Assembly (NCBI GenBank): GCA_900315695.1
Contig: ONAE01000001.1
Span: 1 to 64,000 of the forward strand
DNA length: 64,000 bases
Direction of reading: 5' to 3'
Source: an uncultured Prevotella sp.
GTDB lineage: Bacteria; Bacteroidota; Bacteroidia; Bacteroidales; Bacteroidaceae
This document shows positions 1 to 64,000 of this stretch, piece after piece. The stretch's first letter is position 1. Every line of letters begins with the position of its first letter. The notes under the pieces were generated by a model that saw nothing but the letters and a program-made list of their open reading frames with translations, was not told the origin of the DNA and did no database searches. The translations under genes and the position numbers were made by a program.

Positions 1-567
1 AAACTGATGGGCAAAAAAGAATCTATCCAACAGATATTCCAGATATCCCTTGCGATTAGGGATATGCTCAAAGAACAGCGTTCTAGTTCCACAATTTACC
101 GCCAATTCATTGGTGTCTTTGTAGATTGAGTAATTGATACAAATATCGCCCATGAAGTTAGCAACACTGATCGCTTGTTTCAATTTGGAAACTGCATTCG
201 TATCATTCAAGTTAACCCGCTTCCACCCACAATTCCATATTTCGATGAATTGATTATTATCGTCAACAGTAATATAGAAATCTGCATCTTGGTATTCAAA
301 ATGAATGTCTCCATCCTCATCAAAATCATAGGAGCAATTCATCTCTCTCAGGATCCTAAGCACAGCGTCCTTCAGCGTTTCCTCCACTTCCTCGTATTCC
401 TCTTCGCCATCTTCAGGCTTGGTAATCTTGTCATACCTCCTTTTTACCATTCTAAGCACCTTCGGCTCAAAACACTCAGGGAAGTCAAGGATAAACTCAA
501 GGTCCTCCTCGTTCATTCTTGGAATTGCTTCTTTCCAGATTTCTAGTTTCTTATCTTGATGCTCCAT
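1..567 (-). CDS. YbjN-like protein, C-terminus cut by window edge
   Basis: Reading from an ATG at 567 there are 189 open codons to base 1, so the C-terminus lies outside the window. The visible part has an acidic, charged N-terminus (about residues 1-65). A mixed alpha/beta segment follows (about 75-189) with alternating hydrophobic strands and aromatic residues (EYQDADFYITVDD, then WNCGW). This resembles the YbjN or type III chaperone-like fold, seen as pattern only. The same layout recurs in the protein at 5928-6533, including a final segment in which a short polar stretch precedes LEYLLDRFFFA, so the two look like distant paralogues. A promoter sits 47 bases upstream of the start. Function unknown. 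Confidence 0.6.
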   Translation of the reverse strand, partial: MEHQDKKLEIWKEAIPRMNEEDLEFILDFPECFEPKVLRMVKRRYDKITKPEDGEEEYEEVEETLKDAVLRILREMNCSYDFDEDGDIHFEYQDADFYITVDDNNQFIEIWNCGWKRVNLNDTNAVSKLKQAISVANFMGDICINYSIYKDTNELAVNCGTRTLFFEHIPNRKGYLEYLLDRFFFAHQF

Positions 568-613
568 CTGACTTATTTTAGCTGTATTTAGTGCGCTACT
601 ACTATTCTGGCGA

Positions 614-644
614 CAAAGATAGCAAATTATTCTCATTATTGCAA
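614..644 (-). promoter_or_regulatory. Bacteroidota-type promoter for the 1-567 gene
   Basis: On the minus strand, TTG (644-642) is followed after exactly 20 bases by TATCTTTG (621-614). This matches the Bacteroidota primary-sigma consensus TTTG/TAnnTTTG. It lies directly upstream of the YbjN-like gene. Confidence 0.65.
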
Positions 645-668
645 GTTTTCACAAGCAAAAATTGTTTT

Positions 669-676
669 TATCTTTG
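669..676 (+). promoter_or_regulatory. -7 element (TATCTTTG) for the HTH remnant
   Basis: TATCTTTG matches TAnnTTTG and lies 37 bases before the ATG at 714. No TTG is found 19-20 bases upstream, so the -33 part is weak. Confidence 0.4.
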
Positions 677-713
677 CAGCGAGATAACTTAAAAGTTAAG
701 AACGAATATCTGT

Positions 714-983
714 ATGACAACAAAGCAGCATCAATCTAATATTATTGAAGCAAGGCGGATGCAGGTAAATCCATTAATCCGTCAGAATGTGGATCTTTCG
801 TTCCAAATCGTAGATCGCATTCACGAGATACTCGTGGCTAAAGGGCTCAAACAGAAAGATCTGGCTATAGAGAAGGCTCTTGGTGCCCCTATCCTACAGG
901 TAGTGCATCAGGGAGATAGTTCCCCTACCTATGAGTTTGAGTCCATGATGGCCAGCGAACCGCTATCACCCCCTGAGCCATAA
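714..983 (+). pseudogene. XRE-family antitoxin with its HTH core deleted in frame
   Basis: The 89-residue reading frame begins like HigA-type XRE antitoxins of Bacteroidota (VNPLIRQNVDLSFQIVDRIH, then LVAKGLKQKDLA). It then jumps straight to IEKALGAPILQVV, which in intact members follows the helix-turn-helix. From memory of the family, roughly 28-30 residues containing the recognition helix are missing, yet the frame is kept. No RelE/HigB-type toxin gene is adjacent. It is the only plus-strand gene in the first 22 kb, and its stop lies 5 bases from the convergent stop at 989. It is most likely a relic, although the start and promoter remain and a short protein could still be made. Confidence 0.6.
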
Positions 984-988
984 AGGCT

Positions 989-1564
989 TTACTTCCAAAT
1001 CACCAGTTCCCTTGGGAGGGTGATAACTTTCAGGCGTTCGTACCAGATGCGGCTGGAGCCTTGGATATGCTTCAGCGTGTGACTGCTGATAAAATAATAA
1101 CTGGCACTATACTCATCCATCAAACTGAGGAACACCTTCTTGATGCGGGAACACTTCTCATTGATGGCGTTATCCAGCGGATTAACCAGATGATCCACAC
1201 TCTCTATCACCTTCTCCTTATCCAGCATCTTTCCCGTTGCCATATAATAACGCAGCAACTCATCCCGATAATCAGCCAGACGCTTGAACTCGATACCCTC
1301 AGGATGCGCCAGGAACAGCAGATACACCGCCTTATGAACGGGCTGCAACTCCACCTCCTTCTGATAATCCTCCAAGATGAAACGATAATCCTTCGTAATC
1401 ACCAGACGACTCAGACGACCCTTGGCAGCCTCAATCCTCAGTTCTTCGAGCAGGGGCACACCAATGGCATGCAGCAAAAGGTCTGTCCTACCCTCTGCCT
1501 GCAACAGACCCACGAGTCTTTTTACCTCCTGTGCCTGTTCCTCTGGAGTCAGCAGTTCATTCAT
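989..1564 (-). CDS. conserved hypothetical protein, paralogue of 6597-7169
   Basis: Unknown function, 191 residues. The start at 1564 is chosen because its ATG overlaps the TGA of the FtsZ-like gene (ATGA), implying translational coupling. It also gives the same length as the 190-residue paralogue at 6597-7169. Shared features are a central VHKAVYLLFLAHPEGI-type segment, a YRDEL/YRKEL motif, an NxINEKCSRIKKVF-type segment near residue 145 and a C-terminal tail ending VIWK. The protein is predicted soluble and helical, with no recognised catalytic motif. It is co-transcribed with the FtsZ variant, so a link to FtsZ is possible but is inference. Confidence 0.7.
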   Translation of the reverse strand: MNELLTPEEQAQEVKRLVGLLQAEGRTDLLLHAIGVPLLEELRIEAAKGRLSRLVITKDYRFILEDYQKEVELQPVHKAVYLLFLAHPEGIEFKRLADYRDELLRYYMATGKMLDKEKVIESVDHLVNPLDNAINEKCSRIKKVFLSLMDEYSASYYFISSHTLKHIQGSSRIWYERLKVITLPRELVIWK

Positions 1565-2799
1565 TCCGTCACCACACTCATCAGATTGTTCAACCACACC
1601 TTCCACTTGTCAAGAATCGTAGGTTCTTTCTCTTCTTCTGGTTCAGGGACTACTGCTGGCTCAGGTTCAGGAGCCGGTTCCACCTCAAAAGGCAGTTCCT
1701 GTTGGGTAATAACCGTTGCCATCGTTGGTTTGACAACAGGCTTATAGAGCTTTTTGATTACCTCCTCATAGTAGTCATCCTCATTGCGATAGGCATTTGC
1801 AGGTATCTCATCTTCCAGTTTCTCTTCCATACCTGTTGCCAGAATCGTCACCTTGGCATCCTCACCCAGGTTATCATCCGTAGCAGTACCCCAAATCACA
1901 TCGATATTGGGATCCAGCTGATCAAAGAAATCGTCAATCTCTTGCAGTTCCTTTACAAAGATGGGGTACTCGTCGCTGGCATAGATGTTAAAGAGGATAC
2001 GCTTAGCCTTACCGATGTCATTTCCATAGAGCAACGGCGAGTCGAGTGCATTCAGGATAGCCTTCTCTACACGATGTTCACCGCTGGCACGTCCCATCGC
2101 CATGATAGCCCCTCCCCCATCCTTCATGGTGGTTTCCACGTCACGGAAGTCACTCTTGATACCTCCGTCACTGGGTAGCGTAATCAGTTCCGAGATACCT
2201 TTCACGGCATCCATCAGGATATTATCTGCCCTCAGAAAAGCCTCCTTCATCGAGATATTTGCATCAGCATAGACATCGCAGAGCCGTTCATTATTCACAA
2301 TCAGCAGCGCATCCACATTCTTACGGAGTTCCTCAACACCCTTCAACGCCTTAATGATCTTACGCTTCTTCTCGAAATAAAAAGGAATCGTCACGACTCC
2401 TACCGTCAGGATACCCATATCCTTGGCAACACCAGCTACCACAGGAGCAGCACCAGTACCGGTACCACCACCCATACCAGCCGTTACAAACACCATCTTT
2501 GTACCATCGGATAGCAGTTTCACAATGTCGTTGATGTTTGTCTCAGCCTCATCGCGTCCCCTCTCAGGATTACCGCCAGCACCCAAACCAGACTTTCCCA
2601 AAAGGATCTTCACTGGCACAGGAGAACGAGACAGCGACTGGCTATCCGTATTACAGACGGCGTAGGTCACACCCGCCACTCCGTCGTTATACATATTTCG
2701 CACCGCGTTGCACCCACCACCACCAACGCCAACAACCTTGATGATGCCCTGCATCGCATCCTTGATCTCATTCTCAAAAAACGGTATCGTATCACCCAT
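1561..2799 (-). CDS. ftsZ: FtsZ-type tubulin GTPase with altered T7 loop
   Basis: 412 residues. It has the tubulin/FtsZ Rossmann start ([12 protein letters not shown], 22-33), the signature GGGTGTG (110-116), and the NTDxQ and PERGRDEAE segments. A Pro/Glu-rich linker (about 370-395) leads to an amphipathic C-terminal tail. FtsZ polymerises with GTP at the division site, and the T7 loop (NxDFxD) activates the GTPase of the neighbouring subunit. Here the loop reads KSDFRD (215-220): both Asp are kept but Asn is replaced by Lys. No ftsA or other dcw gene is nearby. It shares an operon with the 191-residue gene (ATGA overlap) and has its own promoter. It may be a second FtsZ rather than the housekeeping copy. 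Confidence 0.85.
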
Positions 2800-2824
2800 A
2801 ATACAGCTATTTTTAATCAGGGGA

Positions 2825-2856
2825 CAAAGTTACAAAACTATCCCCATACTTCCAAA
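2825..2856 (-). promoter_or_regulatory. promoter for the ftsZ-like operon
   Basis: On the minus strand, TTTG (2856-2853), 20 bases, then TAACTTTG (2832-2825). It lies within the 3' end of the upstream membrane-protein gene, 25 bases before the ftsZ start, so ftsZ can be expressed apart from the dnaB group. Confidence 0.65.
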
Positions 2857-3450
2857 TCTTCGCAAGGCTTGCGAGTAGAATTTCTTTATCTTCTCTTTAT
2901 ACCTATCATACATGATGAAAAAGAATATAATGATAGATGAGAATATACTTGAAAACCATATAACACCATCAAGATACACACCAGCCCAGAAGAATCTGTA
3001 GCAGTGGTACCATTGAGCTGGTGTGTCAATAGGTCGATCCATAATTAAAAAAGTCATAGGGCCTATGATATCATTATAGAACAAATAATAGATGCCAAAA
3101 CCAACATAAACAGTACCCACAATTATCCAAAGCCCCCCAGGCTTACCTTTTAGCAGCACCAAAACGGCACAAACTGCCAATATCATCTTCATCAGGTAAT
3201 GTATCGGCTGACAAACAAATATGGACAGGTAGAAAATGGCAAAATAGACACAAACACCGATAGTTGCCATAAATATACCAAAAACGCCAAATGATTTAGG
3301 TAATATGCGATACAGAATGATAGCCCAAAAGGTGATAAACATCCATAACAAAGGCTGAGCACCAAACATCACTATGATAGCCAATGCCATCATTCCAGCC
3401 ATTATAGCTACCAGCCCAACAATAATTGTCCAGATAGTCTTCATTTCCAA
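2830..3450 (-). CDS. polytopic membrane protein, unknown
   Basis: 206 residues, strongly hydrophobic. About six membrane segments are visible, for example near residues 7-28, 32-47, 52-78, 85-98, 105-124 and 158-180. A basic cytoplasmic tail (YDRYKEKIKKFYSQALRRFG) follows. Met at 3450 or at 3444 could be the start. No family is recognised. It sits 21 bases downstream of a small membrane/coiled-coil gene and probably belongs to the same transcript as dnaB and the WYL-like gene. Confidence 0.65.
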   Translation of the reverse strand: MEMKTIWTIIVGLVAIMAGMMALAIIVMFGAQPLLWMFITFWAIILYRILPKSFGVFGIFMATIGVCVYFAIFYLSIFVCQPIHYLMKMILAVCAVLVLLKGKPGGLWIIVGTVYVGFGIYYLFYNDIIGPMTFLIMDRPIDTPAQWYHCYRFFWAGVYLDGVIWFSSIFSSIIIFFFIMYDRYKEKIKKFYSQALRRFGSMGIVL

Positions 3451-3471
3451 TTTGTTTTACGATGAGTGAAT

Positions 3472-3765
3472 TTATGGCAATGGTGTATCTTTGGGGAAAC
3501 TGCGAACTTGTTTGATGCCTCTATCCAACTCCTCTTCATCCGCATCCATTACCCATTTTACCGCTTCTTTATAGAAGTCTAATCTGGCTTGCATATTCCT
3601 GATGGAGTCCTCGAGTTCTTCAATTTTAGCAGTCTTTTTAGCCAATTCATCTTGATATTTACCACACCCTTGTTCTTTCCGAACATCCTGATTCCAGAGA
3701 GTCCCTATTACTATCAAGCATATAACCAATGCTATAATGACAAATATAAACTTCTTCATACTCAT
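3472..3765 (-). CDS. small single-pass membrane protein with coiled coil
   Basis: 97 residues. There is one N-terminal hydrophobic helix (about 4-24, IFVIIALVICLIVIGTLW), then a charged heptad-like stretch (about 40-65) and an acidic/basic tail. This is reminiscent of phage spanin or division-associated small membrane proteins, but no family is assigned. Its ATG overlaps the TGA of the WYL-like gene (ATGA), so the two are translationally coupled. Confidence 0.65.
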   Translation of the reverse strand: MSMKKFIFVIIALVICLIVIGTLWNQDVRKEQGCGKYQDELAKKTAKIEELEDSIRNMQARLDFYKEAVKWVMDADEEELDRGIKQVRSFPKDTPLP

Positions 3766-4028
3766 ATCACATTAAAATTATCACCGATTTGATTCCAGAA
3801 TATACGCGAGAAGGAGTGTCCATTAACTTTCAGGATTCTGCTGATCTTAAAGATTCGTTCAAGTTTCATGTCCTCACGGAAAGCTTCTATGTAGCCCCCA
3901 TCCCTATAGGAAGAATACCTGATGTCGGAAATACGGCAACGGAACAAGCTACCTGCCCTTGTGATGTACTCTATCTCTATCGTTTGTCTAAATAATATTG
4001 CCCTGTTAATAACCTCCTCTATAACCAT
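3762..4028 (-). CDS. stand-alone WYL-like ligand-binding domain
   Basis: 88 residues. The order of elements fits a minimal WYL-type SH3-like fold: an initial helix (INRAILFRQ), a strand IEIEY, a basic strand after a turn (FRCRISDIRYS), then YIEAFREDMKLERIFKISRILKV. WYL domains bind ligands, often in regulators of defence genes. No HTH is attached, so it would act as a free sensor or partner. The start overlaps the 3' end of dnaB by 23 bases. The fold call rests on pattern only. Confidence 0.5.
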   Translation of the reverse strand: MVIEEVINRAILFRQTIEIEYITRAGSLFRCRISDIRYSSYRDGGYIEAFREDMKLERIFKISRILKVNGHSFSRIFWNQIGDNFNVI

Positions 4029-5508
4029 CTATTGCAGCCAATTTAAATGGGTCTATTTCTTCTTCCGAGTAAAGGCCACCTTCCGTCGGAGGGCGATTTT
4101 CCATAGAGTTCTCTTCAAAATCCTCAAAGCGGGTATATTGCCCTAGAAATTTAGTAACAATGATTCCCGTAGCACCTTTACGATGTTTGGAGATAATGAC
4201 CTCAGCTTTGTCTTTATAGTCGATGAGTCCATCGGAACTCATTAAGATACCATAATATTCTGGACGATGCAAGAAGATCACCATATCAGCATCCTGCTCG
4301 ATGGCACCAGATTCTCGAAGATCAGACAAATGAGGGCGTTTTCCTTCTGCACCTTCACGCGATTCTACGCCACGATTCAACTGGCTCAATGCTAAGACTG
4401 GGATATTCAACTCTTTTGCAAGGCCCTTCAGTGAACGCGATATCAAGGAAACCTCTTCCTGGCGACTGTTATATTTCATACCATTTGCTGTCATCAGCTG
4501 CAGATAGTCTATCATAATCAGTTTCACGCCATGTTCTCTTACCAAGCGCCGGGCCTTTGTCCTCAGTTCCATGACAGATAAACCCTCCGTATCATCAATA
4601 TATAAGGGGGCTTCTTTTAAAATATCCAATTTCTTGTCGAGTCTTAACCAGTCTGCCCTGTCCAACTGTCCACTTAGCAATTTCTGGCCTTCAATCATAC
4701 AGGCATTTGATATTAAACGGTTAGTCAACTGTACATCCGACATTTCCAATGAAAAGAAAGCCACGGGTATTTTCTGATTCCCTGCTATATTCTTTGCCAA
4801 TGAGAGGGCAAAAGCTGTTTTTCCCATAGCTGGTCGAGCTGCTATGATTACAAGATCTGAGTTTTGCCATCCGCAAGTCACGTCATCAAGCGCATTAATC
4901 CCTGATGAGATTCCAGTAATGCCTCCTTGGTTAGAATGAGCGAGTTTCACCATGTCGATAGCTTTGTCAACGATAGGGCATAGTACGGAATATTCCTTCT
5001 TCATGTTTTTCTGAGACAATTCAAAGAGAGTGCTCTCAGCTTCCTGAACCACATCCTTAATATCATAAGTCTCGTCGAAAGTCTTCTTCCCTATCACGCT
5101 GACATAGTGGATCATTTGCCGAGCCAAATATTTCTCTGCTACGACATTGGCATGATATTCGATATTGGCAGAAGTGACAACCCTTGAACTCAAATCCACG
5201 ATATACCCTGGTCCACCTATCTCTTCGAGTTTTCCCATCTTCATGAGTTTGTCCGTTACCGTCAATACATCCACAGGACTCTCATCCATGCTGAGTTTCA
5301 TAATGGCTTCATAAACAAACTGATTTCTTGGTTCATAGAAACTCTCTGGTTTCAACAAGTCACACACCTCGACATAGGCATTCTTGTCGATCATCAAGGC
5401 CCCCAAAACCGCCTTCTCCACCTCAGGAGCCTGAGGCTGGATATGTCCATAGGCGAAATCCGCAGGTTGCTGCTGTTGACTTCTACGACGTTGACTATTG
5501 TTCTCCAT
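4006..5508 (-). CDS. dnaB: replicative DNA helicase DnaB
   Basis: 500 residues from an ATG at 5508. Upstream codons in the same frame lie inside the previous gene and do not look like DnaB. The N-terminal domain begins near HIQPQAPEVEKAVLGALM. The RecA-type helicase domain carries Walker A (ARPAMGKT), Walker B (LIMIDYLQLM) and the LSQLNRGVE and LSDLRESGAIEQDAD motifs. DnaB unwinds DNA at replication forks as a hexamer. The start overlaps the preceding gene by 14 bases, and the WYL-like gene overlaps its end. Finding dnaB inside a run of unknown small genes is unusual; whether this is the only chromosomal copy cannot be told from the window. Confidence 0.93.
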   Translation of the reverse strand: MENNSQRRRSQQQQPADFAYGHIQPQAPEVEKAVLGALMIDKNAYVEVCDLLKPESFYEPRNQFVYEAIMKLSMDESPVDVLTVTDKLMKMGKLEEIGGPGYIVDLSSRVVTSANIEYHANVVAEKYLARQMIHYVSVIGKKTFDETYDIKDVVQEAESTLFELSQKNMKKEYSVLCPIVDKAIDMVKLAHSNQGGITGISSGINALDDVTCGWQNSDLVIIAARPAMGKTAFALSLAKNIAGNQKIPVAFFSLEMSDVQLTNRLISNACMIEGQKLLSGQLDRADWLRLDKKLDILKEAPLYIDDTEGLSVMELRTKARRLVREHGVKLIMIDYLQLMTANGMKYNSRQEEVSLISRSLKGLAKELNIPVLALSQLNRGVESREGAEGKRPHLSDLRESGAIEQDADMVIFLHRPEYYGILMSSDGLIDYKDKAEVIISKHRKGATGIIVTKFLGQYTRFEDFEENSMENRPPTEGGLYSEEEIDPFKLAAIDGYRGGY

Positions 5509-5920
5509 TCTTTTGTGTCTTTTCCTGTTTATTAACCCATTGCTGATCTTTTTCATTGGAAGCGTTAAAAGCTTCAGCAATAATATCACAATCCCTCCCC
5601 TCTTTATATCTATTCTGCATCTCTTTACGTACCAGCGAAACGTTTCCACTCTTTTTGTCGTTGAACTCTTCAACAAGTTCTGCTGTATCCATATCCATAA
5701 TACGCTGCTCACGTATTCCGATCTTGTCGGCAAACATGATATTGAAGATGTTTTCCCGCAGGATTTTCGCCTCCCTTGTCCACTTGTTCATTGTAAGGGC
5801 AGTCAGTTCCTCCCTTGAAAGATTTGGCAACATATCCACACACTTCCTTAACTCTTCATCAGTCCATTTGGAATAATGAAACTTCCTTGCCTGTTTTAAA
5901 ATGTACTCGTAATCTGTCAT
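5495..5920 (-). CDS. hypothetical charged helical protein upstream of dnaB
   Basis: 141 residues, rich in Lys, Glu and Asp, with no membrane segment or recognised motif. The N-terminal part (YILKQARKFHYSKWTDEELR) and a repeated LSREELTALT-type helix suggest an all-helical fold. It overlaps the dnaB start by 14 bases and starts 7 bases after the previous stop, so it is certainly in the same transcript. Its short acidic/basic C-terminus overlaps the dnaB coding start. Confidence 0.65.
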   Translation of the reverse strand: MTDYEYILKQARKFHYSKWTDEELRKCVDMLPNLSREELTALTMNKWTREAKILRENIFNIMFADKIGIREQRIMDMDTAELVEEFNDKKSGNVSLVRKEMQNRYKEGRDCDIIAEAFNASNEKDQQWVNKQEKTQKNGEQ

Positions 5921-5927
5921 AATCGTT

Positions 5928-6533
5928 TTATTTTGTTTCTTCTACTTTACATTTTTCAAGTTCTGTCAAAACCAGCTTTTGAGCTTTAAAGAATCCATTC
6001 AGAACCCCCACCAGGTACTTGTCTAATTCAGTTATTTCTTTTATAAAGAGCAAGTTCTTTCTGCTGTGTACACCTATTTCCTCGATCTCATTGTTAGTTG
6101 TATAGAGCAATGTGCAATTAACATGCTGATTAGCTTGATTGATGACCTTGTGAAGATTTGCTATCTCTTCAACATCACTATATATAGAAATGCTGTACCA
6201 CCAAGTATCATAGATGTTGATGAAAAAGCAATCATCACTGCATTCTATTGTATATTTCTCCCCCTGGAAAGTAAAATACACATAATTGAAGTTATCCTGT
6301 GGTTCCACTTGTGGTTCGCAACCAATCTTTCGCAACGTGGTTAATACCAGTCCTGTAGTTGTCCTCTCATCTAAACACGTTTCAACGTTCACGTTTTCCT
6401 CAAGATTATTATCATTAACAGTATTACTTTCAGAGGCTTGATATACCTCTTCATTTTCCTCCACACTTGCCTTATATGTGCGATATAAGTACCAAATGAG
6501 AATCATGACAACCCAAATAATAATATGAATCAT
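5928..6533 (-). CDS. membrane-anchored YbjN-like protein
   Basis: 201 residues. An N-terminal membrane helix (about 2-16) is followed by a low-complexity Glu/Asn linker (about 25-55). An alpha/beta domain then resembles the truncated protein at 1-567: FTFQGEKYTIECSDDCFFIN, YDTWWYS, then a C-terminal LVGVLNGFF helix. This pattern fits YbjN-like domains, though that is by eye only. It has its own promoter just upstream and leads the dnaB transcript with a 7-base gap to the next gene. Confidence 0.6.
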   Translation of the reverse strand: MIHIIIWVVMILIWYLYRTYKASVEENEEVYQASESNTVNDNNLEENVNVETCLDERTTTGLVLTTLRKIGCEPQVEPQDNFNYVYFTFQGEKYTIECSDDCFFINIYDTWWYSISIYSDVEEIANLHKVINQANQHVNCTLLYTTNNEIEEIGVHSRKNLLFIKEITELDKYLVGVLNGFFKAQKLVLTELEKCKVEETK

Positions 6534-6554
6534 TTATCACCTCCTTTTTGCCTG

Positions 6555-6585
6555 CAAAATTAATCTATAGTTTCCTACTCTCAAA
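6555..6585 (-). promoter_or_regulatory. promoter upstream of the YbjN-like/dnaB transcript
   Basis: On the minus strand, TTTG (6585-6582), 19 bases, then TAATTTTG (6562-6555), fitting TAnnTTTG. The ATG at 6533 follows 21 bases later. This may start a transcript covering the YbjN-like gene, the 141-residue gene, dnaB, the WYL-like gene and the two membrane genes. Confidence 0.6.
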
Positions 6586-6596
6586 GCATTTTTCCA

Positions 6597-7169
6597 TCAC
6601 AAGCCTTGTGAATTTGGCAATTTACATTTCCAGATAACATTAGCTCGAACCAGATCAATCTTCTTGGCTTCTCCTCGCTTGCCTGATATGGCATAGTATC
6701 TGGCTACACTCTTAGGTAGAATGGATGCAAAAAGCTTGCGAATCCTGGTACACTTCTCATTGATAGAGTTCTGCGTAGGATTTGTAACATCTATAATGCT
6801 CTTCTTTACCCTATCAGTAAGCCCGTAAGGTCTTAATTTAAGATATAAAGCTGTGAGTTCTTTACGATAGTCTGGAAGATACTTTAGTACTATACCCTCA
6901 GGATGAGAAAGAAATAACAGATATACAGCTTTCACAAGTGGTTCCATTTCCACCTCTATGGGATTGTCGCCTGATAGCATTATCTTGAATTCCTCGGTTA
7001 TTATCAACTGTGGAAACAACTCTTCCTCATTCATGACTGCTACAATTCTATCGTCTTCGACACCATACGCTTTTAATTTGCGTATTTTCTCCTTTACCTC
7101 TTCCAGAAGAATGGAGCAATGGAACTGCTCCAATTCTTCTGAGATAATCTGTTTCATTTTATTATCCAT
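6597..7169 (-). CDS. conserved hypothetical protein, paralogue of 989-1564
   Basis: 190 residues. It aligns along its length with the 191-residue product at 989-1564: VKAVYLLFLSHPEGIVLKYL, YRKEL, NSINEKCTRIRKLF and a C-terminal VIWK-type strand. No enzyme motif was seen. It lies 10 bases downstream of the small acidic gene. Two copies in one region, each beside a core-type gene (ftsZ and, more loosely, dnaB), argue for a shared accessory role that I cannot name. Confidence 0.7.
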   Translation of the reverse strand: MDNKMKQIISEELEQFHCSILLEEVKEKIRKLKAYGVEDDRIVAVMNEEELFPQLIITEEFKIMLSGDNPIEVEMEPLVKAVYLLFLSHPEGIVLKYLPDYRKELTALYLKLRPYGLTDRVKKSIIDVTNPTQNSINEKCTRIRKLFASILPKSVARYYAISGKRGEAKKIDLVRANVIWKCKLPNSQGL

Positions 7170-7180
7170 TGCTTTTCTGA

Positions 7181-7375
7181 TTAAAACCCCATTGCATCCA
7201 TCATCGCATCATATTCCCAAGGGTTGCTTGGCATATCTCCATACATACCGTCTGTCAGGGCATCCCAGGAATCTTCTTCAGTCCATTCATAACTACGATC
7301 ATTGCTGCAATCGCACTCGTAGTCATCATAATCATCATACTCTTCATAAGAGTCATCAAAATAATCTCTTGCCAT
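7181..7375 (-). CDS. very acidic 64-residue protein
   Basis: It has 22 Asp/Glu against 2 Arg and no Lys, with many Tyr (YEEYDDYDDY) and a Trp/Met-containing C-terminus. Such composition is seen in DNA-mimic and other nucleic-acid-antagonist proteins, but a function cannot be assigned from composition. It is tightly spaced (10 bases) before the 190-residue gene. Confidence 0.6.
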   Translation of the reverse strand: MARDYFDDSYEEYDDYDDYECDCSNDRSYEWTEEDSWDALTDGMYGDMPSNPWEYDAMMDAMGF

Positions 7376-7441
7376 AATCTATTTTGTTTTATTTGTTAAT
7401 AATGTGTCACATAAACCTCTTAACTTATAAAAAGGGGATAA

Positions 7442-8434
7442 TTATTGATAATCAATCCTATCTACAGCATTATATACTGCACTCTTTGAGATACCTGTGT
7501 TTTCACAAACGAACTCAATATGCATGTAACCATTAGTGTCAACAGTTACTTTGGTCAAAAAGGTAACTCCGCCTGCTTTCATCTTAGGCAAGTTCTCTAT
7601 TCTTAGCTTAACAATTGATTCGTTTTTATTTGCTTCAGAAAAATTGCCATATCGTATTATACAATCAACAGCAGTTTGATAATCATAGCAAGTCCTAGCA
7701 TCTACACTATGTGTAAATGGCAAAACTTGTCCTCCTGGAATAATTAGTTTGGTAGCGTTGTTTACTATTTCCAGGCTAATCCCTGCTTTCAGTATAGGCC
7801 TAGAACGTTTTGTGTTTGTTACAATCGTATTAAGTCTGTTAACTGAAAGGGTTTTCTTAAGATTATAAATATCTATCGAAGAATGTGGCTTTAAAATATG
7901 ATCTTTATCCATGGAATCATATTCGTCACGTAGGACGTCTATATACTTAATTAGAGAATCTGAATCAATATCATTATAATCAATTCGAGTAAAGTGTTTT
8001 ACCTCATCTAAATCGGCCCAAAGGCGCGTAAACTGTTCCTTAAAGGCATTACACACGCCTTCTTCTGTTGTTACGATGATGTTTTCTGCATTTTTGTATT
8101 CTGCCGAATACGTCCAATTATATGAACCCGAAATTAGCACCTTATTGTCAAATAAGCAAAACTTATTATGCATTAGTAAATTTCGTGTATTCATAAAGCG
8201 AATTGTACCACCTTTCTCTAAAAATGGGTTAAAGTCCAATCCATTTGGCCCACGATTGATAATGTCATCAATAATAATAGCTGACACTCTAACTTTCCTG
8301 TCTAGTGCCCTTAATATTGCCTGGAATAATTCTCTGTGGGTAAACCATGCAACGGCAATACAAATATCAGAAGAAGATGAGTCGATATATTGAATGATGG
8401 CACTTTTGATTTTGAAAAAATATGCTGTAGTCAT
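7442..8434 (-). CDS. PLD-family nuclease fused to an Hsp70 substrate-binding-like domain
   Basis: 330 residues. Residues 1-150 form a single phospholipase-D unit. The HKD motif is complete: H89, K91, D96 and G103-S104-x-N106 (HxKx4Dx6GSxN), with Glu117 after it. One-HKD members such as the Nuc-type nucleases act as dimers on nucleic acid or lipid. After a helical linker (about 150-215), residues 218-310 follow the beta-sandwich of the DnaK/Hsp70 substrate-binding domain: SLEIVNNATKLIIPGGQVLP, a YQTAVDCII strand, KLRIENLPKMKAG, then VTVDTNGYMHIE, which corresponds to the Hsp70 segment ending DANGIL. No Hsp70 ATPase domain is present. The architecture is unfamiliar to me. Confidence 0.8.
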   Translation of the reverse strand: MTTAYFFKIKSAIIQYIDSSSSDICIAVAWFTHRELFQAILRALDRKVRVSAIIIDDIINRGPNGLDFNPFLEKGGTIRFMNTRNLLMHNKFCLFDNKVLISGSYNWTYSAEYKNAENIIVTTEEGVCNAFKEQFTRLWADLDEVKHFTRIDYNDIDSDSLIKYIDVLRDEYDSMDKDHILKPHSSIDIYNLKKTLSVNRLNTIVTNTKRSRPILKAGISLEIVNNATKLIIPGGQVLPFTHSVDARTCYDYQTAVDCIIRYGNFSEANKNESIVKLRIENLPKMKAGGVTFLTKVTVDTNGYMHIEFVCENTGISKSAVYNAVDRIDYQ

Positions 8435-8463
8435 AGTTATATCATTTTATACGATTATATATT

Positions 8464-9213
8464 TTATGCTGCAAGTTCTGGAATAGGCATAGTTCCGATA
8501 TGATATGTTTCACCAATGTAATTTAATATTTTCTCCATTGTCATGCATACCTGACCATCCCATTCACAGTTAATATCAGGATAGTAATAGAGCACATGAT
8601 ATTCATTACAATGCCAAGACAACTGGACTCCATTAGGTAAATAAATGTAGATAACATAAGATGCATTCTTACCCGTATTAAAACTTAATCCATATTTCCA
8701 GTCTGTCCCATCTAATAACTCTGCTAATTGCTCAAGAAGAATTACTTTTCTTTCATAGATTACCTTTCTTAATCCTTTCCTTTTTTTAGCAGAAAGATTG
8801 GCGAATTCTGTTTCAAGTAAGAGTAGAACAATTCTTGCTGTTATGTCAGAACTGTTCTTAACCAGTTTTCTCATTTGTGACAAGACTTTCCTTAACCCAA
8901 TACCAAGAGCATCATTTCTAAATTTATCAAGTTTATCTAAGTTCAGCTGATTTTGACTGGCACTCTTGTCCCTTCTTTCATCGTGGACCTCAATAGAATG
9001 TCTTAGCATCTTTCTAATAATCGGGTTATGAGTTTCCTTTTCATACCTGATCATTTCTGAAACAGTCCACCCAAAACAAGAGAAAGCATTTGCTTCTTTT
9101 AAATTTCTTTGATAACATTCCATCACTTTGTTTGCAGTAATGTTCTTGGCAAAATAAGCATTACGAATCTTTTTGCCCACGCCTTCAAGGATTTCATTGT
9201 AAATCGTTTCCAT
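8464..9213 (-). CDS. hypothetical protein upstream of the PLD fusion
   Basis: 249 residues. The N-terminal part is helical and Lys-rich (about 1-150). The C-terminal part (about 155-240) has beta-strand character with aromatic pairs (YVIYIYLPNGVQLSWHCNEYHVLYYY). No membrane helix and no known catalytic motif were seen. The gene ends 29 bases before the PLD-fusion start, so co-transcription is likely. No function is proposed. Confidence 0.6.
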   Translation of the reverse strand: METIYNEILEGVGKKIRNAYFAKNITANKVMECYQRNLKEANAFSCFGWTVSEMIRYEKETHNPIIRKMLRHSIEVHDERRDKSASQNQLNLDKLDKFRNDALGIGLRKVLSQMRKLVKNSSDITARIVLLLLETEFANLSAKKRKGLRKVIYERKVILLEQLAELLDGTDWKYGLSFNTGKNASYVIYIYLPNGVQLSWHCNEYHVLYYYPDINCEWDGQVCMTMEKILNYIGETYHIGTMPIPELAA

Positions 9214-9252
9214 ATTCTTTGTTTTTTATTTTGTTATTTCTATTCGATTTCA

Positions 9253-9483
9253 TTATAAGAAAAGTCTGTAAGAGGCTGTCACCGCATTATAGCCAAAACC
9301 ATTTACATACTCAACTCCTAGGAGTAATCTTACATGCTCACCATTGATCTTATAGAAGTGCTCACCATTGATTAGCTTTACATACAATGCAAGATTAATG
9401 ATGGAATTGTCACATATCCGCTGTACTGCAACATCAGCAATATTGTGCCACTCAGGATTTATAAATTCTTCTTTCTGATTCAT
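9253..9483 (-). CDS. small hypothetical protein
   Basis: 76 residues, possibly a compact alpha/beta protein: INPEWHNIADVAVQRIC helix, then LALYVKLINGEHFYKINGEHVRLL with an internal INGEH duplication. It is 39 bases upstream of the 249-residue gene. No family recognised. Confidence 0.5.
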   Translation of the reverse strand: MNQKEEFINPEWHNIADVAVQRICDNSIINLALYVKLINGEHFYKINGEHVRLLLGVEYVNGFGYNAVTASYRLFL

Positions 9484-9601
9484 AATTTCTTTACGTAAAT
9501 ATTACACAATGATTAATGGGATAAAAAAAATTAGATACAATTCTGTCCTTGAGAGACTTCTAATGCGTATGAAATACACAATGAAAGAACGGCTCTTATA
9601 A

Positions 9602-9621
9602 ACCTCCCACGTAGGGGAGGT
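9602..9621 (-). terminator. hairpin after the NrtR-like gene
   Basis: ACCTCCC (9602-9608) pairs with GGGAGGT (9615-9621) around a 6-base loop. It lies 17 bases beyond the NrtR-like stop. No strong U-run follows, so the terminator role is tentative. Confidence 0.4.
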
Positions 9622-9638
9622 ATATAGCAAATCAATAT

Positions 9639-10370
9639 TTAGAATTCCAGTCTCATACCAATCTTTTTAGCGTTTACATAAGCTTCTTCATCAAAAGTGT
9701 ACAACTTAGGAGAACGGTATGGATTACCAGTCATTTTCTTACCAGTTTCTTTTATGTACCCCAATTTCAGCATTTTCTTGGGGAAATTGCGTCTGTCACG
9801 CAGTTTGATATCATCTTCAGGTGGATTCAAAATCGCAATATAGATATTTTGTAACTGAGGCATCGTGAACTCTTTGTCCAACAGATGGAATCCTATCGGT
9901 TCGAAATGAATTCTTTGTCTAATCCTTTCAAGCGCAGTATCAATAATCAGCTGATGATCAAAGGCCAGATCTGGCAAGTTCTTAACAGGGAACCACTTGG
10001 CCATTCTTGCATCATCACCACCTTTGATAACGTATTTGTCTTTAACGACCAATGCAAAGAAGGCAATGGTGATAACACGTTCACGACTGTCTCGGTTAAT
10101 ATCTGAGAAAGTTCCCAGCTCTTCCATGTAGATTCCTTCAACGTTAGTCTCCTCGTGAAGTTCACGATATGCGGCTTCTTCAGCATTCTTGTCTGTCGGA
10201 AGAAGAAAACCACCAGGTAATGCCCACATACCAGCGTATGGTTCTCCTCCTCTCTGTATAAGAAGAAGATTGAGTTCTTCACCATCAAATCCAAAAACTA
10301 CAGAGTCTGTAGTTACTGCTGGATGCCAATAGGGAGATTCCCATTTTTTAGTTTCATTATTATATTTCAT
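9639..10370 (-). CDS. Nudix-domain transcriptional regulator, NrtR-like
   Basis: 243 residues. The N-terminal Nudix fold runs to about residue 140, with the box starting at GGFLLPTD and ending REL-HEET, close to the active consensus GX5EX7REUXEEXGU. The C-terminal part (about 150-243) resembles the winged helix of NrtR-type regulators (FTMPQLQNIYIAIL, then RRNFPKKMLKLGYI). Known NrtR proteins repress NAD or sugar genes and are released by ADP-ribose or related ligands. Two perfect inverted repeats flank its own promoter, so autoregulation is likely. The upstream neighbour ends in an ADP-ribosyltransferase-like domain, so an ADP-ribose link is attractive but inferred. Confidence 0.8.
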   Translation of the reverse strand: MKYNNETKKWESPYWHPAVTTDSVVFGFDGEELNLLLIQRGGEPYAGMWALPGGFLLPTDKNAEEAAYRELHEETNVEGIYMEELGTFSDINRDSRERVITIAFFALVVKDKYVIKGGDDARMAKWFPVKNLPDLAFDHQLIIDTALERIRQRIHFEPIGFHLLDKEFTMPQLQNIYIAILNPPEDDIKLRDRRNFPKKMLKLGYIKETGKKMTGNPYRSPKLYTFDEEAYVNAKKIGMRLEF

Positions 10371-10378
10371 ATACCTTT

Positions 10379-10393
10379 GCGTATTTTTTACGC
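10379..10393. promoter_or_regulatory. operator 1 (GCGTA-N5-TACGC)
   Basis: Perfect 15-base inverted repeat GCGTA TTTTT TACGC between the promoter -7 box and the NrtR-like start codon. An identical copy lies 56 bases away. Confidence 0.8.
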
Positions 10394-10395
10394 TG

Positions 10396-10427
10396 CAAAA
10401 ATAGATATAATAATTGAAATTTCCAAA
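10396..10427 (-). promoter_or_regulatory. promoter of the NrtR-like gene
   Basis: On the minus strand, TTTG (10427-10424), 20 bases, then TATTTTTG (10403-10396). It lies between the two operators, so a bound repressor could bracket RNA polymerase. Confidence 0.7.
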
Positions 10428-10434
10428 TTTTATT

Positions 10435-10449
10435 GCGTATTTTTTACGC
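10435..10449. promoter_or_regulatory. operator 2 (GCGTA-N5-TACGC)
   Basis: Identical to operator 1, placed just upstream of the -33 element. Centre-to-centre distance is 56 bases. Confidence 0.8.
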
Positions 10450-10454
10450 TTTGA

Positions 10455-12452
10455 CTACATTTTTACTGGATTGTTTACATTTTGTATGTATTTTAAGGGT
10501 ATAAAGCCCTTAACTAACACCTCAGCCTGTTTCTGCTTATACTCAACATCAGATAGTAAATAAACAGGCGTCTGAGTTGCTTGCAAATTCACTTTTTTGA
10601 GGTCTTCAAAGCTGTTACCATGCCTCATTTGTTTTAAAGTTGCCTCCATATCCGTAAATTCGGTATCCTCAAAAGTTGCCACCTCTAATGAAATCTTAAG
10701 AAGGATAAGGTCGGCTCCAGTTTTCTTGCGTTCCTCTCCCTTTGGCAAGTCCCTGCAAAAGCTTAGACGTGCATAATCCTCTAACCCGAATTCTGCATCG
10801 ATGTCTCTAGAGACTGCCATATCAGTTCTGATAGGCATCACAACAGCTTCGTCCAGGCATCTTTTATATGAAAGCAAACCGCCATGTCTTATAATGGAAT
10901 CCAATCTATCTTTGTCAGTAAAGTGGTAAAGGCACTTGATGCCGTTGTCCATCAGATACTGTATAATCTCATTTCTGCATGATTTGTATGACGGCGAATA
11001 ATGGTCTTTAATTAAATAAGGTACAGGAATATGTTGTTTTTCTGCATTGATTTGCAGTCTCTTGAAGAGTGTATTTAGACAATTTGTGAATTCTGTTATT
11101 TCATTTTGAGATAATGCGAAATCACCCCTTCGATACTCTTCATATATGCCCATCGATAAAGAATCATTCTGCACATATCCTATTTCAGACACTTTATCTA
11201 TACCTCCATATTTAAATAAGTAGCATGTGTGAAACACCTTAATGGCATCTTGATAGAAAACGGAACGTTCACCAACTATTTTATTGGAAAATGCCATAGA
11301 TTGAGCAGAATTAAGGTCAGCCAGTTCCATCATATCATGGTTAGCGTTGTCAATCCCGACCAAAAGGATATCGGGATAGTACTTAACGAGCTGAGACCTC
11401 ATTCTGTATGCCCTTATTTTATGTTGGATATTGATGGGGAGAAGGTCGTCGTCATATTTGTCATTCACGACAGTTTCTCTGTCCGACCAGTAAATGATTC
11501 TCGATAGCAGGAGATAAAGAGACTTTATGGCAATTCTCGTTACCTTATCATTAGAAATTAACATCTCCTCTACCCCCCTAACACCCATCGCTTCTATAAT
11601 CATATAGAGAAGATTGGCACAGCCATAAACAGCCTCCTTATTGTTCCAATATATATTAGGTGAAGAAAAGATATGCTGGAAGGTACAATCTGCAAATTTT
11701 ATCGACTCTTCAATTCTGTTAGCTCTGAATAACTTACAGAAAATCTCATTTGCAATATAAGGATTTGAACAAGACTGGTATTTCCTTAAGAACTCATCAC
11801 ATGCTTCATTTTCCAGATTTGTTCTATAGAAGGACTCTTTAGCTTCAGTTACAAACTGATCAATGATAACATGGTCATCAATCTGATGGCTATGATTGAC
11901 ATAGTGTATCGCATCTTCATGTTCATTCATAAGCAGGTAGAACCTTTCCTTGATGGTTTCAAGCGTGAAGTTCTTCTCTGGATCATTCTTACCTGTGGCG
12001 TTCAGAACCATTTGGTATTGGCTGACTTTATCATATAGGTTTTCAGCCATAATGTCATCATGAAGAAATTCTGGTAGCCCATCCACCTGCCAGATGAAAT
12101 GGTCGAGATAGTCTATTTCTTCAACTGTCATTGGAACTGCCCATTGGGGACGAGGATTCCATGTCAACACCTTATTAATATCATAGAGCGTATTGTCCTG
12201 TGGCGGCTGTGCGTCAACGTATTCTTTCTGAAACAGGTCATATCGATGCATTATCAGATCCATGTTAGTGCGAATACCAGGAGAGGCAATGCCAGTTTCC
12301 TCCAGTATAATCTTATATGCCAGAACTAACTGTACAAAGTCCTCATTGTCATTTTGGTTCAGATACTCCAAGAAGCCCGGAACTTTTTTGATATTCCGAA
12401 GCAACTTGGAGTATTGTTCCTCACTCAGACAATATGCCCACTTTTGTTCCAT
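10455..12452 (-). CDS. large protein with C-terminal DarT-like ADP-ribosyltransferase domain
   Basis: 665 residues. Two tandem N-terminal repeats (about 7-80 and 106-185) share a pattern: a Glu-rich helix, a GFLEYL/GLPEFL motif, and an AYKIILEETG or QYQMVLNATG segment. A long helical middle region follows. The last about 160 residues match DarT-type DNA ADP-ribosyltransferases in layout: LYHFTDKDRLDSIIRHGGLL with His510, an SRD motif with Arg549, a DYARLSFC strand, and KQAEVLVKGFIPLKYI with Glu644. In DarT the equivalent His, Arg and Glu bind NAD and catalyse modification of single-stranded DNA. No DarG-like macrodomain gene adjoins it. It starts 6 bases after the preceding gene's stop. Confidence 0.7.
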   Translation of the reverse strand: MEQKWAYCLSEEQYSKLLRNIKKVPGFLEYLNQNDNEDFVQLVLAYKIILEETGIASPGIRTNMDLIMHRYDLFQKEYVDAQPPQDNTLYDINKVLTWNPRPQWAVPMTVEEIDYLDHFIWQVDGLPEFLHDDIMAENLYDKVSQYQMVLNATGKNDPEKNFTLETIKERFYLLMNEHEDAIHYVNHSHQIDDHVIIDQFVTEAKESFYRTNLENEACDEFLRKYQSCSNPYIANEIFCKLFRANRIEESIKFADCTFQHIFSSPNIYWNNKEAVYGCANLLYMIIEAMGVRGVEEMLISNDKVTRIAIKSLYLLLSRIIYWSDRETVVNDKYDDDLLPINIQHKIRAYRMRSQLVKYYPDILLVGIDNANHDMMELADLNSAQSMAFSNKIVGERSVFYQDAIKVFHTCYLFKYGGIDKVSEIGYVQNDSLSMGIYEEYRRGDFALSQNEITEFTNCLNTLFKRLQINAEKQHIPVPYLIKDHYSPSYKSCRNEIIQYLMDNGIKCLYHFTDKDRLDSIIRHGGLLSYKRCLDEAVVMPIRTDMAVSRDIDAEFGLEDYARLSFCRDLPKGEERKKTGADLILLKISLEVATFEDTEFTDMEATLKQMRHGNSFEDLKKVNLQATQTPVYLLSDVEYKQKQAEVLVKGFIPLKYIQNVNNPVKM

Positions 12453-12458
12453 TTGCCA

Positions 12459-13037
12459 CTAATATGGAATGGGACGATAATTCCGATTCATGTATGGCGC
12501 AACAAGTAATTGTTGGAACACCTGTTTGGTGATAGTATAATCCATATGATCAAGAGGCTCGATAATAGCGCCACTCATTTTTGAGATTGCATCAACTTCT
12601 GAGTCTCCACATAGCCTGAATGCGATAAAATACAGAACACTCATATCATTGAGAAGCTCAAAGATATAAGAGAATTCTAGTTCTTCCAGGGCCTTTGGGT
12701 CTGTTTCTGCTTGTGTGGCCAGGGCCTCCATTCTGGCAGTTATTAGGGTTCCTACCTGTTCATTAGGCCTTGTCTGCATCCATCTAATCAGATTTGCATG
12801 AACTTCAGTTGCAGCCATCTGACCATAGAATCTGTGGACTTCTCTTGCAGCTTCAGTGAAATCATCATAGTCTGGCAATTCGTCTCTGGTAAAAGCATCA
12901 TACACAAATTTTGTGGTGTATGCTCTATACATCATATTCAGGACTATCTTATGCGGATATTCATTTCGACTGTATCTGTTTCTCCAATTGGAGATGTTTC
13001 CAATAGCCTCATTCAACGGTGGTCTTAAATCTATCAT
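12459..13037 (-). CDS. hypothetical partner of the DarT-like gene
   Basis: 192 residues from the ATG at 13037, which is preceded by an A-rich leader. An upstream ATG at 13097 would add 20 residues with poor character. The protein is helical, with a FTRDELPDYDDFTEAAREVHRF segment and no known catalytic motif. The 6-base gap to the DarT-like start suggests that the two proteins work together, possibly as toxin and regulator. That is inference from spacing alone. Confidence 0.6.
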   Translation of the reverse strand: MIDLRPPLNEAIGNISNWRNRYSRNEYPHKIVLNMMYRAYTTKFVYDAFTRDELPDYDDFTEAAREVHRFYGQMAATEVHANLIRWMQTRPNEQVGTLITARMEALATQAETDPKALEELEFSYIFELLNDMSVLYFIAFRLCGDSEVDAISKMSGAIIEPLDHMDYTITKQVFQQLLVAPYMNRNYRPIPY

Positions 13038-13110
13038 AGCTGTTTTTATTTTGAGATTATTATCTATCTGAATATATAATAGTTCTAAAACATTCAAAAA
13101 AGATTGCTGG

Positions 13111-13148
13111 TTATGTATGGAAGTGGCAATTACACTTCACATACATAA
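13111..13148. terminator. long imperfect inverted repeat between two transcripts
   Basis: TTATGTATG-g-AAGTG (13111-13125) pairs with CACTT-ca-CATACATAA (13133-13148) around a 7-base loop. On the minus strand it is followed after about 10 bases by six T. It lies downstream of the 54-residue gene and may end or attenuate the Clp/E1/E2 operon before the DarT-like pair. Confidence 0.55.
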
Positions 13149-13166
13149 TCATGCAATAAATACTTT

Positions 13167-13331
13167 CTACTTTTTGCCAAACAAAGTCTTGATAATGGTA
13201 GATCCTATCTTCCTTTCAAGACCATTCTTTGTTAATGGGATTCCCGTTTCCCTGGCAATCTTTTGTTTTGCCTGAGAGATACCTAATGCCCGTTTCAATG
13301 AAAATGTTACTCCAGGTATTTTCATAAGCAT
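13167..13331 (-). CDS. 54-residue basic protein
   Basis: An ATG at 13331 (or 13325) gives a Lys/Arg-rich protein: IPGVTFSLKRALGISQAKQK, then TGIPLTKNGLERKIG, ending LFGKK. I recall similar small ALGIS...TGIP-LT...G-RKIG proteins beside accessory loci, without a known function. It begins 6 bases after the TerB-like gene, matching the 5-6 base spacing of its neighbours. Confidence 0.65.
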   Translation of the reverse strand: MLMKIPGVTFSLKRALGISQAKQKIARETGIPLTKNGLERKIGSTIIKTLFGKK

Positions 13332-13337
13332 ATTTAA

Positions 13338-13712
13338 TTAAGATCTTGTACTATTCTCAATTTGCTCGGGATTAACAACGTCTTCAAATTTCAAGTCAAT
13401 ATTACAAGTTTTGCATACTAACTCAAAAATGGCCATCTCGTTTACATTGATGTCTTCGTCAACAACAATCTGTTGTCCCATCATTTTTGCCATTTCTTGT
13501 TTTTGATGGGCATCCAAGCTGTTTACTTCCAAAAGACATAGTAATGAGTTTGCCTCATTTATTGCTGGACGGTGTTCTTCTCCAATTCCCAATATCTTGG
13601 CAACTTTGTTGAAGTAAAATGTTTCTCTTGCATCTATGCGTCCATCTGCATTGATTATATCAAATAAGATACGCATAATAGCAATTTTCTGTTGAAAATT
13701 TAATTTTTCCAT
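13338..13712 (-). CDS. TerB-like protein
   Basis: 124 residues, all helical, with the TerB hallmark acidic loop INADGRIDARETFYF near residues 20-35. A second acidic element, VDEDINVNEMAIFELV, lies near 85-100. TerB-type domains occur in tellurite-resistance and phage-defence loci and are thought to bind metal ions and membranes or partner proteins. It lies in the operon between the 544-residue protein and the 54-residue protein, with 6-base gaps on both sides. Confidence 0.65.
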   Translation of the reverse strand: MEKLNFQQKIAIMRILFDIINADGRIDARETFYFNKVAKILGIGEEHRPAINEANSLLCLLEVNSLDAHQKQEMAKMMGQQIVVDEDINVNEMAIFELVCKTCNIDLKFEDVVNPEQIENSTRS

Positions 13713-13718
13713 ATTGTT

Positions 13719-15353
13719 TTAATTATCTAAATTTGCGAACAATGATCTTTTTTCCAAATAATCCGCCGGGGCGAAATTTTGATTGAGAAGATTTCGATAT
13801 TCTTTTTCATCATGAGCATATTCTTCTTTAGCATATCTTCCTGTACAGAATTTATCACCACCTTTTTTAAGTTTCTTCATCAAAATAGGAAAATTCATAG
13901 ATGAAGACAGTATTTGTCCTTCGTTGCTTGGCTGTTCTTGAACAACTTCTTCTTGAGCTGTTTCTTCTTGTAATGAGTCTTGAGGCTCGCCCTGTTTTGA
14001 TTGTTCGTCATCATTTACAATAGGTTCCTTTTCTTCTGTTAAAGGCTGAACTTGATTACTCTGTTCATCTTGTACGAGTTCCGTCTTAACTTCCTCTTCA
14101 CCCTTTGTGACAGGTGTTTCTTTCAGAGACTCATTCTCAGAACAAGCATCTTCAGTAGCAGAAGTCGGATTCTTACTTTCTTTTTCTTCATCCTGCTTTT
14201 CATCTGAAGCCTCATTCAATAGCTCTTCCATTGCTATGGCATCCTCTCGAAGTTTTTTAACCTCATTGGAAAGTCTATTAATGAGTTCTTGGGCTTCTTG
14301 TGAGTTTAAGCTATCTCCTGTTTCCGGATTCAATATTTGGGCGTTAATTCTAGATTCCACAAAATGATTGAATATTCCAAGATTCTGGATTTCATAATAG
14401 CAACTATACGTCAAATCGTGTCCTAAAGAAAGGCCAAGCAAAGAAACCGCTACGGCAAAGTCAAAATTGAAATGATTATAGAAATCTCCATTGTAGATAT
14501 ATTCGTTGCCACGGAATGAAGCAGGGGTTATTCCCCCTTCTTTAAAATAGGATTTAAGATATAGAAACAATGGGGCCACAGCAAAATAGTTACAACCATT
14601 AACTTGATAATCATCACCTTGCTTGTGTTTAAGCAACTTGTATATCTCAGAAATTTTCGGCTCGCAGGAGCCAATAACATCACCCAAAGGGACTTCATCG
14701 GCAATTTCGTAATCAATTTCCGACTTTTGTTTAAAATTCTCATATACATGTATGGCATCTGAGAAAAAACCTCTATTATCATTCCAATACGGCTGATGTC
14801 TTTCGTATCTTATTAGATAATTCCAGATACTTCGGTTGCCTGAAGGTCTTACATGATTGAATAGGTCTGAAAATAACTCTTCTACGAATCCTTTGGGGAG
14901 TAGTTTTGCAACCGCAGCTCTGTCTTCGTTACTAATTTTAAATATTTCAAAGCAATTAAATTCTCCCGCTTTTGCTTGTCGTATAGCTTGTTTCTTATTT
15001 AATTCTGAAAAGAAGTCATTCCATGCAGATACTTGTAAGACAATCCTGGAATCCAATGATACTGCAAGGCTTGCTCTTGCCTCCTCGTCTAAAGCATAGA
15101 CATCTACAATATCTTTCACAAATATCTCTACTGAACTACCCGAAAAAGGTATTTTAAATATGTGAAGTAGAAGATATTCTGTTGAATATTCAAATGTATC
15201 CATATATGCCGTAACTGCATCAAACAAAAATTTGTCATCAGCATGATCACTTAGTTTCCCTTCAAATGGGACTACATTGTGAACATATATATGTCCAAAC
15301 TTATATAAATTACTAAAATCAGAACGACTGATTATTGTCAGATAATTAACCAT
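13719..15353 (-). CDS. unknown 544-residue protein with acidic low-complexity region
   Basis: Residues 1-360 look globular (aromatic-rich, no membrane segment). About 370-480 is a Glu/Gln/Ser-rich disordered stretch with repeated EE, QSNQ and VQEQ. A short conserved-looking tail follows (GGDKFCTGRYAKEEYAHDEKEY). No family recognised. It sits between the helicase and the TerB-like gene with 6-base gaps, so it is an integral member of the operon. It could be a scaffold or a target of the conjugation enzymes, but that is speculation. Confidence 0.7.
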   Translation of the reverse strand: MVNYLTIISRSDFSNLYKFGHIYVHNVVPFEGKLSDHADDKFLFDAVTAYMDTFEYSTEYLLLHIFKIPFSGSSVEIFVKDIVDVYALDEEARASLAVSLDSRIVLQVSAWNDFFSELNKKQAIRQAKAGEFNCFEIFKISNEDRAAVAKLLPKGFVEELFSDLFNHVRPSGNRSIWNYLIRYERHQPYWNDNRGFFSDAIHVYENFKQKSEIDYEIADEVPLGDVIGSCEPKISEIYKLLKHKQGDDYQVNGCNYFAVAPLFLYLKSYFKEGGITPASFRGNEYIYNGDFYNHFNFDFAVAVSLLGLSLGHDLTYSCYYEIQNLGIFNHFVESRINAQILNPETGDSLNSQEAQELINRLSNEVKKLREDAIAMEELLNEASDEKQDEEKESKNPTSATEDACSENESLKETPVTKGEEEVKTELVQDEQSNQVQPLTEEKEPIVNDDEQSKQGEPQDSLQEETAQEEVVQEQPSNEGQILSSSMNFPILMKKLKKGGDKFCTGRYAKEEYAHDEKEYRNLLNQNFAPADYLEKRSLFANLDN

Positions 15354-15359
15354 GATTTA

Positions 15360-16541
15360 TTATGCTATAGAACGTATTGTACAATCACTTTCGAATGGGC
15401 GAACATAACTATGCAAGTTTCCCGTATAAGTAATATATAGATTCATACGGGCGCGTGTCATAGCTACCATGAAGAGAGTTTTGGATAGAGATTCGTTGTA
15501 GCTGATCCAAAGATAGTCACTGCAGAATGGAATGTAGACATAATCAAAATCTAACCCTTTTGCACTATGATAAGTCATCAAGACAACATAATCAGGATTG
15601 CTTCTAAACTGTCCATATCCATTCCCGACATATTGCATTTTCAATCCACAAGAAGAAAGATGAGAATTCATGGCTCCAAAATCTACTTTACCATATTGGT
15701 TCATTTGGCTATTCCACATTGGCTTTCCTTGTGATGCTAATGCTTTATTTACAAATTCCACTATACCTTTTTGAGTAGGAATAAGTATAGCTGCTGTATA
15801 TCCACGCTGAATTACGCGAGATGAATTTTGAATGACAAACGAGATTTCTGCATCTTTGGAATTCGCCTTACATAAGGAAATCTTAGTGTCAACATGATTA
15901 AGATTTGTTCTTGTGCCAAAAATGTTTAAACGCAAGAATGACTTTACAGCTTTCATTATGGACTCTGTAAGTCGCTCAACAATGGTCAATTCAAAATCTC
16001 CTCCATGTATTAGTGATGGAATCTGTGAAACATCAACTGTCTTCTCTCTCCATTTGGGGTCTTCAGGGTAGATAGACTGATTAGAATCTCCAGCAACTAC
16101 GACATGAGCGGATCTGTCATACATTCTACTTAGAACTCTTGGCGTTAAGTCCTGAACTTCATCACAAAGAATATATTCATACGATGAGGATGATGTCATA
16201 AATGAATAGAACGTCATAACGGGAATGTTGACAGGTGGCGTCAGCTCTCTTAGCGCTTTTTTAAACATTTCAACCAACGACTGGGTATAAACAATAAGCA
16301 CAATTTTGGAATTTGGTTTCAAAGCAAGAATTTTTCTTGCTACATGAACCAACAAAATTGATTTACCTGACCCCGCAAAACCTTTGACCCAGAGGTTATG
16401 CAGATTGTTGTTTCTGAAATCCCTTTCAAATTCTTGAAGGAATCTCTTCTGGTCAGGATTTAAACGATCTTCAGGCACAAACCATTTACTTTCTGAAGCG
16501 CCAGTAATAGTGCCTGTTGTGGGATTGTAAATGCTAGGCAT
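15360..16541 (-). CDS. UvrD/Rep-like superfamily 1 helicase
   Basis: 393 residues, about half the length of UvrD. Seen in order are Walker A GFAGSGKS (54-61), motif Ia (VYTQSL), Walker B YILCDEVQDL (about 123-132), motif III VVAGDSNQSIY, motif V TYHSAKGLDFDYVY and motif VI VAMTRARMNLYI. It would be an ATP-driven DNA or RNA translocase. The insertions 1B and 2B of UvrD are short or absent. It lies 5 bases after the Clp-type ATPase in the same operon. Confidence 0.88.
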   Translation of the reverse strand: MPSIYNPTTGTITGASESKWFVPEDRLNPDQKRFLQEFERDFRNNNLHNLWVKGFAGSGKSILLVHVARKILALKPNSKIVLIVYTQSLVEMFKKALRELTPPVNIPVMTFYSFMTSSSSYEYILCDEVQDLTPRVLSRMYDRSAHVVVAGDSNQSIYPEDPKWREKTVDVSQIPSLIHGGDFELTIVERLTESIMKAVKSFLRLNIFGTRTNLNHVDTKISLCKANSKDAEISFVIQNSSRVIQRGYTAAILIPTQKGIVEFVNKALASQGKPMWNSQMNQYGKVDFGAMNSHLSSCGLKMQYVGNGYGQFRSNPDYVVLMTYHSAKGLDFDYVYIPFCSDYLWISYNESLSKTLFMVAMTRARMNLYITYTGNLHSYVRPFESDCTIRSIA

Positions 16542-16546
16542 AATTA

Positions 16547-19213
16547 TTAGATATTAGTGAATTTAAGTGTATTCTGTCCAGATGATATTTGAATAGGAGC
16601 ATCTTTGGTTATTTCACCATTGATTATACTAATACTCATATCATCAATTAAGTATGAATTAATAGCACGTTTAACAGGTCTTGCCCCGAACTCAGGCTGG
16701 AAGCCAACATTGACGAGGAAATCAACAGCATCGTCTGTTACTCGAATATCAACACCTTGCGACTTCATTTTTTTTGCCAATGAATTTATCTGCAAAACAA
16801 CAATTTTTTTAATCTCATCTCTTGATAGTGGGAGGAACATAATAATGTCATCAATTCTATTAACGAATTCTGGAGCAACTTTAGTCTTCAGTTCGGTCAA
16901 GATAAGTTTCTTTGCCCTAGCTATTTTATCTTCAGTTACAAGATTATTATCTGTATCTGCATTTTGATTCTCGCTGACATTAAATCCAATTCTGTTCCTT
17001 TGCAGATTTCTCCGACCTTGCAATGTGGAATATATTATCTGCTGTCCAAGATTAGATGTCATCACAATAATTGTGTTTTTGAAGTTTATAGTACGGCCTT
17101 TGCCATCGGTCATTCTACCCTCATCAAGAACTTGAAGGAGGGCTTCAAAAACCTTTGGATGAGCTTTCTCTATTTCATCAAATAAAATAACTGAATATGG
17201 TTTCCGTCTGACAGCTTCGGTTAATTGGCCACCATTTTCGAAACCAATATAGCCCGGAGGTGCACCAAATAGTTTAGAAACTTCATGTTCTTGCTGATAT
17301 TCGCTCATGTCAATTCTTATTAGGGCATCACGGCTATCAAACAAGAATTCACTTAAGGCTTTACATAACTCTGTTTTGCCAACTCCAGTTGTGCCTAAGA
17401 ACAAGAAAGTACCTATGGGTTTGTTGGCATCACTGAACCCCATCTTGTTTCGACGAATGGCATTTGCAACCAAGATCTTTGCCTCCTCTTGCCCAATAAC
17501 AGTCTGATTCAAATACTCTTCAATATGTGCTAATTTCTGAGTTTCGTTTTCAGACAGTTTGGAAACTGGTATTCCCGTCCATTCTGTAATGACATTCATT
17601 ACATCAACTTCATCAAGTTCTGGCTTTAGCAAATTTTGAGACACGTTTTCTTCTAATGTCTCCATCAAATGGTGAATTTCATCATTAAGATCATGTATCT
17701 GCATAGATATATTCACCACGGAAGTAGCTGCGCCCTGACTCTCTGCAAGACGTTTGTCTTCGTTTAAGCGCGCTATGTCGTTCCTGCGATCTTGTATCTC
17801 TTCCAAAAGCTGACGTTCGCTTTGCCATTTAGCGTGAAGAGAATTCTCTTCTTCTCTTAAGTTTGCGATTTCTTCTTGAAGTTGAAGCACAGTAGGACTA
17901 GATTCGTCATCACGCTTTATAGATTCGCATTCTATCTCTTTAGTTGTAATCTTCCTTCTAAGAGAATCCAGTTCCACAGGTGATGTAGAGCGCGCAATTT
18001 TCATCTTAGCAGCAGATTCATCCAATAAATCAATAGCTTTGTCCGGTAAGTATCTATCTTGAATATATCTCATAGACAATTGCACCGATGCCTTTATCGC
18101 CTCGTCCTTTATTCGTATCCTATGAAAATCTTCCAGCCTTACTCTAATACCGCGCAATATGGCCAGTGCAGACTCCATATCAGGTTCTTCAACCTCTACC
18201 TTCTGGAAACGCCTTTCAAATGCTTTATCTTGTTCAATATATTTTTTGTATTCATCAAAGGTTGTTGCTCCTATAACCTTTATTACACCTCTGGCTAATT
18301 CGGGCTTTAATATATTGGCGGCATCCATTGCGCCTCCACTTCTGCCCTCTCCAATAAGAAGGTGTATTTCATCTATAAAAAGGATGACGTTACCTTCTGA
18401 ACTAATCAGATCATCAATGACGTCCCTTAATCTTTCTTCAAATTCACCCATATGACTTGCACCAGCAATCAATGAGGCGATATTTAAAGAATATAGCTGA
18501 ATTCCCCTTAACTCTCGAGGAATATCACCTTCGACTATTCTATGAGCCAGTCCTTCTACAATTGCAGTTTTTCCTGTTCCTGGTTCACCAACAAGAATAG
18601 GATTGTTTTTCGTCTGGCGAGATAAAATGTGTATAATTCTTCTTATTTCGTCATCTCTTCCGATTGCTTTGTGAATTATACCATTACGAGCATCAGAACA
18701 CAAATTGCGCCCATACTTCTCCAAGTTAGGATAATTACCATTGTTATCTTCAGTTTGGACTGCGTTTTCTATTTCACTATTACCTCGATAATATGAGATA
18801 GCTTCAGCTAATTGCTCCTCATCTATACCAAAACTGGAGAATACATCCTTTACTTTAGATGGTACAAGTATCATTGATAACAACAGAAATTCAATTGGAA
18901 TAAGCTCACATCCACTTTCGTTAGATAGTAGTTTGGCTTTTACCAATATTTCACTTGTTCTTTCGCCTATAATAGGAGCTTCATCAGAGATTTCATTTAT
19001 CTCCATGATTGTCTCATTTATTCTTTTGCAGAAAGCGATTCTATCTACATGCAAGAATTGCATAACATATGAAAGCATGTCACGGCCTTCATTTACAATA
19101 CCTGCCATAAGAACCTGTGGCTCCAAATATTTGTAACGGCATTCTTCTGTCATATTGATGGCTTTAAGAATGCTCCTCTTAGATTTTTCTGTATAGATAT
19201 TTAGCTGTAACAT
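16547..19213 (-). CDS. two-ring Clp/Hsp100 ATPase with ClpB-like M domain and IGF loop
   Basis: 888 residues: a Clp N-like domain (about 1-145), AAA+ ring 1 with Walker A GEPGTGKT (209-216) and Walker B (277-282), a coiled M domain (about 410-530), AAA+ ring 2 with GTTGVGKT (607-614) and FDEIEKA, and the arginine-finger segment PEFVNRID (781-788). The M domain has ClpB length. However, a loop before PEFVNRID carries IGFNV (742-746), the place and sequence type of the ClpP-docking loop in ClpC/ClpA, which ClpB lacks. Ring-1 pore loop reads SHMG instead of the usual KYRG (His254 for Tyr). The ring-2 pore GYIGF is intact. It probably unfolds or extracts modified proteins. The gap to the E1 gene is 2 bases. 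Confidence 0.88.
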   Translation of the reverse strand: MLQLNIYTEKSKRSILKAINMTEECRYKYLEPQVLMAGIVNEGRDMLSYVMQFLHVDRIAFCKRINETIMEINEISDEAPIIGERTSEILVKAKLLSNESGCELIPIEFLLLSMILVPSKVKDVFSSFGIDEEQLAEAISYYRGNSEIENAVQTEDNNGNYPNLEKYGRNLCSDARNGIIHKAIGRDDEIRRIIHILSRQTKNNPILVGEPGTGKTAIVEGLAHRIVEGDIPRELRGIQLYSLNIASLIAGASHMGEFEERLRDVIDDLISSEGNVILFIDEIHLLIGEGRSGGAMDAANILKPELARGVIKVIGATTFDEYKKYIEQDKAFERRFQKVEVEEPDMESALAILRGIRVRLEDFHRIRIKDEAIKASVQLSMRYIQDRYLPDKAIDLLDESAAKMKIARSTSPVELDSLRRKITTKEIECESIKRDDESSPTVLQLQEEIANLREEENSLHAKWQSERQLLEEIQDRRNDIARLNEDKRLAESQGAATSVVNISMQIHDLNDEIHHLMETLEENVSQNLLKPELDEVDVMNVITEWTGIPVSKLSENETQKLAHIEEYLNQTVIGQEEAKILVANAIRRNKMGFSDANKPIGTFLFLGTTGVGKTELCKALSEFLFDSRDALIRIDMSEYQQEHEVSKLFGAPPGYIGFENGGQLTEAVRRKPYSVILFDEIEKAHPKVFEALLQVLDEGRMTDGKGRTINFKNTIIVMTSNLGQQIIYSTLQGRRNLQRNRIGFNVSENQNADTDNNLVTEDKIARAKKLILTELKTKVAPEFVNRIDDIIMFLPLSRDEIKKIVVLQINSLAKKMKSQGVDIRVTDDAVDFLVNVGFQPEFGARPVKRAINSYLIDDMSISIINGEITKDAPIQISSGQNTLKFTNI

Positions 19214-19215
19214 TA

Positions 19216-20496
19216 TTAATTATCGTCTAAATGAAAATCTATATCTGCATACTCCGCATACATGGGATGGCTTAATTTTAACCCTGTATCAAGCGTGGGA
19301 ATTTCCGAACAAATGGCACAATGCTCATCTTTTGGAATAGTTATGCCATACCATTTCAGTATTGTTTGTTTGGGGCCAGACTTGTAGAAAGGATGCCAAT
19401 TTGAGAAATTATGATCTCGTCTATTAGCCCATATATATGCGTCATATTTAAGGTCTTCTTCGAGAGAAGATATTCCAGACTGCATACCCTTTGAGAGTTC
19501 AAGAAGTGCCAGCTTTAGCATCAAGTTACAGATGGGTTCAATGTCAACAGAAAGCCCCACCTGGATTATTGCATTTACATCTTCTGCAGAAGCGTAAGCA
19601 GGGATTGCACCGCTTCTTCTTCCGGACTCCTCGCTAGATACTTCTTCATCACGTGAGTCTATAATTCGACTTCCTATTAAGCACCCATAACAAGGGCCAC
19701 CAGGTTTATAACGAAACACATCACCACCAGCAGCTCTAGTTATTGCTCTCCCAAAAATGCCAACTCTCTGATATTTATGCAAAGCTGACGCTATAACAAA
19801 ACGACTGACGTTATTGTCAGTTGCACAGATTACTAAATCAACATTTTTAGCTACGTCACAGAATACCTCTTTCTGGGTGGCAATATTGATGGCATACTTG
19901 TTAACTAGTGCATATGGATTTTTGCCTAAAATGACTTCTTCAATTGCATCCGTCTTAAGACGCCCCAAATCTTTAAGTGTGCAAGAGTGTCTTCCGATAT
20001 TGTGTAACTCTACTCTGTCAAAATCAAAGAGAGAGAAAATGCCTACTCCTGCTTTCGCTAATTCGATAGCGATTTGGGAACCGAAGCTCCCTAATCCAAC
20101 AATAGCCACATGTTTTTTAGACAGAATCTCAACTTCCAGAAGTCCTTTACTTCTTGAATACAGCTCATCTTTGCCTGGAATCAGTTTGGCAGGGATTTCA
20201 ACGACATCGTTACTATCCAGCTTATAAACTTTGGTATCAAGTTTGTCGGCCTTTTGGGAGATGGTTACAATATACCTAATATCTTCGTTGAAATCCGATG
20301 AGGAGATCTTTGCTTCACTAGTGAATAAACACCTTTTTACTAGACCAAATGAATGTTGGAGGGGGTGAGAATGTAAATGAATAACATTCTCACCTTCCCA
20401 TTCATAGGAATAGCCTAATAGTTCCTTTTCAGGACTATTAAGGAATCCTTTAACCTCCTCAGAGGCTAAGTATACTTCGTACGTCATACTAAGCAT
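19216..20496 (-). CDS. E1-like activating enzyme with JAB-like N-terminus
   Basis: 426 residues from the ATG at 20496, which overlaps the previous stop by 8 bases and has GAGG 6 bases upstream. An ATG at 20487 is an alternative. Residues about 1-110 contain HLHSHP and, 22 residues later, SSSD, similar to a JAMM/JAB metal site but with wider spacing. Residues about 128-330 are a ThiF/E1 Rossmann fold: VAIVGLGSFGS, then DFDRVELHNIGRH and VDLVICATDNN. CxxC pairs (CYGC and CAIC) likely bind zinc, as in MoeB. E1 enzymes adenylate the C-terminus of a ubiquitin-like protein and pass it to E2. Context (E2, JAB-E2 and Clp genes) supports a conjugation role. Confidence 0.85.
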   Translation of the reverse strand: MLSMTYEVYLASEEVKGFLNSPEKELLGYSYEWEGENVIHLHSHPLQHSFGLVKRCLFTSEAKISSSDFNEDIRYIVTISQKADKLDTKVYKLDSNDVVEIPAKLIPGKDELYSRSKGLLEVEILSKKHVAIVGLGSFGSQIAIELAKAGVGIFSLFDFDRVELHNIGRHSCTLKDLGRLKTDAIEEVILGKNPYALVNKYAINIATQKEVFCDVAKNVDLVICATDNNVSRFVIASALHKYQRVGIFGRAITRAAGGDVFRYKPGGPCYGCLIGSRIIDSRDEEVSSEESGRRSGAIPAYASAEDVNAIIQVGLSVDIEPICNLMLKLALLELSKGMQSGISSLEEDLKYDAYIWANRRDHNFSNWHPFYKSGPKQTILKWYGITIPKDEHCAICSEIPTLDTGLKLSHPMYAEYADIDFHLDDN

Positions 20497-20671
20497 ATCC
20501 TTCCTCTGCAAAACGTGTAGCATCTTGAGAGCCATCTTCGAGTTGAGAGTCTGCATCTTTTATTATAAAATCTCCAGTCTCCTCGTCATATATGATTTGA
20601 CGACGGATGTCACCACCACGAATTTTCTTCAGTACTTCACCGAGAGAGTTGTTGTTCTGATTGTCGTTCAT
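20489..20671 (-). CDS. 60-residue small protein, candidate modifier
   Basis: Encoded between E2 and E1. It is polar, with an Asn/Gln-rich start (NDNQNNNSLGEVLKK), a basic GGDIRRQ segment, an acidic middle (YDEETGDFIIKDAD) and the C-terminus FAEEGYA. It is too short for a full beta-grasp fold and looks largely disordered, which recalls Pup-type tags. The Gly two residues before the end could be exposed by a JAB peptidase. It has no GG and no detectable similarity to ubiquitin, so the modifier role is inference from position. Confidence 0.6.
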   Translation of the reverse strand: MNDNQNNNSLGEVLKKIRGGDIRRQIIYDEETGDFIIKDADSQLEDGSQDATRFAEEGYA

Positions 20672-20694
20672 AATTATATATTTTAATGTTTGTA

Positions 20695-21123
20695 TTAATC
20701 TTGGGTTCCTAAATAGTCACAAATATCATCACCAGTTTGGAGATGTGCCTCATATGCCTCTAGCCACACTCGGCATTTTAAATACACCTTATTTAATGCG
20801 ACATCAGGCTTCCAAGAGGTGTTTCCGTAATGGCAAATCCTGGTATAGCCATGTTCGCTACCTAATGTATGCATTTCATGGCTCGGATGGTCCAAATCAT
20901 CACCAAATTTACTCTTTAGCATTTTTGTAACAAACACTTTGGGTATAGACTCAGGGAATTGGTCTAAGTCAACACGTAGTGTGTACATGTTCTTGCTGTT
21001 TGTAATAGCCACCATTTTAAGATATGGAAGATCAGAATCCATATCACAAAATTTGAACATGTTAGGAGGAAGTGACAACTGAAGAGCGTCAACTTCTGCA
21101 TGAAATCTACTTGCTGTCATCAT
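20695..21123 (-). CDS. E2-like conjugating enzyme
   Basis: 142 residues. It follows the prokaryotic E2 (UBC-like) pattern: strands YTLRVDLDQFP, a Pro-rich turn, an HP/H-rich loop before YTRICHYG with the candidate catalytic Cys97, Trp104 after it, then a helix WLEAYEAHLQTG, typical of bacterial E2 families. It would take the modifier from E1 as a thioester. Its start overlaps the end of the JAB-E2 gene by 17 bases, so it is translationally linked. Confidence 0.75.
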   Translation of the reverse strand: MMTASRFHAEVDALQLSLPPNMFKFCDMDSDLPYLKMVAITNSKNMYTLRVDLDQFPESIPKVFVTKMLKSKFGDDLDHPSHEMHTLGSEHGYTRICHYGNTSWKPDVALNKVYLKCRVWLEAYEAHLQTGDDICDYLGTQD

Positions 21124-22120
21124 AATTGTAATTCTTTATTAGGTTGTTGTAATATGATATAAACGTTGAATAAATGTCACCATTGAATTTCCATAGAGCA
21201 TGTTTGCAAAAAATATGGCCATAAGGGTCACTTATATGCGGCGGCTCCAATGGAAAAGCAGACGGAAAATGTATGTCTTCTAATAGGAAGTCATTTTGAT
21301 AGATTTCAATATGAACTTCATTTGATTTATCCAAAGTTGGTACAAAATCATGTAGTGGATGTGAATCCTTTAATTTGTCTATGATAGATTTTAGAATTTT
21401 CGAATTTCCTTTCTGAGTTAACCAATATGACTTCTCATATTTTATCTTTTCTTGGCTGACTGATTTGCCTTTGGTAAACAATCCAACCATATTGGGTGAT
21501 TTTATGGTAGGAAGAATAAATGTATTTGAATTGATAATTCTCCGATAAGGACTCTCCATGTCCTTAATAAACCAAGGTATTTGCTCGTATTGGCTTTTAG
21601 TAGAATCAAACATGAAAGCATTTATCGATGATTGAGAAGAATTACATGTTGCAATACATAAAAGGAATTTCTTGTAGCCCAAGGAACGCATGTTAGTAGA
21701 AATGTTTCGAGAGTCATGACCACTAGGATGATCAAGTCCTAATTGATGATGAGAATGCCATTCACCAACATGATCAAGACCATACTTTTCTTTTAATATA
21801 CGCGCACATTTTTTAAGATAATCTAAGTCCTGCATAAAGAAAGAATCATAATGGCCAGCCTGCGGACCTGGGCCTAGGACGAAAAGAACAACAGGTTTAC
21901 CATCATATGTCCAATAGCCGAAAAGTTGCCCACCTGTCTCGATGTCTTTATAATCTAGAATATACCTAGATAATAAATCCATTTCCTCCTGATTAGTCAA
22001 TACATAATCATGAAAAGAACTTGCTGATAGATCTTTTAACACCTTTGTAGAATTGAACTTCTCACGTTTTTTTCTTAAAAGATTCCAATGTTTTATTGTA
22101 CTATATGACCTCCTTGACAT
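21107..22120 (-). CDS. JAB/JAMM peptidase fused to an E2-like domain
   Basis: 337 residues, first gene of the operon. The JAB domain (about 40-190) has Glu61 in ETGGQLFG, then HSH (H122, H124) and S133-x-x-D136, a complete ExnHxHx8SxxD zinc-protease site. JAB enzymes remove or process ubiquitin-like tags. The C-terminal region (about 235-330) has an E2-like run: VHIEIYQNDF, FPSAFPLEPPHI, then GHIFCKHALW with Cys305 where E2 enzymes carry their catalytic Cys, and a final helix. The E2 assignment is weaker than the JAB one. A good promoter lies about 90 bases upstream. Confidence 0.85.
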   Translation of the reverse strand: MSRRSYSTIKHWNLLRKKREKFNSTKVLKDLSASSFHDYVLTNQEEMDLLSRYILDYKDIETGGQLFGYWTYDGKPVVLFVLGPGPQAGHYDSFFMQDLDYLKKCARILKEKYGLDHVGEWHSHHQLGLDHPSGHDSRNISTNMRSLGYKKFLLCIATCNSSQSSINAFMFDSTKSQYEQIPWFIKDMESPYRRIINSNTFILPTIKSPNMVGLFTKGKSVSQEKIKYEKSYWLTQKGNSKILKSIIDKLKDSHPLHDFVPTLDKSNEVHIEIYQNDFLLEDIHFPSAFPLEPPHISDPYGHIFCKHALWKFNGDIYSTFISYYNNLIKNYNYDDSK

Positions 22121-22208
22121 AATATCTTTTTGATTCTAATTGCATAGATTGATTGCTATTATGAACTTTTTGTTCGTTTTCTCAAATAATTGTATTTAAT
22201 AGGTTTTG

Positions 22209-22240
22209 CAAAAATAGATAATATTTCTGAACTTTGCAAA
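22209..22240 (-). promoter_or_regulatory. promoter of the E1/E2/JAB/Clp operon
   Basis: On the minus strand, TTTG (22240-22237), 20 bases, then TATTTTTG (22216-22209). The start codon at 22120 follows after an AT-rich leader of about 85 bases. This 22,121-22,348 gap holds this promoter and the divergent one at 22290-22320. Confidence 0.7.
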
Positions 22241-22289
22241 TTTTCTAGGAAGAAAAATGTTTTTCGCAAGGCTTGTTATTGGTTTTTGC

Positions 22290-22320
22290 TTGGAGGGAGC
22301 TTGATTAATTCCTATTTTTG
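22290..22320 (+). promoter_or_regulatory. promoter of the repeat-protein gene
   Basis: TTG (22290-22292), 20 bases, then TATTTTTG (22313-22320), 28 bases before the ATG at 22349. Confidence 0.65.
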
Positions 22321-22348
22321 CAGCACGATCATTAAACACTATTGAATT

Positions 22349-22843
22349 ATGAAAAAGGTAATGATGACACTGATGGCAGTCGTATTCGCCATCACAGCAA
22401 ATGCTCAGTACAACACCAACTATTACAACCAGTATGGTAGTAGTATCGGTTCTTCAACAACACGTTCCAACTATGGTGGTGGATACACCACTAACTACTA
22501 CAACCAGTACGGTGCAAGCACAGGTAGCGCAACGACACGCTCTAACTACGGTGGTGGAGCAACTACCAATTACTACAACCAATATGGTAGTAGTACAGGC
22601 TCTGCTTCAACACATTCCAATTATGGCGGTGGCTACACCACAAACTATTACGACAGTTACGGTGCAAGCACAGGTAGCTCAACGACACGCTCCAACTATG
22701 GTGGTGGTACAACTACCGACTACTACGACCAATATGGTCGCAGCATAGGTTCTTCAACGACCAGAGAAAACTATGGTGGTGGAACGACTACAACCTACTA
22801 TGACGTTTATGGTAATAACATCGGCTCCAGCAGCGATTGGTAA
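22349..22843 (+). CDS. secreted Tyr/Gly/Ser-rich repeat protein
   Basis: 164 residues. A signal peptide (1-20, ending ANAQ) is followed by five 25-residue repeats and a partial sixth. Each repeat has the pattern T-N-YY-N-QYG-S-x-x-GS-x-TTRSNYGGG. Tyr, Gly, Ser and Asn dominate, as in surface or amyloid-prone proteins; this is composition only. It is monocistronic, with its own promoter and a terminator hairpin downstream. No enzyme domain. Confidence 0.8.
   Translation: MKKVMMTLMAVVFAITANAQYNTNYYNQYGSSIGSSTTRSNYGGGYTTNYYNQYGASTGSATTRSNYGGGATTNYYNQYGSSTGSASTHSNYGGGYTTNYYDSYGASTGSSTTRSNYGGGTTTDYYDQYGRSIGSSTTRENYGGGTTTTYYDVYGNNIGSSSDW
22415..22840 (+). repeat. 75-bp tandem repeats coding the 25-residue units
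   Basis: Five full units of 75 bases and one partial unit (about 51 bases) inside the secreted-protein gene. The units differ mainly at synonymous or Asn/Asp, Ser/Ala positions. Confidence 0.8.
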
Positions 22844-22890
22844 TGTTATAGAATTCGTTTTCTGAAACCATACACTAGAGTTCATAAAAA

Positions 22891-22921
22891 ATCGAGGCAA
22901 AGAGATTTCCTTTGCCTCGAT
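22891..22921. terminator. bidirectional terminator hairpin
   Basis: ATCGAGGCAAAG (22891-22902) pairs perfectly with CTTTGCCTCGAT (22910-22921). On the minus strand it is followed by six T. It separates the convergent repeat-protein and phosphoribosyltransferase-like genes. Confidence 0.85.
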
Positions 22922-22949
22922 TCGTTTTGTTAGAGGAGCTACCACTTTA

Positions 22950-23753
22950 TTACACCGCATCTGCCATCAGATCCTTACGGCCTATGAGGCTGAAAATGGT
23001 AATGTCGTTGTCTTCGTTAAGAATTCTTAGTGTACGGAGAACTTCATTAAGTGTTGAGCCGCTGGTTGTGACATCATCAATCACCAAAACATTCTGTTGA
23101 CGAATCATGGCACATAGTTCCTTTTCTTCATCAGATTCAAATCTGAGAAAGTTCATTATATAAGGACGAAGCCTGCTCTTCTTCACATCTTTGGCAATCG
23201 TGAAATAATCCTTCTGATGAATCATCTCCAACATGGCGTTGATGGAACTCTTTGCCTGTTCTTTCGCAACTTCCGAATAACGAGGCATTCCATTCTCTAA
23301 GACATCGTCAAGATATTGCTTCTCGTAGGCTTTCATATCGAAAGATATGTTTGAGGGAAGAGCCTTTACAAGCGTCATCTTATATAATGTTGGTTGCGCA
23401 AATCTGTAGATATAGCGCAACATATACTGGTTCACCTTACTCGAAGACTCTGGCATAACCACAAGATCAAAGTTGTAAAGATTAATCTTTTTATGGAGAT
23501 TATCTACAGCTTTCTTGATGAAGTTTGTCAGATCTGGCGTATCCTGCAATGCTTCAGTGAATTTCACATATTTGATAAAAGCGGTACGCACAGAGCTTTC
23601 TACCTGATCAGAGAATTCATAACCATAGTAAAAGCACTTTCCGAATGCCTCTACCTGATAGCCATTGCCAGTCAGACTCACAATGTCTTCTGCGCCATCG
23701 TGCTCGAAATCGAACACAAATTTCTTCTCTGTATCGTCAAATGTTACGCCCAT
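22950..23753 (-). CDS. phosphoribosyltransferase-like protein
   Basis: 267 residues from the ATG at 23753. Codons farther upstream overlap the promoter and are not coding-like. The C-terminal third has the type I PRTase loop VLVIDDVTTSGSTLNEVLR, which binds PRPP in ComF-, Apt- and Pyr-type enzymes. Residues 1-190 are unrelated to the usual short PRTases and contain a VVMPESSSKVNQYM segment. The substrate is unknown. It is monocistronic, with a short leader after its promoter. Confidence 0.65.
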   Translation of the reverse strand: MGVTFDDTEKKFVFDFEHDGAEDIVSLTGNGYQVEAFGKCFYYGYEFSDQVESSVRTAFIKYVKFTEALQDTPDLTNFIKKAVDNLHKKINLYNFDLVVMPESSSKVNQYMLRYIYRFAQPTLYKMTLVKALPSNISFDMKAYEKQYLDDVLENGMPRYSEVAKEQAKSSINAMLEMIHQKDYFTIAKDVKKSRLRPYIMNFLRFESDEEKELCAMIRQQNVLVIDDVTTSGSTLNEVLRTLRILNEDNDITIFSLIGRKDLMADAV

Positions 23754-23770
23754 TTCATTAATCTCGTTTG

Positions 23771-23802
23771 CAAAGATATGAAGAAAAAGTGAAGTTTGCA
23801 AA
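23771..23802 (-). promoter_or_regulatory. promoter of the PRTase-like gene
   Basis: On the minus strand, TTTG (23802-23799), 20 bases, then TATCTTTG (23778-23771). The ATG at 23753 is 17 bases downstream of the -7 box. Confidence 0.65.
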
Positions 23803-23870
23803 TAAAACAGCAAGAATTTGCGAAAAGTCATTTTTCACAAGGCTTGCGGAAGGGAGAAATGCAATATAAA

Positions 23871-24239
23871 CTAGTATTTCTTTATCAAGGATTCAATAGC
23901 CTCCTTAAGCGGAAGAAGATCATCTTTAATAACGGATACGATAATATCCTCGTCAATATTGGCGTATTCATGGGAAATAATATTCCTAAGTCCATAGATT
24001 GCATTCCAAGGAATATTGGGATAGGCATCTAAGGGCTTATTCTCATTCTTCAAGAGTTTGCCAACATGTTCACCAATGATCTGAAGTCGCATCACACATG
24101 CATTAAATGCCATCACATCGGTAGGAGTAGTCATAAAATCATTAACGGTGGTTCTTCCTTCACTCCATTCCTGAATGAGGTTAATAGACTCAAGAATATC
24201 TTCCAGTCTGTCGTGAAGTGTCAGTTGATTATCAGACAT
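23871..24239 (-). CDS. hepT: HepT-type toxin ribonuclease
   Basis: 122 residues from the ATG at 24239, which overlaps the MntA stop by 8 bases; ATG 24248 is possible. This is a four-helix HEPN protein with the RxxxxHxY active motif RNIISHEY, typical of the DUF86/HepT family. In characterised pairs the free toxin cleaves RNA and is silenced when MntA adds AMP to the motif Tyr. Confidence 0.88.
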   Translation of the reverse strand: MSDNQLTLHDRLEDILESINLIQEWSEGRTTVNDFMTTPTDVMAFNACVMRLQIIGEHVGKLLKNENKPLDAYPNIPWNAIYGLRNIISHEYANIDEDIIVSVIKDDLLPLKEAIESLIKKY

Positions 24240-24525
24240 AGATGGCATCTCGTTGAATGTTGGACTTAAATAGAGGACGGAGAGAATCACGGAATCTCAC
24301 AAGATCGACCTCACAATTGAAAAGTTGCTTCAAAGCCTCTTTGAGTTCGTACATCAATTGCAAAGAGGGCTTTTCAACTTCCACAACAATGTCAATATCA
24401 CTATTCTCGGTATTCTCTTTTCTGGCCACAGAACCAAAAATACCAAGTTTAGTAATACCAAACTTCTGGGCAAAGGTCTTTTTGAAACCTGCCAGTTTGT
24501 CGATGCAATCTTGAAGTACTAACAT
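24232..24525 (-). CDS. mntA: MntA-type nucleotidyltransferase antitoxin
   Basis: 97 residues, minimal nucleotidyltransferase. IFGSVARKE, then SDIDIVVE gives the GSx10DxD catalytic pattern with both Asp. The third acidic residue lies near CEVDLV. In MntA-HepT pairs this enzyme AMPylates HepT. It precedes and overlaps hepT, the usual order. Confidence 0.88.
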   Translation of the reverse strand: MLVLQDCIDKLAGFKKTFAQKFGITKLGIFGSVARKENTENSDIDIVVEVEKPSLQLMYELKEALKQLFNCEVDLVRFRDSLRPLFKSNIQRDAIYV

Positions 24526-24547
24526 ACTATCTTATACTTTTCGATGG

Positions 24548-24579
24548 CAAAGATAAGGATTATTCTGTTAAGTTCCAAA
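24548..24579 (-). promoter_or_regulatory. promoter of mntA-hepT
   Basis: On the minus strand, TTTG (24579-24576), 20 bases, then TATCTTTG (24555-24548); the ATG at 24525 follows. Confidence 0.65.
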
Positions 24580-24601
24580 TAATTTGGAGATAATTTACAA
24601 A

Positions 24602-24637
24602 ATCGAGGCACCTGATGGGAGTATCAGATGCCTCGAT
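24602..24637. terminator. terminator after the outer-membrane barrel gene
   Basis: ATCGAGGCACCTGAT (24602-24616) pairs with ATCAGATGCCTCGAT (24623-24637), with one mismatch. The outer arm ATCGAGGCA is the same as in the hairpin at 22891. Confidence 0.75.
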
Positions 24638-24651
24638 GAGGTTTTGTATTT

Positions 24652-27564
24652 TCAGAATCTGCGGCCTCCACCGCCGAAGCCACCGGGACGTCCGCCAGGA
24701 CGACCACCAGGTCTGCCGCCGCCAGGACCGCCTCCGAAGCCGAAGGGATTCTTACCGCCTCCGAAGAGGTTCAGACGGTAGATGACATGCAGCATGCCGT
24801 AGCTGGTGATGGAGTTGTATTCGGTATCGGTGCGCCCCATCGCAGAGATGGCACGGCTGAAGGTGGACTGCCGGTGCAGGATGTCGTAGAGCTGCAGGGA
24901 GATGGTGAGGGGCTTGCCCTTAAGAAATCCCTGTGAAAGCTGCGCATTCCAGATAAGCTCGTTGGTGTTCATAGAGGCATCGTTGTAACCGCGACGGCTC
25001 TGCATATTGATATTGGTGGTGAGGGCAGTGCCCCAGGGGGCTGTGATGCCTACCAGACCACCGTAGCTGAACTGCCACGTGTCGAGGTTATTACTGGTCT
25101 GCTGATCATTACGTGAATGGTTGTAGCCTACACCACCGCTGAGCTCTACTTCGAGCCAATCATTACGATAGCTGAATGCCAGTCGCTGGTTGATATTGAC
25201 AGACTTCGTGATGCTCTTCTGCGACTCGGACATACTGTTGACGCTGGCATAGCCCACATAGTGGTTGTAACCGGTATTGGTGAAGGAGTTGATATTGAAG
25301 TAGGCTGCGCTGTCGAGGGCAGTGTTGAACACCAAGCCGGCATAGGCATTCCAGTTACCGTCGATATTCTCAGGACGTGTGACACGGGCACCAGAGCTGG
25401 TGTCGAGGGTTACCTTGTTACTGATGGCATTGCTCGTAGTGGAGAGTCCTGCCCAGGTGGCAATGGAACGCTGGTGGGCCTGCACGTAGTTGTTGTAGAA
25501 GATACGGAGGTTCTGCGTGAACGAGGGTTTCAGTCCCGCATTACCAACCTTGATGTTCAACGGGTCGCTGTCGTCAACGATTTCGAGCAGGTCGCCCATC
25601 TGAGGCTGGTTGATGTTGGCGAAGTAGTTCACACGCAACTGGCTCACCTCTGAGCGCTTCCAACGGAAATCGAGGGTCGGCGTGAAGTTGGTGACAGTGC
25701 GGGTGGTGTCGCTATGATGCCCCTGATAGTCCTGAACGAAATGGGATTTCTGGGGCACAAGGCGCACACCGACGTTGAAATTGTACATCTTACGTACCAC
25801 GCGCAGCATGAGTTCTAAGTTGTGAGTATAGTTGCGATACTCGGAGAATCGGCTCAGATCGTCGTCACGATAACCCTCAATGGGCTGATAGGGAGCGAGG
25901 TAGGTATCCCATGTGCGATAATCCGGTGTCCAGATGGGACTTATTGGCGCATAGCTGAAATCGTAGGTGCTACGATCGCTCTTCGTATAGTCGTAACGGT
26001 ACTGATAGATGAACTGGAGATAGACCTGACGGAAGATTGGCTCGCTATAGGTGAGGCGGGCACGGTAGTTCCAGTTCTTGGTAGGGGTGTCGTTATAGCG
26101 ACGGGTGATGTAGCTGGAGTCGTTCTCATACTGATAGAACATCACAACAGCATCGTTGATTGACTGGCTTCCGCCATTGCTCCAGTTACCATTGAGCTGG
26201 AGGGTAATGTTACGGCCTGTGGAGCTGAGTTTGCGGTTGAACTGAAGCATACCGCCCAGGTTTTTGGAGTCGCTATAGCTGACGTTGTTCTGCACACGGT
26301 TGTTCTTCACAATGCCGAGATCAATGAGCTGACCGAGCTCCTCAAGGGGATTGGAGACGTATTGATAGGGATCCTTATCAAAGGTGGCCTCGTCGCTGCG
26401 GTCAAGTCCGTCGTTGGAGTTGATGCGCAAGGTGGGGCGGAACAGGATATTGGTCATGGAGTCGGGCTGCCACTCAATGCGCATCTGGGCATTCCAGCTG
26501 TTACCACGTGAGAAGACACGAGAGACGCTGTTGGAGAATGCAGAGGTGGTGGCATCGTAGATCTGCTCTGAAGAGCGTTTCGCCAACTGGTCGCCATTGG
26601 AGTGGTTCCAGCGGATGCTACCATCCAGTTTGAATTTGTCCTTTATCTCATAGTTGACATTGGCACCTACCATCTTAGTGGCATTGAGCCCTTGACGCTG
26701 CTGTCCCCAGCGTCCGCCACCGCCACCGCCAGGGAAGCCCATATCGTTGACGTTATTGGCGCGGGTGAAGAGCATCACCTTCAGATTATCTTTCATCACG
26801 GCACCCATGCCTCGGCCAGCGTAACGTTTCTTTGTTCCGATACCGAGATCGACATTGGCCATCAGACCTTTGTTCATACCTTTCTTGATACCGAAGTCGA
26901 GCACGGTTTCTTCCTCACCATCCTGAATGCCACTGACACGGGCGAGGTCGCTCTGCTGGTCGTAGGCCTTGATGCGCTCAATGATGTTGGTGGGCAGGTT
27001 CTGCAGGGCTGTCTTCGTGTCGCCTGTCATGAACTCCTTACCATCGACGAGGATCTTCTTGACTTCCTTACCGTTGATCTTGATGGTTCCGTCGTCGCTG
27101 ACCTCAGCACCGGGGAGGCGTTTCACAAGTTCTTCGACAACAGATCCTTCGGGTGTACGGAAGGCGCTGGCATTATACATAAAGGTGTCGGCCTTCAGCG
27201 TAACTTTTGAGGCTCTTGCCGTCACCGTGGCGCCCTTCAGCATGATGGCATCGGGCTCCAGGGTGATGGTTCCGGCGGAAAAATCTTTTCCGTCACGGAT
27301 ATTTAGTTGTTTTGTGTAAGTCTTAAAACCAACGTAGGTAATTTTTAAGGTATATTTGCCATCGTGGGGAGCGCGGATCGAGAAACCGCCATTCATATTG
27401 GTAAGCGCATTGGCTACCACTTTCTCACCACTCAAAATGGAAGCCGTCGCTTGAATGACGGCCTCCTGCGTGTCCTGTTCAACAACCTTACCTGAAACTA
27501 ATCTCTGGGCATTTGCCACGACTGACGTAATCAATACGACAGTCACAAGTATCACTTTTCTCAT
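24652..27564 (-). CDS. outer-membrane beta-barrel protein with carboxypeptidase-like N-terminal domain
   Basis: 970 residues from the ATG at 27564, which starts a clean signal peptide (MRKVILVTVVLITSVVANAQ). A carboxypeptidase regulatory-like Ig fold follows (about 24-105: VSGKVVEQDTQEAVIQATAS, GKYTLKITYVGFKTYTK). A plug-like segment comes next (EELVKRLPGAEVSDDGTIKI), then a long barrel rich in aromatic strands. This matches the TonB-receptor-like outer-membrane barrel family of Bacteroidota. The C-terminus is a Gly/Pro/Arg-rich tail with repeated RPGG, ending in Phe. No SusD partner is adjacent. Confidence 0.82.
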   Translation of the reverse strand: MRKVILVTVVLITSVVANAQRLVSGKVVEQDTQEAVIQATASILSGEKVVANALTNMNGGFSIRAPHDGKYTLKITYVGFKTYTKQLNIRDGKDFSAGTITLEPDAIMLKGATVTARASKVTLKADTFMYNASAFRTPEGSVVEELVKRLPGAEVSDDGTIKINGKEVKKILVDGKEFMTGDTKTALQNLPTNIIERIKAYDQQSDLARVSGIQDGEEETVLDFGIKKGMNKGLMANVDLGIGTKKRYAGRGMGAVMKDNLKVMLFTRANNVNDMGFPGGGGGGRWGQQRQGLNATKMVGANVNYEIKDKFKLDGSIRWNHSNGDQLAKRSSEQIYDATTSAFSNSVSRVFSRGNSWNAQMRIEWQPDSMTNILFRPTLRINSNDGLDRSDEATFDKDPYQYVSNPLEELGQLIDLGIVKNNRVQNNVSYSDSKNLGGMLQFNRKLSSTGRNITLQLNGNWSNGGSQSINDAVVMFYQYENDSSYITRRYNDTPTKNWNYRARLTYSEPIFRQVYLQFIYQYRYDYTKSDRSTYDFSYAPISPIWTPDYRTWDTYLAPYQPIEGYRDDDLSRFSEYRNYTHNLELMLRVVRKMYNFNVGVRLVPQKSHFVQDYQGHHSDTTRTVTNFTPTLDFRWKRSEVSQLRVNYFANINQPQMGDLLEIVDDSDPLNIKVGNAGLKPSFTQNLRIFYNNYVQAHQRSIATWAGLSTTSNAISNKVTLDTSSGARVTRPENIDGNWNAYAGLVFNTALDSAAYFNINSFTNTGYNHYVGYASVNSMSESQKSITKSVNINQRLAFSYRNDWLEVELSGGVGYNHSRNDQQTSNNLDTWQFSYGGLVGITAPWGTALTTNINMQSRRGYNDASMNTNELIWNAQLSQGFLKGKPLTISLQLYDILHRQSTFSRAISAMGRTDTEYNSITSYGMLHVIYRLNLFGGGKNPFGFGGGPGGGRPGGRPGGRPGGFGGGGRRF

Positions 27565-27666
27565 TAAAATATCTAATAGTTGACTTTTTGACGGATGAAA
27601 TCTGGAAAAGTTTAATGGCATCGGCATTTTTTTTATATTTTATGCTTTTCTTTCAGATATAAATCG

Positions 27667-27674
27667 TATCTTTG
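27667..27674 (+). promoter_or_regulatory. -7 element for aroB
   Basis: TATCTTTG lies 40 bases before the aroB start; no clear -33 TTG at 19-20 bases. Confidence 0.45.
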
Positions 27675-27714
27675 CACCGCATAAACAAACAGGCAAACCT
27701 GTTACCATTAAGAT

Positions 27715-28764
27715 ATGAACTCTCAAAAAGTTGTCATTGCGGAAGATTTAGGACAGTCGCTGAAAGAGGCGATAGAGGCCTGTGAGCGCGATAAGGTGTT
27801 CATGCTGATGGACGAGACGACTGAGAAGTGTTGTCTGCCTGTGGTTGAAGCTGCTGCCGGGCTCCAGGATGCCAAGCAAATCATCATCGGAGCGACCGAC
27901 ACACACAAGACACTCGAGTCGCTGGCTCATGTATGGGAAGAACTGGGAACAGGCGGCGGCACCCGTCACTCCTTATTAATAAATATAGGTGGTGGCATGG
28001 TGACTGATCTTGGCGGGTTCGCCGCCTCGACGTTTAAGAGAGGAATCAATTACATCAATATACCTACTACCCTACTCTCGATGGTAGATGCCAGTGTAGG
28101 CGGGAAGACGGGTATCAACTTCAGAGGACTGAAGAATGAGATTGGCGTTTTCAACAATGCCTCTACCGTGATTCTTGATACGCAGTTCCTGAAGACCCTC
28201 GATGCAGAGAACATCTGTTCTGGCTATGCAGAGATGCTGAAGCACGGACTGATCTCCAACGAGAAGATGTGGGCAGAGTTGATGAACTTTAATCTGGAAC
28301 AGCCGGATTTGAGGCAGCTGAGCCGGATGGTGGCCGACAGCGTAGCCGTGAAGGAGCGCATCGTCACTGAGGATCCGACAGAGCAGGGCATCCGTAAGGC
28401 ACTGAACCTGGGACACACCGTGGGACATGCCTTTGAGTCGTTCGCCCTGAAGCGCCAACCCGTGTTACACGGCTATGCAGTGGCCTGGGGCTTGATCTGC
28501 GAACTCTACCTGAGTTGTATGAAGACGGGATTCCCCACGGACAAGATGCACCAGACCGTGAGATTCATCAAAGAGCACTATGGGATGATGACCATCATCT
28601 GTGATGACTATCCCACCCTGCTGGAGCTGATGACGCACGACAAGAAGAATGTGGCTGGCACCATCAATTTCACGCTGTTGGGAGGTATCGGAGACATCCG
28701 CATCAACCAGACAGCCACAAAGGAAGAAATCTATGAGGCGCTCGATTTCTATCGGGAGAGCTGA
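27715..28764 (+). CDS. aroB: 3-dehydroquinate synthase
   Basis: 349 residues, usual length. NAD-binding INIGGGMVTDLGGFAAST, the SVGGKTGINF segment and metal/active-site GYAEMLKHGLI and NLGHTVGHAFE (with the metal-binding His) identify AroB. It converts DAHP to 3-dehydroquinate in the shikimate pathway, which also supplies chorismate for the neighbouring menaquinone operon. It is convergent with menE, with an 80-base gap. Confidence 0.96.
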   Translation: MNSQKVVIAEDLGQSLKEAIEACERDKVFMLMDETTEKCCLPVVEAAAGLQDAKQIIIGATDTHKTLESLAHVWEELGTGGGTRHSLLINIGGGMVTDLGGFAASTFKRGINYINIPTTLLSMVDASVGGKTGINFRGLKNEIGVFNNASTVILDTQFLKTLDAENICSGYAEMLKHGLISNEKMWAELMNFNLEQPDLRQLSRMVADSVAVKERIVTEDPTEQGIRKALNLGHTVGHAFESFALKRQPVLHGYAVAWGLICELYLSCMKTGFPTDKMHQTVRFIKEHYGMMTIICDDYPTLLELMTHDKKNVAGTINFTLLGGIGDIRINQTATKEEIYEALDFYRES

Positions 28765-28844
28765 CAAGATAAGATTTCCAATCAACTTTTTAGACCTAAT
28801 CATATTACTAACTAATCAGGGTAGGGCTGCTCGGGAGAGTGGTC

Positions 28845-29822
28845 CTATCTGTTTTTAGCGATGTTCTCTGCTTCTTTGCGCGCAGGCTTGCCCGTTTCTG
28901 TTAAAGGTATCTTATCAACATGAAGATACGCCTTCGGCTGATTATATTTGGGAAGCACCCGGGCACACACCTGTCGAGCCTCATCAACAGTGCCTTCGGT
29001 GAGCAGGACTACAACCTCGCCAAACTTGGCATCAGGGCGTTTCGTGATGAGGAAAGGCACTTGCAGATGAGGGTGCAACAGTCGCTCCACCTGCTCGATC
29101 TGAATCTTGATACCACCAGAACAGATGACATTATCTTTACGCCCCAGAATGCGAAACTTATCACTGGGGCCTGTCCCTGATGATAAGTCGGCGATGTCGT
29201 TAGTAATCAGACGGGAAGGAGAGACCAAGGGGGCATCGATCACCAAGCAATCGTCTTCATTCATACTTACTTTGACTGAAGGGAAGGGCGTGTACCAGTC
29301 GGACGCATCAGCACCATTCAATCGACGGAGGGCAATATGCGAAAGCGTCTCTGTCATACCGTAAGTGCTCCATACGTGGTTGGGGAAGTCTTTCAGCGCC
29401 GAGGCAAGGGTCTCGTCGATGGCACCACCCCCGATAATCAGGTGACGGATTTGTTTGAGACGCTCACACTCCTCAGCTACCTGAAGGGAGTTATAGACCT
29501 GCATAGGCACCATCGCGGCGAAGTCGATCTGACAAAGGTTATCATCTAACGGATGACCTGAAGGCTCAACAGTTATCAGTTTCAGATGGCGCTCAAGGGC
29601 ACGCACAACCATCATCTTACCTGCTATATAATCGAGCGACATACAGAGCAATGCCGTATCGCCTTCCTGGAGTCCGAGGAAATCGCAGGTGATACGGGCC
29701 GAGTTAAGCATCCGCTGCTTCTCTACGAGCATCGGCTTCGGCGCCCCAGTAGATCCACTCGTCTGCACATGGACAAAAGGACTGTCGTTATTCCATTCAG
29801 CTAAAAATTCCTCTAAAGACAT
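28845..29822 (-). CDS. menE: o-succinylbenzoate-CoA ligase
   Basis: 325 residues, short as in other Bacteroidota. ANL-superfamily motifs are present: QTSGSTGAPKPM (P-loop), STYGMTET, and GRKDNVICSGGIKI followed by the C-terminal Lys region TETGKPARKE. It activates o-succinylbenzoate with CoA in menaquinone synthesis. Last gene of the operon; the start overlaps menC by 10 bases. Confidence 0.93.
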   Translation of the reverse strand: MSLEEFLAEWNNDSPFVHVQTSGSTGAPKPMLVEKQRMLNSARITCDFLGLQEGDTALLCMSLDYIAGKMMVVRALERHLKLITVEPSGHPLDDNLCQIDFAAMVPMQVYNSLQVAEECERLKQIRHLIIGGGAIDETLASALKDFPNHVWSTYGMTETLSHIALRRLNGADASDWYTPFPSVKVSMNEDDCLVIDAPLVSPSRLITNDIADLSSGTGPSDKFRILGRKDNVICSGGIKIQIEQVERLLHPHLQVPFLITKRPDAKFGEVVVLLTEGTVDEARQVCARVLPKYNQPKAYLHVDKIPLTETGKPARKEAENIAKNR

Positions 29823-30829
29823 AGTAATTTGTCTTTGATGATCGTGAGGGGCATGGGGATATTATCGGTGAAGAGCTGACCTGTGCCAAGACCCTGAGGC
29901 ATCGTGATGTGAGGGCCATAGACATCGGAGGCAAACTGGGCGATGGCATTCAGACCGATGTTACTCTCAAGGGCAGAGGTGATCCATGAGCCGATGCTTT
30001 GTTCCTTAGCAGTAGCAATCCACTCCCGACAACCATTCATGCCACCATGAAGCGAGGGTTTGAGAATGATGTAACGAGGCTTGATGATGTTCAGCATATG
30101 CCCTTTGATATCCGGATCATTCACACCGATGAGTTCTTCATCGAGGGCGATGGGCAGGGGTGACTCGCGACAGAGTTCTGCCATATAAGCCCACTGTCCC
30201 TGACGGATGGGCTGTTCGATGCTGTGGATGGCATATTGCGAGAGGAGTTCCAGTTTATAGAGCGCCTCCTCGTAATTGAAGGCTCCGTTGGCATCGAGGC
30301 GCAGTTCCACTTCGTGGAAGGAGAAACGATCACGGATGCGCTTCACGAGATCCAGTTCCTGTTCGAAGTCGATGGCGCCGATCTTCAGTTTCACACAGCG
30401 GAAGCCTTTCTCCAGCTTCTCTTCCATCCGCTGGAGCATCTCGTCGTAACGCCCCATCCACACGAGTCCGTTGATGGGGATGCCTTCTTCACCACGACTG
30501 AAGGGTGTGTCGAAGAGCAGGTTGCCATTCCGGAGGTTCAGCAGAGCCGTCTCCAGTCCGAACAGCATCGAAGGGTAAGGGCGAAGGGCATCGACATCAA
30601 TATCGCCTTTCTGACAGAGGTCCTGACAGAAGCTATTGAGTTTCGATTCATACACCTCATCAGGCAGAGCATCGCAGCTGAGGTCAGGTAACGGGGCACA
30701 CTCGCCGATACCTGTCCGTTCACCATCAGTCAGACGAACCAACCAGATCTTTCGGGTCGTATAAACCCCTCGGGATGTCCCCGCCGGCTGCTTAAAATGC
30801 AATAGCCGCTTTTCGATTTGACAGATCAT
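29813..30829 (-). CDS. menC: o-succinylbenzoate synthase
   Basis: 338 residues, enolase superfamily. The VKLKIG motif carries the KxK acid-base pair, LRLDANGAF a metal ligand and SIEQPI another; a C-terminal Lys lies in [10 protein letters not shown]. It dehydrates SHCHC to o-succinylbenzoate. The start overlaps the menB stop (ATGA). Confidence 0.93.
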
Positions 30830-31677
30830 GGTAGTTTGGGATATTTCTTGAAATCGGGCTTACGTTTCTCTAGGAAGGCCTTGCCACCTTCTTGGGCTTC
30901 GTCGAGGAAATAGTAGAGCATGGTGCAGTCGCCGGCCAATTCCTGAATGCCAGCCTGGCCATCGAGCTCTGCATTCAGTCCTGCCTTAATCATGCGCAAA
31001 GCCAGAGGCGAACGCTCCATCATGATCTCTGCCCACTCCACACACTCATCCTCCAGGCGTTCGATAGGAACAACCTTGTTCACCATACCCATCTCCTCAG
31101 CTTCTTTTGCCGAGTATTGACGACAGAGGAACCAAATCTCACGCGCCTTCTTCTGACCCACGATACGGGCGAGATAGGATGAGCCGAAGCCTGCATCAAA
31201 GGAGCCAACCTTAGGACCTGTCTGTCCGAAGATGGCATTTTCAGAGGCAATCGTAAGGTCACAGACCAGATGCAGCACATGACCGCCTCCGATGGCATAA
31301 CCATTCACCATCGCGATGACAGGCTTGGGCAAGCGACGGATCTGCATCTGTACATCAAGCACACTAAGACGGGGCACTCCGTCTTCATCAACATAGCCGC
31401 CACGACCTTTTACGTGCATGTCGCCACCCGAACAGAAGGCATGTTTCACATCAGCCAAAGTCTTTCCTTCTGGCACCTCAGACATGGCACCTGTGAGCAG
31501 CACCACAGAGATATCCTGCATCTCACGACACATCGAGAAAGCCTGTGACAACTCCCAAGTGGTCTTGGGCGTAAAGGCATTCCGGTAACGGGCACGATTG
31601 ATGGTGATCTTGGCAATACCATTATATTCCTCGAAGAGGATCTCCTCAAACTTTCGAATTTCTTTCCAGTCTCTCAT
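30826..31677 (-). CDS. menB: 1,4-dihydroxy-2-naphthoyl-CoA synthase
   Basis: 283 residues, crotonase family. The oxyanion segment FCSGGDMH, the [16 protein letters not shown] helix and the [18 protein letters not shown] loop are typical of MenB, and the C-terminal KYPKLP tail fits. It closes the naphthoquinone ring. ATGA overlaps on both sides show translational coupling. Confidence 0.95.
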
Positions 31678-33221
31678 ATCTTTAGTGATTTATAATAGTC
31701 TTTATATACTTGTTCATCGGCGGCGGCATCGGTGAATACCTCCAATAGCACAGGACGGTCGCTATCTATATTTAATAAGGTGTCGATGCCAGCGCGAAGC
31801 TGGGGCATATCAGAAGCTGAGAGATACACGACATCATTCTGTTGGCAGATGCCCTCAGCGTTGGCATGATGTGCTGCAGCAACAAAGGTATCACGGGCAG
31901 GACTTTGTTCCAAGCCAGGGAGCATGTTGAAGATGCCGCCTCGCCCGTTGTTGAGTAAAAGGATGCGAAGATTACCCCTCAGATTCTGATTCCACAAGGC
32001 ATTCTGATCGTAGAAGAAACTCAGGTCGCCAATGACACAGTACACGCGATCATCAGACACCACTGAGAAGCCTGCTGCCGTAGAGAGTGAGCCCTCGATG
32101 CCGTTGACACCACGATTACACCACACAGGATGTTTGGCAAAGCTGTTGGCCAGACGAATGGCGGTGCTGTTGGCATAATGGATCTGCGCCTCACCCACAT
32201 AACGCTCAAAATACTTCACTGCAGCCATCTGGGAATAGGCTGGTTCATAAGCATCGGCCTGTTGCCGGATACGGGTAAGCAGTTCATCCCACTTCTGCAT
32301 GAAGGGATGAGGTTCCATCACCATCATGAAACGGATATGATCAGCCACTGCCTCACCATCACCTTGGAAGATGTGCGTGAGATTCATAAAAGTGTCATTG
32401 ACCTCGCCCGAGGCATTCACCACCCACGTCTCCTTGGCCTTACGCAAGAAACGCTTCAGACGTTTGCTCACAATGGAGCCCCCGATATAGAGTACGAAGT
32501 CAGGGAGATAAGTCTCATCATCACCTATCAGCGAGACAGCCTCATCGAAAAGCGGGTTCATGGGTTGACCACTGATCAGCAAGGGGCGTTTGGCCTGCAG
32601 GAACATACGCGTGATATGGCTCAGAGTTGCTGGTGACATGTCGGCAGCAGCAAACTCAATCTTCCGTTCCACAGGAAGCGAAGCCACACTGTAGTCGAAG
32701 AGGGGTTCGGTGATGGGAACATTGATATGCACGGGTCCGCACCCACCCTGCAGGGCAGCTATCAAAGCCTCGTTCACCAGACGGTTACAATACCAGCGGG
32801 TATCATCATCATGTGGTTCTGGCAGGGATACAGCCTTCCTTACGAAACGCCCTAAGGCATCAGGCTGGGGCATCGTCTGTCCATCGAGCTGATCTATCCA
32901 TGCAGCAGGGCGATCGGCTGATATCACCACGATGGGGATATGCTGATAGAAAGCCTCAGTAACAGCAGGGGCGAGATTCAGCAGAGCCGTACCACTGGTG
33001 ACACACACCACAACAGGCTGTTTGCGGGCCTGTGCCATACCTAAGGCATAGAAGCCTGCCGAACGCTCGTCGGTTACAGGATAACATGCGATATCGGGGC
33101 ACTCGTTGAGGTTGTGCGCGATGGGTGAGTTACGACTACCTGGGCACACGACGGCATCACGTATGCCATGAGCCACAAGCAGTGAAGTGAGTATGTTTAC
33201 TTGTTCTTTATTGCTATACAT
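31674..33221 (-). CDS. menD: SEPHCHC synthase
   Basis: 515 residues from the ATG at 33221 (MYSNKEQVN), inside the menF end by 25 bases; the longer upstream frame is not family-like. ThDP-enzyme signatures are [23 protein letters not shown] with the catalytic Glu, and [14 protein letters not shown] for cofactor/Mg binding. It joins 2-oxoglutarate and isochorismate. Confidence 0.95.
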
Positions 33222-34279
33222 CTTCTCATTGTATCTAATTTTGCCTCCGTCTCCTGCCACTCTTGTTCCTCAACACTGTCCTTCAGTAAACCGCCTCCTG
33301 CGTAGAGATGGCACACACCTTGCTCGATGTTCATGCAGCGCAGAGAGACATAGAGAAAGGTCTGCGCCTGTGGATCAAGCATCCCCATAAAGCCGCTGTA
33401 ATAGCAGCGGGGCGTGTGTTCGTGACGGACAATAAAATCAAAAGCACTCTTCTTGGGAATACCACAGACGGCCGGTGTGGGATGAAGCGACTGCAGGAGG
33501 TTGCCAATGTGAGTATTATCTGGCAAAGTAAAACTGAAGTCACTGCGCAGATGCACCAGATTAGCAGCACGCACGGTAGAAGGTCCTTCCTCACTGAAAT
33601 CACTGGCATACTGCTCCAGACACTCAGCGATATATGTTGCCACCATGCGCTGTTCCTGAATGTTCTTAGTGGTCCAAGTGATGGGCACATCCTTCAAGGG
33701 CGCATCGTATTTCAGTTGTTCTCCCTCCAGCTTCATGGTACCAGCCAAAGCAACAGTCTGCCACGCAGAGCCTTCACCTTTGAGCAGAATCTCTGGGGTA
33801 GCCGTCAGCCAACAACCACTCTTCTCTGTCCATACCAAAGCGATAAACAGACGGGGATAGAGCTCGCAGGCCTGAAGGAAGAAGTCCAAAGGCTTTTGGA
33901 AGTTCTGGGGGGTCTCATCCACACATCGCGCCAACACTATCTTCTGGAACGTACCCAGTTCCAATTGTGAATGCTCATTGGCAAAGTCGATGGCATAATG
34001 CATACGTGTGGCACCTGTCATGCCGATGCCATTGGTGACAGGGATTTCAAGCGGCAAGGCAGCAAGCGCAGCAAGCGACATCTGTTCCATCTTGTCAGGA
34101 TGTATCAGAAGAATGGGTTGTTCTGGTTTCACCTCAAAGGGCGCTATCACAAATCCACTCCTGCCATTCAGTTCTGCACAAGAGAACAACTCCGCTGGTG
34201 TTCCTTCCTTTTGGACGACCAGCGTCACCTCGTCAGAATAAGGCTGACGAAAGACGGCTATTCCTGATACCTCTGACAT
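33197..34279 (-). CDS. menF: isochorismate synthase
   Basis: 360 residues, chorismate-binding fold. KIVLARC, an ATPEILL segment, HLRSDFSF, LHPTPAVCGIPK, YYSGFMGML and YAGGGLLKDS are all hallmarks. It converts chorismate to isochorismate, the committed step. Its ATG overlaps the stop of the thioesterase gene by one base (TAATG). Confidence 0.94.
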   Translation of the reverse strand: MSEVSGIAVFRQPYSDEVTLVVQKEGTPAELFSCAELNGRSGFVIAPFEVKPEQPILLIHPDKMEQMSLAALAALPLEIPVTNGIGMTGATRMHYAIDFANEHSQLELGTFQKIVLARCVDETPQNFQKPLDFFLQACELYPRLFIALVWTEKSGCWLTATPEILLKGEGSAWQTVALAGTMKLEGEQLKYDAPLKDVPITWTTKNIQEQRMVATYIAECLEQYASDFSEEGPSTVRAANLVHLRSDFSFTLPDNTHIGNLLQSLHPTPAVCGIPKKSAFDFIVRHEHTPRCYYSGFMGMLDPQAQTFLYVSLRCMNIEQGVCHLYAGGGLLKDSVEEQEWQETEAKLDTMRRCIAIKNK

Positions 34280-34692
34280 TACCGTTTGGGATTGATGACA
34301 TAGTTAGTGACACGCACATTAGAAATCAGGTCACCAAGACTGTTCTTGATATCAACATTCCACACATGGAGCGTTGTGCCCTTATGCAACAATGTGGCGA
34401 ATGCAGTCACTGTGTCGCCCTCGGAAACAGCCTGAACATGACTACCACTGACTTCGATGCCCACACAGGCACATCCAGGGCAGATGGAACAGGAGCCTAC
34501 ACCAGCCACATTCTCTGCCAAAGCCAGCGAAGCACCACCACTCAGAAACCCGAAAGGCTGGCGATTGCGCTCATCTACTCTCATACGTGCCATACATGTA
34601 TCGTCCTCGGGCGTGGAGATGAACTCCATCCCGAGGGCGGTACTCAGATTTGGCTTCTCGTTAATTATCTCTCGTATTCTTTCTACATTCAT
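34279..34692 (-). CDS. hotdog-fold thioesterase, probably DHNA-CoA thioesterase
   Basis: 137 residues of the PaaI/YdiI-type hotdog fold: RQPFGFLSGGASLALAENVAG includes the catalytic-region loop and helix; GDTVTAFATLLHKGTTLHVW strands follow. Its place in the men operon supports hydrolysis of dihydroxynaphthoyl-CoA (the MenI step). The substrate is inferred from context. The ATG overlaps the upstream ROK stop (ATGA). Confidence 0.85.
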   Translation of the reverse strand: MNVERIREIINEKPNLSTALGMEFISTPEDDTCMARMRVDERNRQPFGFLSGGASLALAENVAGVGSCSICPGCACVGIEVSGSHVQAVSEGDTVTAFATLLHKGTTLHVWNVDIKNSLGDLISNVRVTNYVINPKR

Positions 34693-35669
34693 TTAAACAG
34701 GGAATATTCTGGAACGCTCCAAGCCAGGGCACTTGCACCCAGCACATCACGCTCACGATTATTCATATTTGAACAGAGTATCTTTACTTTTCCACGGAGG
34801 TTGCCGAACACGTGCGGCTCGAAAGCCTCATAAACAGGAGCGACCAGCCACTTTCCGGCATGAGAGATGCCACCCGTAAGGATGATGGCCTCAGGATCGA
34901 CGATGGAAGCATAATTAGCCAATCCCAATCCTAAGTAATAACCTGTACGACGGAAGACCTCAATGGCCATCTCATCTCCCTTGTCACATAACTCCGCAAT
35001 AATGCGTGGAGAGAGATTCTCTATATCGCGCATCAGGCTGGGAGCATCCGACTCTGCCATCAGCTCTCGAGCCGTCTCAACGATACCATTGGCTCCAACA
35101 TAAGTCTCCAGACAGCCATTATGACCACAACCACATTTGCGCCCATTATCTACTACACAGGTATGTCCGAACTCACCTGCGAAGCCCAGATGCCCACGAT
35201 GCTCATATCCTTCTGAGAAGAAACAGCTGCCAATGCCAACGCCCAGACAAACAATAATAAAGCACTTCATACCATGAGCACTGCCAAAAGTGTATTCGCC
35301 AAGGGCTGAGATATGTGCATCGTTGGATAGGGCCACTGCCAGCCCCATACGGTCGCGCAACATCGCTGCCAGAGGCACGACACCCTTCCAAGGCAGATTG
35401 GCGGCATTTTCTATACAACCGGAAACAGAGCTGGCACTCGGACAGCTGACACCAATAGAACGGATGGTCTCATAGCCACCATTGGACTCCACCAATGTCA
35501 CGATCTTCTCACTCAGAGCCGTCACGAAATTGTTGACATCAGGATAGTCTTGTGTAGAAAAGGAATCCTCAGCAATAATGTTTCCTCGCAAATCTACGAT
35601 GGCATAAGTTGTCGACTCATTACTGATATCTACTCCAACAACTTTTGATTTGATATTGTACTCTTCCAT
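34689..35669 (-). CDS. ROK-family protein 1
   Basis: 326 residues. ROK/sugar-kinase fold with GVDISNESTTYAIVD (phosphate 1), the SNDAH catalytic-Asp motif, and VCLGVGIGS, where the usual Thr of GTGxG is Val. The zinc motif GHTCVVDNGRKCGCGHNGCLE is followed by LTGGI. ROK proteins are glucokinases, other sugar kinases or repressors; no HTH is present here. It couples to the thioesterase by ATGA, tying the ROK genes to the men operon. Confidence 0.85.
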   Translation of the reverse strand: MEEYNIKSKVVGVDISNESTTYAIVDLRGNIIAEDSFSTQDYPDVNNFVTALSEKIVTLVESNGGYETIRSIGVSCPSASSVSGCIENAANLPWKGVVPLAAMLRDRMGLAVALSNDAHISALGEYTFGSAHGMKCFIIVCLGVGIGSCFFSEGYEHRGHLGFAGEFGHTCVVDNGRKCGCGHNGCLETYVGANGIVETARELMAESDAPSLMRDIENLSPRIIAELCDKGDEMAIEVFRRTGYYLGLGLANYASIVDPEAIILTGGISHAGKWLVAPVYEAFEPHVFGNLRGKVKILCSNMNNRERDVLGASALAWSVPEYSLFK

Positions 35670-35703
35670 ATTTTAGATACTTATTTTTTTAGTTATCGTG
35701 TAA

Positions 35704-36708
35704 TCATTTGAACAGGGAATATTCCTTCACATCCCAGGCCAAGGCACTGGCACCAAGCACGTCGCGCTCGCCCTCCTTGAGGATAGACACCAGAATACGC
35801 GTCTTATCGCGGATATTACGGAACACATGCTCATCAAACGACTGGCGCATAGGTTTCAGCAACCATTTTCCACCAGACGTCATATCGCCTGTGATGATGA
35901 TGGCTTCAGGATTGACAACTGAGGCATAGTTGGCCAGTCCAAGCCCCAACATCTCACCCACCCGACGGAAGGCTTCGATAGCTAACTTGTCGCCCTTGTC
36001 GCAACAATTGGCAATACCCTCGATGGTAAGTTCCTGAAGACTGCTCAACAAGGTAGGTTCCTGCGTCTCAGCCATGAGTTCCTGTACTGTTCTCACCAGT
36101 CCCTTCTTAGAGCAATAGGTTTCCAGACAACCGTGTTTTCCACAACCGCACTCGCGACCATTGATCTCCACACAGGTATGTCCGATCTCACCTGCGAAGC
36201 CATCGTTACCCAGATGGGGTTGTCCGTTGGAGAAGAAACAACTGCCCAGACCACCATGACTGATAGTGACCACCACAAAATCCTTCATGCCGTGTGCACT
36301 ACCATAAGTTTTCTCACCAAGGGCGGTGATATGGGCATCATTAGCTACTGCCACTGCCAACCCCAAACGGTCACGCAGCATGGCTGCCAAAGGGATGACG
36401 CCCTTCCAGGGCAGATTGGCCGCATTCTCAATGCAACCGGATATGCTGCTGGCACTTGGTGCACTGACACCGATGGAGCGCACGCTCTCATAGCCACCAT
36501 TCTCTTCCAACAAGGCAAAGACATTCTCACTCAAGGCTGTCACGTAATCGTTCACATCCGGATAATCTGTAGTAGCAAAATAATCCTGTGCCACGATCTC
36601 ACCTCTTATATCCACCACAGCCAATGTAGTTCTCTCAATACGGATGTCAATACCAACCACACGGGTCTTGATCTTGTCAATAGACTCAACTGCTTCAATA
36701 TTTTCCAT
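35704..36708 (-). CDS. ROK-family protein 2, degenerate phosphate loop
   Basis: 334 residues, clear paralogue of the genes on either side (same GCIENAANLPWKGV segment and KEYSLFK end as its neighbours, with small changes). It keeps the catalytic-Asp motif (ANDAH) and the CxCGxxGC zinc site, but the GTGxGS phosphate loop reads SHGGLGS. Sugar-kinase activity may be reduced or lost. It lies 34 bases from ROK1 and 10 from ROK3. Confidence 0.85.
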   Translation of the reverse strand: MENIEAVESIDKIKTRVVGIDIRIERTTLAVVDIRGEIVAQDYFATTDYPDVNDYVTALSENVFALLEENGGYESVRSIGVSAPSASSISGCIENAANLPWKGVIPLAAMLRDRLGLAVAVANDAHITALGEKTYGSAHGMKDFVVVTISHGGLGSCFFSNGQPHLGNDGFAGEIGHTCVEINGRECGCGKHGCLETYCSKKGLVRTVQELMAETQEPTLLSSLQELTIEGIANCCDKGDKLAIEAFRRVGEMLGLGLANYASVVNPEAIIITGDMTSGGKWLLKPMRQSFDEHVFRNIRDKTRILVSILKEGERDVLGASALAWDVKEYSLFK

Positions 36709-36718
36709 ATCTCACGGA

Positions 36719-37699
36719 TTATTTAAATAATGAATACTCTTTTACTTCCCAGGCAAGCACACTGGCACCCAGCACATCGTGGTTGTTCTCATCCAACTCA
36801 GAGACGAGGAACTTTATCTTACCTTTCAAATTTTTGAAGACATGTTCTTCAAAAGCCTCCTGCATGGGATCCAGGAGCCAGTCGCCAGCCTTAACAATAC
36901 CTCCTGTAAAGATGAATGCCTCAGGATTCACTATCGAGGCATAATTGGCTAAGCCCAGACCAAGCATAAAACCTGTGCGACGGAATACCTCAATGGCCAA
37001 CTCATCACCTTGATCACAAAACTTTGCAATGATCTTCGGCGTTAATTTCTCTGCAGAACGCATCAACGAAGGCTGATTGCTCTCCGCCAACACCTCGTTG
37101 GCAGTCAGGACAATCCCCTTGGCTGCTGTATAAGCCTCCAGACAACCTTGATGTCCACAGCCACAGGAACGGCCATTTCTGACAATACAGGTATGCCCAA
37201 CCTCACCAGCATAACCGTCAGAGCCTTTATGAATCAGACCATTGGAAAAGATACAGCTTCCCATACCTGTTCCCAAGGTAATCACCACAAAATTATGCAT
37301 TCCACGCGCATAGCCAAAAGCATGTTCACCAAGTGCTATTACCTGGGCATTATTAGCCACAGCAACAGCCATTCCCAGACGATCACGCATCATAGGGCCA
37401 ATAGGGATAATTCCTTTCCAAGGCATATTGGGTGAGTTCTCCATGCAGCCAGTAGCGAAATTGGCACTAGGGCAACTCACACCTACAGAACGAACAGATT
37501 CATACCCACCATTAGATTCTATCATCATGAGGATCCGTTCGCTCAGGGTTGCTATATAATCATTGGCATCAAGATAATTCTCTGTTGGAAAACTATCCTT
37601 CACTAGAATCTCACCTTTTGCGTTCACAATAGCGAAAGTAGTCTCCTCCAAACTGATATCTACACCTATTACTCGTTTCTTTATTTTAGTTTGTTCCAT
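36719..37699 (-). CDS. ROK-family protein 3, catalytic Asp replaced
   Basis: 326 residues, first gene of the long ROK-men operon. The phosphate loop GTGMGS is intact and the zinc motif is kept. However, the catalytic motif reads ANNAQ instead of NDA: the base-catalyst Asp is Asn (codon AAT). It would bind sugar and nucleotide but should phosphorylate poorly, if at all. Confidence 0.85.
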   Translation of the reverse strand: MEQTKIKKRVIGVDISLEETTFAIVNAKGEILVKDSFPTENYLDANDYIATLSERILMMIESNGGYESVRSVGVSCPSANFATGCMENSPNMPWKGIIPIGPMMRDRLGMAVAVANNAQVIALGEHAFGYARGMHNFVVITLGTGMGSCIFSNGLIHKGSDGYAGEVGHTCIVRNGRSCGCGHQGCLEAYTAAKGIVLTANEVLAESNQPSLMRSAEKLTPKIIAKFCDQGDELAIEVFRRTGFMLGLGLANYASIVNPEAFIFTGGIVKAGDWLLDPMQEAFEEHVFKNLKGKIKFLVSELDENNHDVLGASVLAWEVKEYSLFK

Positions 37700-37723
37700 T
37701 ATTCATCTGTTGGTAACATGTCG

Positions 37724-37755
37724 CAAATATATACATTTTTTCAATACTATGCAAA
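37724..37755 (-). promoter_or_regulatory. promoter of the ROK-men operon
   Basis: On the minus strand, TTTG (37755-37752), 20 bases, then TATATTTG (37731-37724). It is divergent from the lysS promoter and likely drives nine genes down to menE. Confidence 0.65.
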
Positions 37756-37791
37756 TCTTTGCACTTTTTTTTGCAAATATTTACCCTAACC

Positions 37792-37822
37792 TTGCTTTTT
37801 TCGCAAGAATTTCGTAACTTTG
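37792..37822 (+). promoter_or_regulatory. promoter of lysS
   Basis: TTG (37792-37794), 20 bases, then TAACTTTG (37815-37822), 32 bases before the lysS start. Confidence 0.65.
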
Positions 37823-37854
37823 CAGCCATAAAAGCAAAAAGATCAAAGAAAAAG

Positions 37855-39579
37855 ATGAACGTTTTAGAACTTAGTGAACAGGAAATCGGAAGGCGTCAGA
37901 GCCTTCAGGAACTGCGTAACATGGGAATCAACCCCTATCCTGCAGCAGAATATCCTACCAATGCATTCAGCACTGATATCAAAGCAGATTTTAAGGATGA
38001 CGAGGACCGTGAGGTTGTCATTGCAGGCCGAATGATGAGCCGTCGTGTGATGGGTAAGGCATCGTTTGCCGAACTCCAGGACTCAAAAGGAAGAATTCAG
38101 GTTTACATCACTCGCGACGACATTTGTCCTGGCGAGAATAAGGACTTATATAATAATGTGTTTAAGCGCTTGTTGGATATTGGCGACTTTATCGGCGTTA
38201 AGGGTAAGGTGTTCCGCACCCAGACAGGCGAGATCTCTGTTCACGCTTCTGAGCTTACCCTGCTCTCTAAGTCATTGAAGCCACTTCCTATCGTAAAATA
38301 TAAGGACGGTGTGGCTTACGATAAATTTGACGATCCAGAGCTCCGTTATCGCCAGCGTTATGTTGACCTGGTAGTTAACGAGGGTGTAAAAGAGACCTTC
38401 CTCAAGCGTGCCACTATCATCCGCACCCTGCGCAGCATTCTTGATAATGCCGGCTATACCGAGGTTGACACGCCAATCCTGCAGAACATCGCAGGTGGTG
38501 CTTCAGCCCGCCCATTCATCACCCACTTCAATGCGCTTAATCAGGACATGTACATGCGTATTGCCACTGAGCTTTATCTGAAGCGCCTCATCGTAGGTGG
38601 TTTCGAGGGTGTCTATGAGATGGGTAAGAACTTCCGCAACGAGGGTATGGATAAGACCCACAACCCAGAGTTCACCTGTATGGAGCTTTACGTCAGCTAC
38701 AAGGACCTGCTATGGGGTATGACCTTCACCGAGAATATGCTCGAACAGATTTGTACGGCTGTTAACGGTAAACCAGAGGTTGAGATCGATGGCAACATCA
38801 TTTCGTTCAAGGCACCATTCCGCCGTCTGCCTATCCTCGATGCCATCAAGGAAAAGACTGGTTTCGATTGCGATGGAAAGACAGAGGACGAGATTCGTCA
38901 GTTCTGCCTCTCCAAAGGTATGGAGGTCGATGAGACCATGGGTAAGGGAAAGCTCATCGACGAGCTCTTTGGCGAGTTCTGTGAGGGCACATTCATCCAG
39001 CCCACCTTCATCACTGACTATCCTGTCGAGATGTCACCTCTCACCAAGATGCATCGCTCTAAGCCAGGACTCACTGAGCGTTTCGAGCTGATGGTTAATG
39101 GTAAGGAGCTGGCTAACGCCTATTCTGAGCTTAACGACCCCATCGACCAGGAGGAGCGTTTCATCGAGCAGATGAAGCTTGCCGACAAGGGCGACGACGA
39201 GGCTATGATTATCGATCAGGACTTCCTGCGTGCTCTGCAGTATGGTATGCCTCCAACGTTTGGTATCGGTATTGGCATCGACCGTCTGGTTATGCTGCTC
39301 ACAGGTAAGTTTACCATTGGCGAGGTCATGCTGTTCCCACAGATGAAGCCAGAGAAGAAGATTCCACAGAGCACCCCAGCCGAGTGGGCCGAGATTGGCG
39401 TAGCCGAGGAGTGGGTACCTGTTCTTCGCAAGGCTGGTTTCAACCTCATCCAGAACATCAAGGACGAGAAACCACAGGGTCTTCAGCAGAAGATTGGCGA
39501 TATCGTCAAGAAATACAAGCTCGACATGACCAAACCCTCTGTCGATGAAATCGCCGCCTGGATTGAAAAAGTGAACTAA
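37855..39579 (+). CDS. lysS: lysyl-tRNA synthetase, class II
   Basis: 574 residues from the ATG at 37855, after an A-rich leader; upstream codons cover the promoter. An OB-fold tRNA-anticodon domain runs to about 145. Class II catalytic motifs follow: motif 2 FRNEGMDKTHNPEFTCME and motif 3 GIGIGIDRLVMLLTG. The C-terminus continues about 70 residues beyond motif 3, as in other Bacteroidota. It is the first gene of a four-gene operon. Confidence 0.96.
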   Translation: MNVLELSEQEIGRRQSLQELRNMGINPYPAAEYPTNAFSTDIKADFKDDEDREVVIAGRMMSRRVMGKASFAELQDSKGRIQVYITRDDICPGENKDLYNNVFKRLLDIGDFIGVKGKVFRTQTGEISVHASELTLLSKSLKPLPIVKYKDGVAYDKFDDPELRYRQRYVDLVVNEGVKETFLKRATIIRTLRSILDNAGYTEVDTPILQNIAGGASARPFITHFNALNQDMYMRIATELYLKRLIVGGFEGVYEMGKNFRNEGMDKTHNPEFTCMELYVSYKDLLWGMTFTENMLEQICTAVNGKPEVEIDGNIISFKAPFRRLPILDAIKEKTGFDCDGKTEDEIRQFCLSKGMEVDETMGKGKLIDELFGEFCEGTFIQPTFITDYPVEMSPLTKMHRSKPGLTERFELMVNGKELANAYSELNDPIDQEERFIEQMKLADKGDDEAMIIDQDFLRALQYGMPPTFGIGIGIDRLVMLLTGKFTIGEVMLFPQMKPEKKIPQSTPAEWAEIGVAEEWVPVLRKAGFNLIQNIKDEKPQGLQQKIGDIVKKYKLDMTKPSVDEIAAWIEKVN

Positions 39580-39581
39580 TT

Positions 39582-40577
39582 ATGTACGATTGTGGTAAGA
39601 TAGCAATTATCGGCGGCGGCAGCTGGGCAACAGCTATCGCAAAGATTGTGGTGGGACATACACATCACATCGGATGGTATATGCGTCGCGATGACCGTAT
39701 CGATGATTTCCGCCGTTTGGGACATAACCCTGCCTATCTCACCAGTGTTCATTTCAACACCGACGAGATCTATTTTGACAGTGATCTGAATCGTATCGTG
39801 CAACAATACGACACATTGGTGTTCGTTACCCCCTCACCCTATCTGAAGAGTCACTTGAAGAAACTCAAGTCGCGCATCCGTGACAAGTTTATCCTGACAG
39901 CCATCAAGGGTATCGTACCTGATGAAAACCTGGTATGCTCAGAGTATTTCCATCAGGTATATGATGTGCCTTATGAGAATCTGGCCTGTATCGGTGGACC
40001 CTCACATGCCGAGGAGGTGGCTCTCGAACGCCTCTCCTACCTCACGGTGGGCTGTAGCGATCGCGACAAGGCACAGGCCTTCTGCGACATACTCACCAGC
40101 GAATTCATCAAGACCAAGACATCTACCGATGTGGTTGGTATTGAGTATTCCTCTGTGCTGAAGAATGTATATGCCATCGCAGCAGGCATCTGCAGCGGAT
40201 TAAAATACGGCGACAATTTCCAGTCCGTCCTCATGGCCAATGCCGTACAGGAGATGAATCGTTTCCTCACGGCTGTCTATCCATTGGAGCGAAACATCTA
40301 CGACTCTGTCTATCTGGGCGACCTGCTTGTGACAGGCTACTCCAACTTCTCCCGCAACCGCACATTCGGTTCGATGATTGGTAAGGGTTACAGCGTTAAG
40401 TCAGCACAGATTGAGATGGAGATGATTGCCGAGGGTTACTTCGGCACGAAGTGCATGAAGGAGATTAACCGTCACTGCCATGTGAACATGCCTATTCTTG
40501 ACGCAGTGTACAACATCCTTTATGAGCGTATTGCGCCACAGATTGAAATTAAATTACTAACAGATTCATTTAGATAA
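39582..40577 (+). CDS. gpsA: glycerol-3-phosphate dehydrogenase
   Basis: 331 residues. N-terminal Rossmann [15 protein letters not shown], the AIKGI and [10 protein letters not shown] segments with substrate-binding residues, and catalytic Lys in [13 protein letters not shown]. It makes sn-glycerol-3-phosphate for phospholipids. It starts 2 bases after lysS. Confidence 0.95.
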
Positions 40578-40591
40578 ATAAAAAAAGATCT

Positions 40592-41947
40592 ATGAGCAAC
40601 ATCAAATTAGACATTTCCAAAGCCGCCTGCTTCCTTGAGGCTGGCGCAGTAGAGGCCTTTGAACCTCAAATTAAGAGTGCCCAGAAAGCACTTGAAGAGG
40701 GCACTTGTCCTGGTAACGATTTCCTTGGCTGGCTGCATCTGCCATCAAGCATCACACCTGCTTTCCTCGATGAACTGCAGGCATGTGCCAATGTGCTCCG
40801 CGAGAACTGCGAGGCAATCGTTGTTGCCGGTATCGGTGGTTCCTACCTCGGTGCCCGTGCCGTCATTGAGGCACTCAGCAACAGTTTCGCATGGCTTGTG
40901 AAAGACAAGAAGAACCCTACCATCCTCTTCGCAGGTAACAACATCGGTGAGGATTACCTCTTCGAACTTACTGAGTATCTGAAAGACAAGAAATTCGGTG
41001 TCATCAACATTTCCAAGAGTGGTACCACCACTGAGACAGCCCTCACCTTCCGTCTGTTGAAGAAGCAGTGTGAGGCTCAGCGCGGAAAGGATGAGGCAAA
41101 GAAAGTCATCGTAGCCATCACTGATGCCAAGAAGGGAGCTGCACGCACTTGTGCCGACAAGGAGGGATACACCTCATTCATTATCCCCGACAACGTAGGT
41201 GGTCGTTTCTCCGTACTCACCCCTGTAGGCCTGCTGCCTATTGCCTGTGCTGGCTTTGATATTAAGGAGCTGGTAGGTGGTGCTCAGGATATGGAGAAGG
41301 CTTGTGCCCCTGGTGTTCCATTCGCAGAAAACCCCGCCGCCCAATATGCTGCCGTTCGTAATGGTCTTTACCAGAAAGGCAAGAAGATTGAGATCATGGT
41401 GAACTACCAGCCGAAGCTCCACTTCTTCTCTGAGTGGTGGAAGCAACTCTACGGCGAGTCTGAGGGTAAGGACAACAAGGGTATCTTCCCCGCATCTGTC
41501 GATTTCACTACCGACCTGCACTCGATGGGTCAGTGGATTCAGGAAGGCGAGCGCACCATCTTCGAGACGGTCATCTCTATTGAGGAGCCTGAGAAGAAAT
41601 TACTCTTCCCCAACGATGAAGAGAACCTCGATGGTCTGAACTTCCTCGCTGGCAAGCGCGTGGATGAGGTGAACAAGATGGCAGAACTCGGTACCCGTCT
41701 AGCTCATGTCGATGGTGGTGTGCCCAATATGCGCATCAGCGTTCCCAAGCTCAACGAGTATTACATCGGACAACTGATCTACTTCTTCGAGATTGCCTGT
41801 GGCATCAGTGGAAATGTACTGGGTGTCAACCCGTTCAACCAGCCTGGTGTGGAGGCATACAAGAAGAACATGTTTGCCCTGCTCGACAAACCTGGCTACG
41901 AGGCTGACTCTAAGGCCATCAAAGAGCGTCTGGCAAAAGAGGCATAA
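40592..41947 (+). CDS. pgi: glucose-6-phosphate isomerase
   Basis: 451 residues. SIS-fold motifs [12 protein letters not shown] (phosphate binding) and [15 protein letters not shown] (family signature), with [17 protein letters not shown] near the active-site Glu. The length fits the shorter bacterial PGI group. Third gene of the lysS operon. Confidence 0.96.
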
Positions 41948-41956
41948 ATTTATCAG

Positions 41957-42685
41957 ATGTATCAGATTGCAATCATCAAATACTTAGAAGAACACGGCTT
42001 TGAGGCTTTTCACCCCAAAGCCGTGCTTTTCGATATGGACGGCGTGCTCTACGACTCCATGCCCAATCACGCCATTGCCTGGCAGGAGAGCATGGCAAAG
42101 TTCGGCATTCACATGACAGCCGACGATGCCTATGCCACCGAGGGGGCCCGCGGTGTGGACACCATCCGTATGATGGTACGCCAACAGCTGCGACGCGAGA
42201 TCGACGAAGCCGAAGCCCAGCGTATGTATGATGAGAAGAGTCGCATTTTTCATAGTCTCCCAGAAGCCCCGATCATGCCGGGCATACTCGATCTGATGCA
42301 ACAGATACAGGCTGCTGGCATCCTGTGCGGCATTGTTACAGGCAGTGGACAACAGCCGTTAATCAAGCGCCTTCATAAGGATTTCAGTGCGTTTGTCAAT
42401 GAAGACCATATCACCACTGCTTACGATGTTCAGCATGGAAAACCCGCTCCCGATCCTTATCTGATAGGACTCCAGAAGGCAGGTGGCCTTCAACCGAATG
42501 AAGCTATTGTGGTAGAAAACGCACCCCTTGGTGTACGTTCAGGTCATGCCGCCCGTATCTTTACCATTGCAGTCAATACTGGTCCTCTGCCTAACGAGGA
42601 ACTGATTGGTGCTGGCGCCGACCTGATCTTCCCAACGATGGAAGAACTGAGTCATCAGTGGCAGAAACTGATTCCCACCCTTTAA
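41957..42685 (+). CDS. HAD-family phosphatase, beta-phosphoglucomutase-like
   Basis: 242 residues. Catalytic motif 1 FDMDGVLYDS, a helical cap, motif II VTGSG, then KPAPDPYL and the acidic motif VVENAPLGV. This fits subclass I HAD sugar-phosphate phosphatases or mutases. The substrate cannot be told. It ends base-to-base with the convergent DUF4738 gene. Confidence 0.88.
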   Translation: MYQIAIIKYLEEHGFEAFHPKAVLFDMDGVLYDSMPNHAIAWQESMAKFGIHMTADDAYATEGARGVDTIRMMVRQQLRREIDEAEAQRMYDEKSRIFHSLPEAPIMPGILDLMQQIQAAGILCGIVTGSGQQPLIKRLHKDFSAFVNEDHITTAYDVQHGKPAPDPYLIGLQKAGGLQPNEAIVVENAPLGVRSGHAARIFTIAVNTGPLPNEELIGAGADLIFPTMEELSHQWQKLIPTL

Positions 42686-43267
42686 TCACACACCGTCTTT
42701 GTCTGTTACCTGATTATCCTGAGACTGCTGATCTTGGGTGCTGTTTGTATCCATCTGGTTGTCGCGCTTAATGGATACATCTCCAAAATTGCTGACCGTC
42801 ACCACTAAAGGTATATATTCATCTGTCTGGGGATGGCTCACACTACCGGCAAAGACCAGGTTATTACCATCCACCTTATCAAACACCAGACCTTCCAGGA
42901 TACCCGTCTCTCGATAATTATCATCGAGCTGTGCGTCAAAGTTGCCTTTCGTAAACACCTTCTTGAAAAACACACTGCCATCAGCACGAATCACCCTAAG
43001 TGTGATACGGTTGTCGATAAACTTCTGACCTGTCTCATCCTGTACCATACGCAGACTGTCGTCAGCCACACGGTTGATGATCACCTGATAACTCTTGTCG
43101 AGCCACTCCACTTCCTGTTGTTGATTGTAGGGTTGCATACTGATTGGTGCTTTCGGTTTCACCACCTCAGCAGTTGGAACGATGATATCTTTACTCTCTT
43201 TCTTTTTGCCACAGCTCATCACCAGAACAGTCATCATGAGGGCAAGAAACAGTTGTATCTTCTTCAT
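42686..43267 (-). CDS. DUF4738-like lipoprotein
   Basis: 193 residues. Signal peptide with lipobox VMSC; the mature part begins with a Lys/Glu linker and has beta-strand segments (LRVIRADGSVFFKKVF, EYIPLVVTVSNFGDVSIK). The C-terminus is Gln/Asn/Asp-rich. This matches the Bacteroidota DUF4738 pattern as I remember it. Function unknown; envelope location follows from the lipobox. Confidence 0.75.
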   Translation of the reverse strand: MKKIQLFLALMMTVLVMSCGKKKESKDIIVPTAEVVKPKAPISMQPYNQQQEVEWLDKSYQVIINRVADDSLRMVQDETGQKFIDNRITLRVIRADGSVFFKKVFTKGNFDAQLDDNYRETGILEGLVFDKVDGNNLVFAGSVSHPQTDEYIPLVVTVSNFGDVSIKRDNQMDTNSTQDQQSQDNQVTDKDGV

Positions 43268-43286
43268 TGTCTTGATTAATTTTTTG

Positions 43287-43294
43287 CAAAGATA
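43287..43294 (-). promoter_or_regulatory. -7 element for the DUF4738 gene
   Basis: TATCTTTG on the minus strand, 19 bases before the start at 43267; no clear -33 element. Confidence 0.45.
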
Positions 43295-43347
43295 CGAAGT
43301 TTTTCGGAAAAACAGCGTTTTTTTTCAGCTAATTGGCTTTTTTTTAC

Positions 43348-43355
43348 TAACTTTG
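43348..43355 (+). promoter_or_regulatory. -7 element for the DUF4230 operon
   Basis: TAACTTTG, 25 bases before the start at 43381; the -33 spacing is not ideal. Confidence 0.45.
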
Positions 43356-43380
43356 CCAACAGAACGGCAAAAAGAGTTTT

Positions 43381-44073
43381 ATGAAGACAAAAAAATACCT
43401 TATTCTACTGATCGCCGTAGCGCTTTTAGGCGTGGTGTTCGTGATGTGCAACAGTCGATGGGAACATACTGATGCCTCTCAACCCATATCTACCATGCAG
43501 GGTGTTGACACGGTGCCTCTGCTCATTACCCAGGTACAGAAATGCGCCAAGTTATACACAGCAGAATACCATGTCCACAAGATTGTGACACACGACGATG
43601 TGTTGCATTTGAAAGGTACAATGCTGAAACGCGGTTTCGACATCAAAATGCCCATCGGTGACCGAAAGGTAGCCATCCCCATCGATGCGAAGCTGAAAGC
43701 CTATATCGACTTCAGCACTTTCTCCGAGGAGAACATCGAGCGTCAGGGCAGAAAGATCACGATTGTATTGCCAGACCCTCAGGTGACGATGACAAGCTCT
43801 AAGATCGACCAGAAGAATGTGAAAGAATACGTGTCTCTCACGCGTGCGCACTTCAGTGATGCCGAATTGGCTAATTTCCAGCAACAGGGGCGTGAGGCCA
43901 TCATTGCCGACATCACCAAGATGGGTATCATCGAGACTGCCCAGGCCAACGCAGCGAAGGTGTTGGTGCCTATGCTTATGGAGCTGGGCTACGATGAGGC
44001 AGACATCACCATTGCCTTCCGCAAGCACTATGAACCCAACGACATCATGAAACTATTGCGTTATGAAGATTAG
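43381..44073 (+). CDS. DUF4230 protein 1
   Basis: 230 residues. One N-terminal membrane segment (about 5-23), then an extracytoplasmic domain with the DUF4230 pattern: KLYTAEYHVHKIV, strands, IPIDAKLKAYIDFS, ITIVLPDPQVTMTSSKID, and a helical C-terminus. Role unknown. It overlaps the next gene by 11 bases. Confidence 0.75.
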   Translation: MKTKKYLILLIAVALLGVVFVMCNSRWEHTDASQPISTMQGVDTVPLLITQVQKCAKLYTAEYHVHKIVTHDDVLHLKGTMLKRGFDIKMPIGDRKVAIPIDAKLKAYIDFSTFSEENIERQGRKITIVLPDPQVTMTSSKIDQKNVKEYVSLTRAHFSDAELANFQQQGREAIIADITKMGIIETAQANAAKVLVPMLMELGYDEADITIAFRKHYEPNDIMKLLRYED

Positions 44074-44653
44074 TACCTATATTAAACTGGCCACCGCCAT
44101 CACGGTCATCATCCTGCTACTGGCAGGTTTCTTCTGGCTGCGCGATCTCACCAAGGACGACCACATCAGTCTTGGAAGCGACACCCAGATTGATGTCACC
44201 CCTACACAAATTATGAGCATCAAAGCCATTGGCGAATGGGAGTTTCTCGCCGTCAATGCCGAAGAACTGGTTGATACCGTCCGCAAGGGATTCTTCTCCG
44301 ACGACGAACTCGTCCGCATCTACTACGGCACCCTGCGCCTTGGCATTGACATGAGCCAGTTGGAGCCGGAATGGATAGAAGCCAGTGGTGACTCCGTGAT
44401 GCTGATGCTGCCGAAGGTTGGTCTGCTGGACACCGACTTTATCGACGAGGCTCGCACCAAACCGTTCTTCGAGAGTGGCAAATGGAAGCCTGAGGACAAG
44501 GAGGCGATGTATAAGAAAGCCTATCGTCAGATGAAGGCCCACTGCCTAACGAAGGAGAACCTGCAGGCAGCTGAGGCCAATGGAGAAGAACAGATGCGAA
44601 ACATGATGCGCTCAATGGGATATAAAAACATCAAGATAACATGGAAGAACTAA
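44063..44653 (+). CDS. DUF4230-like protein 2
   Basis: 196 residues. An N-terminal membrane helix (about 10-28) is followed by a domain related to its upstream neighbour (SIKAIGEWEFLAVNAEELV, then VMLMLPKVGLLDTDFID, and a C-terminal NMMRSMGYKNIKI helix). Paired DUF4230 genes in one operon suggest a heteromeric envelope protein. It overlaps the symporter gene by 13 bases. Confidence 0.7.
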   Translation: MKISTYIKLATAITVIILLLAGFFWLRDLTKDDHISLGSDTQIDVTPTQIMSIKAIGEWEFLAVNAEELVDTVRKGFFSDDELVRIYYGTLRLGIDMSQLEPEWIEASGDSVMLMLPKVGLLDTDFIDEARTKPFFESGKWKPEDKEAMYKKAYRQMKAHCLTKENLQAAEANGEEQMRNMMRSMGYKNIKITWKN

Positions 44654-45990
44654 ACGATATTCTGACTGAGGTGAGCGGCTTCCTCTGGGGGTGGCCGATG
44701 ATAATCCTGCTCTTGGGTACTCATCTCTATCTCACCATCTGCCTGCGCTTTCCGCAACGCTATATCTTCAAGGCCATCCGTTTGTCTGTGCTTAGGGATC
44801 CCACAGCTACAGGCGACGTGACGCAGTTTGGTTCCTTAACTACCGCCTTAGCCGCCACCATCGGCACGGGTAACATCATCGGTGTAGCCACAGCCATCGC
44901 CTTAGGAGGCCCAGGTGCTGTACTCTGGTGCTGGCTCACAGGTGTGTTCGGCATCTCCACAAAATATGCAGAAGGGCTGTTGGCCATCAAATATCGCATC
45001 CAGGGTGCCGACGGCAGGATGCTCGGTGGTCCGATGTATGCCCTGGAGCGCGGTCTCGGATGGAAGTGGATGGCAGTGCTCTTCGCACTGTTCACGGCAT
45101 TTGCGGCATTAGGTATTGGCAACACAGTACAGGCCAATGCCATAGCGACGGTAGTCCACGAGTCCTACGGCATTTCACCTTATTTCACAGGTACCGTTGT
45201 CTGTCTGCTCGCAGGGGCTGTTATCATAGGTGGTGTCAAGAGCATCGCCCGTGTGTGTAGCATGTTGGTGCCTTTCATGTCATGTTTCTACATCCTCGGC
45301 TGCATCTATATTCTCATTGTCAATGCCGCCTACATCTGGCCTGCCATCAAACTGATCTGTGTGGCAGCCTTCTCACCCGAAGCCGCAGGTGGCGGTTTCG
45401 TAGGCTCCACAGTGATGATGGCCGCCCGCTTTGGTATTGCCCGTGGTTTGTTCTCCAATGAGAGTGGTATGGGTTCCGCCCCCATCGTAGCTGCAGCAGC
45501 CCAGACGCGCAATCCCGTGCGTCAGGCCCTCGTATCCTCCAGTGCCACGTTCTGGGATACTGTGGTCATCTGCGCCCTTACGGGTCTGGTGATTGTCAGC
45601 TCCGTTATCGCCTACCCTGATATCGATTTCTCCAATGGTGCCACCCTCACCAAGGATGCTTTTGCAAAAATTCCCTTCATAGGTCGCCCTTTGCTCACCT
45701 TCGGCCTGCTTACGTTTGCCTTCTCCACCATCCTCGGTTGGTGCTATTATGGTGAGCGCGCTGTGGAATATCTCAAAGGCAAAAGTTGGGTAATGGGTTA
45801 CCGTGTGTGCTTTATTACAGCCTTGTTCATCGGCAGTGTGATTAATCTCGCCTTAGTATGGAACATCGCCGACTGTATGAATGCGCTGATGGCCATACCG
45901 AATCTGCTGTCACTGATCTTCCTCAGTGGCATCATCATTCACGAGACGCGCAAGTATCTTTGGCGCGATCGTTTAGATAAAGCTGATTGA
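44641..45990 (+). CDS. sodium:alanine (AGCS-family) symporter
   Basis: 449 residues with about ten membrane helices. Family motifs TTALAATIGTGNIIGVATAI, FGISTKYAEGLLAIKYR and GLFSNESGMGSAPI are present. It imports alanine or glycine with Na+. It is the last gene of the DUF4230 operon and ends directly against a convergent gene. Confidence 0.92.
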   Translation: MEELNDILTEVSGFLWGWPMIILLLGTHLYLTICLRFPQRYIFKAIRLSVLRDPTATGDVTQFGSLTTALAATIGTGNIIGVATAIALGGPGAVLWCWLTGVFGISTKYAEGLLAIKYRIQGADGRMLGGPMYALERGLGWKWMAVLFALFTAFAALGIGNTVQANAIATVVHESYGISPYFTGTVVCLLAGAVIIGGVKSIARVCSMLVPFMSCFYILGCIYILIVNAAYIWPAIKLICVAAFSPEAAGGGFVGSTVMMAARFGIARGLFSNESGMGSAPIVAAAAQTRNPVRQALVSSSATFWDTVVICALTGLVIVSSVIAYPDIDFSNGATLTKDAFAKIPFIGRPLLTFGLLTFAFSTILGWCYYGERAVEYLKGKSWVMGYRVCFITALFIGSVINLALVWNIADCMNALMAIPNLLSLIFLSGIIIHETRKYLWRDRLDKAD

Positions 45991-46773
45991 TTATCTCACA
46001 GGGAGTACGAACTCCATGCGCGTACCATTCTTATAAGTATCATCCCAGTGAATGAAGCCACCCAGCTTCGAGGCGAGCTTTTGTGACACACTGAGGTCGA
46101 TCTCCGTCTCGTCAAACACGTCATCGGGATCATTATACCAGTTAAACAAGGCATCTCCACGCCCCTCGGGGATGCCGCCACCCATATCCTGTACCACGAA
46201 AGTCAGCCTGTGGCTGTTCTCTTCATAACGGCAACCCACAGTGATCTCACCCTTCTTGGAAAACCTGCAGGCAAGTATTATGAGCTTGTTCAGCACCAAC
46301 TCCACCAGATGACGATCGGCTGACACAAACACGCTATGTCCCGTCTCCTGACGGAAGGTCATCTTCACGCCCTCCGGCACATTATGGAGATTCGCATCGA
46401 TACAACGCTCACACACGCGGTTCGGACTGAAACGCTCATCCGTGATCTCATGGCCTTTCTTATTACTGTCGGCATAGATCTCCACCTCGTCGAGCAGCGT
46501 CGCCATCAGACTGGAGTGATAACTGATCTGGTCTGCCACATGCTTCTTCTCCTCCTTCGAGAGGTACAGATCCTTTTTGCCCATCATCTCAGCCAGCTTC
46601 ATCACCGACTGCAACGGGCTGCGGATCTCATAGACTAACGACTTGATAAAATGCGATTTCAACTTGTCAGACTTGTACAGTGCCGACACCCGCTCCTGTT
46701 GCTGTTTCAGGCGGAACACCAGCACCAGACAGATAATCACCAATACGACAACTATAATCCACACCATAACCAA
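45991..46773 (-). CDS. sensor-kinase-like protein lacking the phospho-acceptor His
   Basis: 260 residues. An N-terminal membrane helix (about 3-22), then an H-box-like helix SLVYEIRSPLQSVM in which the His of the usual HE-I-R-x-P motif is Tyr. An HATPase fold follows with DMGGGIPEGRG, then the ILSVSQKLASKLGG-like lid region, and ends GTRMEFVLPV. The N-box seems weak (LVELVLNKLIILAC). It cannot autophosphorylate in the normal way, so it may act as a regulator of another kinase. It lies 6 bases downstream of trmO. Confidence 0.78.
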   Translation of the reverse strand: MVMVWIIVVVLVIICLVLVFRLKQQQERVSALYKSDKLKSHFIKSLVYEIRSPLQSVMKLAEMMGKKDLYLSKEEKKHVADQISYHSSLMATLLDEVEIYADSNKKGHEITDERFSPNRVCERCIDANLHNVPEGVKMTFRQETGHSVFVSADRHLVELVLNKLIILACRFSKKGEITVGCRYEENSHRLTFVVQDMGGGIPEGRGDALFNWYNDPDDVFDETEIDLSVSQKLASKLGGFIHWDDTYKNGTRMEFVLPVR

Positions 46774-46779
46774 ACTAAA

Positions 46780-47460
46780 CTAAGACAAATGCTTCACTTC
46801 TACAATTTCCAGCACGTGCCCCTTCACACGGAAGCGCACGTCCTTATCCAGATACGGCATCCCGTAGATGCGCTCGGGATCATCCTGATACTGAGGTCTC
46901 GGATCCTGTGCCAGCGTGGCTTTCAGCGCAGCCAGTTCCTCCTCGGAAAACAGCCTCGCACAAGCCTCCGGCACCAACACCTCCAACGGCTCCCAGTCCT
47001 TCTGATCCACAAACCCGCTCCTGGCCTCAGGATGGGCATCGGCATACGCCACATACGGCTTCACGTCGTAGATCGGCGTACCGTCCATCAGGTCTGCCCC
47101 TCTCACATAGATCACCGGGCCCCACTTCGGATGCATCTCCACATGGTCGAGTTGCACGCACGAGAGCCCTAACTTATTCGGTCTGAACGGCGAACGGGTG
47201 GCAAACACCCCCATCCGCTTGTTGCCCCCTAAACGGGGCGGTCGGACGGTGAGACCGTGCGCCTCACCACGATTCGCCGAAAAGCCCCAAATCAACCAGA
47301 GGAAATCAAAATCCTCCAGTCCTCTCACAGCCTCCTCCTGGCGGTATTCCGGTTCAAAAGTCACATAGCCCGCCAGCTCACTGACGAGTCCACTCTGCCT
47401 CGGTATGCCGAATTTCGACTTCAGTGGCGAATGGAAAATACCTATCGGGACAACCTCCAT
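46780..47460 (-). CDS. trmO: tRNA m6t6A37 methyltransferase
   Basis: 226 residues. TrmO/YaeB fold: PIGIFHSPLKSKFGIPRQ at the start, then the family signature GVFATRSPFRPNKLGLS and the DLMDGTPIYDVKPYVAYAD segment. It methylates t6A37 in certain tRNAs using SAM. It precedes the His-less kinase gene in a two-gene operon. Confidence 0.9.
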   Translation of the reverse strand: MEVVPIGIFHSPLKSKFGIPRQSGLVSELAGYVTFEPEYRQEEAVRGLEDFDFLWLIWGFSANRGEAHGLTVRPPRLGGNKRMGVFATRSPFRPNKLGLSCVQLDHVEMHPKWGPVIYVRGADLMDGTPIYDVKPYVAYADAHPEARSGFVDQKDWEPLEVLVPEACARLFSEEELAALKATLAQDPRPQYQDDPERIYGMPYLDKDVRFRVKGHVLEIVEVKHLS

Positions 47461-47516
47461 CTCGGGGGCGAAATTACGATTTTATCACCAAAAAACAAAA
47501 TTATTTCCTATTTTTT

Positions 47517-47546
47517 TTGGTTATTACCATATATTTCGTATCTTTG
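47517..47546 (+). promoter_or_regulatory. promoter of the kinase-hydrolase operon
   Basis: TTG (47517-47519), 19 bases, then TATCTTTG (47539-47546), 38 bases before the ATG at 47585. Confidence 0.6.
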
Positions 47547-47584
47547 CAAACATAATCGTCAACTAAAACTGTAAGTTATTAACA

Positions 47585-49342
47585 ATGAAGATAAGACCTT
47601 TCCTTTTGGCCCTTTCCATATTGTTCTGTTGTAGCAGCAGGATCCTTGCACAGGCTGTTGACTACTCCAACGACAAGACCTACCAAGAGCTTTACAATGC
47701 CATGCACCGCGCTTTCAACGACGGTGATACTGCCAAGTTCTTTCCAGCTATACAGGCACTTCAGAAATACTTGTCCGATAAGAAAGACTTGCATGGCTAT
47801 TACACTCAGCGCTGCAATGAGATCGTGTTCCAGATGAACCAGCAGCGCATCTACGAGGCCTACAAACTGGCAAGAGAGCTCTCGAAGGAACTGCGCGAGA
47901 AGAAGATCGATAAGGAGATGTATATGGCGATGAACATGCTGGGCCATATCAACCGTTACTGCGGTAATAAGGAAGAGGCGAAAAACAACTGGCATGAGGT
48001 GCTTCGTCTGATGCAGGAGCACGGCTACTTCTCCAGCATGCCCACTATCTATATGAATATCGTCAACGTGGCACTCGACGACAGCACTGAAGAGGCCGAC
48101 TCCCTGCTGGAGATTGCCAAACAGATATCCCTCAAGCACTGCCCAGAGCGCGTGTTTGACATTGAGACGCGCCAAACGCTCAGCTATTACTTCCGTGGCG
48201 ATTTTAACAGGTTCCTCAAAGGCTATGCGGCCTACAAGAAAGGCATGGCAGAAGGCAAGTCCTCCGTCCATGGACGAGAGATTGAAATCTATCACGAAGC
48301 CCTGCTAGGAAATACCGACAAAGCTGTTAAAATGGCCCATGAAGAACTGGGCGACGAGGGACTGGATGCCGTCACCATTATCTATGAGAAGGCAGGCCGC
48401 TGGGAAGAAGCTTTCCATGCCTTGAAAAAACAGCACGTTGCCAGCGACTCCATCGACAACGTGGTGCTCTCCAACAGCATGATGGGTATCCGCGACGAAA
48501 TGATGATCTACGAGGCAGAGCGCGATGCTGCCCGCAGCCGTTTCTACATGATGGCTGCTGTTATTATCCTGCTGGCCCTCTTAGTCGTCGCCCTCTTCCA
48601 CATCACGCAGACGCGTCGCCGTCATCTGAAAGAACTCAAGAAAGCCTATAATCAGGCCCTGGAGTCGGACAAGATGAAGACAGCCTTCATCCAGAACATC
48701 AGCCACGAGGTGCGCACGCCGCTCAACATCATCAGTGGCTTCTCGCAGGTGATTGCCAATCCCGAGCTCGATACCAACATCGAAGAGCGACGCGAGATTG
48801 CACGCATGACGCAGAAGAACGCCCGACTCATCACCTCGCTTATCGACGAGATGCTGCTGGTGTCACTCAACGAGAGCAGTGAGGAAGCCAAGAAAGAGAA
48901 TCTCGTGGAGATCAACACCCTCATGCGTGGAGTGATGAAGGAGGCCGAAGGCAACATCTCAACCAAGACAACCATTCAATACGACACTACGTTGGCCGAC
49001 AACTTCACCATCCTCTCCAACGAGTATATGCTGAAGATTATCATCAACGCCCTCGTCGATAATGCGGTTAAGAACACCCCTGAAGGCGCCATCGTCCTCA
49101 AGGCATCAAAGCCTTCTGACAACGAGCTCGCCCTCACTGTCGAAGATACGGGCTGCGGCATCCCTGCCAACGAGGCAGAACACATCTTTGAGCGCTTCGT
49201 GAAACTCGACACCTTCAAGGAGGGTATCGGCTTGGGGCTGCCCCTCTGCCGTATGCTTATCGAGAAACTCGGCGGTGGCGTCCGTCTCGACACCGCCTAC
49301 ACTAAGGGAGCCCGATTCATCGTCACTTTACCTATTTCATAA
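47585..49342 (+). CDS. sensor histidine kinase with periplasmic TPR-like domain
   Basis: 585 residues. Signal peptide (1-22), then helical repeats resembling TPRs (about 40-300), a membrane helix (about 320-340), a HisKA domain with FIQNISHEVRTPLNIISGF and an intact His, and an HATPase domain with NALVDNAVKNTP (N box), DTGCGIP (G1) and GIGLGLPL (G2). No receiver is attached. It ends 1 base before the metallo-hydrolase gene. Confidence 0.9.
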   Translation: MKIRPFLLALSILFCCSSRILAQAVDYSNDKTYQELYNAMHRAFNDGDTAKFFPAIQALQKYLSDKKDLHGYYTQRCNEIVFQMNQQRIYEAYKLARELSKELREKKIDKEMYMAMNMLGHINRYCGNKEEAKNNWHEVLRLMQEHGYFSSMPTIYMNIVNVALDDSTEEADSLLEIAKQISLKHCPERVFDIETRQTLSYYFRGDFNRFLKGYAAYKKGMAEGKSSVHGREIEIYHEALLGNTDKAVKMAHEELGDEGLDAVTIIYEKAGRWEEAFHALKKQHVASDSIDNVVLSNSMMGIRDEMMIYEAERDAARSRFYMMAAVIILLALLVVALFHITQTRRRHLKELKKAYNQALESDKMKTAFIQNISHEVRTPLNIISGFSQVIANPELDTNIEERREIARMTQKNARLITSLIDEMLLVSLNESSEEAKKENLVEINTLMRGVMKEAEGNISTKTTIQYDTTLADNFTILSNEYMLKIIINALVDNAVKNTPEGAIVLKASKPSDNELALTVEDTGCGIPANEAEHIFERFVKLDTFKEGIGLGLPLCRMLIEKLGGGVRLDTAYTKGARFIVTLPIS

Positions 49343-49343
49343 T

Positions 49344-50078
49344 ATGATACAGAAGCTTTTTATGATCGCAATCGCCTGTCTGGCGGGTCTCGGTTGCCAG
49401 GCGCAACAGCAGACCGATGAGTTCACCACCCAGAGTGGAAAGAAAGTACGCTTCACATGCATCAAACATGCCAGTATCCAGATCAACTACAACGGTTTGG
49501 AAATAGAAGTCGATCCCGTCGGGAAAGGCATGAAGCCCGAGACCGACTACTCGAAGTTCCCCAAGGCAGACATCATCCTCGTCACCCATGAGCATCACGA
49601 CCACTTCGACCGGGATGCCATCGCTCAGTTGAGCAAAGCTTCAACAAAGATATTCCTCAACCCCGCCGTTCAAAAGATGCTCGGCAGCGGTAAGGCACTG
49701 AAGAACGGCGACGAGGTGAAATTTGCCAAAGATATCACCATCGAGGCTGTACCAGCCTACAACACTACCCCCGGGCGCGAACAGTTCCATCCGAAGGGGC
49801 GTGACAATGGCTATGTGCTTACCCTCGAAGACCTACGCATCTATATTGCCGGTGACACCGAGGACATTCCGGAGATGGCCAACCTGAAGGATATCGACAT
49901 CGCCTTCCTGCCCTGCAACCAGCCTTACACGATGACCATCGACCAGGCTGTCAATGCCGCGAAGATCATCAAGCCCAAGGTGCTCTTCCCTTATCACTAC
50001 AACGACACACCCGTCAACAAGATCACCTTTCAGCTCTATAAGGAAGGCATAAAAGTTCTCGTCCGCAACTACCAGTAA
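49344..50078 (+). CDS. lipoprotein metallo-beta-lactamase-fold hydrolase
   Basis: 244 residues from the ATG at 49344; an upstream in-frame start lies inside the kinase gene. N-terminal lipobox LGLGC, then the MBL motif THEHHDHFD (HxHxDH), a GDTED metal-binding turn, a PCNQPYTMT loop and PYHYND. It resembles UPF0173/UlaG-type hydrolases of unknown substrate. A secreted or lipid-anchored form is somewhat unusual. Confidence 0.85.
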   Translation: MIQKLFMIAIACLAGLGCQAQQQTDEFTTQSGKKVRFTCIKHASIQINYNGLEIEVDPVGKGMKPETDYSKFPKADIILVTHEHHDHFDRDAIAQLSKASTKIFLNPAVQKMLGSGKALKNGDEVKFAKDITIEAVPAYNTTPGREQFHPKGRDNGYVLTLEDLRIYIAGDTEDIPEMANLKDIDIAFLPCNQPYTMTIDQAVNAAKIIKPKVLFPYHYNDTPVNKITFQLYKEGIKVLVRNYQ

Positions 50079-50079
50079 A

Positions 50080-51189
50080 CTATAGGGCTTTCTTTTCGAG
50101 GCGGGTTGCGATAGTCTCGGATTTGGAAGACAGCTTGCCTTTGAGATAAGACTCGATGATCAAGCCTGCTATCGGGGCCGCAAGATCGGCTCCGAAGCCA
50201 CCATGTTCTATATACACACAAACGGCTATCTTGGGTTCTTTCATCGGGGCAAAACCAATAAAAGCTGAGTGATCCTCACCCGGATTCTCGATGGTGCCCG
50301 TCTTACCGCAGATGGGATAGCTGGCCTTGATACTGGTGGCGGTGCCATGCTCTACAGCAAGGCGCATGCCTTCTACAACGGGGGCATAAGTCTCAAGAGC
50401 CACCTTCGTCTGACGCTTGGTTAGATAACGCTGGTTTTGCGTGTCTTTATGGATATGGGGCACGAAAAACCAGCCACGATTAGCTATGGTGACAGCGAGG
50501 TTACAGAGCTGCAAAGGAGTGCAGGTGACATCACCCTGTCCCATGCCAGCCCACCAGATCGTCTTACCATCCCATCCATCCTTATAGCGACGGTTCAGAT
50601 AGTCAGCACCTGCAAGGAGTCCGCCCTGCTCACCAGGGATATCGATATGCATAGGTCCTCCCAAGCCCATCGACTGCATATAGGAGCGCCAGGTAGTGAT
50701 GGCCTCGTCACGCGAGGCATACATAAAGTCATCGTTGATCATCGAGGCGAAGGTGGTGAGAAACCACGTGTTACACGACTGTGCCAAGGCTTCCTTGAGA
50801 TCCAGCGGGGAGCGGTGCTGATGACAGCCCACCTTGATAGCACCGTCGGTGATACCTGAGTGACACTCTACGGTAGTGGACGGGGTGATGATGCCTTCTG
50901 AGAGCAAGGTGAGCGCCTGTGCCGTCTTGAAAGTAGAGCCAGGGGCATTGGGTTTGCCGATAGCTTGACGCACATCACTGCCTTGAGGCGTGTTGGTGGC
51001 GAGACAGAGAATCTCGCCATTAGCGGGATTGATGGCTACGATACTGCCCGTTTTATGTTTCAAGAGCCGTTCTCCGAGCTGCTGGAGTACAGGGCGCAGC
51101 GTGAGAGGCCCGTCTGTTGGCAGAGCCTGAGAAAAAGTGTTGGCAGCCAGAAGCAGGCCAGCGATTGTGAGGATATATCTGTTTGTCAT
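50080..51189 (-). CDS. penicillin-binding transpeptidase without dimerisation domain
   Basis: 369 residues. Signal peptide (1-19), then only the transpeptidase domain: APGSTFKT (SxxK, active Ser), QSCNTWF (SxN) and CGKTGTIEN (KTG). It is shorter than PBP2/PBP3 and lacks the pedestal domain. Either it is a minor transpeptidase or a beta-lactam-inducible PBP. Its stop is base-adjacent to the convergent MBL gene, and it lies downstream of rpoD, separated by a terminator. Confidence 0.85.
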   Translation of the reverse strand: MTNRYILTIAGLLLAANTFSQALPTDGPLTLRPVLQQLGERLLKHKTGSIVAINPANGEILCLATNTPQGSDVRQAIGKPNAPGSTFKTAQALTLLSEGIITPSTTVECHSGITDGAIKVGCHQHRSPLDLKEALAQSCNTWFLTTFASMINDDFMYASRDEAITTWRSYMQSMGLGGPMHIDIPGEQGGLLAGADYLNRRYKDGWDGKTIWWAGMGQGDVTCTPLQLCNLAVTIANRGWFFVPHIHKDTQNQRYLTKRQTKVALETYAPVVEGMRLAVEHGTATSIKASYPICGKTGTIENPGEDHSAFIGFAPMKEPKIAVCVYIEHGGFGADLAAPIAGLIIESYLKGKLSSKSETIATRLEKKAL

Positions 51190-51201
51190 TGTTTTTAAAG
51201 A

Positions 51202-51231
51202 AAAAATCCTCCGCTGTCAAGGCGAAGGATC
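51202..51231 (-). terminator. terminator of rpoD
   Basis: On the minus strand, ATCCTTCGC (51231-51223) pairs with GCGGAGGAT (51215-51207) and is followed by TTTTTTC. It ends rpoD just before the PBP gene. Confidence 0.85.
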
Positions 51232-51240
51232 AATAATGGT

Positions 51241-52113
51241 TTAACCCAGGTATTTCATGAGGATGCGGGCATGACCGCTGTCGTGGAGTTTTGCAATGCT
51301 CTTCTCACGGATCTGGCGTACGCGTTCACGGGTAAGACCCATCTCGGCACCAATCTCCTCAAGACCACGCTCCTGACATCCGATACCGAAGCACTCACGT
51401 ACAATCTTCAGTTCACGGTCCTTCAGGACACTGCGCAGCACATTCTCAAGGTCAGAGGTGAGCGATTCGTAATCCACATGCTTGTCAGTACGTGTATCGT
51501 CACCAGAACTGAGCATATCAGCCATAGAGTTGTCATCGTCCTCTCCAAAGGGGGCGTCGATACTCATGTGATGGCTGTCAGCCTTAGCAGTCTGCTCTAT
51601 CTTAGCCTCATCGATCTGTGTGAGTTCTGCCAACTCTGTGACAGAGGGACGGCGCTGATGAAGCTGCTCAAAACGGTTGATCTCCTGATTAATCTTGCTC
51701 AGGGCTCCACTCTGGTTCAGCGGCAGACGCACGATGCGGCTCTGCTCTGCGATAGCCTGAAGGATGCTCTGGCGAATCCACCATACGGCATAGGAGATAA
51801 ATTTGAAACCACGAGTCTCATCAAATTTCTCAGCAGCCTTTACCAGTCCGATGTTACCTTCGTCGATCAGGTCGGTCAGCGTCAATCCCTGATGCTGATA
51901 CTGCTTGGCAACAGACACGACAAAGCGGAGGTTGGCAGTCACCAGACGCTCCTTTGCTCTCTCGCCCTCAGGACCGCCCTTACGGATGGCCTGTGCCAGC
52001 TCGATCTCCTCATCAATAGTTACAAGTGGTTGACGACCGATCTCCACAAGGTACTTATCGAGTGCCTCACTTGATCGGTTAGTAATGCTCTTTTGAATCT
52101 TTAATTGCCTCAT
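51241..52113 (-). CDS. rpoD: primary sigma factor (sigma-ABfr type)
   Basis: 290 residues from the ATG at 52113 (MRQLKIQKSITNRS). Region 1.2 DKYLVEIGRQPLVT, region 2 with DLIDEGNIGLVKAAEKFD and WWIRQSILQAIAEQSR, region 3, and region 4.2 TRERVRQIREKSIAKL. It lacks the long N-terminal region of enteric RpoD, as Bacteroidota primary sigma factors do; these recognise TTTG/TAnnTTTG promoters like those listed here. Confidence 0.95.
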   Translation of the reverse strand: MRQLKIQKSITNRSSEALDKYLVEIGRQPLVTIDEEIELAQAIRKGGPEGERAKERLVTANLRFVVSVAKQYQHQGLTLTDLIDEGNIGLVKAAEKFDETRGFKFISYAVWWIRQSILQAIAEQSRIVRLPLNQSGALSKINQEINRFEQLHQRRPSVTELAELTQIDEAKIEQTAKADSHHMSIDAPFGEDDDNSMADMLSSGDDTRTDKHVDYESLTSDLENVLRSVLKDRELKIVRECFGIGCQERGLEEIGAEMGLTRERVRQIREKSIAKLHDSGHARILMKYLG

Positions 52114-52141
52114 ATTTGTAATGTTATGCTGAAAAAGCGTG

Positions 52142-52172
52142 CAAAAGTACAAAAAAAAGCAATACGTTGCAA
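52142..52172 (-). promoter_or_regulatory. promoter of rpoD
   Basis: On the minus strand, TTG (52172-52170), 20 bases, then TACTTTTG (52149-52142), 29 bases before the start at 52113. Confidence 0.65.
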
Positions 52173-52335
52173 CCCCTGCCGCCGTTTTTTAATTCATTTT
52201 AACCTATTTTACAGAATCCTTTCGAAATCTTTCAGTTTTGCCCCCTAAGCAAGCTCATAGGACAGACCGTAACGGTTTGGATGCGCTTCGCTTAGTCGAG
52301 ATGACAGAAAAGGAATGATCACAAAAATGGAAGGT

Positions 52336-52423
52336 GAAAAGTTACTTTTTGATTGGCGAAAAGTAATGAATTGGAGGGCAAAAAGTAATGAATGGACATG
52401 CGAAAAGTTACTAATTGCTGTAA
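52336..52423. repeat. four direct repeats with a 22-bp period
   Basis: The core (G/A)AAAAGT begins at 52336, 52358, 52380 and 52402, exactly 22 bases apart. Each is followed by A-A-T-G or T-A-C-T and a T/A-rich end. They lie in the 389-base gene-free stretch 52114-52502, which also holds the rpoD promoter and a terminator hairpin; I see no coding gene there. Confidence 0.8.
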
Positions 52424-52471
52424 TTATGGCGAACAATTCAAAAAAAATGATCTCGGAGGAGGGAGAAAGTA

Positions 52472-52499
52472 AATAGGGTGTGCCTGAGCACACCCTATT
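52472..52499. terminator. perfect hairpin after the GH31 gene
   Basis: AATAGGGTGTGC (52472-52483), loop CTGA, GCACACCCTATT (52488-52499). It is 3 bases from the GH31 stop and is a likely terminator for the minus-strand glycosidase genes. Confidence 0.8.
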
Positions 52500-52502
52500 G
52501 GC

Positions 52503-54830
52503 TTATTTTGTGATGACTTGGAGCGCTTTGTCGCCTGGCTTGAAGAGCAAGCCTGTGCAACTCTTGGCGTCGGCTTGGTAAGGCTTCAGGTCGATGGCAT
52601 TCCAGTCGATCTCGTCGGTACGCTGTGCGAGGGGTACATGAGGAATCAGCGATCCATCGCGAACCAGGATGACGGCAGGGATCTTACCTACCTCGATCGT
52701 CTGATAACCACCTTCATAAATCTTGCCACTCTGGTAGTCAATCCACTTGCCCTTAGGCAGATATACGGTACGACTGTTGCCTGACTCCATCAGAGGTGCC
52801 ACGAGGATCTGGGAACCGAACATATACTCATCCTCGACGAGCCATGCGCCGGGATCCTGCGGGAACTCCACCAGCAGGGCTCGTACCATCGGCAGACCGC
52901 GCTCTGAACAATCCTTTGCCTGAGCATAGACGTAAGGCATGAGCTTGTATTTCATCTCTGCACAATCACGGAAAGCCTCTGTAAATGACTCTGAGATGAG
53001 CCAAGGCTCTGTGGGAGGTGCACCGTGGGCACGCGTGTGAGAACTGAGGAAGCCGAAGGGGAGCCAACGGCGGTAGATATCTTCCGGTGAAGCGGTGACG
53101 AAACCACCCATATCATGACTCCAGAAAGAGAAGCCGCTGAGTCCGAAGGAAAGTCCACCTCGCAAATCACCCATCATACCTGTATTCGTGGTAGCGGCAT
53201 CTCCGCCCCAGTGAAGGGCATAACGCTGAGAGCCAGCCCAGGCAGAACGTGCCCAGATGATACCCTCACCTGGATGATTACGCTCTACAACCTCCCAAAG
53301 GGCTTTGTTATAGCGCAAGGGATAAAGGTTATGCTCATAGAGTCCGCCTTTACCGCTATGGTAGAAACCATTATAAGGTGCAGCCTCACCAAAGTCGCAC
53401 TTGATGGTAGAGACACCCTGTTTCAGCAGGCCTTCGATCTTCTGCTGGTACCAGCTGACGGTCTCAGGATTTGAGAAGTCGAGAACGGCATCCTCTACAG
53501 GCATACCACCTGCAGCATTCAGCACATGCATGCCTTTTGCGATGATCTCGGGGAAGAAGCGGTTCTTCGGCGTAAAGTATGGCAGCTGCCACAGACAGGT
53601 GTGGAAGCCGTCCTTTGCAAACTGTTTGAGCATCTTCACGGGATCCTTGAAGCGATCCTTGGCAAACTGATAGTCGCACTGCCAATCGACACCAAACCAA
53701 CCGGTATCGAAGTGGATCACATCGCTGGGAATCTTGTTAGCACGCAACTGACGAGCAATCTCAAGACCCTCCTCCTGAGAGAAGTAGGTGATGCGGCTCA
53801 TCCAGGTGCCGAAGCTCCAGAGAGGCAGCATGGGTGACTTACCCGTGATATTGGTATATTCGTTGAGGATGTCCTTCGGCTCTCCAAGGAAGAGGAAGAA
53901 GTCCATCTGCTCATCAGCCATAAACAGACGGCTCGTGCCAATATAAGAGGCACCAAAGTCGCAGGTGACAGGTGCTGAGGTATGCATGAACACACCATAG
54001 CCTCGGTTGGAGAAGAAGAAAGGCACTGGCTTGTACTCGCCATCGGTCTCAGGCCCCTGAGGGTCGGTAACGGAGAGGTGTACCTTCTGTCCTACCTTAT
54101 TCAAAGAGGTGAACGACTCACCACAGCCGTAGATACGCTCACCAGGTGCCAAGGTCAGTACAGGGTTGACACTACGGGAGTTGTCGGTGCCACGCTTGAT
54201 AAATGAGAATGGCAACAGCTTCACCTGCGAGGAATCATTATCGATGTTGTGACGAGTCTGCGTGAGGATCTTGCCAGCGGCATCCTTCACGACCAGTCGC
54301 CATGGGTATTTCTGCAGTTCGATGCTGCCGTAAGGTGAGGTATAGACAATCGCCTTGTCGGTCTGCGACACCTTCCATGCTACCCCACCCTGGCGCTGTT
54401 TAAACTGATCGCAGAACATCGGATCGTCCTGTTCGGTGTTAGCAGGTTCTATCGGGGTGGTGAGCATCCGTACACGCACCGTACGGGGTGAGATGAATTC
54501 GAGCTTGATTTTCAGGTCGGGATCGTTGACATAAGCAGCATCGGGGAAGTCGAGCATCTGCAAACGTACGGGCCAGTAGCCATTGAGGTTGAAAGCCTGA
54601 CGGGGGGTCAGACGGAAGCGTTTCCAGTTGACTGTTCCCTCACCCTTCTGGGCATCGAAACTCGACAGGGAGTCGGCCAGAAAGTAAATGTTAGACAGGT
54701 CGTAGAAATCGGTTGACACATCCTTCTGCATACCTTGCAGATACTGGATGCCTGCATTGGTCTGAATCTGAGCCACAGCAGTAAACTGTGAACAGCAGAC
54801 AGCGAAAAGGACAAATAATAATTTCTTCAT
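52503..54830 (-). CDS. GH31 alpha-glycosidase, alpha-xylosidase-like
   Basis: 775 residues. Signal peptide (1-20), an N-terminal beta-sandwich, then the GH31 barrel. The nucleophile motif IKCDFGEAAP matches the KxDFGE form of alpha-xylosidases (YicI-like) rather than the WxDMNE form of alpha-glucosidases. The acid/base Asp lies in HWGGDAATT. It would release xylose from xylogluco-oligosaccharides in the periplasm. It follows the GH2 gene by 12 bases. Confidence 0.88.
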   Translation of the reverse strand: MKKLLFVLFAVCCSQFTAVAQIQTNAGIQYLQGMQKDVSTDFYDLSNIYFLADSLSSFDAQKGEGTVNWKRFRLTPRQAFNLNGYWPVRLQMLDFPDAAYVNDPDLKIKLEFISPRTVRVRMLTTPIEPANTEQDDPMFCDQFKQRQGGVAWKVSQTDKAIVYTSPYGSIELQKYPWRLVVKDAAGKILTQTRHNIDNDSSQVKLLPFSFIKRGTDNSRSVNPVLTLAPGERIYGCGESFTSLNKVGQKVHLSVTDPQGPETDGEYKPVPFFFSNRGYGVFMHTSAPVTCDFGASYIGTSRLFMADEQMDFFLFLGEPKDILNEYTNITGKSPMLPLWSFGTWMSRITYFSQEEGLEIARQLRANKIPSDVIHFDTGWFGVDWQCDYQFAKDRFKDPVKMLKQFAKDGFHTCLWQLPYFTPKNRFFPEIIAKGMHVLNAAGGMPVEDAVLDFSNPETVSWYQQKIEGLLKQGVSTIKCDFGEAAPYNGFYHSGKGGLYEHNLYPLRYNKALWEVVERNHPGEGIIWARSAWAGSQRYALHWGGDAATTNTGMMGDLRGGLSFGLSGFSFWSHDMGGFVTASPEDIYRRWLPFGFLSSHTRAHGAPPTEPWLISESFTEAFRDCAEMKYKLMPYVYAQAKDCSERGLPMVRALLVEFPQDPGAWLVEDEYMFGSQILVAPLMESGNSRTVYLPKGKWIDYQSGKIYEGGYQTIEVGKIPAVILVRDGSLIPHVPLAQRTDEIDWNAIDLKPYQADAKSCTGLLFKPGDKALQVITK

Positions 54831-54842
54831 ATCTTCAAGTTT

Positions 54843-57233
54843 TTAATTATTGAATTCAATCACATCAGACAAGAGCATCGGCGACTTAGCCGTAACGGAA
54901 CCATTGCCCTTGACCACAACCATACACTTGCCGAAGAAGACTTTGCGCAGTGCTGACGGGTGAGGATTCTCGGGAGTCGCAACGAGGCGCATACGCTCCA
55001 TCGAGGTCTGACAACCGTTGTCGGTAGCTAAGATTTCACCACCCTCGCTGATGAAAGAGATCTGATCCTCTGCCCAAGGACAGAGGTTGCCATCCTTGTC
55101 AACGACCTCAGCGCTGATAAAGGTCAGCTCCTTACCCACATAGTCCTTCGACAAGCGGATCTTAGCAGGTGCACCTGCCGTCTTGATGGTCTGCTCACAG
55201 ACCACCTTGCCGTCCTTGCGGGATACAGCCTTCACCTCACCCGGATCAAAGGTTACACGCCACATGACATGATACTGATGGGAGTCGGCCTTACGACGTA
55301 CACCCTGTGACTTTCCGTTGATGAACAGCTCCACCTCGTCGGCATTATTGTAGTAGCACCACATATCGATCTCATCGCCAGGAATCCAGTTCCAGTGGGG
55401 AAAGAGATGCAGAACGGGCTTCGAGGTCCACTCGCTCTGATACATATAATAGATATCCTTTGGGAAACCTGCAAGATCGATGATACCGAAGTAAGACGAA
55501 CGTGCCGGGAAACCATAGGGCGTGGGCTCACCGATATAGTCGAAGCCTGTCCAGATATACTGTCCGCCACAATAGGGCGTGTGTTTCACCACATCCCAGT
55601 TCGTCTCGTGGGTTGTTGACCATGAGGCGTGCATGTTATCATACGACGAACACATATAGGTGGGATCGGTATAGGGCAGCCACCACTCTTTCGGAGCCAC
55701 AATCACAGAATCGGAAGGCATCATATAGAAACCGCGTGTCTGCAAGGCAGAGACACTCTCTGACATGATAAAGGGCTTGCCAGAGAAGTTCTGAGGCACA
55801 TCCTTGATCCACTGGTGATGATAGTTGAAACCGATGATGTCGATGGCACCACTCCTGAAGAGGTGGTTACCCGGGTCGGGCTCGTTGCAGCCTGCCGTGA
55901 TGGGGCGCGACGCGTCGTAACGACGTATAATCTCTGCCAGATGCCGTGTGAGAAGCGACTGTACGGAGAGCTCCCCTTCCTTGGCGAGTGTAGAGGCATC
56001 ATGACCTGCATTCAGGATCAGGTTGGCCTGTTCGAGTGATAAGGTGTCAGCCTCAGCAGAAGACCACTGCTCAAGCACCTCGTTTCCGATACTCCACATA
56101 AGGATGGAGGGGTGGTTGCGATCGCGAATCACCAGGTCGGAGAGGTCGCGCTCGTGCCACTCATCGAAGAAACGGGCATAGTCGTTCTGTGTCTTTCTGC
56201 GGCGCCACATGTCGAACGACTCGTCCATAACGATGAGACCCATCGTGTCGCACATATTCAACAGCTCCGGAGCTGGTGGGTTATGTGAAGAGCGGATACT
56301 GTTCACACCCATGGCCTTCAGTTTGGTGAGCTTGCGGTGGAGGGCATCCTCGCTGAGTGCAGCTCCCAGACAACCGAAGTCGTGATGCTCGCAGACACCA
56401 TTGATCTTGAAGTTCTTGCCATTGAGCCAGAAGCCCGTCTTGGCATCAAACTTGAAATCACGGAAACCTGTGGTGGTCTCTACCTCATCCACCACCTTGC
56501 CATCTGCGATCAGTTGTGTGCGGACTGTATAGACATACGGATCCTCGCACGACCACTTACGCGGCTTCTTGATATTGGCAGGCTTGCCATTGGCATCGAG
56601 CCAGATATTCTTAACAGTGACCTTCTGGTTGGTGGGATTCTCATAATCCACCTCTACCTTGCCGTTGTTCACAAAGACACCCCAGTGCTTCACATGAATC
56701 GGATGGGTCTTCGTGAGCCATACATGGCGGTAGATGCCGCAGCCGGAATACCAGCGGGAGTTAGGCTGGTCGGAGTTATCCACTCTGACAGCTACGAGAT
56801 TTGTACCAACATGAATATAAGGTGTGATATCGTATTCGAAACTGGAATAGCCGTAGGGACGATAGCCCACCTTCTGTCCGTTCACATAGACAGTGGAGTT
56901 CATATACACGCCATCAAACTCCAGGAAGAACTTCTCACTCTTCACCTCTTCACGTCCCAGTTCAAAGGTCTTTCTATACCAGCCAATGCCACCAGGCAGG
57001 GCACCACCGCCAGCACCGCTGGGGTTCCCCACAAAGAAATCACCCTCGATAGCCCAATCGTGAGGCACATCGAGCTGCCGCCAGGAAGCATCATGATACT
57101 CGGGTGTTGCCATCGCTGCCGTATCAGCGAGGATAAAGCGCCACCCCTTATCGAAACACAAACGCTCACGGGCCTGTGCAGAGAGTCCCACACAGGCCAG
57201 TATAGCCAGTAGAATCGTTTTTCTGATCATCAT
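54843..57233 (-). CDS. GH2 beta-galactosidase-like enzyme
   Basis: 796 residues. Signal peptide (1-22, ends SAQA), a sugar-binding jelly roll (PHDWAIEGDF...GWYRKTFEL), an Ig-like domain, the TIM barrel with acid/base Glu in WSIGNEV and nucleophile Glu in IMSESVSA, then C-terminal Ig-like domains. Together with the GH31 alpha-xylosidase it fits removal of galactosyl-xylosyl side chains of xyloglucan. No SusC/SusD pair is nearby. Confidence 0.88.
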   Translation of the reverse strand: MMIRKTILLAILACVGLSAQARERLCFDKGWRFILADTAAMATPEYHDASWRQLDVPHDWAIEGDFFVGNPSGAGGGALPGGIGWYRKTFELGREEVKSEKFFLEFDGVYMNSTVYVNGQKVGYRPYGYSSFEYDITPYIHVGTNLVAVRVDNSDQPNSRWYSGCGIYRHVWLTKTHPIHVKHWGVFVNNGKVEVDYENPTNQKVTVKNIWLDANGKPANIKKPRKWSCEDPYVYTVRTQLIADGKVVDEVETTTGFRDFKFDAKTGFWLNGKNFKINGVCEHHDFGCLGAALSEDALHRKLTKLKAMGVNSIRSSHNPPAPELLNMCDTMGLIVMDESFDMWRRRKTQNDYARFFDEWHERDLSDLVIRDRNHPSILMWSIGNEVLEQWSSAEADTLSLEQANLILNAGHDASTLAKEGELSVQSLLTRHLAEIIRRYDASRPITAGCNEPDPGNHLFRSGAIDIIGFNYHHQWIKDVPQNFSGKPFIMSESVSALQTRGFYMMPSDSVIVAPKEWWLPYTDPTYMCSSYDNMHASWSTTHETNWDVVKHTPYCGGQYIWTGFDYIGEPTPYGFPARSSYFGIIDLAGFPKDIYYMYQSEWTSKPVLHLFPHWNWIPGDEIDMWCYYNNADEVELFINGKSQGVRRKADSHQYHVMWRVTFDPGEVKAVSRKDGKVVCEQTIKTAGAPAKIRLSKDYVGKELTFISAEVVDKDGNLCPWAEDQISFISEGGEILATDNGCQTSMERMRLVATPENPHPSALRKVFFGKCMVVVKGNGSVTAKSPMLLSDVIEFNN

Positions 57234-57266
57234 AAATATTTAATAGTTATTGGTATGTTATGTAGC

Positions 57267-59684
57267 TTAAATATCTCGTTCCAGATAGGTGAAGGTAGTA
57301 TCACCGATGGTGAACTTTGAATTATGATAAAGTGTGCAACTGTTGCCCGGTTTGAGAGGATTTGTGCCTACCATCACACCCTCTTCAAGAGCCGTCAGAC
57401 GGATACCTAATCCCGACTGCCGCAAGTTGGCATGGACTGGGGCTACCTGACCCTTAATATCCCACGTCATCTGCAACGAGCAGTCGATAGATTTACCGAT
57501 AGTGACCACCTCTTCAGGATTATTGAGGAACCACTTGTAGATAGCGATATCCATTTCCTTAACCGCACCTTTCACATTGAGGAAGTAGCGTTCGGATACA
57601 GGTGCCATCTGTGCCACAGCCAGTCCCACACCCACACTATAGAAGATGCAGCTGAACAGTAACAGCACACGGATATCCAACTGCATGACTCCCCTGAACA
57701 GAATTGTCCACAGATAGACAGAGATTACACCCAACAGAATAGCTAACAAGAGGATGTATTTACGGAGATGGATCCTGGTGTCGGCTGTAGAAACAAAGGC
57801 AATCATCAAAGCCATTGCCGCCCAGGGTATCCAGTCGAGCACAGCCACCCAAGGATTCATATTCAAGGCAATAGAAACGGACTCGATGAGCAGGAAAATG
57901 AGATAAGAGAATACAGAGACAATAATCACACGCAGGCAGATGCTGAGCACACGCTTGAGGTGGAAATGACGCCGTATTGTCAGAAGTGTCAGGGCGAAGG
58001 TCAGACAGGCACTGAGACATGTGCCGAACAATGGTACATAACCCTTGTTGGAATCCTGATCATTGAACACTGCATAAGAATCCACTTCAACGATCTTTGC
58101 TTCAACCATCTTTGCGACCAAAGTGGGGACTTCATTATCGAACCCTAATACCAGACTCACATACAAGAGCCAAGCCACCATAGCCGCCGCAATGGAGACA
58201 ATAATCCACTTCATATAAAAATGTGCATTCTTAGGATCGAAGAGATTATCATGATTATAATAATGTGAACCCGTCTGGCAATGCCGTCCATACTCCGGAC
58301 AATGATAGCCGTTCTCATCCCAGCAGCTCTTATGCATCACATGCTCACACTTCACCACAATATCATCGCCAGTCTCAAAGGGAGCCTTACAGTAATAGCA
58401 AGTCTCAGAAACGGCGATATTGCCTACACTCATGTTGCCTGGAATATACTTCACAACATAATCTCTCAAGAAAAGCTTATATCTGATGAATGGTATCAGC
58501 AGCTGGAATACGAGATAAACGAACAGGATAGCAAGCAGACTGAGACCGACGCCCTGAAGGAACATCGAAATCTGGGTATAGCCATTAACTATCACAGGAT
58601 TATAAGCATCGCCTAAGATGATGGAGGTAGTGGCTTTACCAATAAGATGTCCGTCATCTTTGGCCAAGAGTTCGATGAGCATGGTATGGGGAACACCACT
58701 ATAGACTTTGCCATCGGGGTTCTCGAAGTCGAACTCATTGGCAATGATGTCTGTTCGTTTCATACCCATGATACTCTCCTTCAGTTCTGTCCAGGTGAAC
58801 TGTGTCTCATAAACGCCACCGTAATTCTTTGCAAGCACCTTCAAGACACTCTCCGCCTGATTACTCGTGGCGAGTGCATCATTGGTAGAGAAGCAGACGG
58901 CACTGATAGAGAGGAAGTTCGCTGTCAGCACAGAATCCTGTTTAATCAACTGTTCCTGCAAAGTAAAGTGGTCAGGATCTATCGGTTCGTCATTATCGCC
59001 ATAGACCACTTCATTGGAGAATACCACCATCGCCACTTTCTTGGCATTGGCCCAGACACCCGCACGATCCTCAATCTCTTTCTTCTTCAGCATGATAGAA
59101 CGATAAAGCAACTTGGGTTGATCCTGCTTGGACACGAAACGAGTGTTAAGCACATAGTCGGTAGCTCGCATGGTCTCGCTGACAGACTCCTCATACATAA
59201 AAGCAAGATAAAGATTCACACCCAAAACCGTACGTATCTCACGAACTGCTTTCAACTCATTATCCACGATGGGTTGCGGCAGATCCAGATCAACCAGCAC
59301 CAGTACCTTCAAGCCTTCCTTAACCACCTGTTCGCCCTCGGAATTCCTCACATAAGTGAGAACAGGATGACTGCTAGAAGTATTCGGCACTCCGCCAATA
59401 AGCTCGGTAGCCTTCACTACAACCTGATTGGTATCGGTAAGCGCATAAGGGCCAAGGTCTTCCTTGATGGATGTGAATATCTTGAACCGCTTATAGCCAG
59501 GAGAGAACTCCACCCCCATCACTTCAAGTTGATTGGCACTGATGGTAGAGTCGTTCTCTGACTCCGTGCTGAAGATATCCTCCAATTCTGTGTCATCAAC
59601 ATTTGCATTCGTCAGTTGGTCGCATCCCACCATGGAAGCGGCAATGAAAGCAATCAGTAATATACGATACATATTCTTTATCAT
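57267..59684 (-). CDS. lipoprotein with vWA-like, membrane, RING-like and FHA-like domains
   Basis: 805 residues. The lipobox MVGC has Cys21. About 120-310 resembles a degenerate vWA domain (LKVLVLVDLDL). A membrane helix lies at about 376-400. Residues 429-469 carry C429-C432-C446-H448-H451-C454-C462-C469, a RING-H2-like zinc site with an irregular last pair. Further helices occupy about 492-514, 551-570, 580-606, 614-632, 643-662 and 672-692. The C-terminal part, about 725-805, is FHA-like (VTIGKS, a VHANL segment, FTIGDTTFTYL). It may be a membrane E3-type protein. It is last in the E2/Ubl cluster. Confidence 0.7.
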   Translation of the reverse strand: MIKNMYRILLIAFIAASMVGCDQLTNANVDDTELEDIFSTESENDSTISANQLEVMGVEFSPGYKRFKIFTSIKEDLGPYALTDTNQVVVKATELIGGVPNTSSSHPVLTYVRNSEGEQVVKEGLKVLVLVDLDLPQPIVDNELKAVREIRTVLGVNLYLAFMYEESVSETMRATDYVLNTRFVSKQDQPKLLYRSIMLKKKEIEDRAGVWANAKKVAMVVFSNEVVYGDNDEPIDPDHFTLQEQLIKQDSVLTANFLSISAVCFSTNDALATSNQAESVLKVLAKNYGGVYETQFTWTELKESIMGMKRTDIIANEFDFENPDGKVYSGVPHTMLIELLAKDDGHLIGKATTSIILGDAYNPVIVNGYTQISMFLQGVGLSLLAILFVYLVFQLLIPFIRYKLFLRDYVVKYIPGNMSVGNIAVSETCYYCKAPFETGDDIVVKCEHVMHKSCWDENGYHCPEYGRHCQTGSHYYNHDNLFDPKNAHFYMKWIIVSIAAAMVAWLLYVSLVLGFDNEVPTLVAKMVEAKIVEVDSYAVFNDQDSNKGYVPLFGTCLSACLTFALTLLTIRRHFHLKRVLSICLRVIIVSVFSYLIFLLIESVSIALNMNPWVAVLDWIPWAAMALMIAFVSTADTRIHLRKYILLLAILLGVISVYLWTILFRGVMQLDIRVLLLFSCIFYSVGVGLAVAQMAPVSERYFLNVKGAVKEMDIAIYKWFLNNPEEVVTIGKSIDCSLQMTWDIKGQVAPVHANLRQSGLGIRLTALEEGVMVGTNPLKPGNSCTLYHNSKFTIGDTTFTYLERDI

Positions 59685-59707
59685 GCGTTTATACCTTTTT
59701 CGTTTAT

Positions 59708-60637
59708 TTAGATCATAGGATACTTGGAATCCTTTCCTTGATTATTCATCATTTCTTTCATCTTCTTCATATTAGCCAACTTATCCTTGTAAGCTTTGTA
59801 TCTGGCAACCACCATCGTGAAGAACAAAAGGATGATCGATACAGCAGCCAGACCCATCACATAGTCCTTGATACGCTGGAAAATTGGTTTATACTCCAAC
59901 GCCTGCACCTTCTCAGATACACTCTTCATCACCACGAACTGCTCGTCGAGCACATTCATACGAGGCTGAAGCGTAGGTACCAGTTCTGCAGAAGCCTTAG
60001 CTGCATCGTAGCTTGCCTGAAGCTTCTCAAAGATCAGCGATTCACGTGCTTTTGCCTTCTCAAGCTGGGGGGCCAGATTCTTAACAAGCGACAATTTATA
60101 AGCACGCTGATAGAGTTTCTTATAGACAGCTACCTGACTGATGATGAAATTATCAGCATCAGCAAAATCAGAGATGGCCTTCACCATCGCGTCCTTCGCA
60201 TCAAGGGTATCTTTCACAGACTGCTTCAATGCCTCAATATTGGCCACCATTGTCATCAGATCTTCGTCGTTGGCGATATCCATCTGTTGAGCCTGCGTAT
60301 AAGTGTTCCACATCACATCTAACGAGTTATACCGCTGGTCGTAGCTTTTCATACGCTGTTCAAGAACATCAACGAAATTCTTGGTGAGTCCCAACTTGAC
60401 ATCTGGTGCCAAGGAGATACTACCCACCATTTGCAACTGGGTAAAGTCATCGGAGAACTGACTCAGGCGTGATTCAATCTCCAGTTTCAGCGCCTGTTCC
60501 TCGGGCGACAAAGCCTCTGTCTTTTTTCCCTCTTTTGCATCCTGCTTCAGAGGCACAGCTTGTTCCTGCGCCATCAGAGAACCCGAAAGCGTTAAGCCCA
60601 ACAGAGCCACGACGATATATTGAAGCCAATTACTCAT
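59708..60637 (-). CDS. exported coiled-coil protein with C-terminal membrane helix
   Basis: 309 residues. Signal peptide (1-23, ends LMAQ), a long helical region rich in Glu, Lys and Ala (about 35-255, strong coiled-coil character), and one membrane helix (about 263-283, VMGLAAVSIILLFFTMVVA) before a basic Met/Lys tail. No enzymatic motif. It lies 23 bases upstream of the RING/FHA gene. It might be a membrane scaffold, by context only. Confidence 0.65.
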   Translation of the reverse strand: MSNWLQYIVVALLGLTLSGSLMAQEQAVPLKQDAKEGKKTEALSPEEQALKLEIESRLSQFSDDFTQLQMVGSISLAPDVKLGLTKNFVDVLEQRMKSYDQRYNSLDVMWNTYTQAQQMDIANDEDLMTMVANIEALKQSVKDTLDAKDAMVKAISDFADADNFIISQVAVYKKLYQRAYKLSLVKNLAPQLEKAKARESLIFEKLQASYDAAKASAELVPTLQPRMNVLDEQFVVMKSVSEKVQALEYKPIFQRIKDYVMGLAAVSIILLFFTMVVARYKAYKDKLANMKKMKEMMNNQGKDSKYPMI

Positions 60638-60650
60638 TTCTCAACAAAAC

Positions 60651-61811
60651 TCACTCTTTAGCGGATAGACACGTCATGTTAAAGTAACGTACAGCGGCAT
60701 TGAAGATGGTTAATGCCTTCTTCTGTTCTTCCGTGACGCCAGCACGACCTCCGATAAGTTCATTTCCTGACTTGATATTATTTTGGCCATTAGTAATCAG
60801 ATCCTGACGTTCTATGGGATCAATGCTTATCAACCAGCGCGACACTATCTCGTCAATCTGACGGGCTTTCACCATCAGCGTCTTCAAGTCTTCAGGCGAT
60901 AAGCCGGAACCACCACCAGAGCCAACGGGCCCCACCACAACGCACTTCATGGCTGCAATGGAATCGACATACTGGTTATACTCATTCCATGCTGTCTGAA
61001 CATCGGGACACGGACTCTCGACTTCCTTTGCCTGGAATTGCCCTTGGATGGTGGTCTTCATCTCCTCAAAGATCTTCAACGACTCCTGAGAACCCACCTG
61101 TCCGCTACCATATTTCTTCTTAAAAGAGGTATAACTCTGTTTTACACCATCCAACGCCTTCCTGGCACCCTCCACATCAGCGTCGAGGCCGAAGCACGGA
61201 TTGCGTTCAATGGTCACCTGATACTGTATGTTCAGATCCCGACCAAACGGTATCTCAAAAAGATTATACTTCTTCTTCTCGGTCTTATCAATCAGGAACA
61301 CATCATGGAGCGTGATATTCACCTGTGTACGTTTGTTAAGGATATCAAACGTCTGGGCTATGAAATCATTCTCCATTTTATATTCGATAGGAGTCGGTTG
61401 CAGACCATCATAATCGATCCAACGCTGGAAGAAGAACTCCTTCCTCGGCTTGGGAATAGAGGCCTTGACAAGCTTCGTGATGCGATACTTGTCAGTAGGT
61501 TCGAATGCCACCACGTAGGGGAGCTGAGCAGGACGGAGTTTGCGCCCCTTGATCAGCGGTTTGAAATGCACCTTATCCCAGAACACGAACAGCGACCGAT
61601 AGGAGATCAGGGTCACCGTCAGCGTATTGGCATCCTCTTTGAACACGAACTTCACCATCAGATCCATATCCTTACTATCAGGTTTTAAGGATATATGATC
61701 CGTATAAGACTTCCCTTGCGCTACACTGATAGCCCTGACCGTCTGCGCCTGAATGCTAAACATCCAGAAGCAGCCTGTCAGCAGAAGTATCATTCTATGT
61801 TTTATATTCAT
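60651..61811 (-). CDS. exported protein, unknown
   Basis: 386 residues. Signal peptide (1-23, ends IQAQ). The N-terminal half is beta-rich (MDLMVKFVFKEDANTLTVTLISYRSLFVFWD). The C-terminal half is helical, with a Gly/Ser linker (VGSGGGSG) and an EDLKTLMVKARQIDEIV helix. No family recognised. It sits between the E2 gene and the coiled-coil gene with gaps of 6 and 13 bases. Confidence 0.6.
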   Translation of the reverse strand: MNIKHRMILLLTGCFWMFSIQAQTVRAISVAQGKSYTDHISLKPDSKDMDLMVKFVFKEDANTLTVTLISYRSLFVFWDKVHFKPLIKGRKLRPAQLPYVVAFEPTDKYRITKLVKASIPKPRKEFFFQRWIDYDGLQPTPIEYKMENDFIAQTFDILNKRTQVNITLHDVFLIDKTEKKKYNLFEIPFGRDLNIQYQVTIERNPCFGLDADVEGARKALDGVKQSYTSFKKKYGSGQVGSQESLKIFEEMKTTIQGQFQAKEVESPCPDVQTAWNEYNQYVDSIAAMKCVVVGPVGSGGGSGLSPEDLKTLMVKARQIDEIVSRWLISIDPIERQDLITNGQNNIKSGNELIGGRAGVTEEQKKALTIFNAAVRYFNMTCLSAKE

Positions 61812-61817
61812 ATGCTT

Positions 61818-62408
61818 TTATGATTGCTCAAAATAAATCCATTCTTTGGGCTCGCCTTGATGCGTGACCCAAGCAGCTACTTTCAAATCCTCTGGATACG
61901 GAGCCTCTATCAGTGCATGATAGGTATCATAGCGCAGATAGGAAGCCACCCGCAGAACGCCCCACAGCAAATCCGTATAGGTATCAGTCATATTCAGGCA
62001 AACCCGTCCTGCAAAGTCTCCGAAGTATCGGATGTTCGGATGCCAGGGATGCGGGATAGACTGTCCTGCGGTATCAGTAGTGAGGAAATGCAACGAAGGC
62101 GGTGCATCCACACAGGGATAGTTATGCGGCAGATCGATCATCATCTGGAAACACGTGGCATAGAGAGGCTGGTTTTCTACCCCAGGCTCATTGAGTGCCT
62201 CCTCGTGGGTCACACCACAGATACTACGCAGATGATAGGTCACAAGATAAGACGTAGGCAGACCGTCGGTGTTACGACGCGTCACCTTGCAGGAGATATC
62301 CTGACGGTCAGCCAGTCCTGTCTCCAGCTGCTGCCACTCATACCACAGACGACGGTTACGTCCGTGAAGGGCAGTGGCGTCAAAAGCCTGTATCTCACGC
62401 TCCATCAT
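61818..62408 (-). CDS. E2 ubiquitin-conjugating-like enzyme
   Basis: 196 residues with a classical UBC core. LPHNYPCVDAPPSLHF is the P-x-x-YP...PP strand. HPN (H123-N125) precedes GRVCLN with catalytic Cys137, then an LLWGVLRVASYL helix as in eukaryotic E2. This is a much closer match to canonical E2 than the E2-like proteins at 20695 and 21107. It should form a thioester with a ubiquitin-like protein. The 18-base spacing from the Ubl gene supports pairing. No E1 gene is visible in the window on this side. Confidence 0.85.
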   Translation of the reverse strand: MMEREIQAFDATALHGRNRRLWYEWQQLETGLADRQDISCKVTRRNTDGLPTSYLVTYHLRSICGVTHEEALNEPGVENQPLYATCFQMMIDLPHNYPCVDAPPSLHFLTTDTAGQSIPHPWHPNIRYFGDFAGRVCLNMTDTYTDLLWGVLRVASYLRYDTYHALIEAPYPEDLKVAAWVTHQGEPKEWIYFEQS

Positions 62409-62426
62409 ACCTCACAATTCTTGTCA

Positions 62427-62744
62427 TCAACCTGGAATAGGATCTGGAACTAAATATACCAAGTCGCCATTCTGCACATTATAGTCAGCCAGTTTCTGAT
62501 CCTCACGCCCGATACGCGGACGCAATACCCTAATCTCATGAACCTGAGGATCTTCCTTACCAAAGAAATAATCCAACGGTGCACCCGTCTGATCAATAGA
62601 CGGGAAATCAAAAATCAGACGTCCGTCTTCTCCAATGGCATGGCGCAGATTGTCCATCAGTGTAGCTAGAGGGGCATCTGGATTCACAACCTTGAAGCGG
62701 ACCGTCTTATTCTTGTAAGAAATATCCAAAAAGAAATCTTCCAT
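62427..62744 (-). CDS. ubiquitin-like (YukD-type) protein ending in Gly
   Basis: 105 residues. The beta-grasp pattern is visible: strand FFLDISYK, a second strand TVRFKVV, a helix PLATLMDNLRHAI, a strand in VHEIRVLRP, and LADYNVQNGDLVYLVP, close to the YukD/ubiquitin-like 'L..Y.V..GD.I.L' motif. It ends DPIPG with a single terminal Gly, so it could be a conjugation donor without processing. It lies 3 bases after the TssF-like stop and 18 before the E2. Confidence 0.75.
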   Translation of the reverse strand: MEDFFLDISYKNKTVRFKVVNPDAPLATLMDNLRHAIGEDGRLIFDFPSIDQTGAPLDYFFGKEDPQVHEIRVLRPRIGREDQKLADYNVQNGDLVYLVPDPIPG

Positions 62745-62747
62745 ATC

Positions 62748-64000
62748 TTATGATTGTTGTTTATCAATTGTTATTGTTACTTGTATAGGATATATGTTCG
62801 CACTTCTTACACTTATCATAGCCTGCATCAGCGTCTCTGCCTGAGGAATCTTCTCTTCAAAGCCACGGCGAATAAATGTGTTCTCATTCAAGATGATCTC
62901 GACAAGTATCTCATAGCCTGCCTCCCATCTTTCTTGTTGCTGACGATGACTGACAGTGATGCTTTTCACCATCTGACGGGTAATACCATAACGCGTCATC
63001 AGCTCCGTATAGCAGAACAGCTTGATGTCGGCAGGTGTCACCAGACGATCATTAGTGATCATATAGTAACGCGACAGAGAAGCTTCCTCCAATTGGTCAC
63101 GCACCTCATCGCTACCAGGCACAGGTGTGGCAATCAGTCGCACAGAGTTATTATTAAAACCTGCTGGCGGTTGGAAGGTGCTGTTATCAGAAAGCTGGGC
63201 ATTGATGGCCGAGCCTGAAGTGGTGACATAGGTAAGGGATAGCGAGACATCATTGCGAATGTCTGCCGCACGGGGATTCAGCATCAGATAGACACCAGGG
63301 ATACGCTCTTCTGCATTTGCCCGGGCGGCATCACGCATACGTGTCAACGTTTCTATCAGACTATAGATCACCTTATCGTTGGCCTCCTCACGTAACGACT
63401 GGAAAGCATAGAAATCGGTATAGTAGTGACTAATGAGAGAATTCAACAAGACCACAAGACGTCCCTGATTGAAACGGTCAGTAGCCATCTTACGAACCTC
63501 TACAGGGAAATGGCCGAAAATCTGGTCGGTGGAGGGACGTAACATATGCAGGAACTGCTGACTGGAACTATCTACCTCATTGCCTAAGCTTTGATAGCCT
63601 GCCACCCGGACGATTGGCGTAGCCGAACTAAGGTCAGCGGTATGAACCTCAGCATTCACCAGGATAATACTGTTCAGGATCAGATTGTCCTTATCAAACA
63701 CAAAATCATCCTTGATGCCAGAGAACTCAAACACCAGATCAACACTGTCCGTCTCTGCCGGCAGAATCTTATGAGACTGACTCTTCACACAATACATCCT
63801 GACATTCTGACGAGCAAACAGGTCCAAGCAGGACACAGCTGCATTATATGTCTGATTGCCATTGTAAAGTACGGTGTCGATATCAAAGCATGGCGAGAGT
63901 GGCAGTTCGGAAAACTCCCAAGGACTGACTATAGGCAGGATTTGTCCTTTAATCGTCACCTTGAGGTCTTTGAAACTACGGTTCTTCACCACAAAACAAA
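62748..64000 (-). CDS. TssF-like baseplate protein, N-terminus cut by window edge
   Basis: The frame runs open to base 64,000; the visible 417 codons lack a convincing start, so the N-terminus is missing. Segments such as LPIVSPWEFSELPLSPCFDI, an FPVEVRK...LVVLLNSLISHYYTDFYAFQSL region, ATPVPGSDEV and LVTPADIKLFCYTEL with a GITRQMVKSITVSH continuation resemble Bacteroidota type VI secretion TssF and other baseplate proteins. The call is by pattern memory and carries real doubt. It starts the visible part of the Ubl/E2/RING operon. Confidence 0.55.
   Translation of the reverse strand, partial: CFVVKNRSFKDLKVTIKGQILPIVSPWEFSELPLSPCFDIDTVLYNGNQTYNAAVSCLDLFARQNVRMYCVKSQSHKILPAETDSVDLVFEFSGIKDDFVFDKDNLILNSIILVNAEVHTADLSSATPIVRVAGYQSLGNEVDSSSQQFLHMLRPSTDQIFGHFPVEVRKMATDRFNQGRLVVLLNSLISHYYTDFYAFQSLREEANDKVIYSLIETLTRMRDAARANAEERIPGVYLMLNPRAADIRNDVSLSLTYVTTSGSAINAQLSDNSTFQPPAGFNNNSVRLIATPVPGSDEVRDQLEEASLSRYYMITNDRLVTPADIKLFCYTELMTRYGITRQMVKSITVSHRQQQERWEAGYEILVEIILNENTFIRRGFEEKIPQAETLMQAMISVRSANIYPIQVTITIDKQQS

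Follow-up and report, generated by a model that had tools for sequence, protein, structure and literature searches.

To our knowledge, all nameable dedicated modifiers of known E1/E2 systems adopt the beta-grasp fold, and we know of neither an E2 nor a JAB protein in the synthesis of microcin C7. Pup, in contrast to E1-dependent tags, relies on glutamine-synthetase-like ligases and ends in GGQ or GGE. Two further groups of bacterial operons are termed type 6d, which we take to be Bil (bacterial ISG15-like), and type 6e, presumably identical to Bub (bacterial ubiquitination-like). Type 6d modifiers are beta-grasp proteins by prediction, their operons encode an additional helical protein, and the JAB protein there bears a JAB-N domain of its own (Iyer et al., 2006, PMC1779556). 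Type 6e encodes one to three beta-grasp repeats and an E1 that is usually fused to JAB, with a subset carrying another N-terminal domain (PMC1779556); immune regulators have been linked to Bub (PMC13373217). Among conjugated proteins, the exception in fold that is known comes from CBASS, where conjugated cGAS is without a beta-grasp fold and has a conserved C-terminal Gly/Ala (PMC10097602).

How does the present locus compare? The window, by which we mean the whole stretch of 64,000 nucleotides that was analysed, contains an operon with the following features:

22209-22239, minus strand: promoter-like site of the Bacteroidetes type (TTG...TAnnTTTG) 5' of P0001 (pattern match only)
21107-22120, minus strand: P0001, JAB metalloprotease whose C-terminal domain is E2/RWD-like and without a conserved cysteine (PADLOC, conservation)
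21713-21757, minus strand: JAB metal-site motif H122-S-H-H...S133-x-x-D136 of P0001 (sequence; invariant)
20695-21123, minus strand: P0002, E2 with ubiquitin-conjugating fold and active-site candidate C97-H98 (AF2 model, conservation)
20833-20835, minus strand: codon of E2 C97 (cysteine in 46/46 sequences)
20489-20671, minus strand: P0003, predicted modifier of 60 residues with N-terminal helix, hairpin motif and C-terminus E-E-G-Y-A (HMM family)
20567-20590, minus strand: hairpin motif Y-D-E-E-T-G-D-F of P0003 (motif match; AF2, low confidence)
20492-20500, minus strand: codons of the C-terminal G-Y-A of P0003 (end pattern in homologues)
19216-20556, minus strand: P0004, E1-like adenylating enzyme of the MoeB/ThiF type with a presumed Cx2C...Cx2C zinc site and an unassigned N-terminal domain (Pfam, PDB)
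19630-20133, minus strand: ThiF adenylation domain of the E1, residues 142-309 (Pfam ThiF 3.1e-28)
16547-19213, minus strand: P0005, ClpB-like AAA+ ATPase with two rings, the pore-loop tyrosine of D1 being absent (NCBIfam ClpB, alignment)
15360-16541, minus strand: P0006, SF1 (UvrD-like) helicase starting with a hairpin motif (Pfam UvrD_C 1.2e-12)
16506-16529, minus strand: hairpin motif Y-N-P-T-T-G-T-I at the helicase N-terminus (sequence; same place in the L009 homologue)
13719-15353, minus strand: P0007, acidic protein of no recognised fold (no family match meeting the cut-off)
13338-13712, minus strand: P0008, TerB-like protein (Pfam TerB 9.8e-8, partial match)
13167-13331, minus strand: P0009, basic protein of 54 residues (homologues downstream of Clp in other loci)

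On balance, the sequences point to a diverged ubiquitin-like conjugation system with P0003 as its predicted modifier. Variable accessory genes accompany the core, and the role is likely in defence or stress. No earlier account of the system was found among the openly licensed papers listed; one may exist all the same.

An ORF check confirmed the nine closely packed genes of the preliminary description at 13167-22120, with junctions from P0001 to P0009 of -17, 23, -68, 2, 5, 6, 6 and 6 bases. Its single promoter stands in part: one promoter-like site lies upstream (22239-22209), but this is a motif match only, and the motif scan finds four more TAnnTTTG sites within the operon itself. In the related locus L009 (same contig as L052), all nine ORFs are open and 70-98% identical in amino acids to those of the window; dN/dS between the two is 0.018-0.235 for the seven genes for which it was computable; synonymous sites are saturated in the JAB-E2 and 54-residue genes, and the 60-residue ORF runs into the start of E1. 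We therefore regard the nine ORFs as real genes. Downstream, P0010 follows after 69 bases and P0011 (DarT-like) after 6 bases; L009 has other genes at the corresponding place. Same-genus genomes showed no clean empty site: where both flanking genes are present, P0012 and P0015 are separated by about 85 kb or sit on separate contigs.

The unit that recurs is a four-gene core of JAB-E2 (P0001), E2 (P0002), 60-residue protein (P0003) and E1 (P0004). The nine-gene block is rejected as a unit, being repeated only by L009 among 45 distinct related loci, several of which end early where the sequence is cut off. The earlier helicase and TerB assignments stand, yet membership of the helicase, P0007 and TerB in a conserved unit finds no support, since among the loci retrieved they recur only in L009. 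No family match of P0007 reached the cut-off in Pfam, PADLOC or NCBIfam; its 65 homologues in the protein database are likewise without Pfam domains. P0009 has homologues in L009, L020, L021, L030 and L032; Pfam ubiquitin matches it at E=0.067, but it was set aside as a candidate modifier because only these 5 of the 45 loci have it.

The ATPase recurs more widely, after E1 in 24/44 loci, so that the proposed combination of E1, E2 and JAB with a two-ring Clp holds beyond this genome. Clp is an optional accessory, absent from 20/44 loci (E1 is followed by at least 6.7 kb in 15 of these and by at most 3 kb in the other 5) and from 5/5 complete loci found later. P0005 matches NCBIfam ClpB (1.5e-291) with 969.8 bits, below the equivalog cut-off of 1232.1. 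The D1 pore tyrosine is missing from all 24 aligned operon Clps, and all 24 retain the D2 pore tyrosine; P0005 thus has neither the score nor the D1 residue by which we recognise a ClpB disaggregase, and its genome encodes a separate ClpB above the family cut-off. One might see here a loose stress or defence collection, in which E1, E2 and JAB cooperate, while a variable island happens to carry Clp, helicase, P0007 and TerB along as passengers with no tie to them. Downstream genes do vary widely between loci, helicase, P0007 and TerB recur once, the later complete loci are without Clp, and the core itself is rare, at about 1.3% of the genomes sampled (5/399 of the family and 5/393 of the order, own genome included). 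However, the spacing of only 2-6 bases all the way from E1 to P0009, the purifying selection, one pore-loop loss common to the Clps that follow E1, the tag's hairpin motif on the helicase and the database homologues of P0007 make mere passengers decidedly unlikely.

Within the core, the E1 P0004 matches MoeB best in the PDB (8.8e-26), then MccB (1.9e-17), PaaA (6.3e-14) and Cap2 (1.6e-12), and BubCD (9ea4) at only 3.1e-5, within the adenylation domain. Its active-site residues are intact in the family alignment, and the only invariant cysteines are four, arranged as two Cx2C pairs resembling a zinc site. The JAB-like N-terminus once ascribed to it finds no support when its profile is set against that of the P0001 JAB domain (probability 1%). 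The AF2 model of P0002 (pLDDT 94.6) finds E2s as its best fold matches, which together with the invariant cysteine upholds the second E2-like protein. On the other side, Foldseek gives the model no match at E<=0.001; no PDB sequence matches the P0002 profile at E<=1. The preliminary description would have yielded to a lack of co-occurrence or of any relation to conjugation families; for core and Clp, we find both co-occurrence and, in E1 and E2, that relation. Of its JAB-E2 fusion, the JAB half is confirmed (PADLOC JAB 1.1e-13; E46, E61, H122, H124, S133 and D136 kept in 46/46 family sequences). The E2-like C-terminus is weakly supported, by hhalign against P0002 (E=0.0012, probability 20%) and by single family members matching UQ_con (0.02) and RWD (0.024). 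P0001, with 1749 homologues at E<=1e-20, is the predicted tag-processing and tag-removing enzyme.

The MccB and PaaA matches raise the thought of a RiPP-like maturation, in which E1 would adenylate a precursor peptide like MccB, JAB would cut it and the product would be a modified peptide. Genes of family F8, two examined members of which are Radical_SAM proteins, also lie near the core in L011, L019, L036, L054 and L055. These are only 5 of 45 loci, however; a Clp ATPase is present in 24/44, tag and large partner proteins have the hairpin in common, and the window core possesses an E2 fold with an invariant cysteine, for which we know of no usual place in RiPP-like pathways. We consider such a peptide product highly improbable.

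The conjugation reading turns on P0003, which was detected by HMM in 42/44 loci. It is encoded separately in most, fused to E1 in 8/44 and present in tandem in one later locus (L067), where the repeat is of the hairpin type. Among the 120 homologues listed (of 139 from the protein search), 113 have the pattern [GP][FYW][AFYIL] near the C-terminus, and variable tails often extend past a conserved G-F-A or P-F-F end. Tailed, tandem and E1-fused forms would, we infer, fit the logic of a precursor. The end is not uniform, with Gly, Pro, Ala, Phe or Tyr near it, which is unusual for E1 substrates. Pfam yields no ubiquitin, ThiS or MoaD match to P0003, and the 120 listed homologues have no precomputed Pfam domain; neither result gives a sign of a beta-grasp fold. 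The AF2 model, of low confidence (pLDDT 60.8), is largely unstructured, with a helix, two strands (24-29, 34-39) and a helix. Against PDB sequences, the profile best matches designed kelch-like SAKe proteins (1.9e-9), with a turn motif in common and no single stretch passing. The preliminary description had listed the 60-residue protein and proposed Gly- or Ala-ended tags, without singling this protein out as the modifier.

Could P0003 instead serve E1 as a removable subunit for regulation or docking, an N-terminal extension turned gene, while another protein is conjugated, as the CD-NTase is in type II CBASS? The E1 fusions would allow a permanent E1 part. In L065 and L066, the E1 N-terminus is tag-like and keeps a hairpin-like stretch but has lost the G-F-A end (tag HMMs match only L065, at E=0.026-0.065, and not L066). 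L066 also encodes a TIR protein, a SAVED-Cap4 nuclease and a CD-NTase-like fragment with F-G-A at its end, and the Gly/Ala end of conjugated cGAS, as noted above, offers a parallel. Nevertheless, tails past the conserved end, the tandem copy and the separate genes speak for a substrate; the core offers no other conserved modifier candidate, and the Pfam matches listed for P0001-P0015 include no CD-NTase. A P0003 that escapes conjugation thus appears rather unlikely.

A second trait of the predicted modifier is its chignolin-like motif, predicted to fold as a hairpin, which also stands at the N-terminus of 26 downstream proteins in 21/44 loci and in 0/4176 control ORFs, by a regex set after examples had been seen. 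The other 23 loci have no regex-positive partner, and of the five later complete loci only one has a downstream match (L066 has 0). The bearers include the helicase family of the window's operon and membrane and other proteins in related operons. In the other 14 loci, tag and partner hairpins showed no locus-specific pairing (p=0.55 across 13 columns and 0.053 across those that follow the turn; the aligned 13-mers were picked by eye). Scanned as DNA, the motif gives 8 matches in the window's genome versus 9 in the reversed control; this form ends in Phe and hence cannot detect the helicase version. Of these 8 matches, four fall in frame within ORFs of at least 40 residues, and among them only P0003 and a 50-residue ORF (L076) have the motif near the N-terminus. 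As hairpin reader, Clp is disfavoured: L010, L012, L013, L040, L054 and L055 have hairpin-like partners and no Clp in the 7-8 kb after E1. The N-terminal domain of E1 is disfavoured too, L040 being without it yet having tag and hairpin partner. L011 and L067 likewise combine hairpin-like partners with a missing Clp, but hold only 1.2 and 1.8 kb after E1.

The core occurs in Bacteroidales, Fibrobacter, Kiritimatiellae and cyanobacteria, and a CBASS locus of Bradyrhizobium holds relatives; a sample of the phylum had it in 2/395 genomes besides its own. On plasmids, the best 20 of 386 E1 matches are two Bradyrhizobium records, 13 annotated moeB and 5 without annotation there, and JAB-E2 matches only the Bradyrhizobium pair. 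No JAB-E2 was found in phage records, and a search of viral contigs in IMG/VR gave one contig. The putative link to defence comes from genes next to relatives: CBASS beside the core relative on a plasmid in L066, a PtuA-like gene in L068, a LeoBC-like dynamin in L024 and an adjoining Mob_Pre relaxase gene in L009. Such defence genes adjoin relatives and are found nowhere among the nine genes of the operon.

In the conjugation system that we favour, the C-terminus of P0003 would be activated by P0004 and passed to C97 of P0002. As the invariant E1 cysteines are only the two zinc-site-like pairs, the tag would go directly from E1 to E2. JAB of P0001 may trim precursors at the G/P-aromatic-A/F end, either after G/P or two residues later, and remove the tag again. 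Since the hairpin is present without Clp and, in one locus, without the E1 N-terminal domain, it could serve for docking, with one of the core enzymes as its reader, be it the catalytic domain of E1, E2 or the E2-like tail of JAB-E2. Partners starting with the hairpin, the helicase here and membrane proteins elsewhere, might be recruited as clients or anchors, and a Clp, in loci that have one, would use mainly its second ring to pull on and remodel proteins that are tagged or docked. The biological role may be defence against phages or related stress. In the preliminary description, phage or DNA-bound proteins are the putative targets of tagging. A bolder proposal, possible though short of probable in our estimate, is a fourth bacterial ubiquitin-like system: a helix-plus-hairpin mini-modifier without beta-grasp fold, made from tailed, tandem or E1-fused precursors, its hairpin a portable docking code on membrane anchors, helicases and other effectors, with one reader for tag and partners and a Clp that pulls only with its second ring. 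If true, what such systems conserve at their centre would be the enzyme cascade rather than the ubiquitin fold. A docking code would lend itself to tests with short peptides, since tag and partners have the hairpin in common. To find an E1/E2 tag so frequently next to an unfoldase, here Clp, would be unusual for bacteria.

With MccB-type enzymes, P0004 has in common a ThiF fold that in MccB acts on a short peptide. Like Pup, P0003 is a predicted modifier of roughly 60 residues, largely unstructured in its low-confidence model, and its family is often adjoined by an AAA+ unfoldase; yet the present system has E1, E2 and JAB, its predicted tags have a G-Y-A or G-F-A end (E-E-G-Y-A in P0003), and the Pfam matches listed for P0001-P0015 include no PafA/Dop ligase. 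As in Bil, predicted modifier, E2 with conserved cysteine, E1 and JAB are separate genes, whereas no beta-grasp signature was found in P0003. Bub resembles the present system in JAB, E1, an inactive E2/RWD-like domain and, in L067, tandem modifier repeats, but the window's E1 is not fused to JAB. Pfam finds no beta-grasp repeat gene among the nine of the operon. In type II CBASS, Cap2 fuses the E1 and E2 that are separate here; in the window, JAB is fused to an E2-like domain and a small dedicated protein stands between E2 and E1. No SMODS/CD-NTase appears among the Pfam matches listed (P0001-P0015) or the best 25 PADLOC families per protein (P0001-P0010), a CD-NTase being present only in the relative L066. 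Nonetheless, Cap2 (E1-E2) and Cap3 (JAB) have their chemistry in common with the operon, the JAB active site appears as intact as in Cap3-like proteins, the E2 fold of P0002 lies closest to the CdnG-E2 complex, and a relative of the core sits in a CBASS locus itself.

All nine genes set out in the preliminary description of the operon (13167-22120, minus strand) are present as described, the open reading frames, junctions, a promoter-like site and selection having been checked. HMM scans bear out a JAB domain in P0001 (JAB-E2) and a ThiF/E1 domain in P0004 (E1), and they back the readings of P0005 as a ClpB-like ATPase, P0006 as an SF1 helicase and P0008 as TerB-like; the JAB-like domain proposed for the N-terminus of the E1 fails profile comparison. 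The acidic P0007 and the small basic P0009 match no family above cut-off in these scans, and the operon Clp scores under the ClpB family cut-off, while a separate ClpB of the same genome scores over it. The surroundings hold the following genes.

Genes flanking the operon in the window
1561-2799: ftsZ-like gene (by eye)
4006-5733: dnaB-like gene (by eye)
7442-8434: by eye resembles a nuclease of the phospholipase D type, with an HxK motif; lies between the dnaB-like gene and the operon
10455-13097, minus strand: P0010 and P0011, downstream of the operon, with gaps of 69 and 6 bases
22349-22843, plus strand: P0013, adjoining the operon promoter; secreted-looking, with repeats of N-Y-G-G-G and T-N-Y-Y blocks
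22950-23831: P0014, upstream of the operon; phosphoribosyltransferase-like, with a weak PADLOC match to ShosT (4e-7)

A search of the species-genome collection with P0001 returned 43 loci, mainly from Bacteroidales, the others coming from Fibrobacter, Kiritimatiellae, eight cyanobacteria and one Flavobacteriia record; with four further stretches from genomes of the window's family, of which two coincide with the contigs of loci L009 and L041, this makes 45 distinct loci. Across these the gene order JAB-E2, E2, gap, E1 is held, with E2 and E1 both found in 44 (L031 stops short of E1). The distribution of this core is patchy: the P0001 search found it in 6 of 251 family genomes (own genome counted; one match weak), with 16 same-genus genomes among those listed lacking it, and a profile search found it in 5/399 family, 5/393 order and 3/395 phylum genomes, the own genome being included in each. 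The proposed combination of E1, Clp and helicase recurs in part, as a Clp gene lies 3' of E1 in 24 of 44 loci, whereas the helicase and TerB are seen again only in L009. Among the 45 loci, P0007 likewise has a homologue only in L009, and P0009 has homologues in L009, L020, L021, L030 and L032. Fifteen of the 20 Clp-less loci extend at least 6.7 kb 3' of E1; in L050 a Clp is encoded on the opposite strand, 6 kb off. Genes of another family, F8, lie beside the core in L011, L019, L036, L054 and L055, in a row of four in the last two, and the two members tested are radical-SAM proteins.

What, then, is encoded between E2 and E1? The gap contains a conserved ORF roughly 60 residues long (P0003 in the window), the predicted tag, with a predicted N-terminal helix followed typically by (L/I)-V-(F/Y)-(N/D)-P-x-T-G-E-F and then V-V-T-x-M-T-K-x-G-F-A. 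An HMM, built in part from these same loci, detects it in 42 of 44 loci, and in L042 and L043 a shorter version can be recognised by eye. At E<=0.01 the protein database yields 139 members, of which the 120 listed carry no Pfam domains; in 31 of these 120 the signature [GP][FYW][AFYIL] is the exact C-terminal end, in 82 an unconserved tail follows it, and in 7 it is absent. Ubiquitin genes come as three precursor types, tailed, tandem and fused. In-frame fusions of tag and E1 occur in 8 of 44 loci (Bacteroidales, Kiritimatiellae, cyanobacteria), and in L067 a single ORF (3219-3701, minus strand) contains two nearly identical tag units head to tail, an arrangement resembling a polyubiquitin gene. 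Processing of a ubiquitin precursor by an archaeal JAMM is described (PMC6043591). The AF2 model of P0003 is weak (pLDDT 60.8, pTM 0.32), with a helix at 5-18, a hairpin at 24-29/34-39 and a helix at 51-57, and at this low confidence lends no support to a beta-grasp fold. Four loci have several tag-like ORFs in series in the E2-E1 gap, and some of these ORFs lack the G-F-A end.

Serial tag-like ORFs
L018: 6302-7005
L020: 3027-3424
L014: 3486-3851
L012: 11364-11894

On the IMG/VR contig L065 the JAB is fused to an HTH and is accompanied by an E2 and by an E1 whose N-terminus is tag-like; a recombinase-like ORF (by eye) lies next to them.

Chignolin is a designed minimal hairpin, and the tag motif is chignolin-like in sequence; AFFinger p17, a chignolin-type binder, matches at E=0.28, ranked under kelch-like proteins having the same turn. 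By a regular expression defined post hoc, this hairpin also opens proteins encoded 3' of E1 (20/180, against 0/580 control ORFs), and a fuller count gives 26 such partners in 21 of 44 loci, against none of 4176 other ORFs in all frames. Among the carriers are the helicases of L009 and, by sequence, of the window, proteins with Ig-like repeats, very small membrane proteins and members of the F4 membrane family; 17 of 26 have a membrane-helix-like stretch, compared with 50 of 159 non-carriers. In F4 loci an odd tag is paired with a like oddity in the partner (NTMSF/TRMSF in L041, GKW/GRW in L033). When this pairing was tested by permutation, the full set of 20 loci gave p=0.008 over 13 columns and six F4 loci taken alone gave p=0.003; the other 14 show nothing (p=0.55; columns after the turn, 0.053). 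All five later complete loci (L067, L068, L092, L093, L094) have a tag, three by HMM and two by eye, and three have a hairpin partner, L067 by the expression, L092 and L094 as variants seen by eye; only 1.1-2.5 kb follow E1 in L093, L067 and L068. Outside the 6-kb downstream region, one of 702 ORFs in seven loci matches the expression, and that one is the tag of L093.

The operon Clps were aligned as a set of 24, the window's and 23 others, excluding the partial Clp of L026. Walker A and B of both rings are intact throughout. As the pore tyrosine is present in all 24 second rings (D2) and in none of the first (D1), whose loop is wholly missing in 11, the alignment suggests that these ATPases thread by the second ring only. 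No noteworthy Clp match turned up in the five later loci, where the best had E=0.054. A second, shorter Clp type of 724-790 residues, with the D1 pore loop deleted, has a middle region of 51-53 residues (five measurable), against 167-185 in the long type, and an F4 membrane protein is encoded 3' of each except that of L029.

Loci with the shorter Clp type
L027, L029, L033-L036, L038, L039, L041-L043

The defence link of a putative role against phage is drawn from genes neighbouring the core. In Bradyrhizobium a conjugative plasmid carries the core ahead of a CBASS set made up of a SMODS fragment, a nuclease of the SAVED-Cap4 type and a TIR protein. The L068 core precedes genes for a PtuA-like ATPase (2.2e-66) and for an HNH-like protein (HNH_I-A 3.8e-8, PtuB 4.5e-6). 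A LeoBC-like dynamin gene lies downstream of the core in L024. The window operon has a DarT-like gene 3' of it, the C-terminus of P0011 matching the DarT ADP-ribosyltransferase (Pfam 2.2e-17, PADLOC 4.9e-13); the L009 core adjoins a Mob_Pre relaxase gene and, at the place of P0010/P0011, a DUF1016 nuclease. Ordinary neighbours, such as PALP and S-methyltransferase genes, are found at other loci.

Among known systems, type II CBASS, Bil and Bub have their chemistry in common with the window system, which as tested falls outside the full definition of each. Its make-up also matches none of the five E1/E2/JAB operon types listed by Iyer et al. 2006 (PMC1779556). For a modifier without a beta-grasp fold there is a precedent in Cap2, which acts on cGAS via a C-terminal Gly or Ala (PMC10097602).
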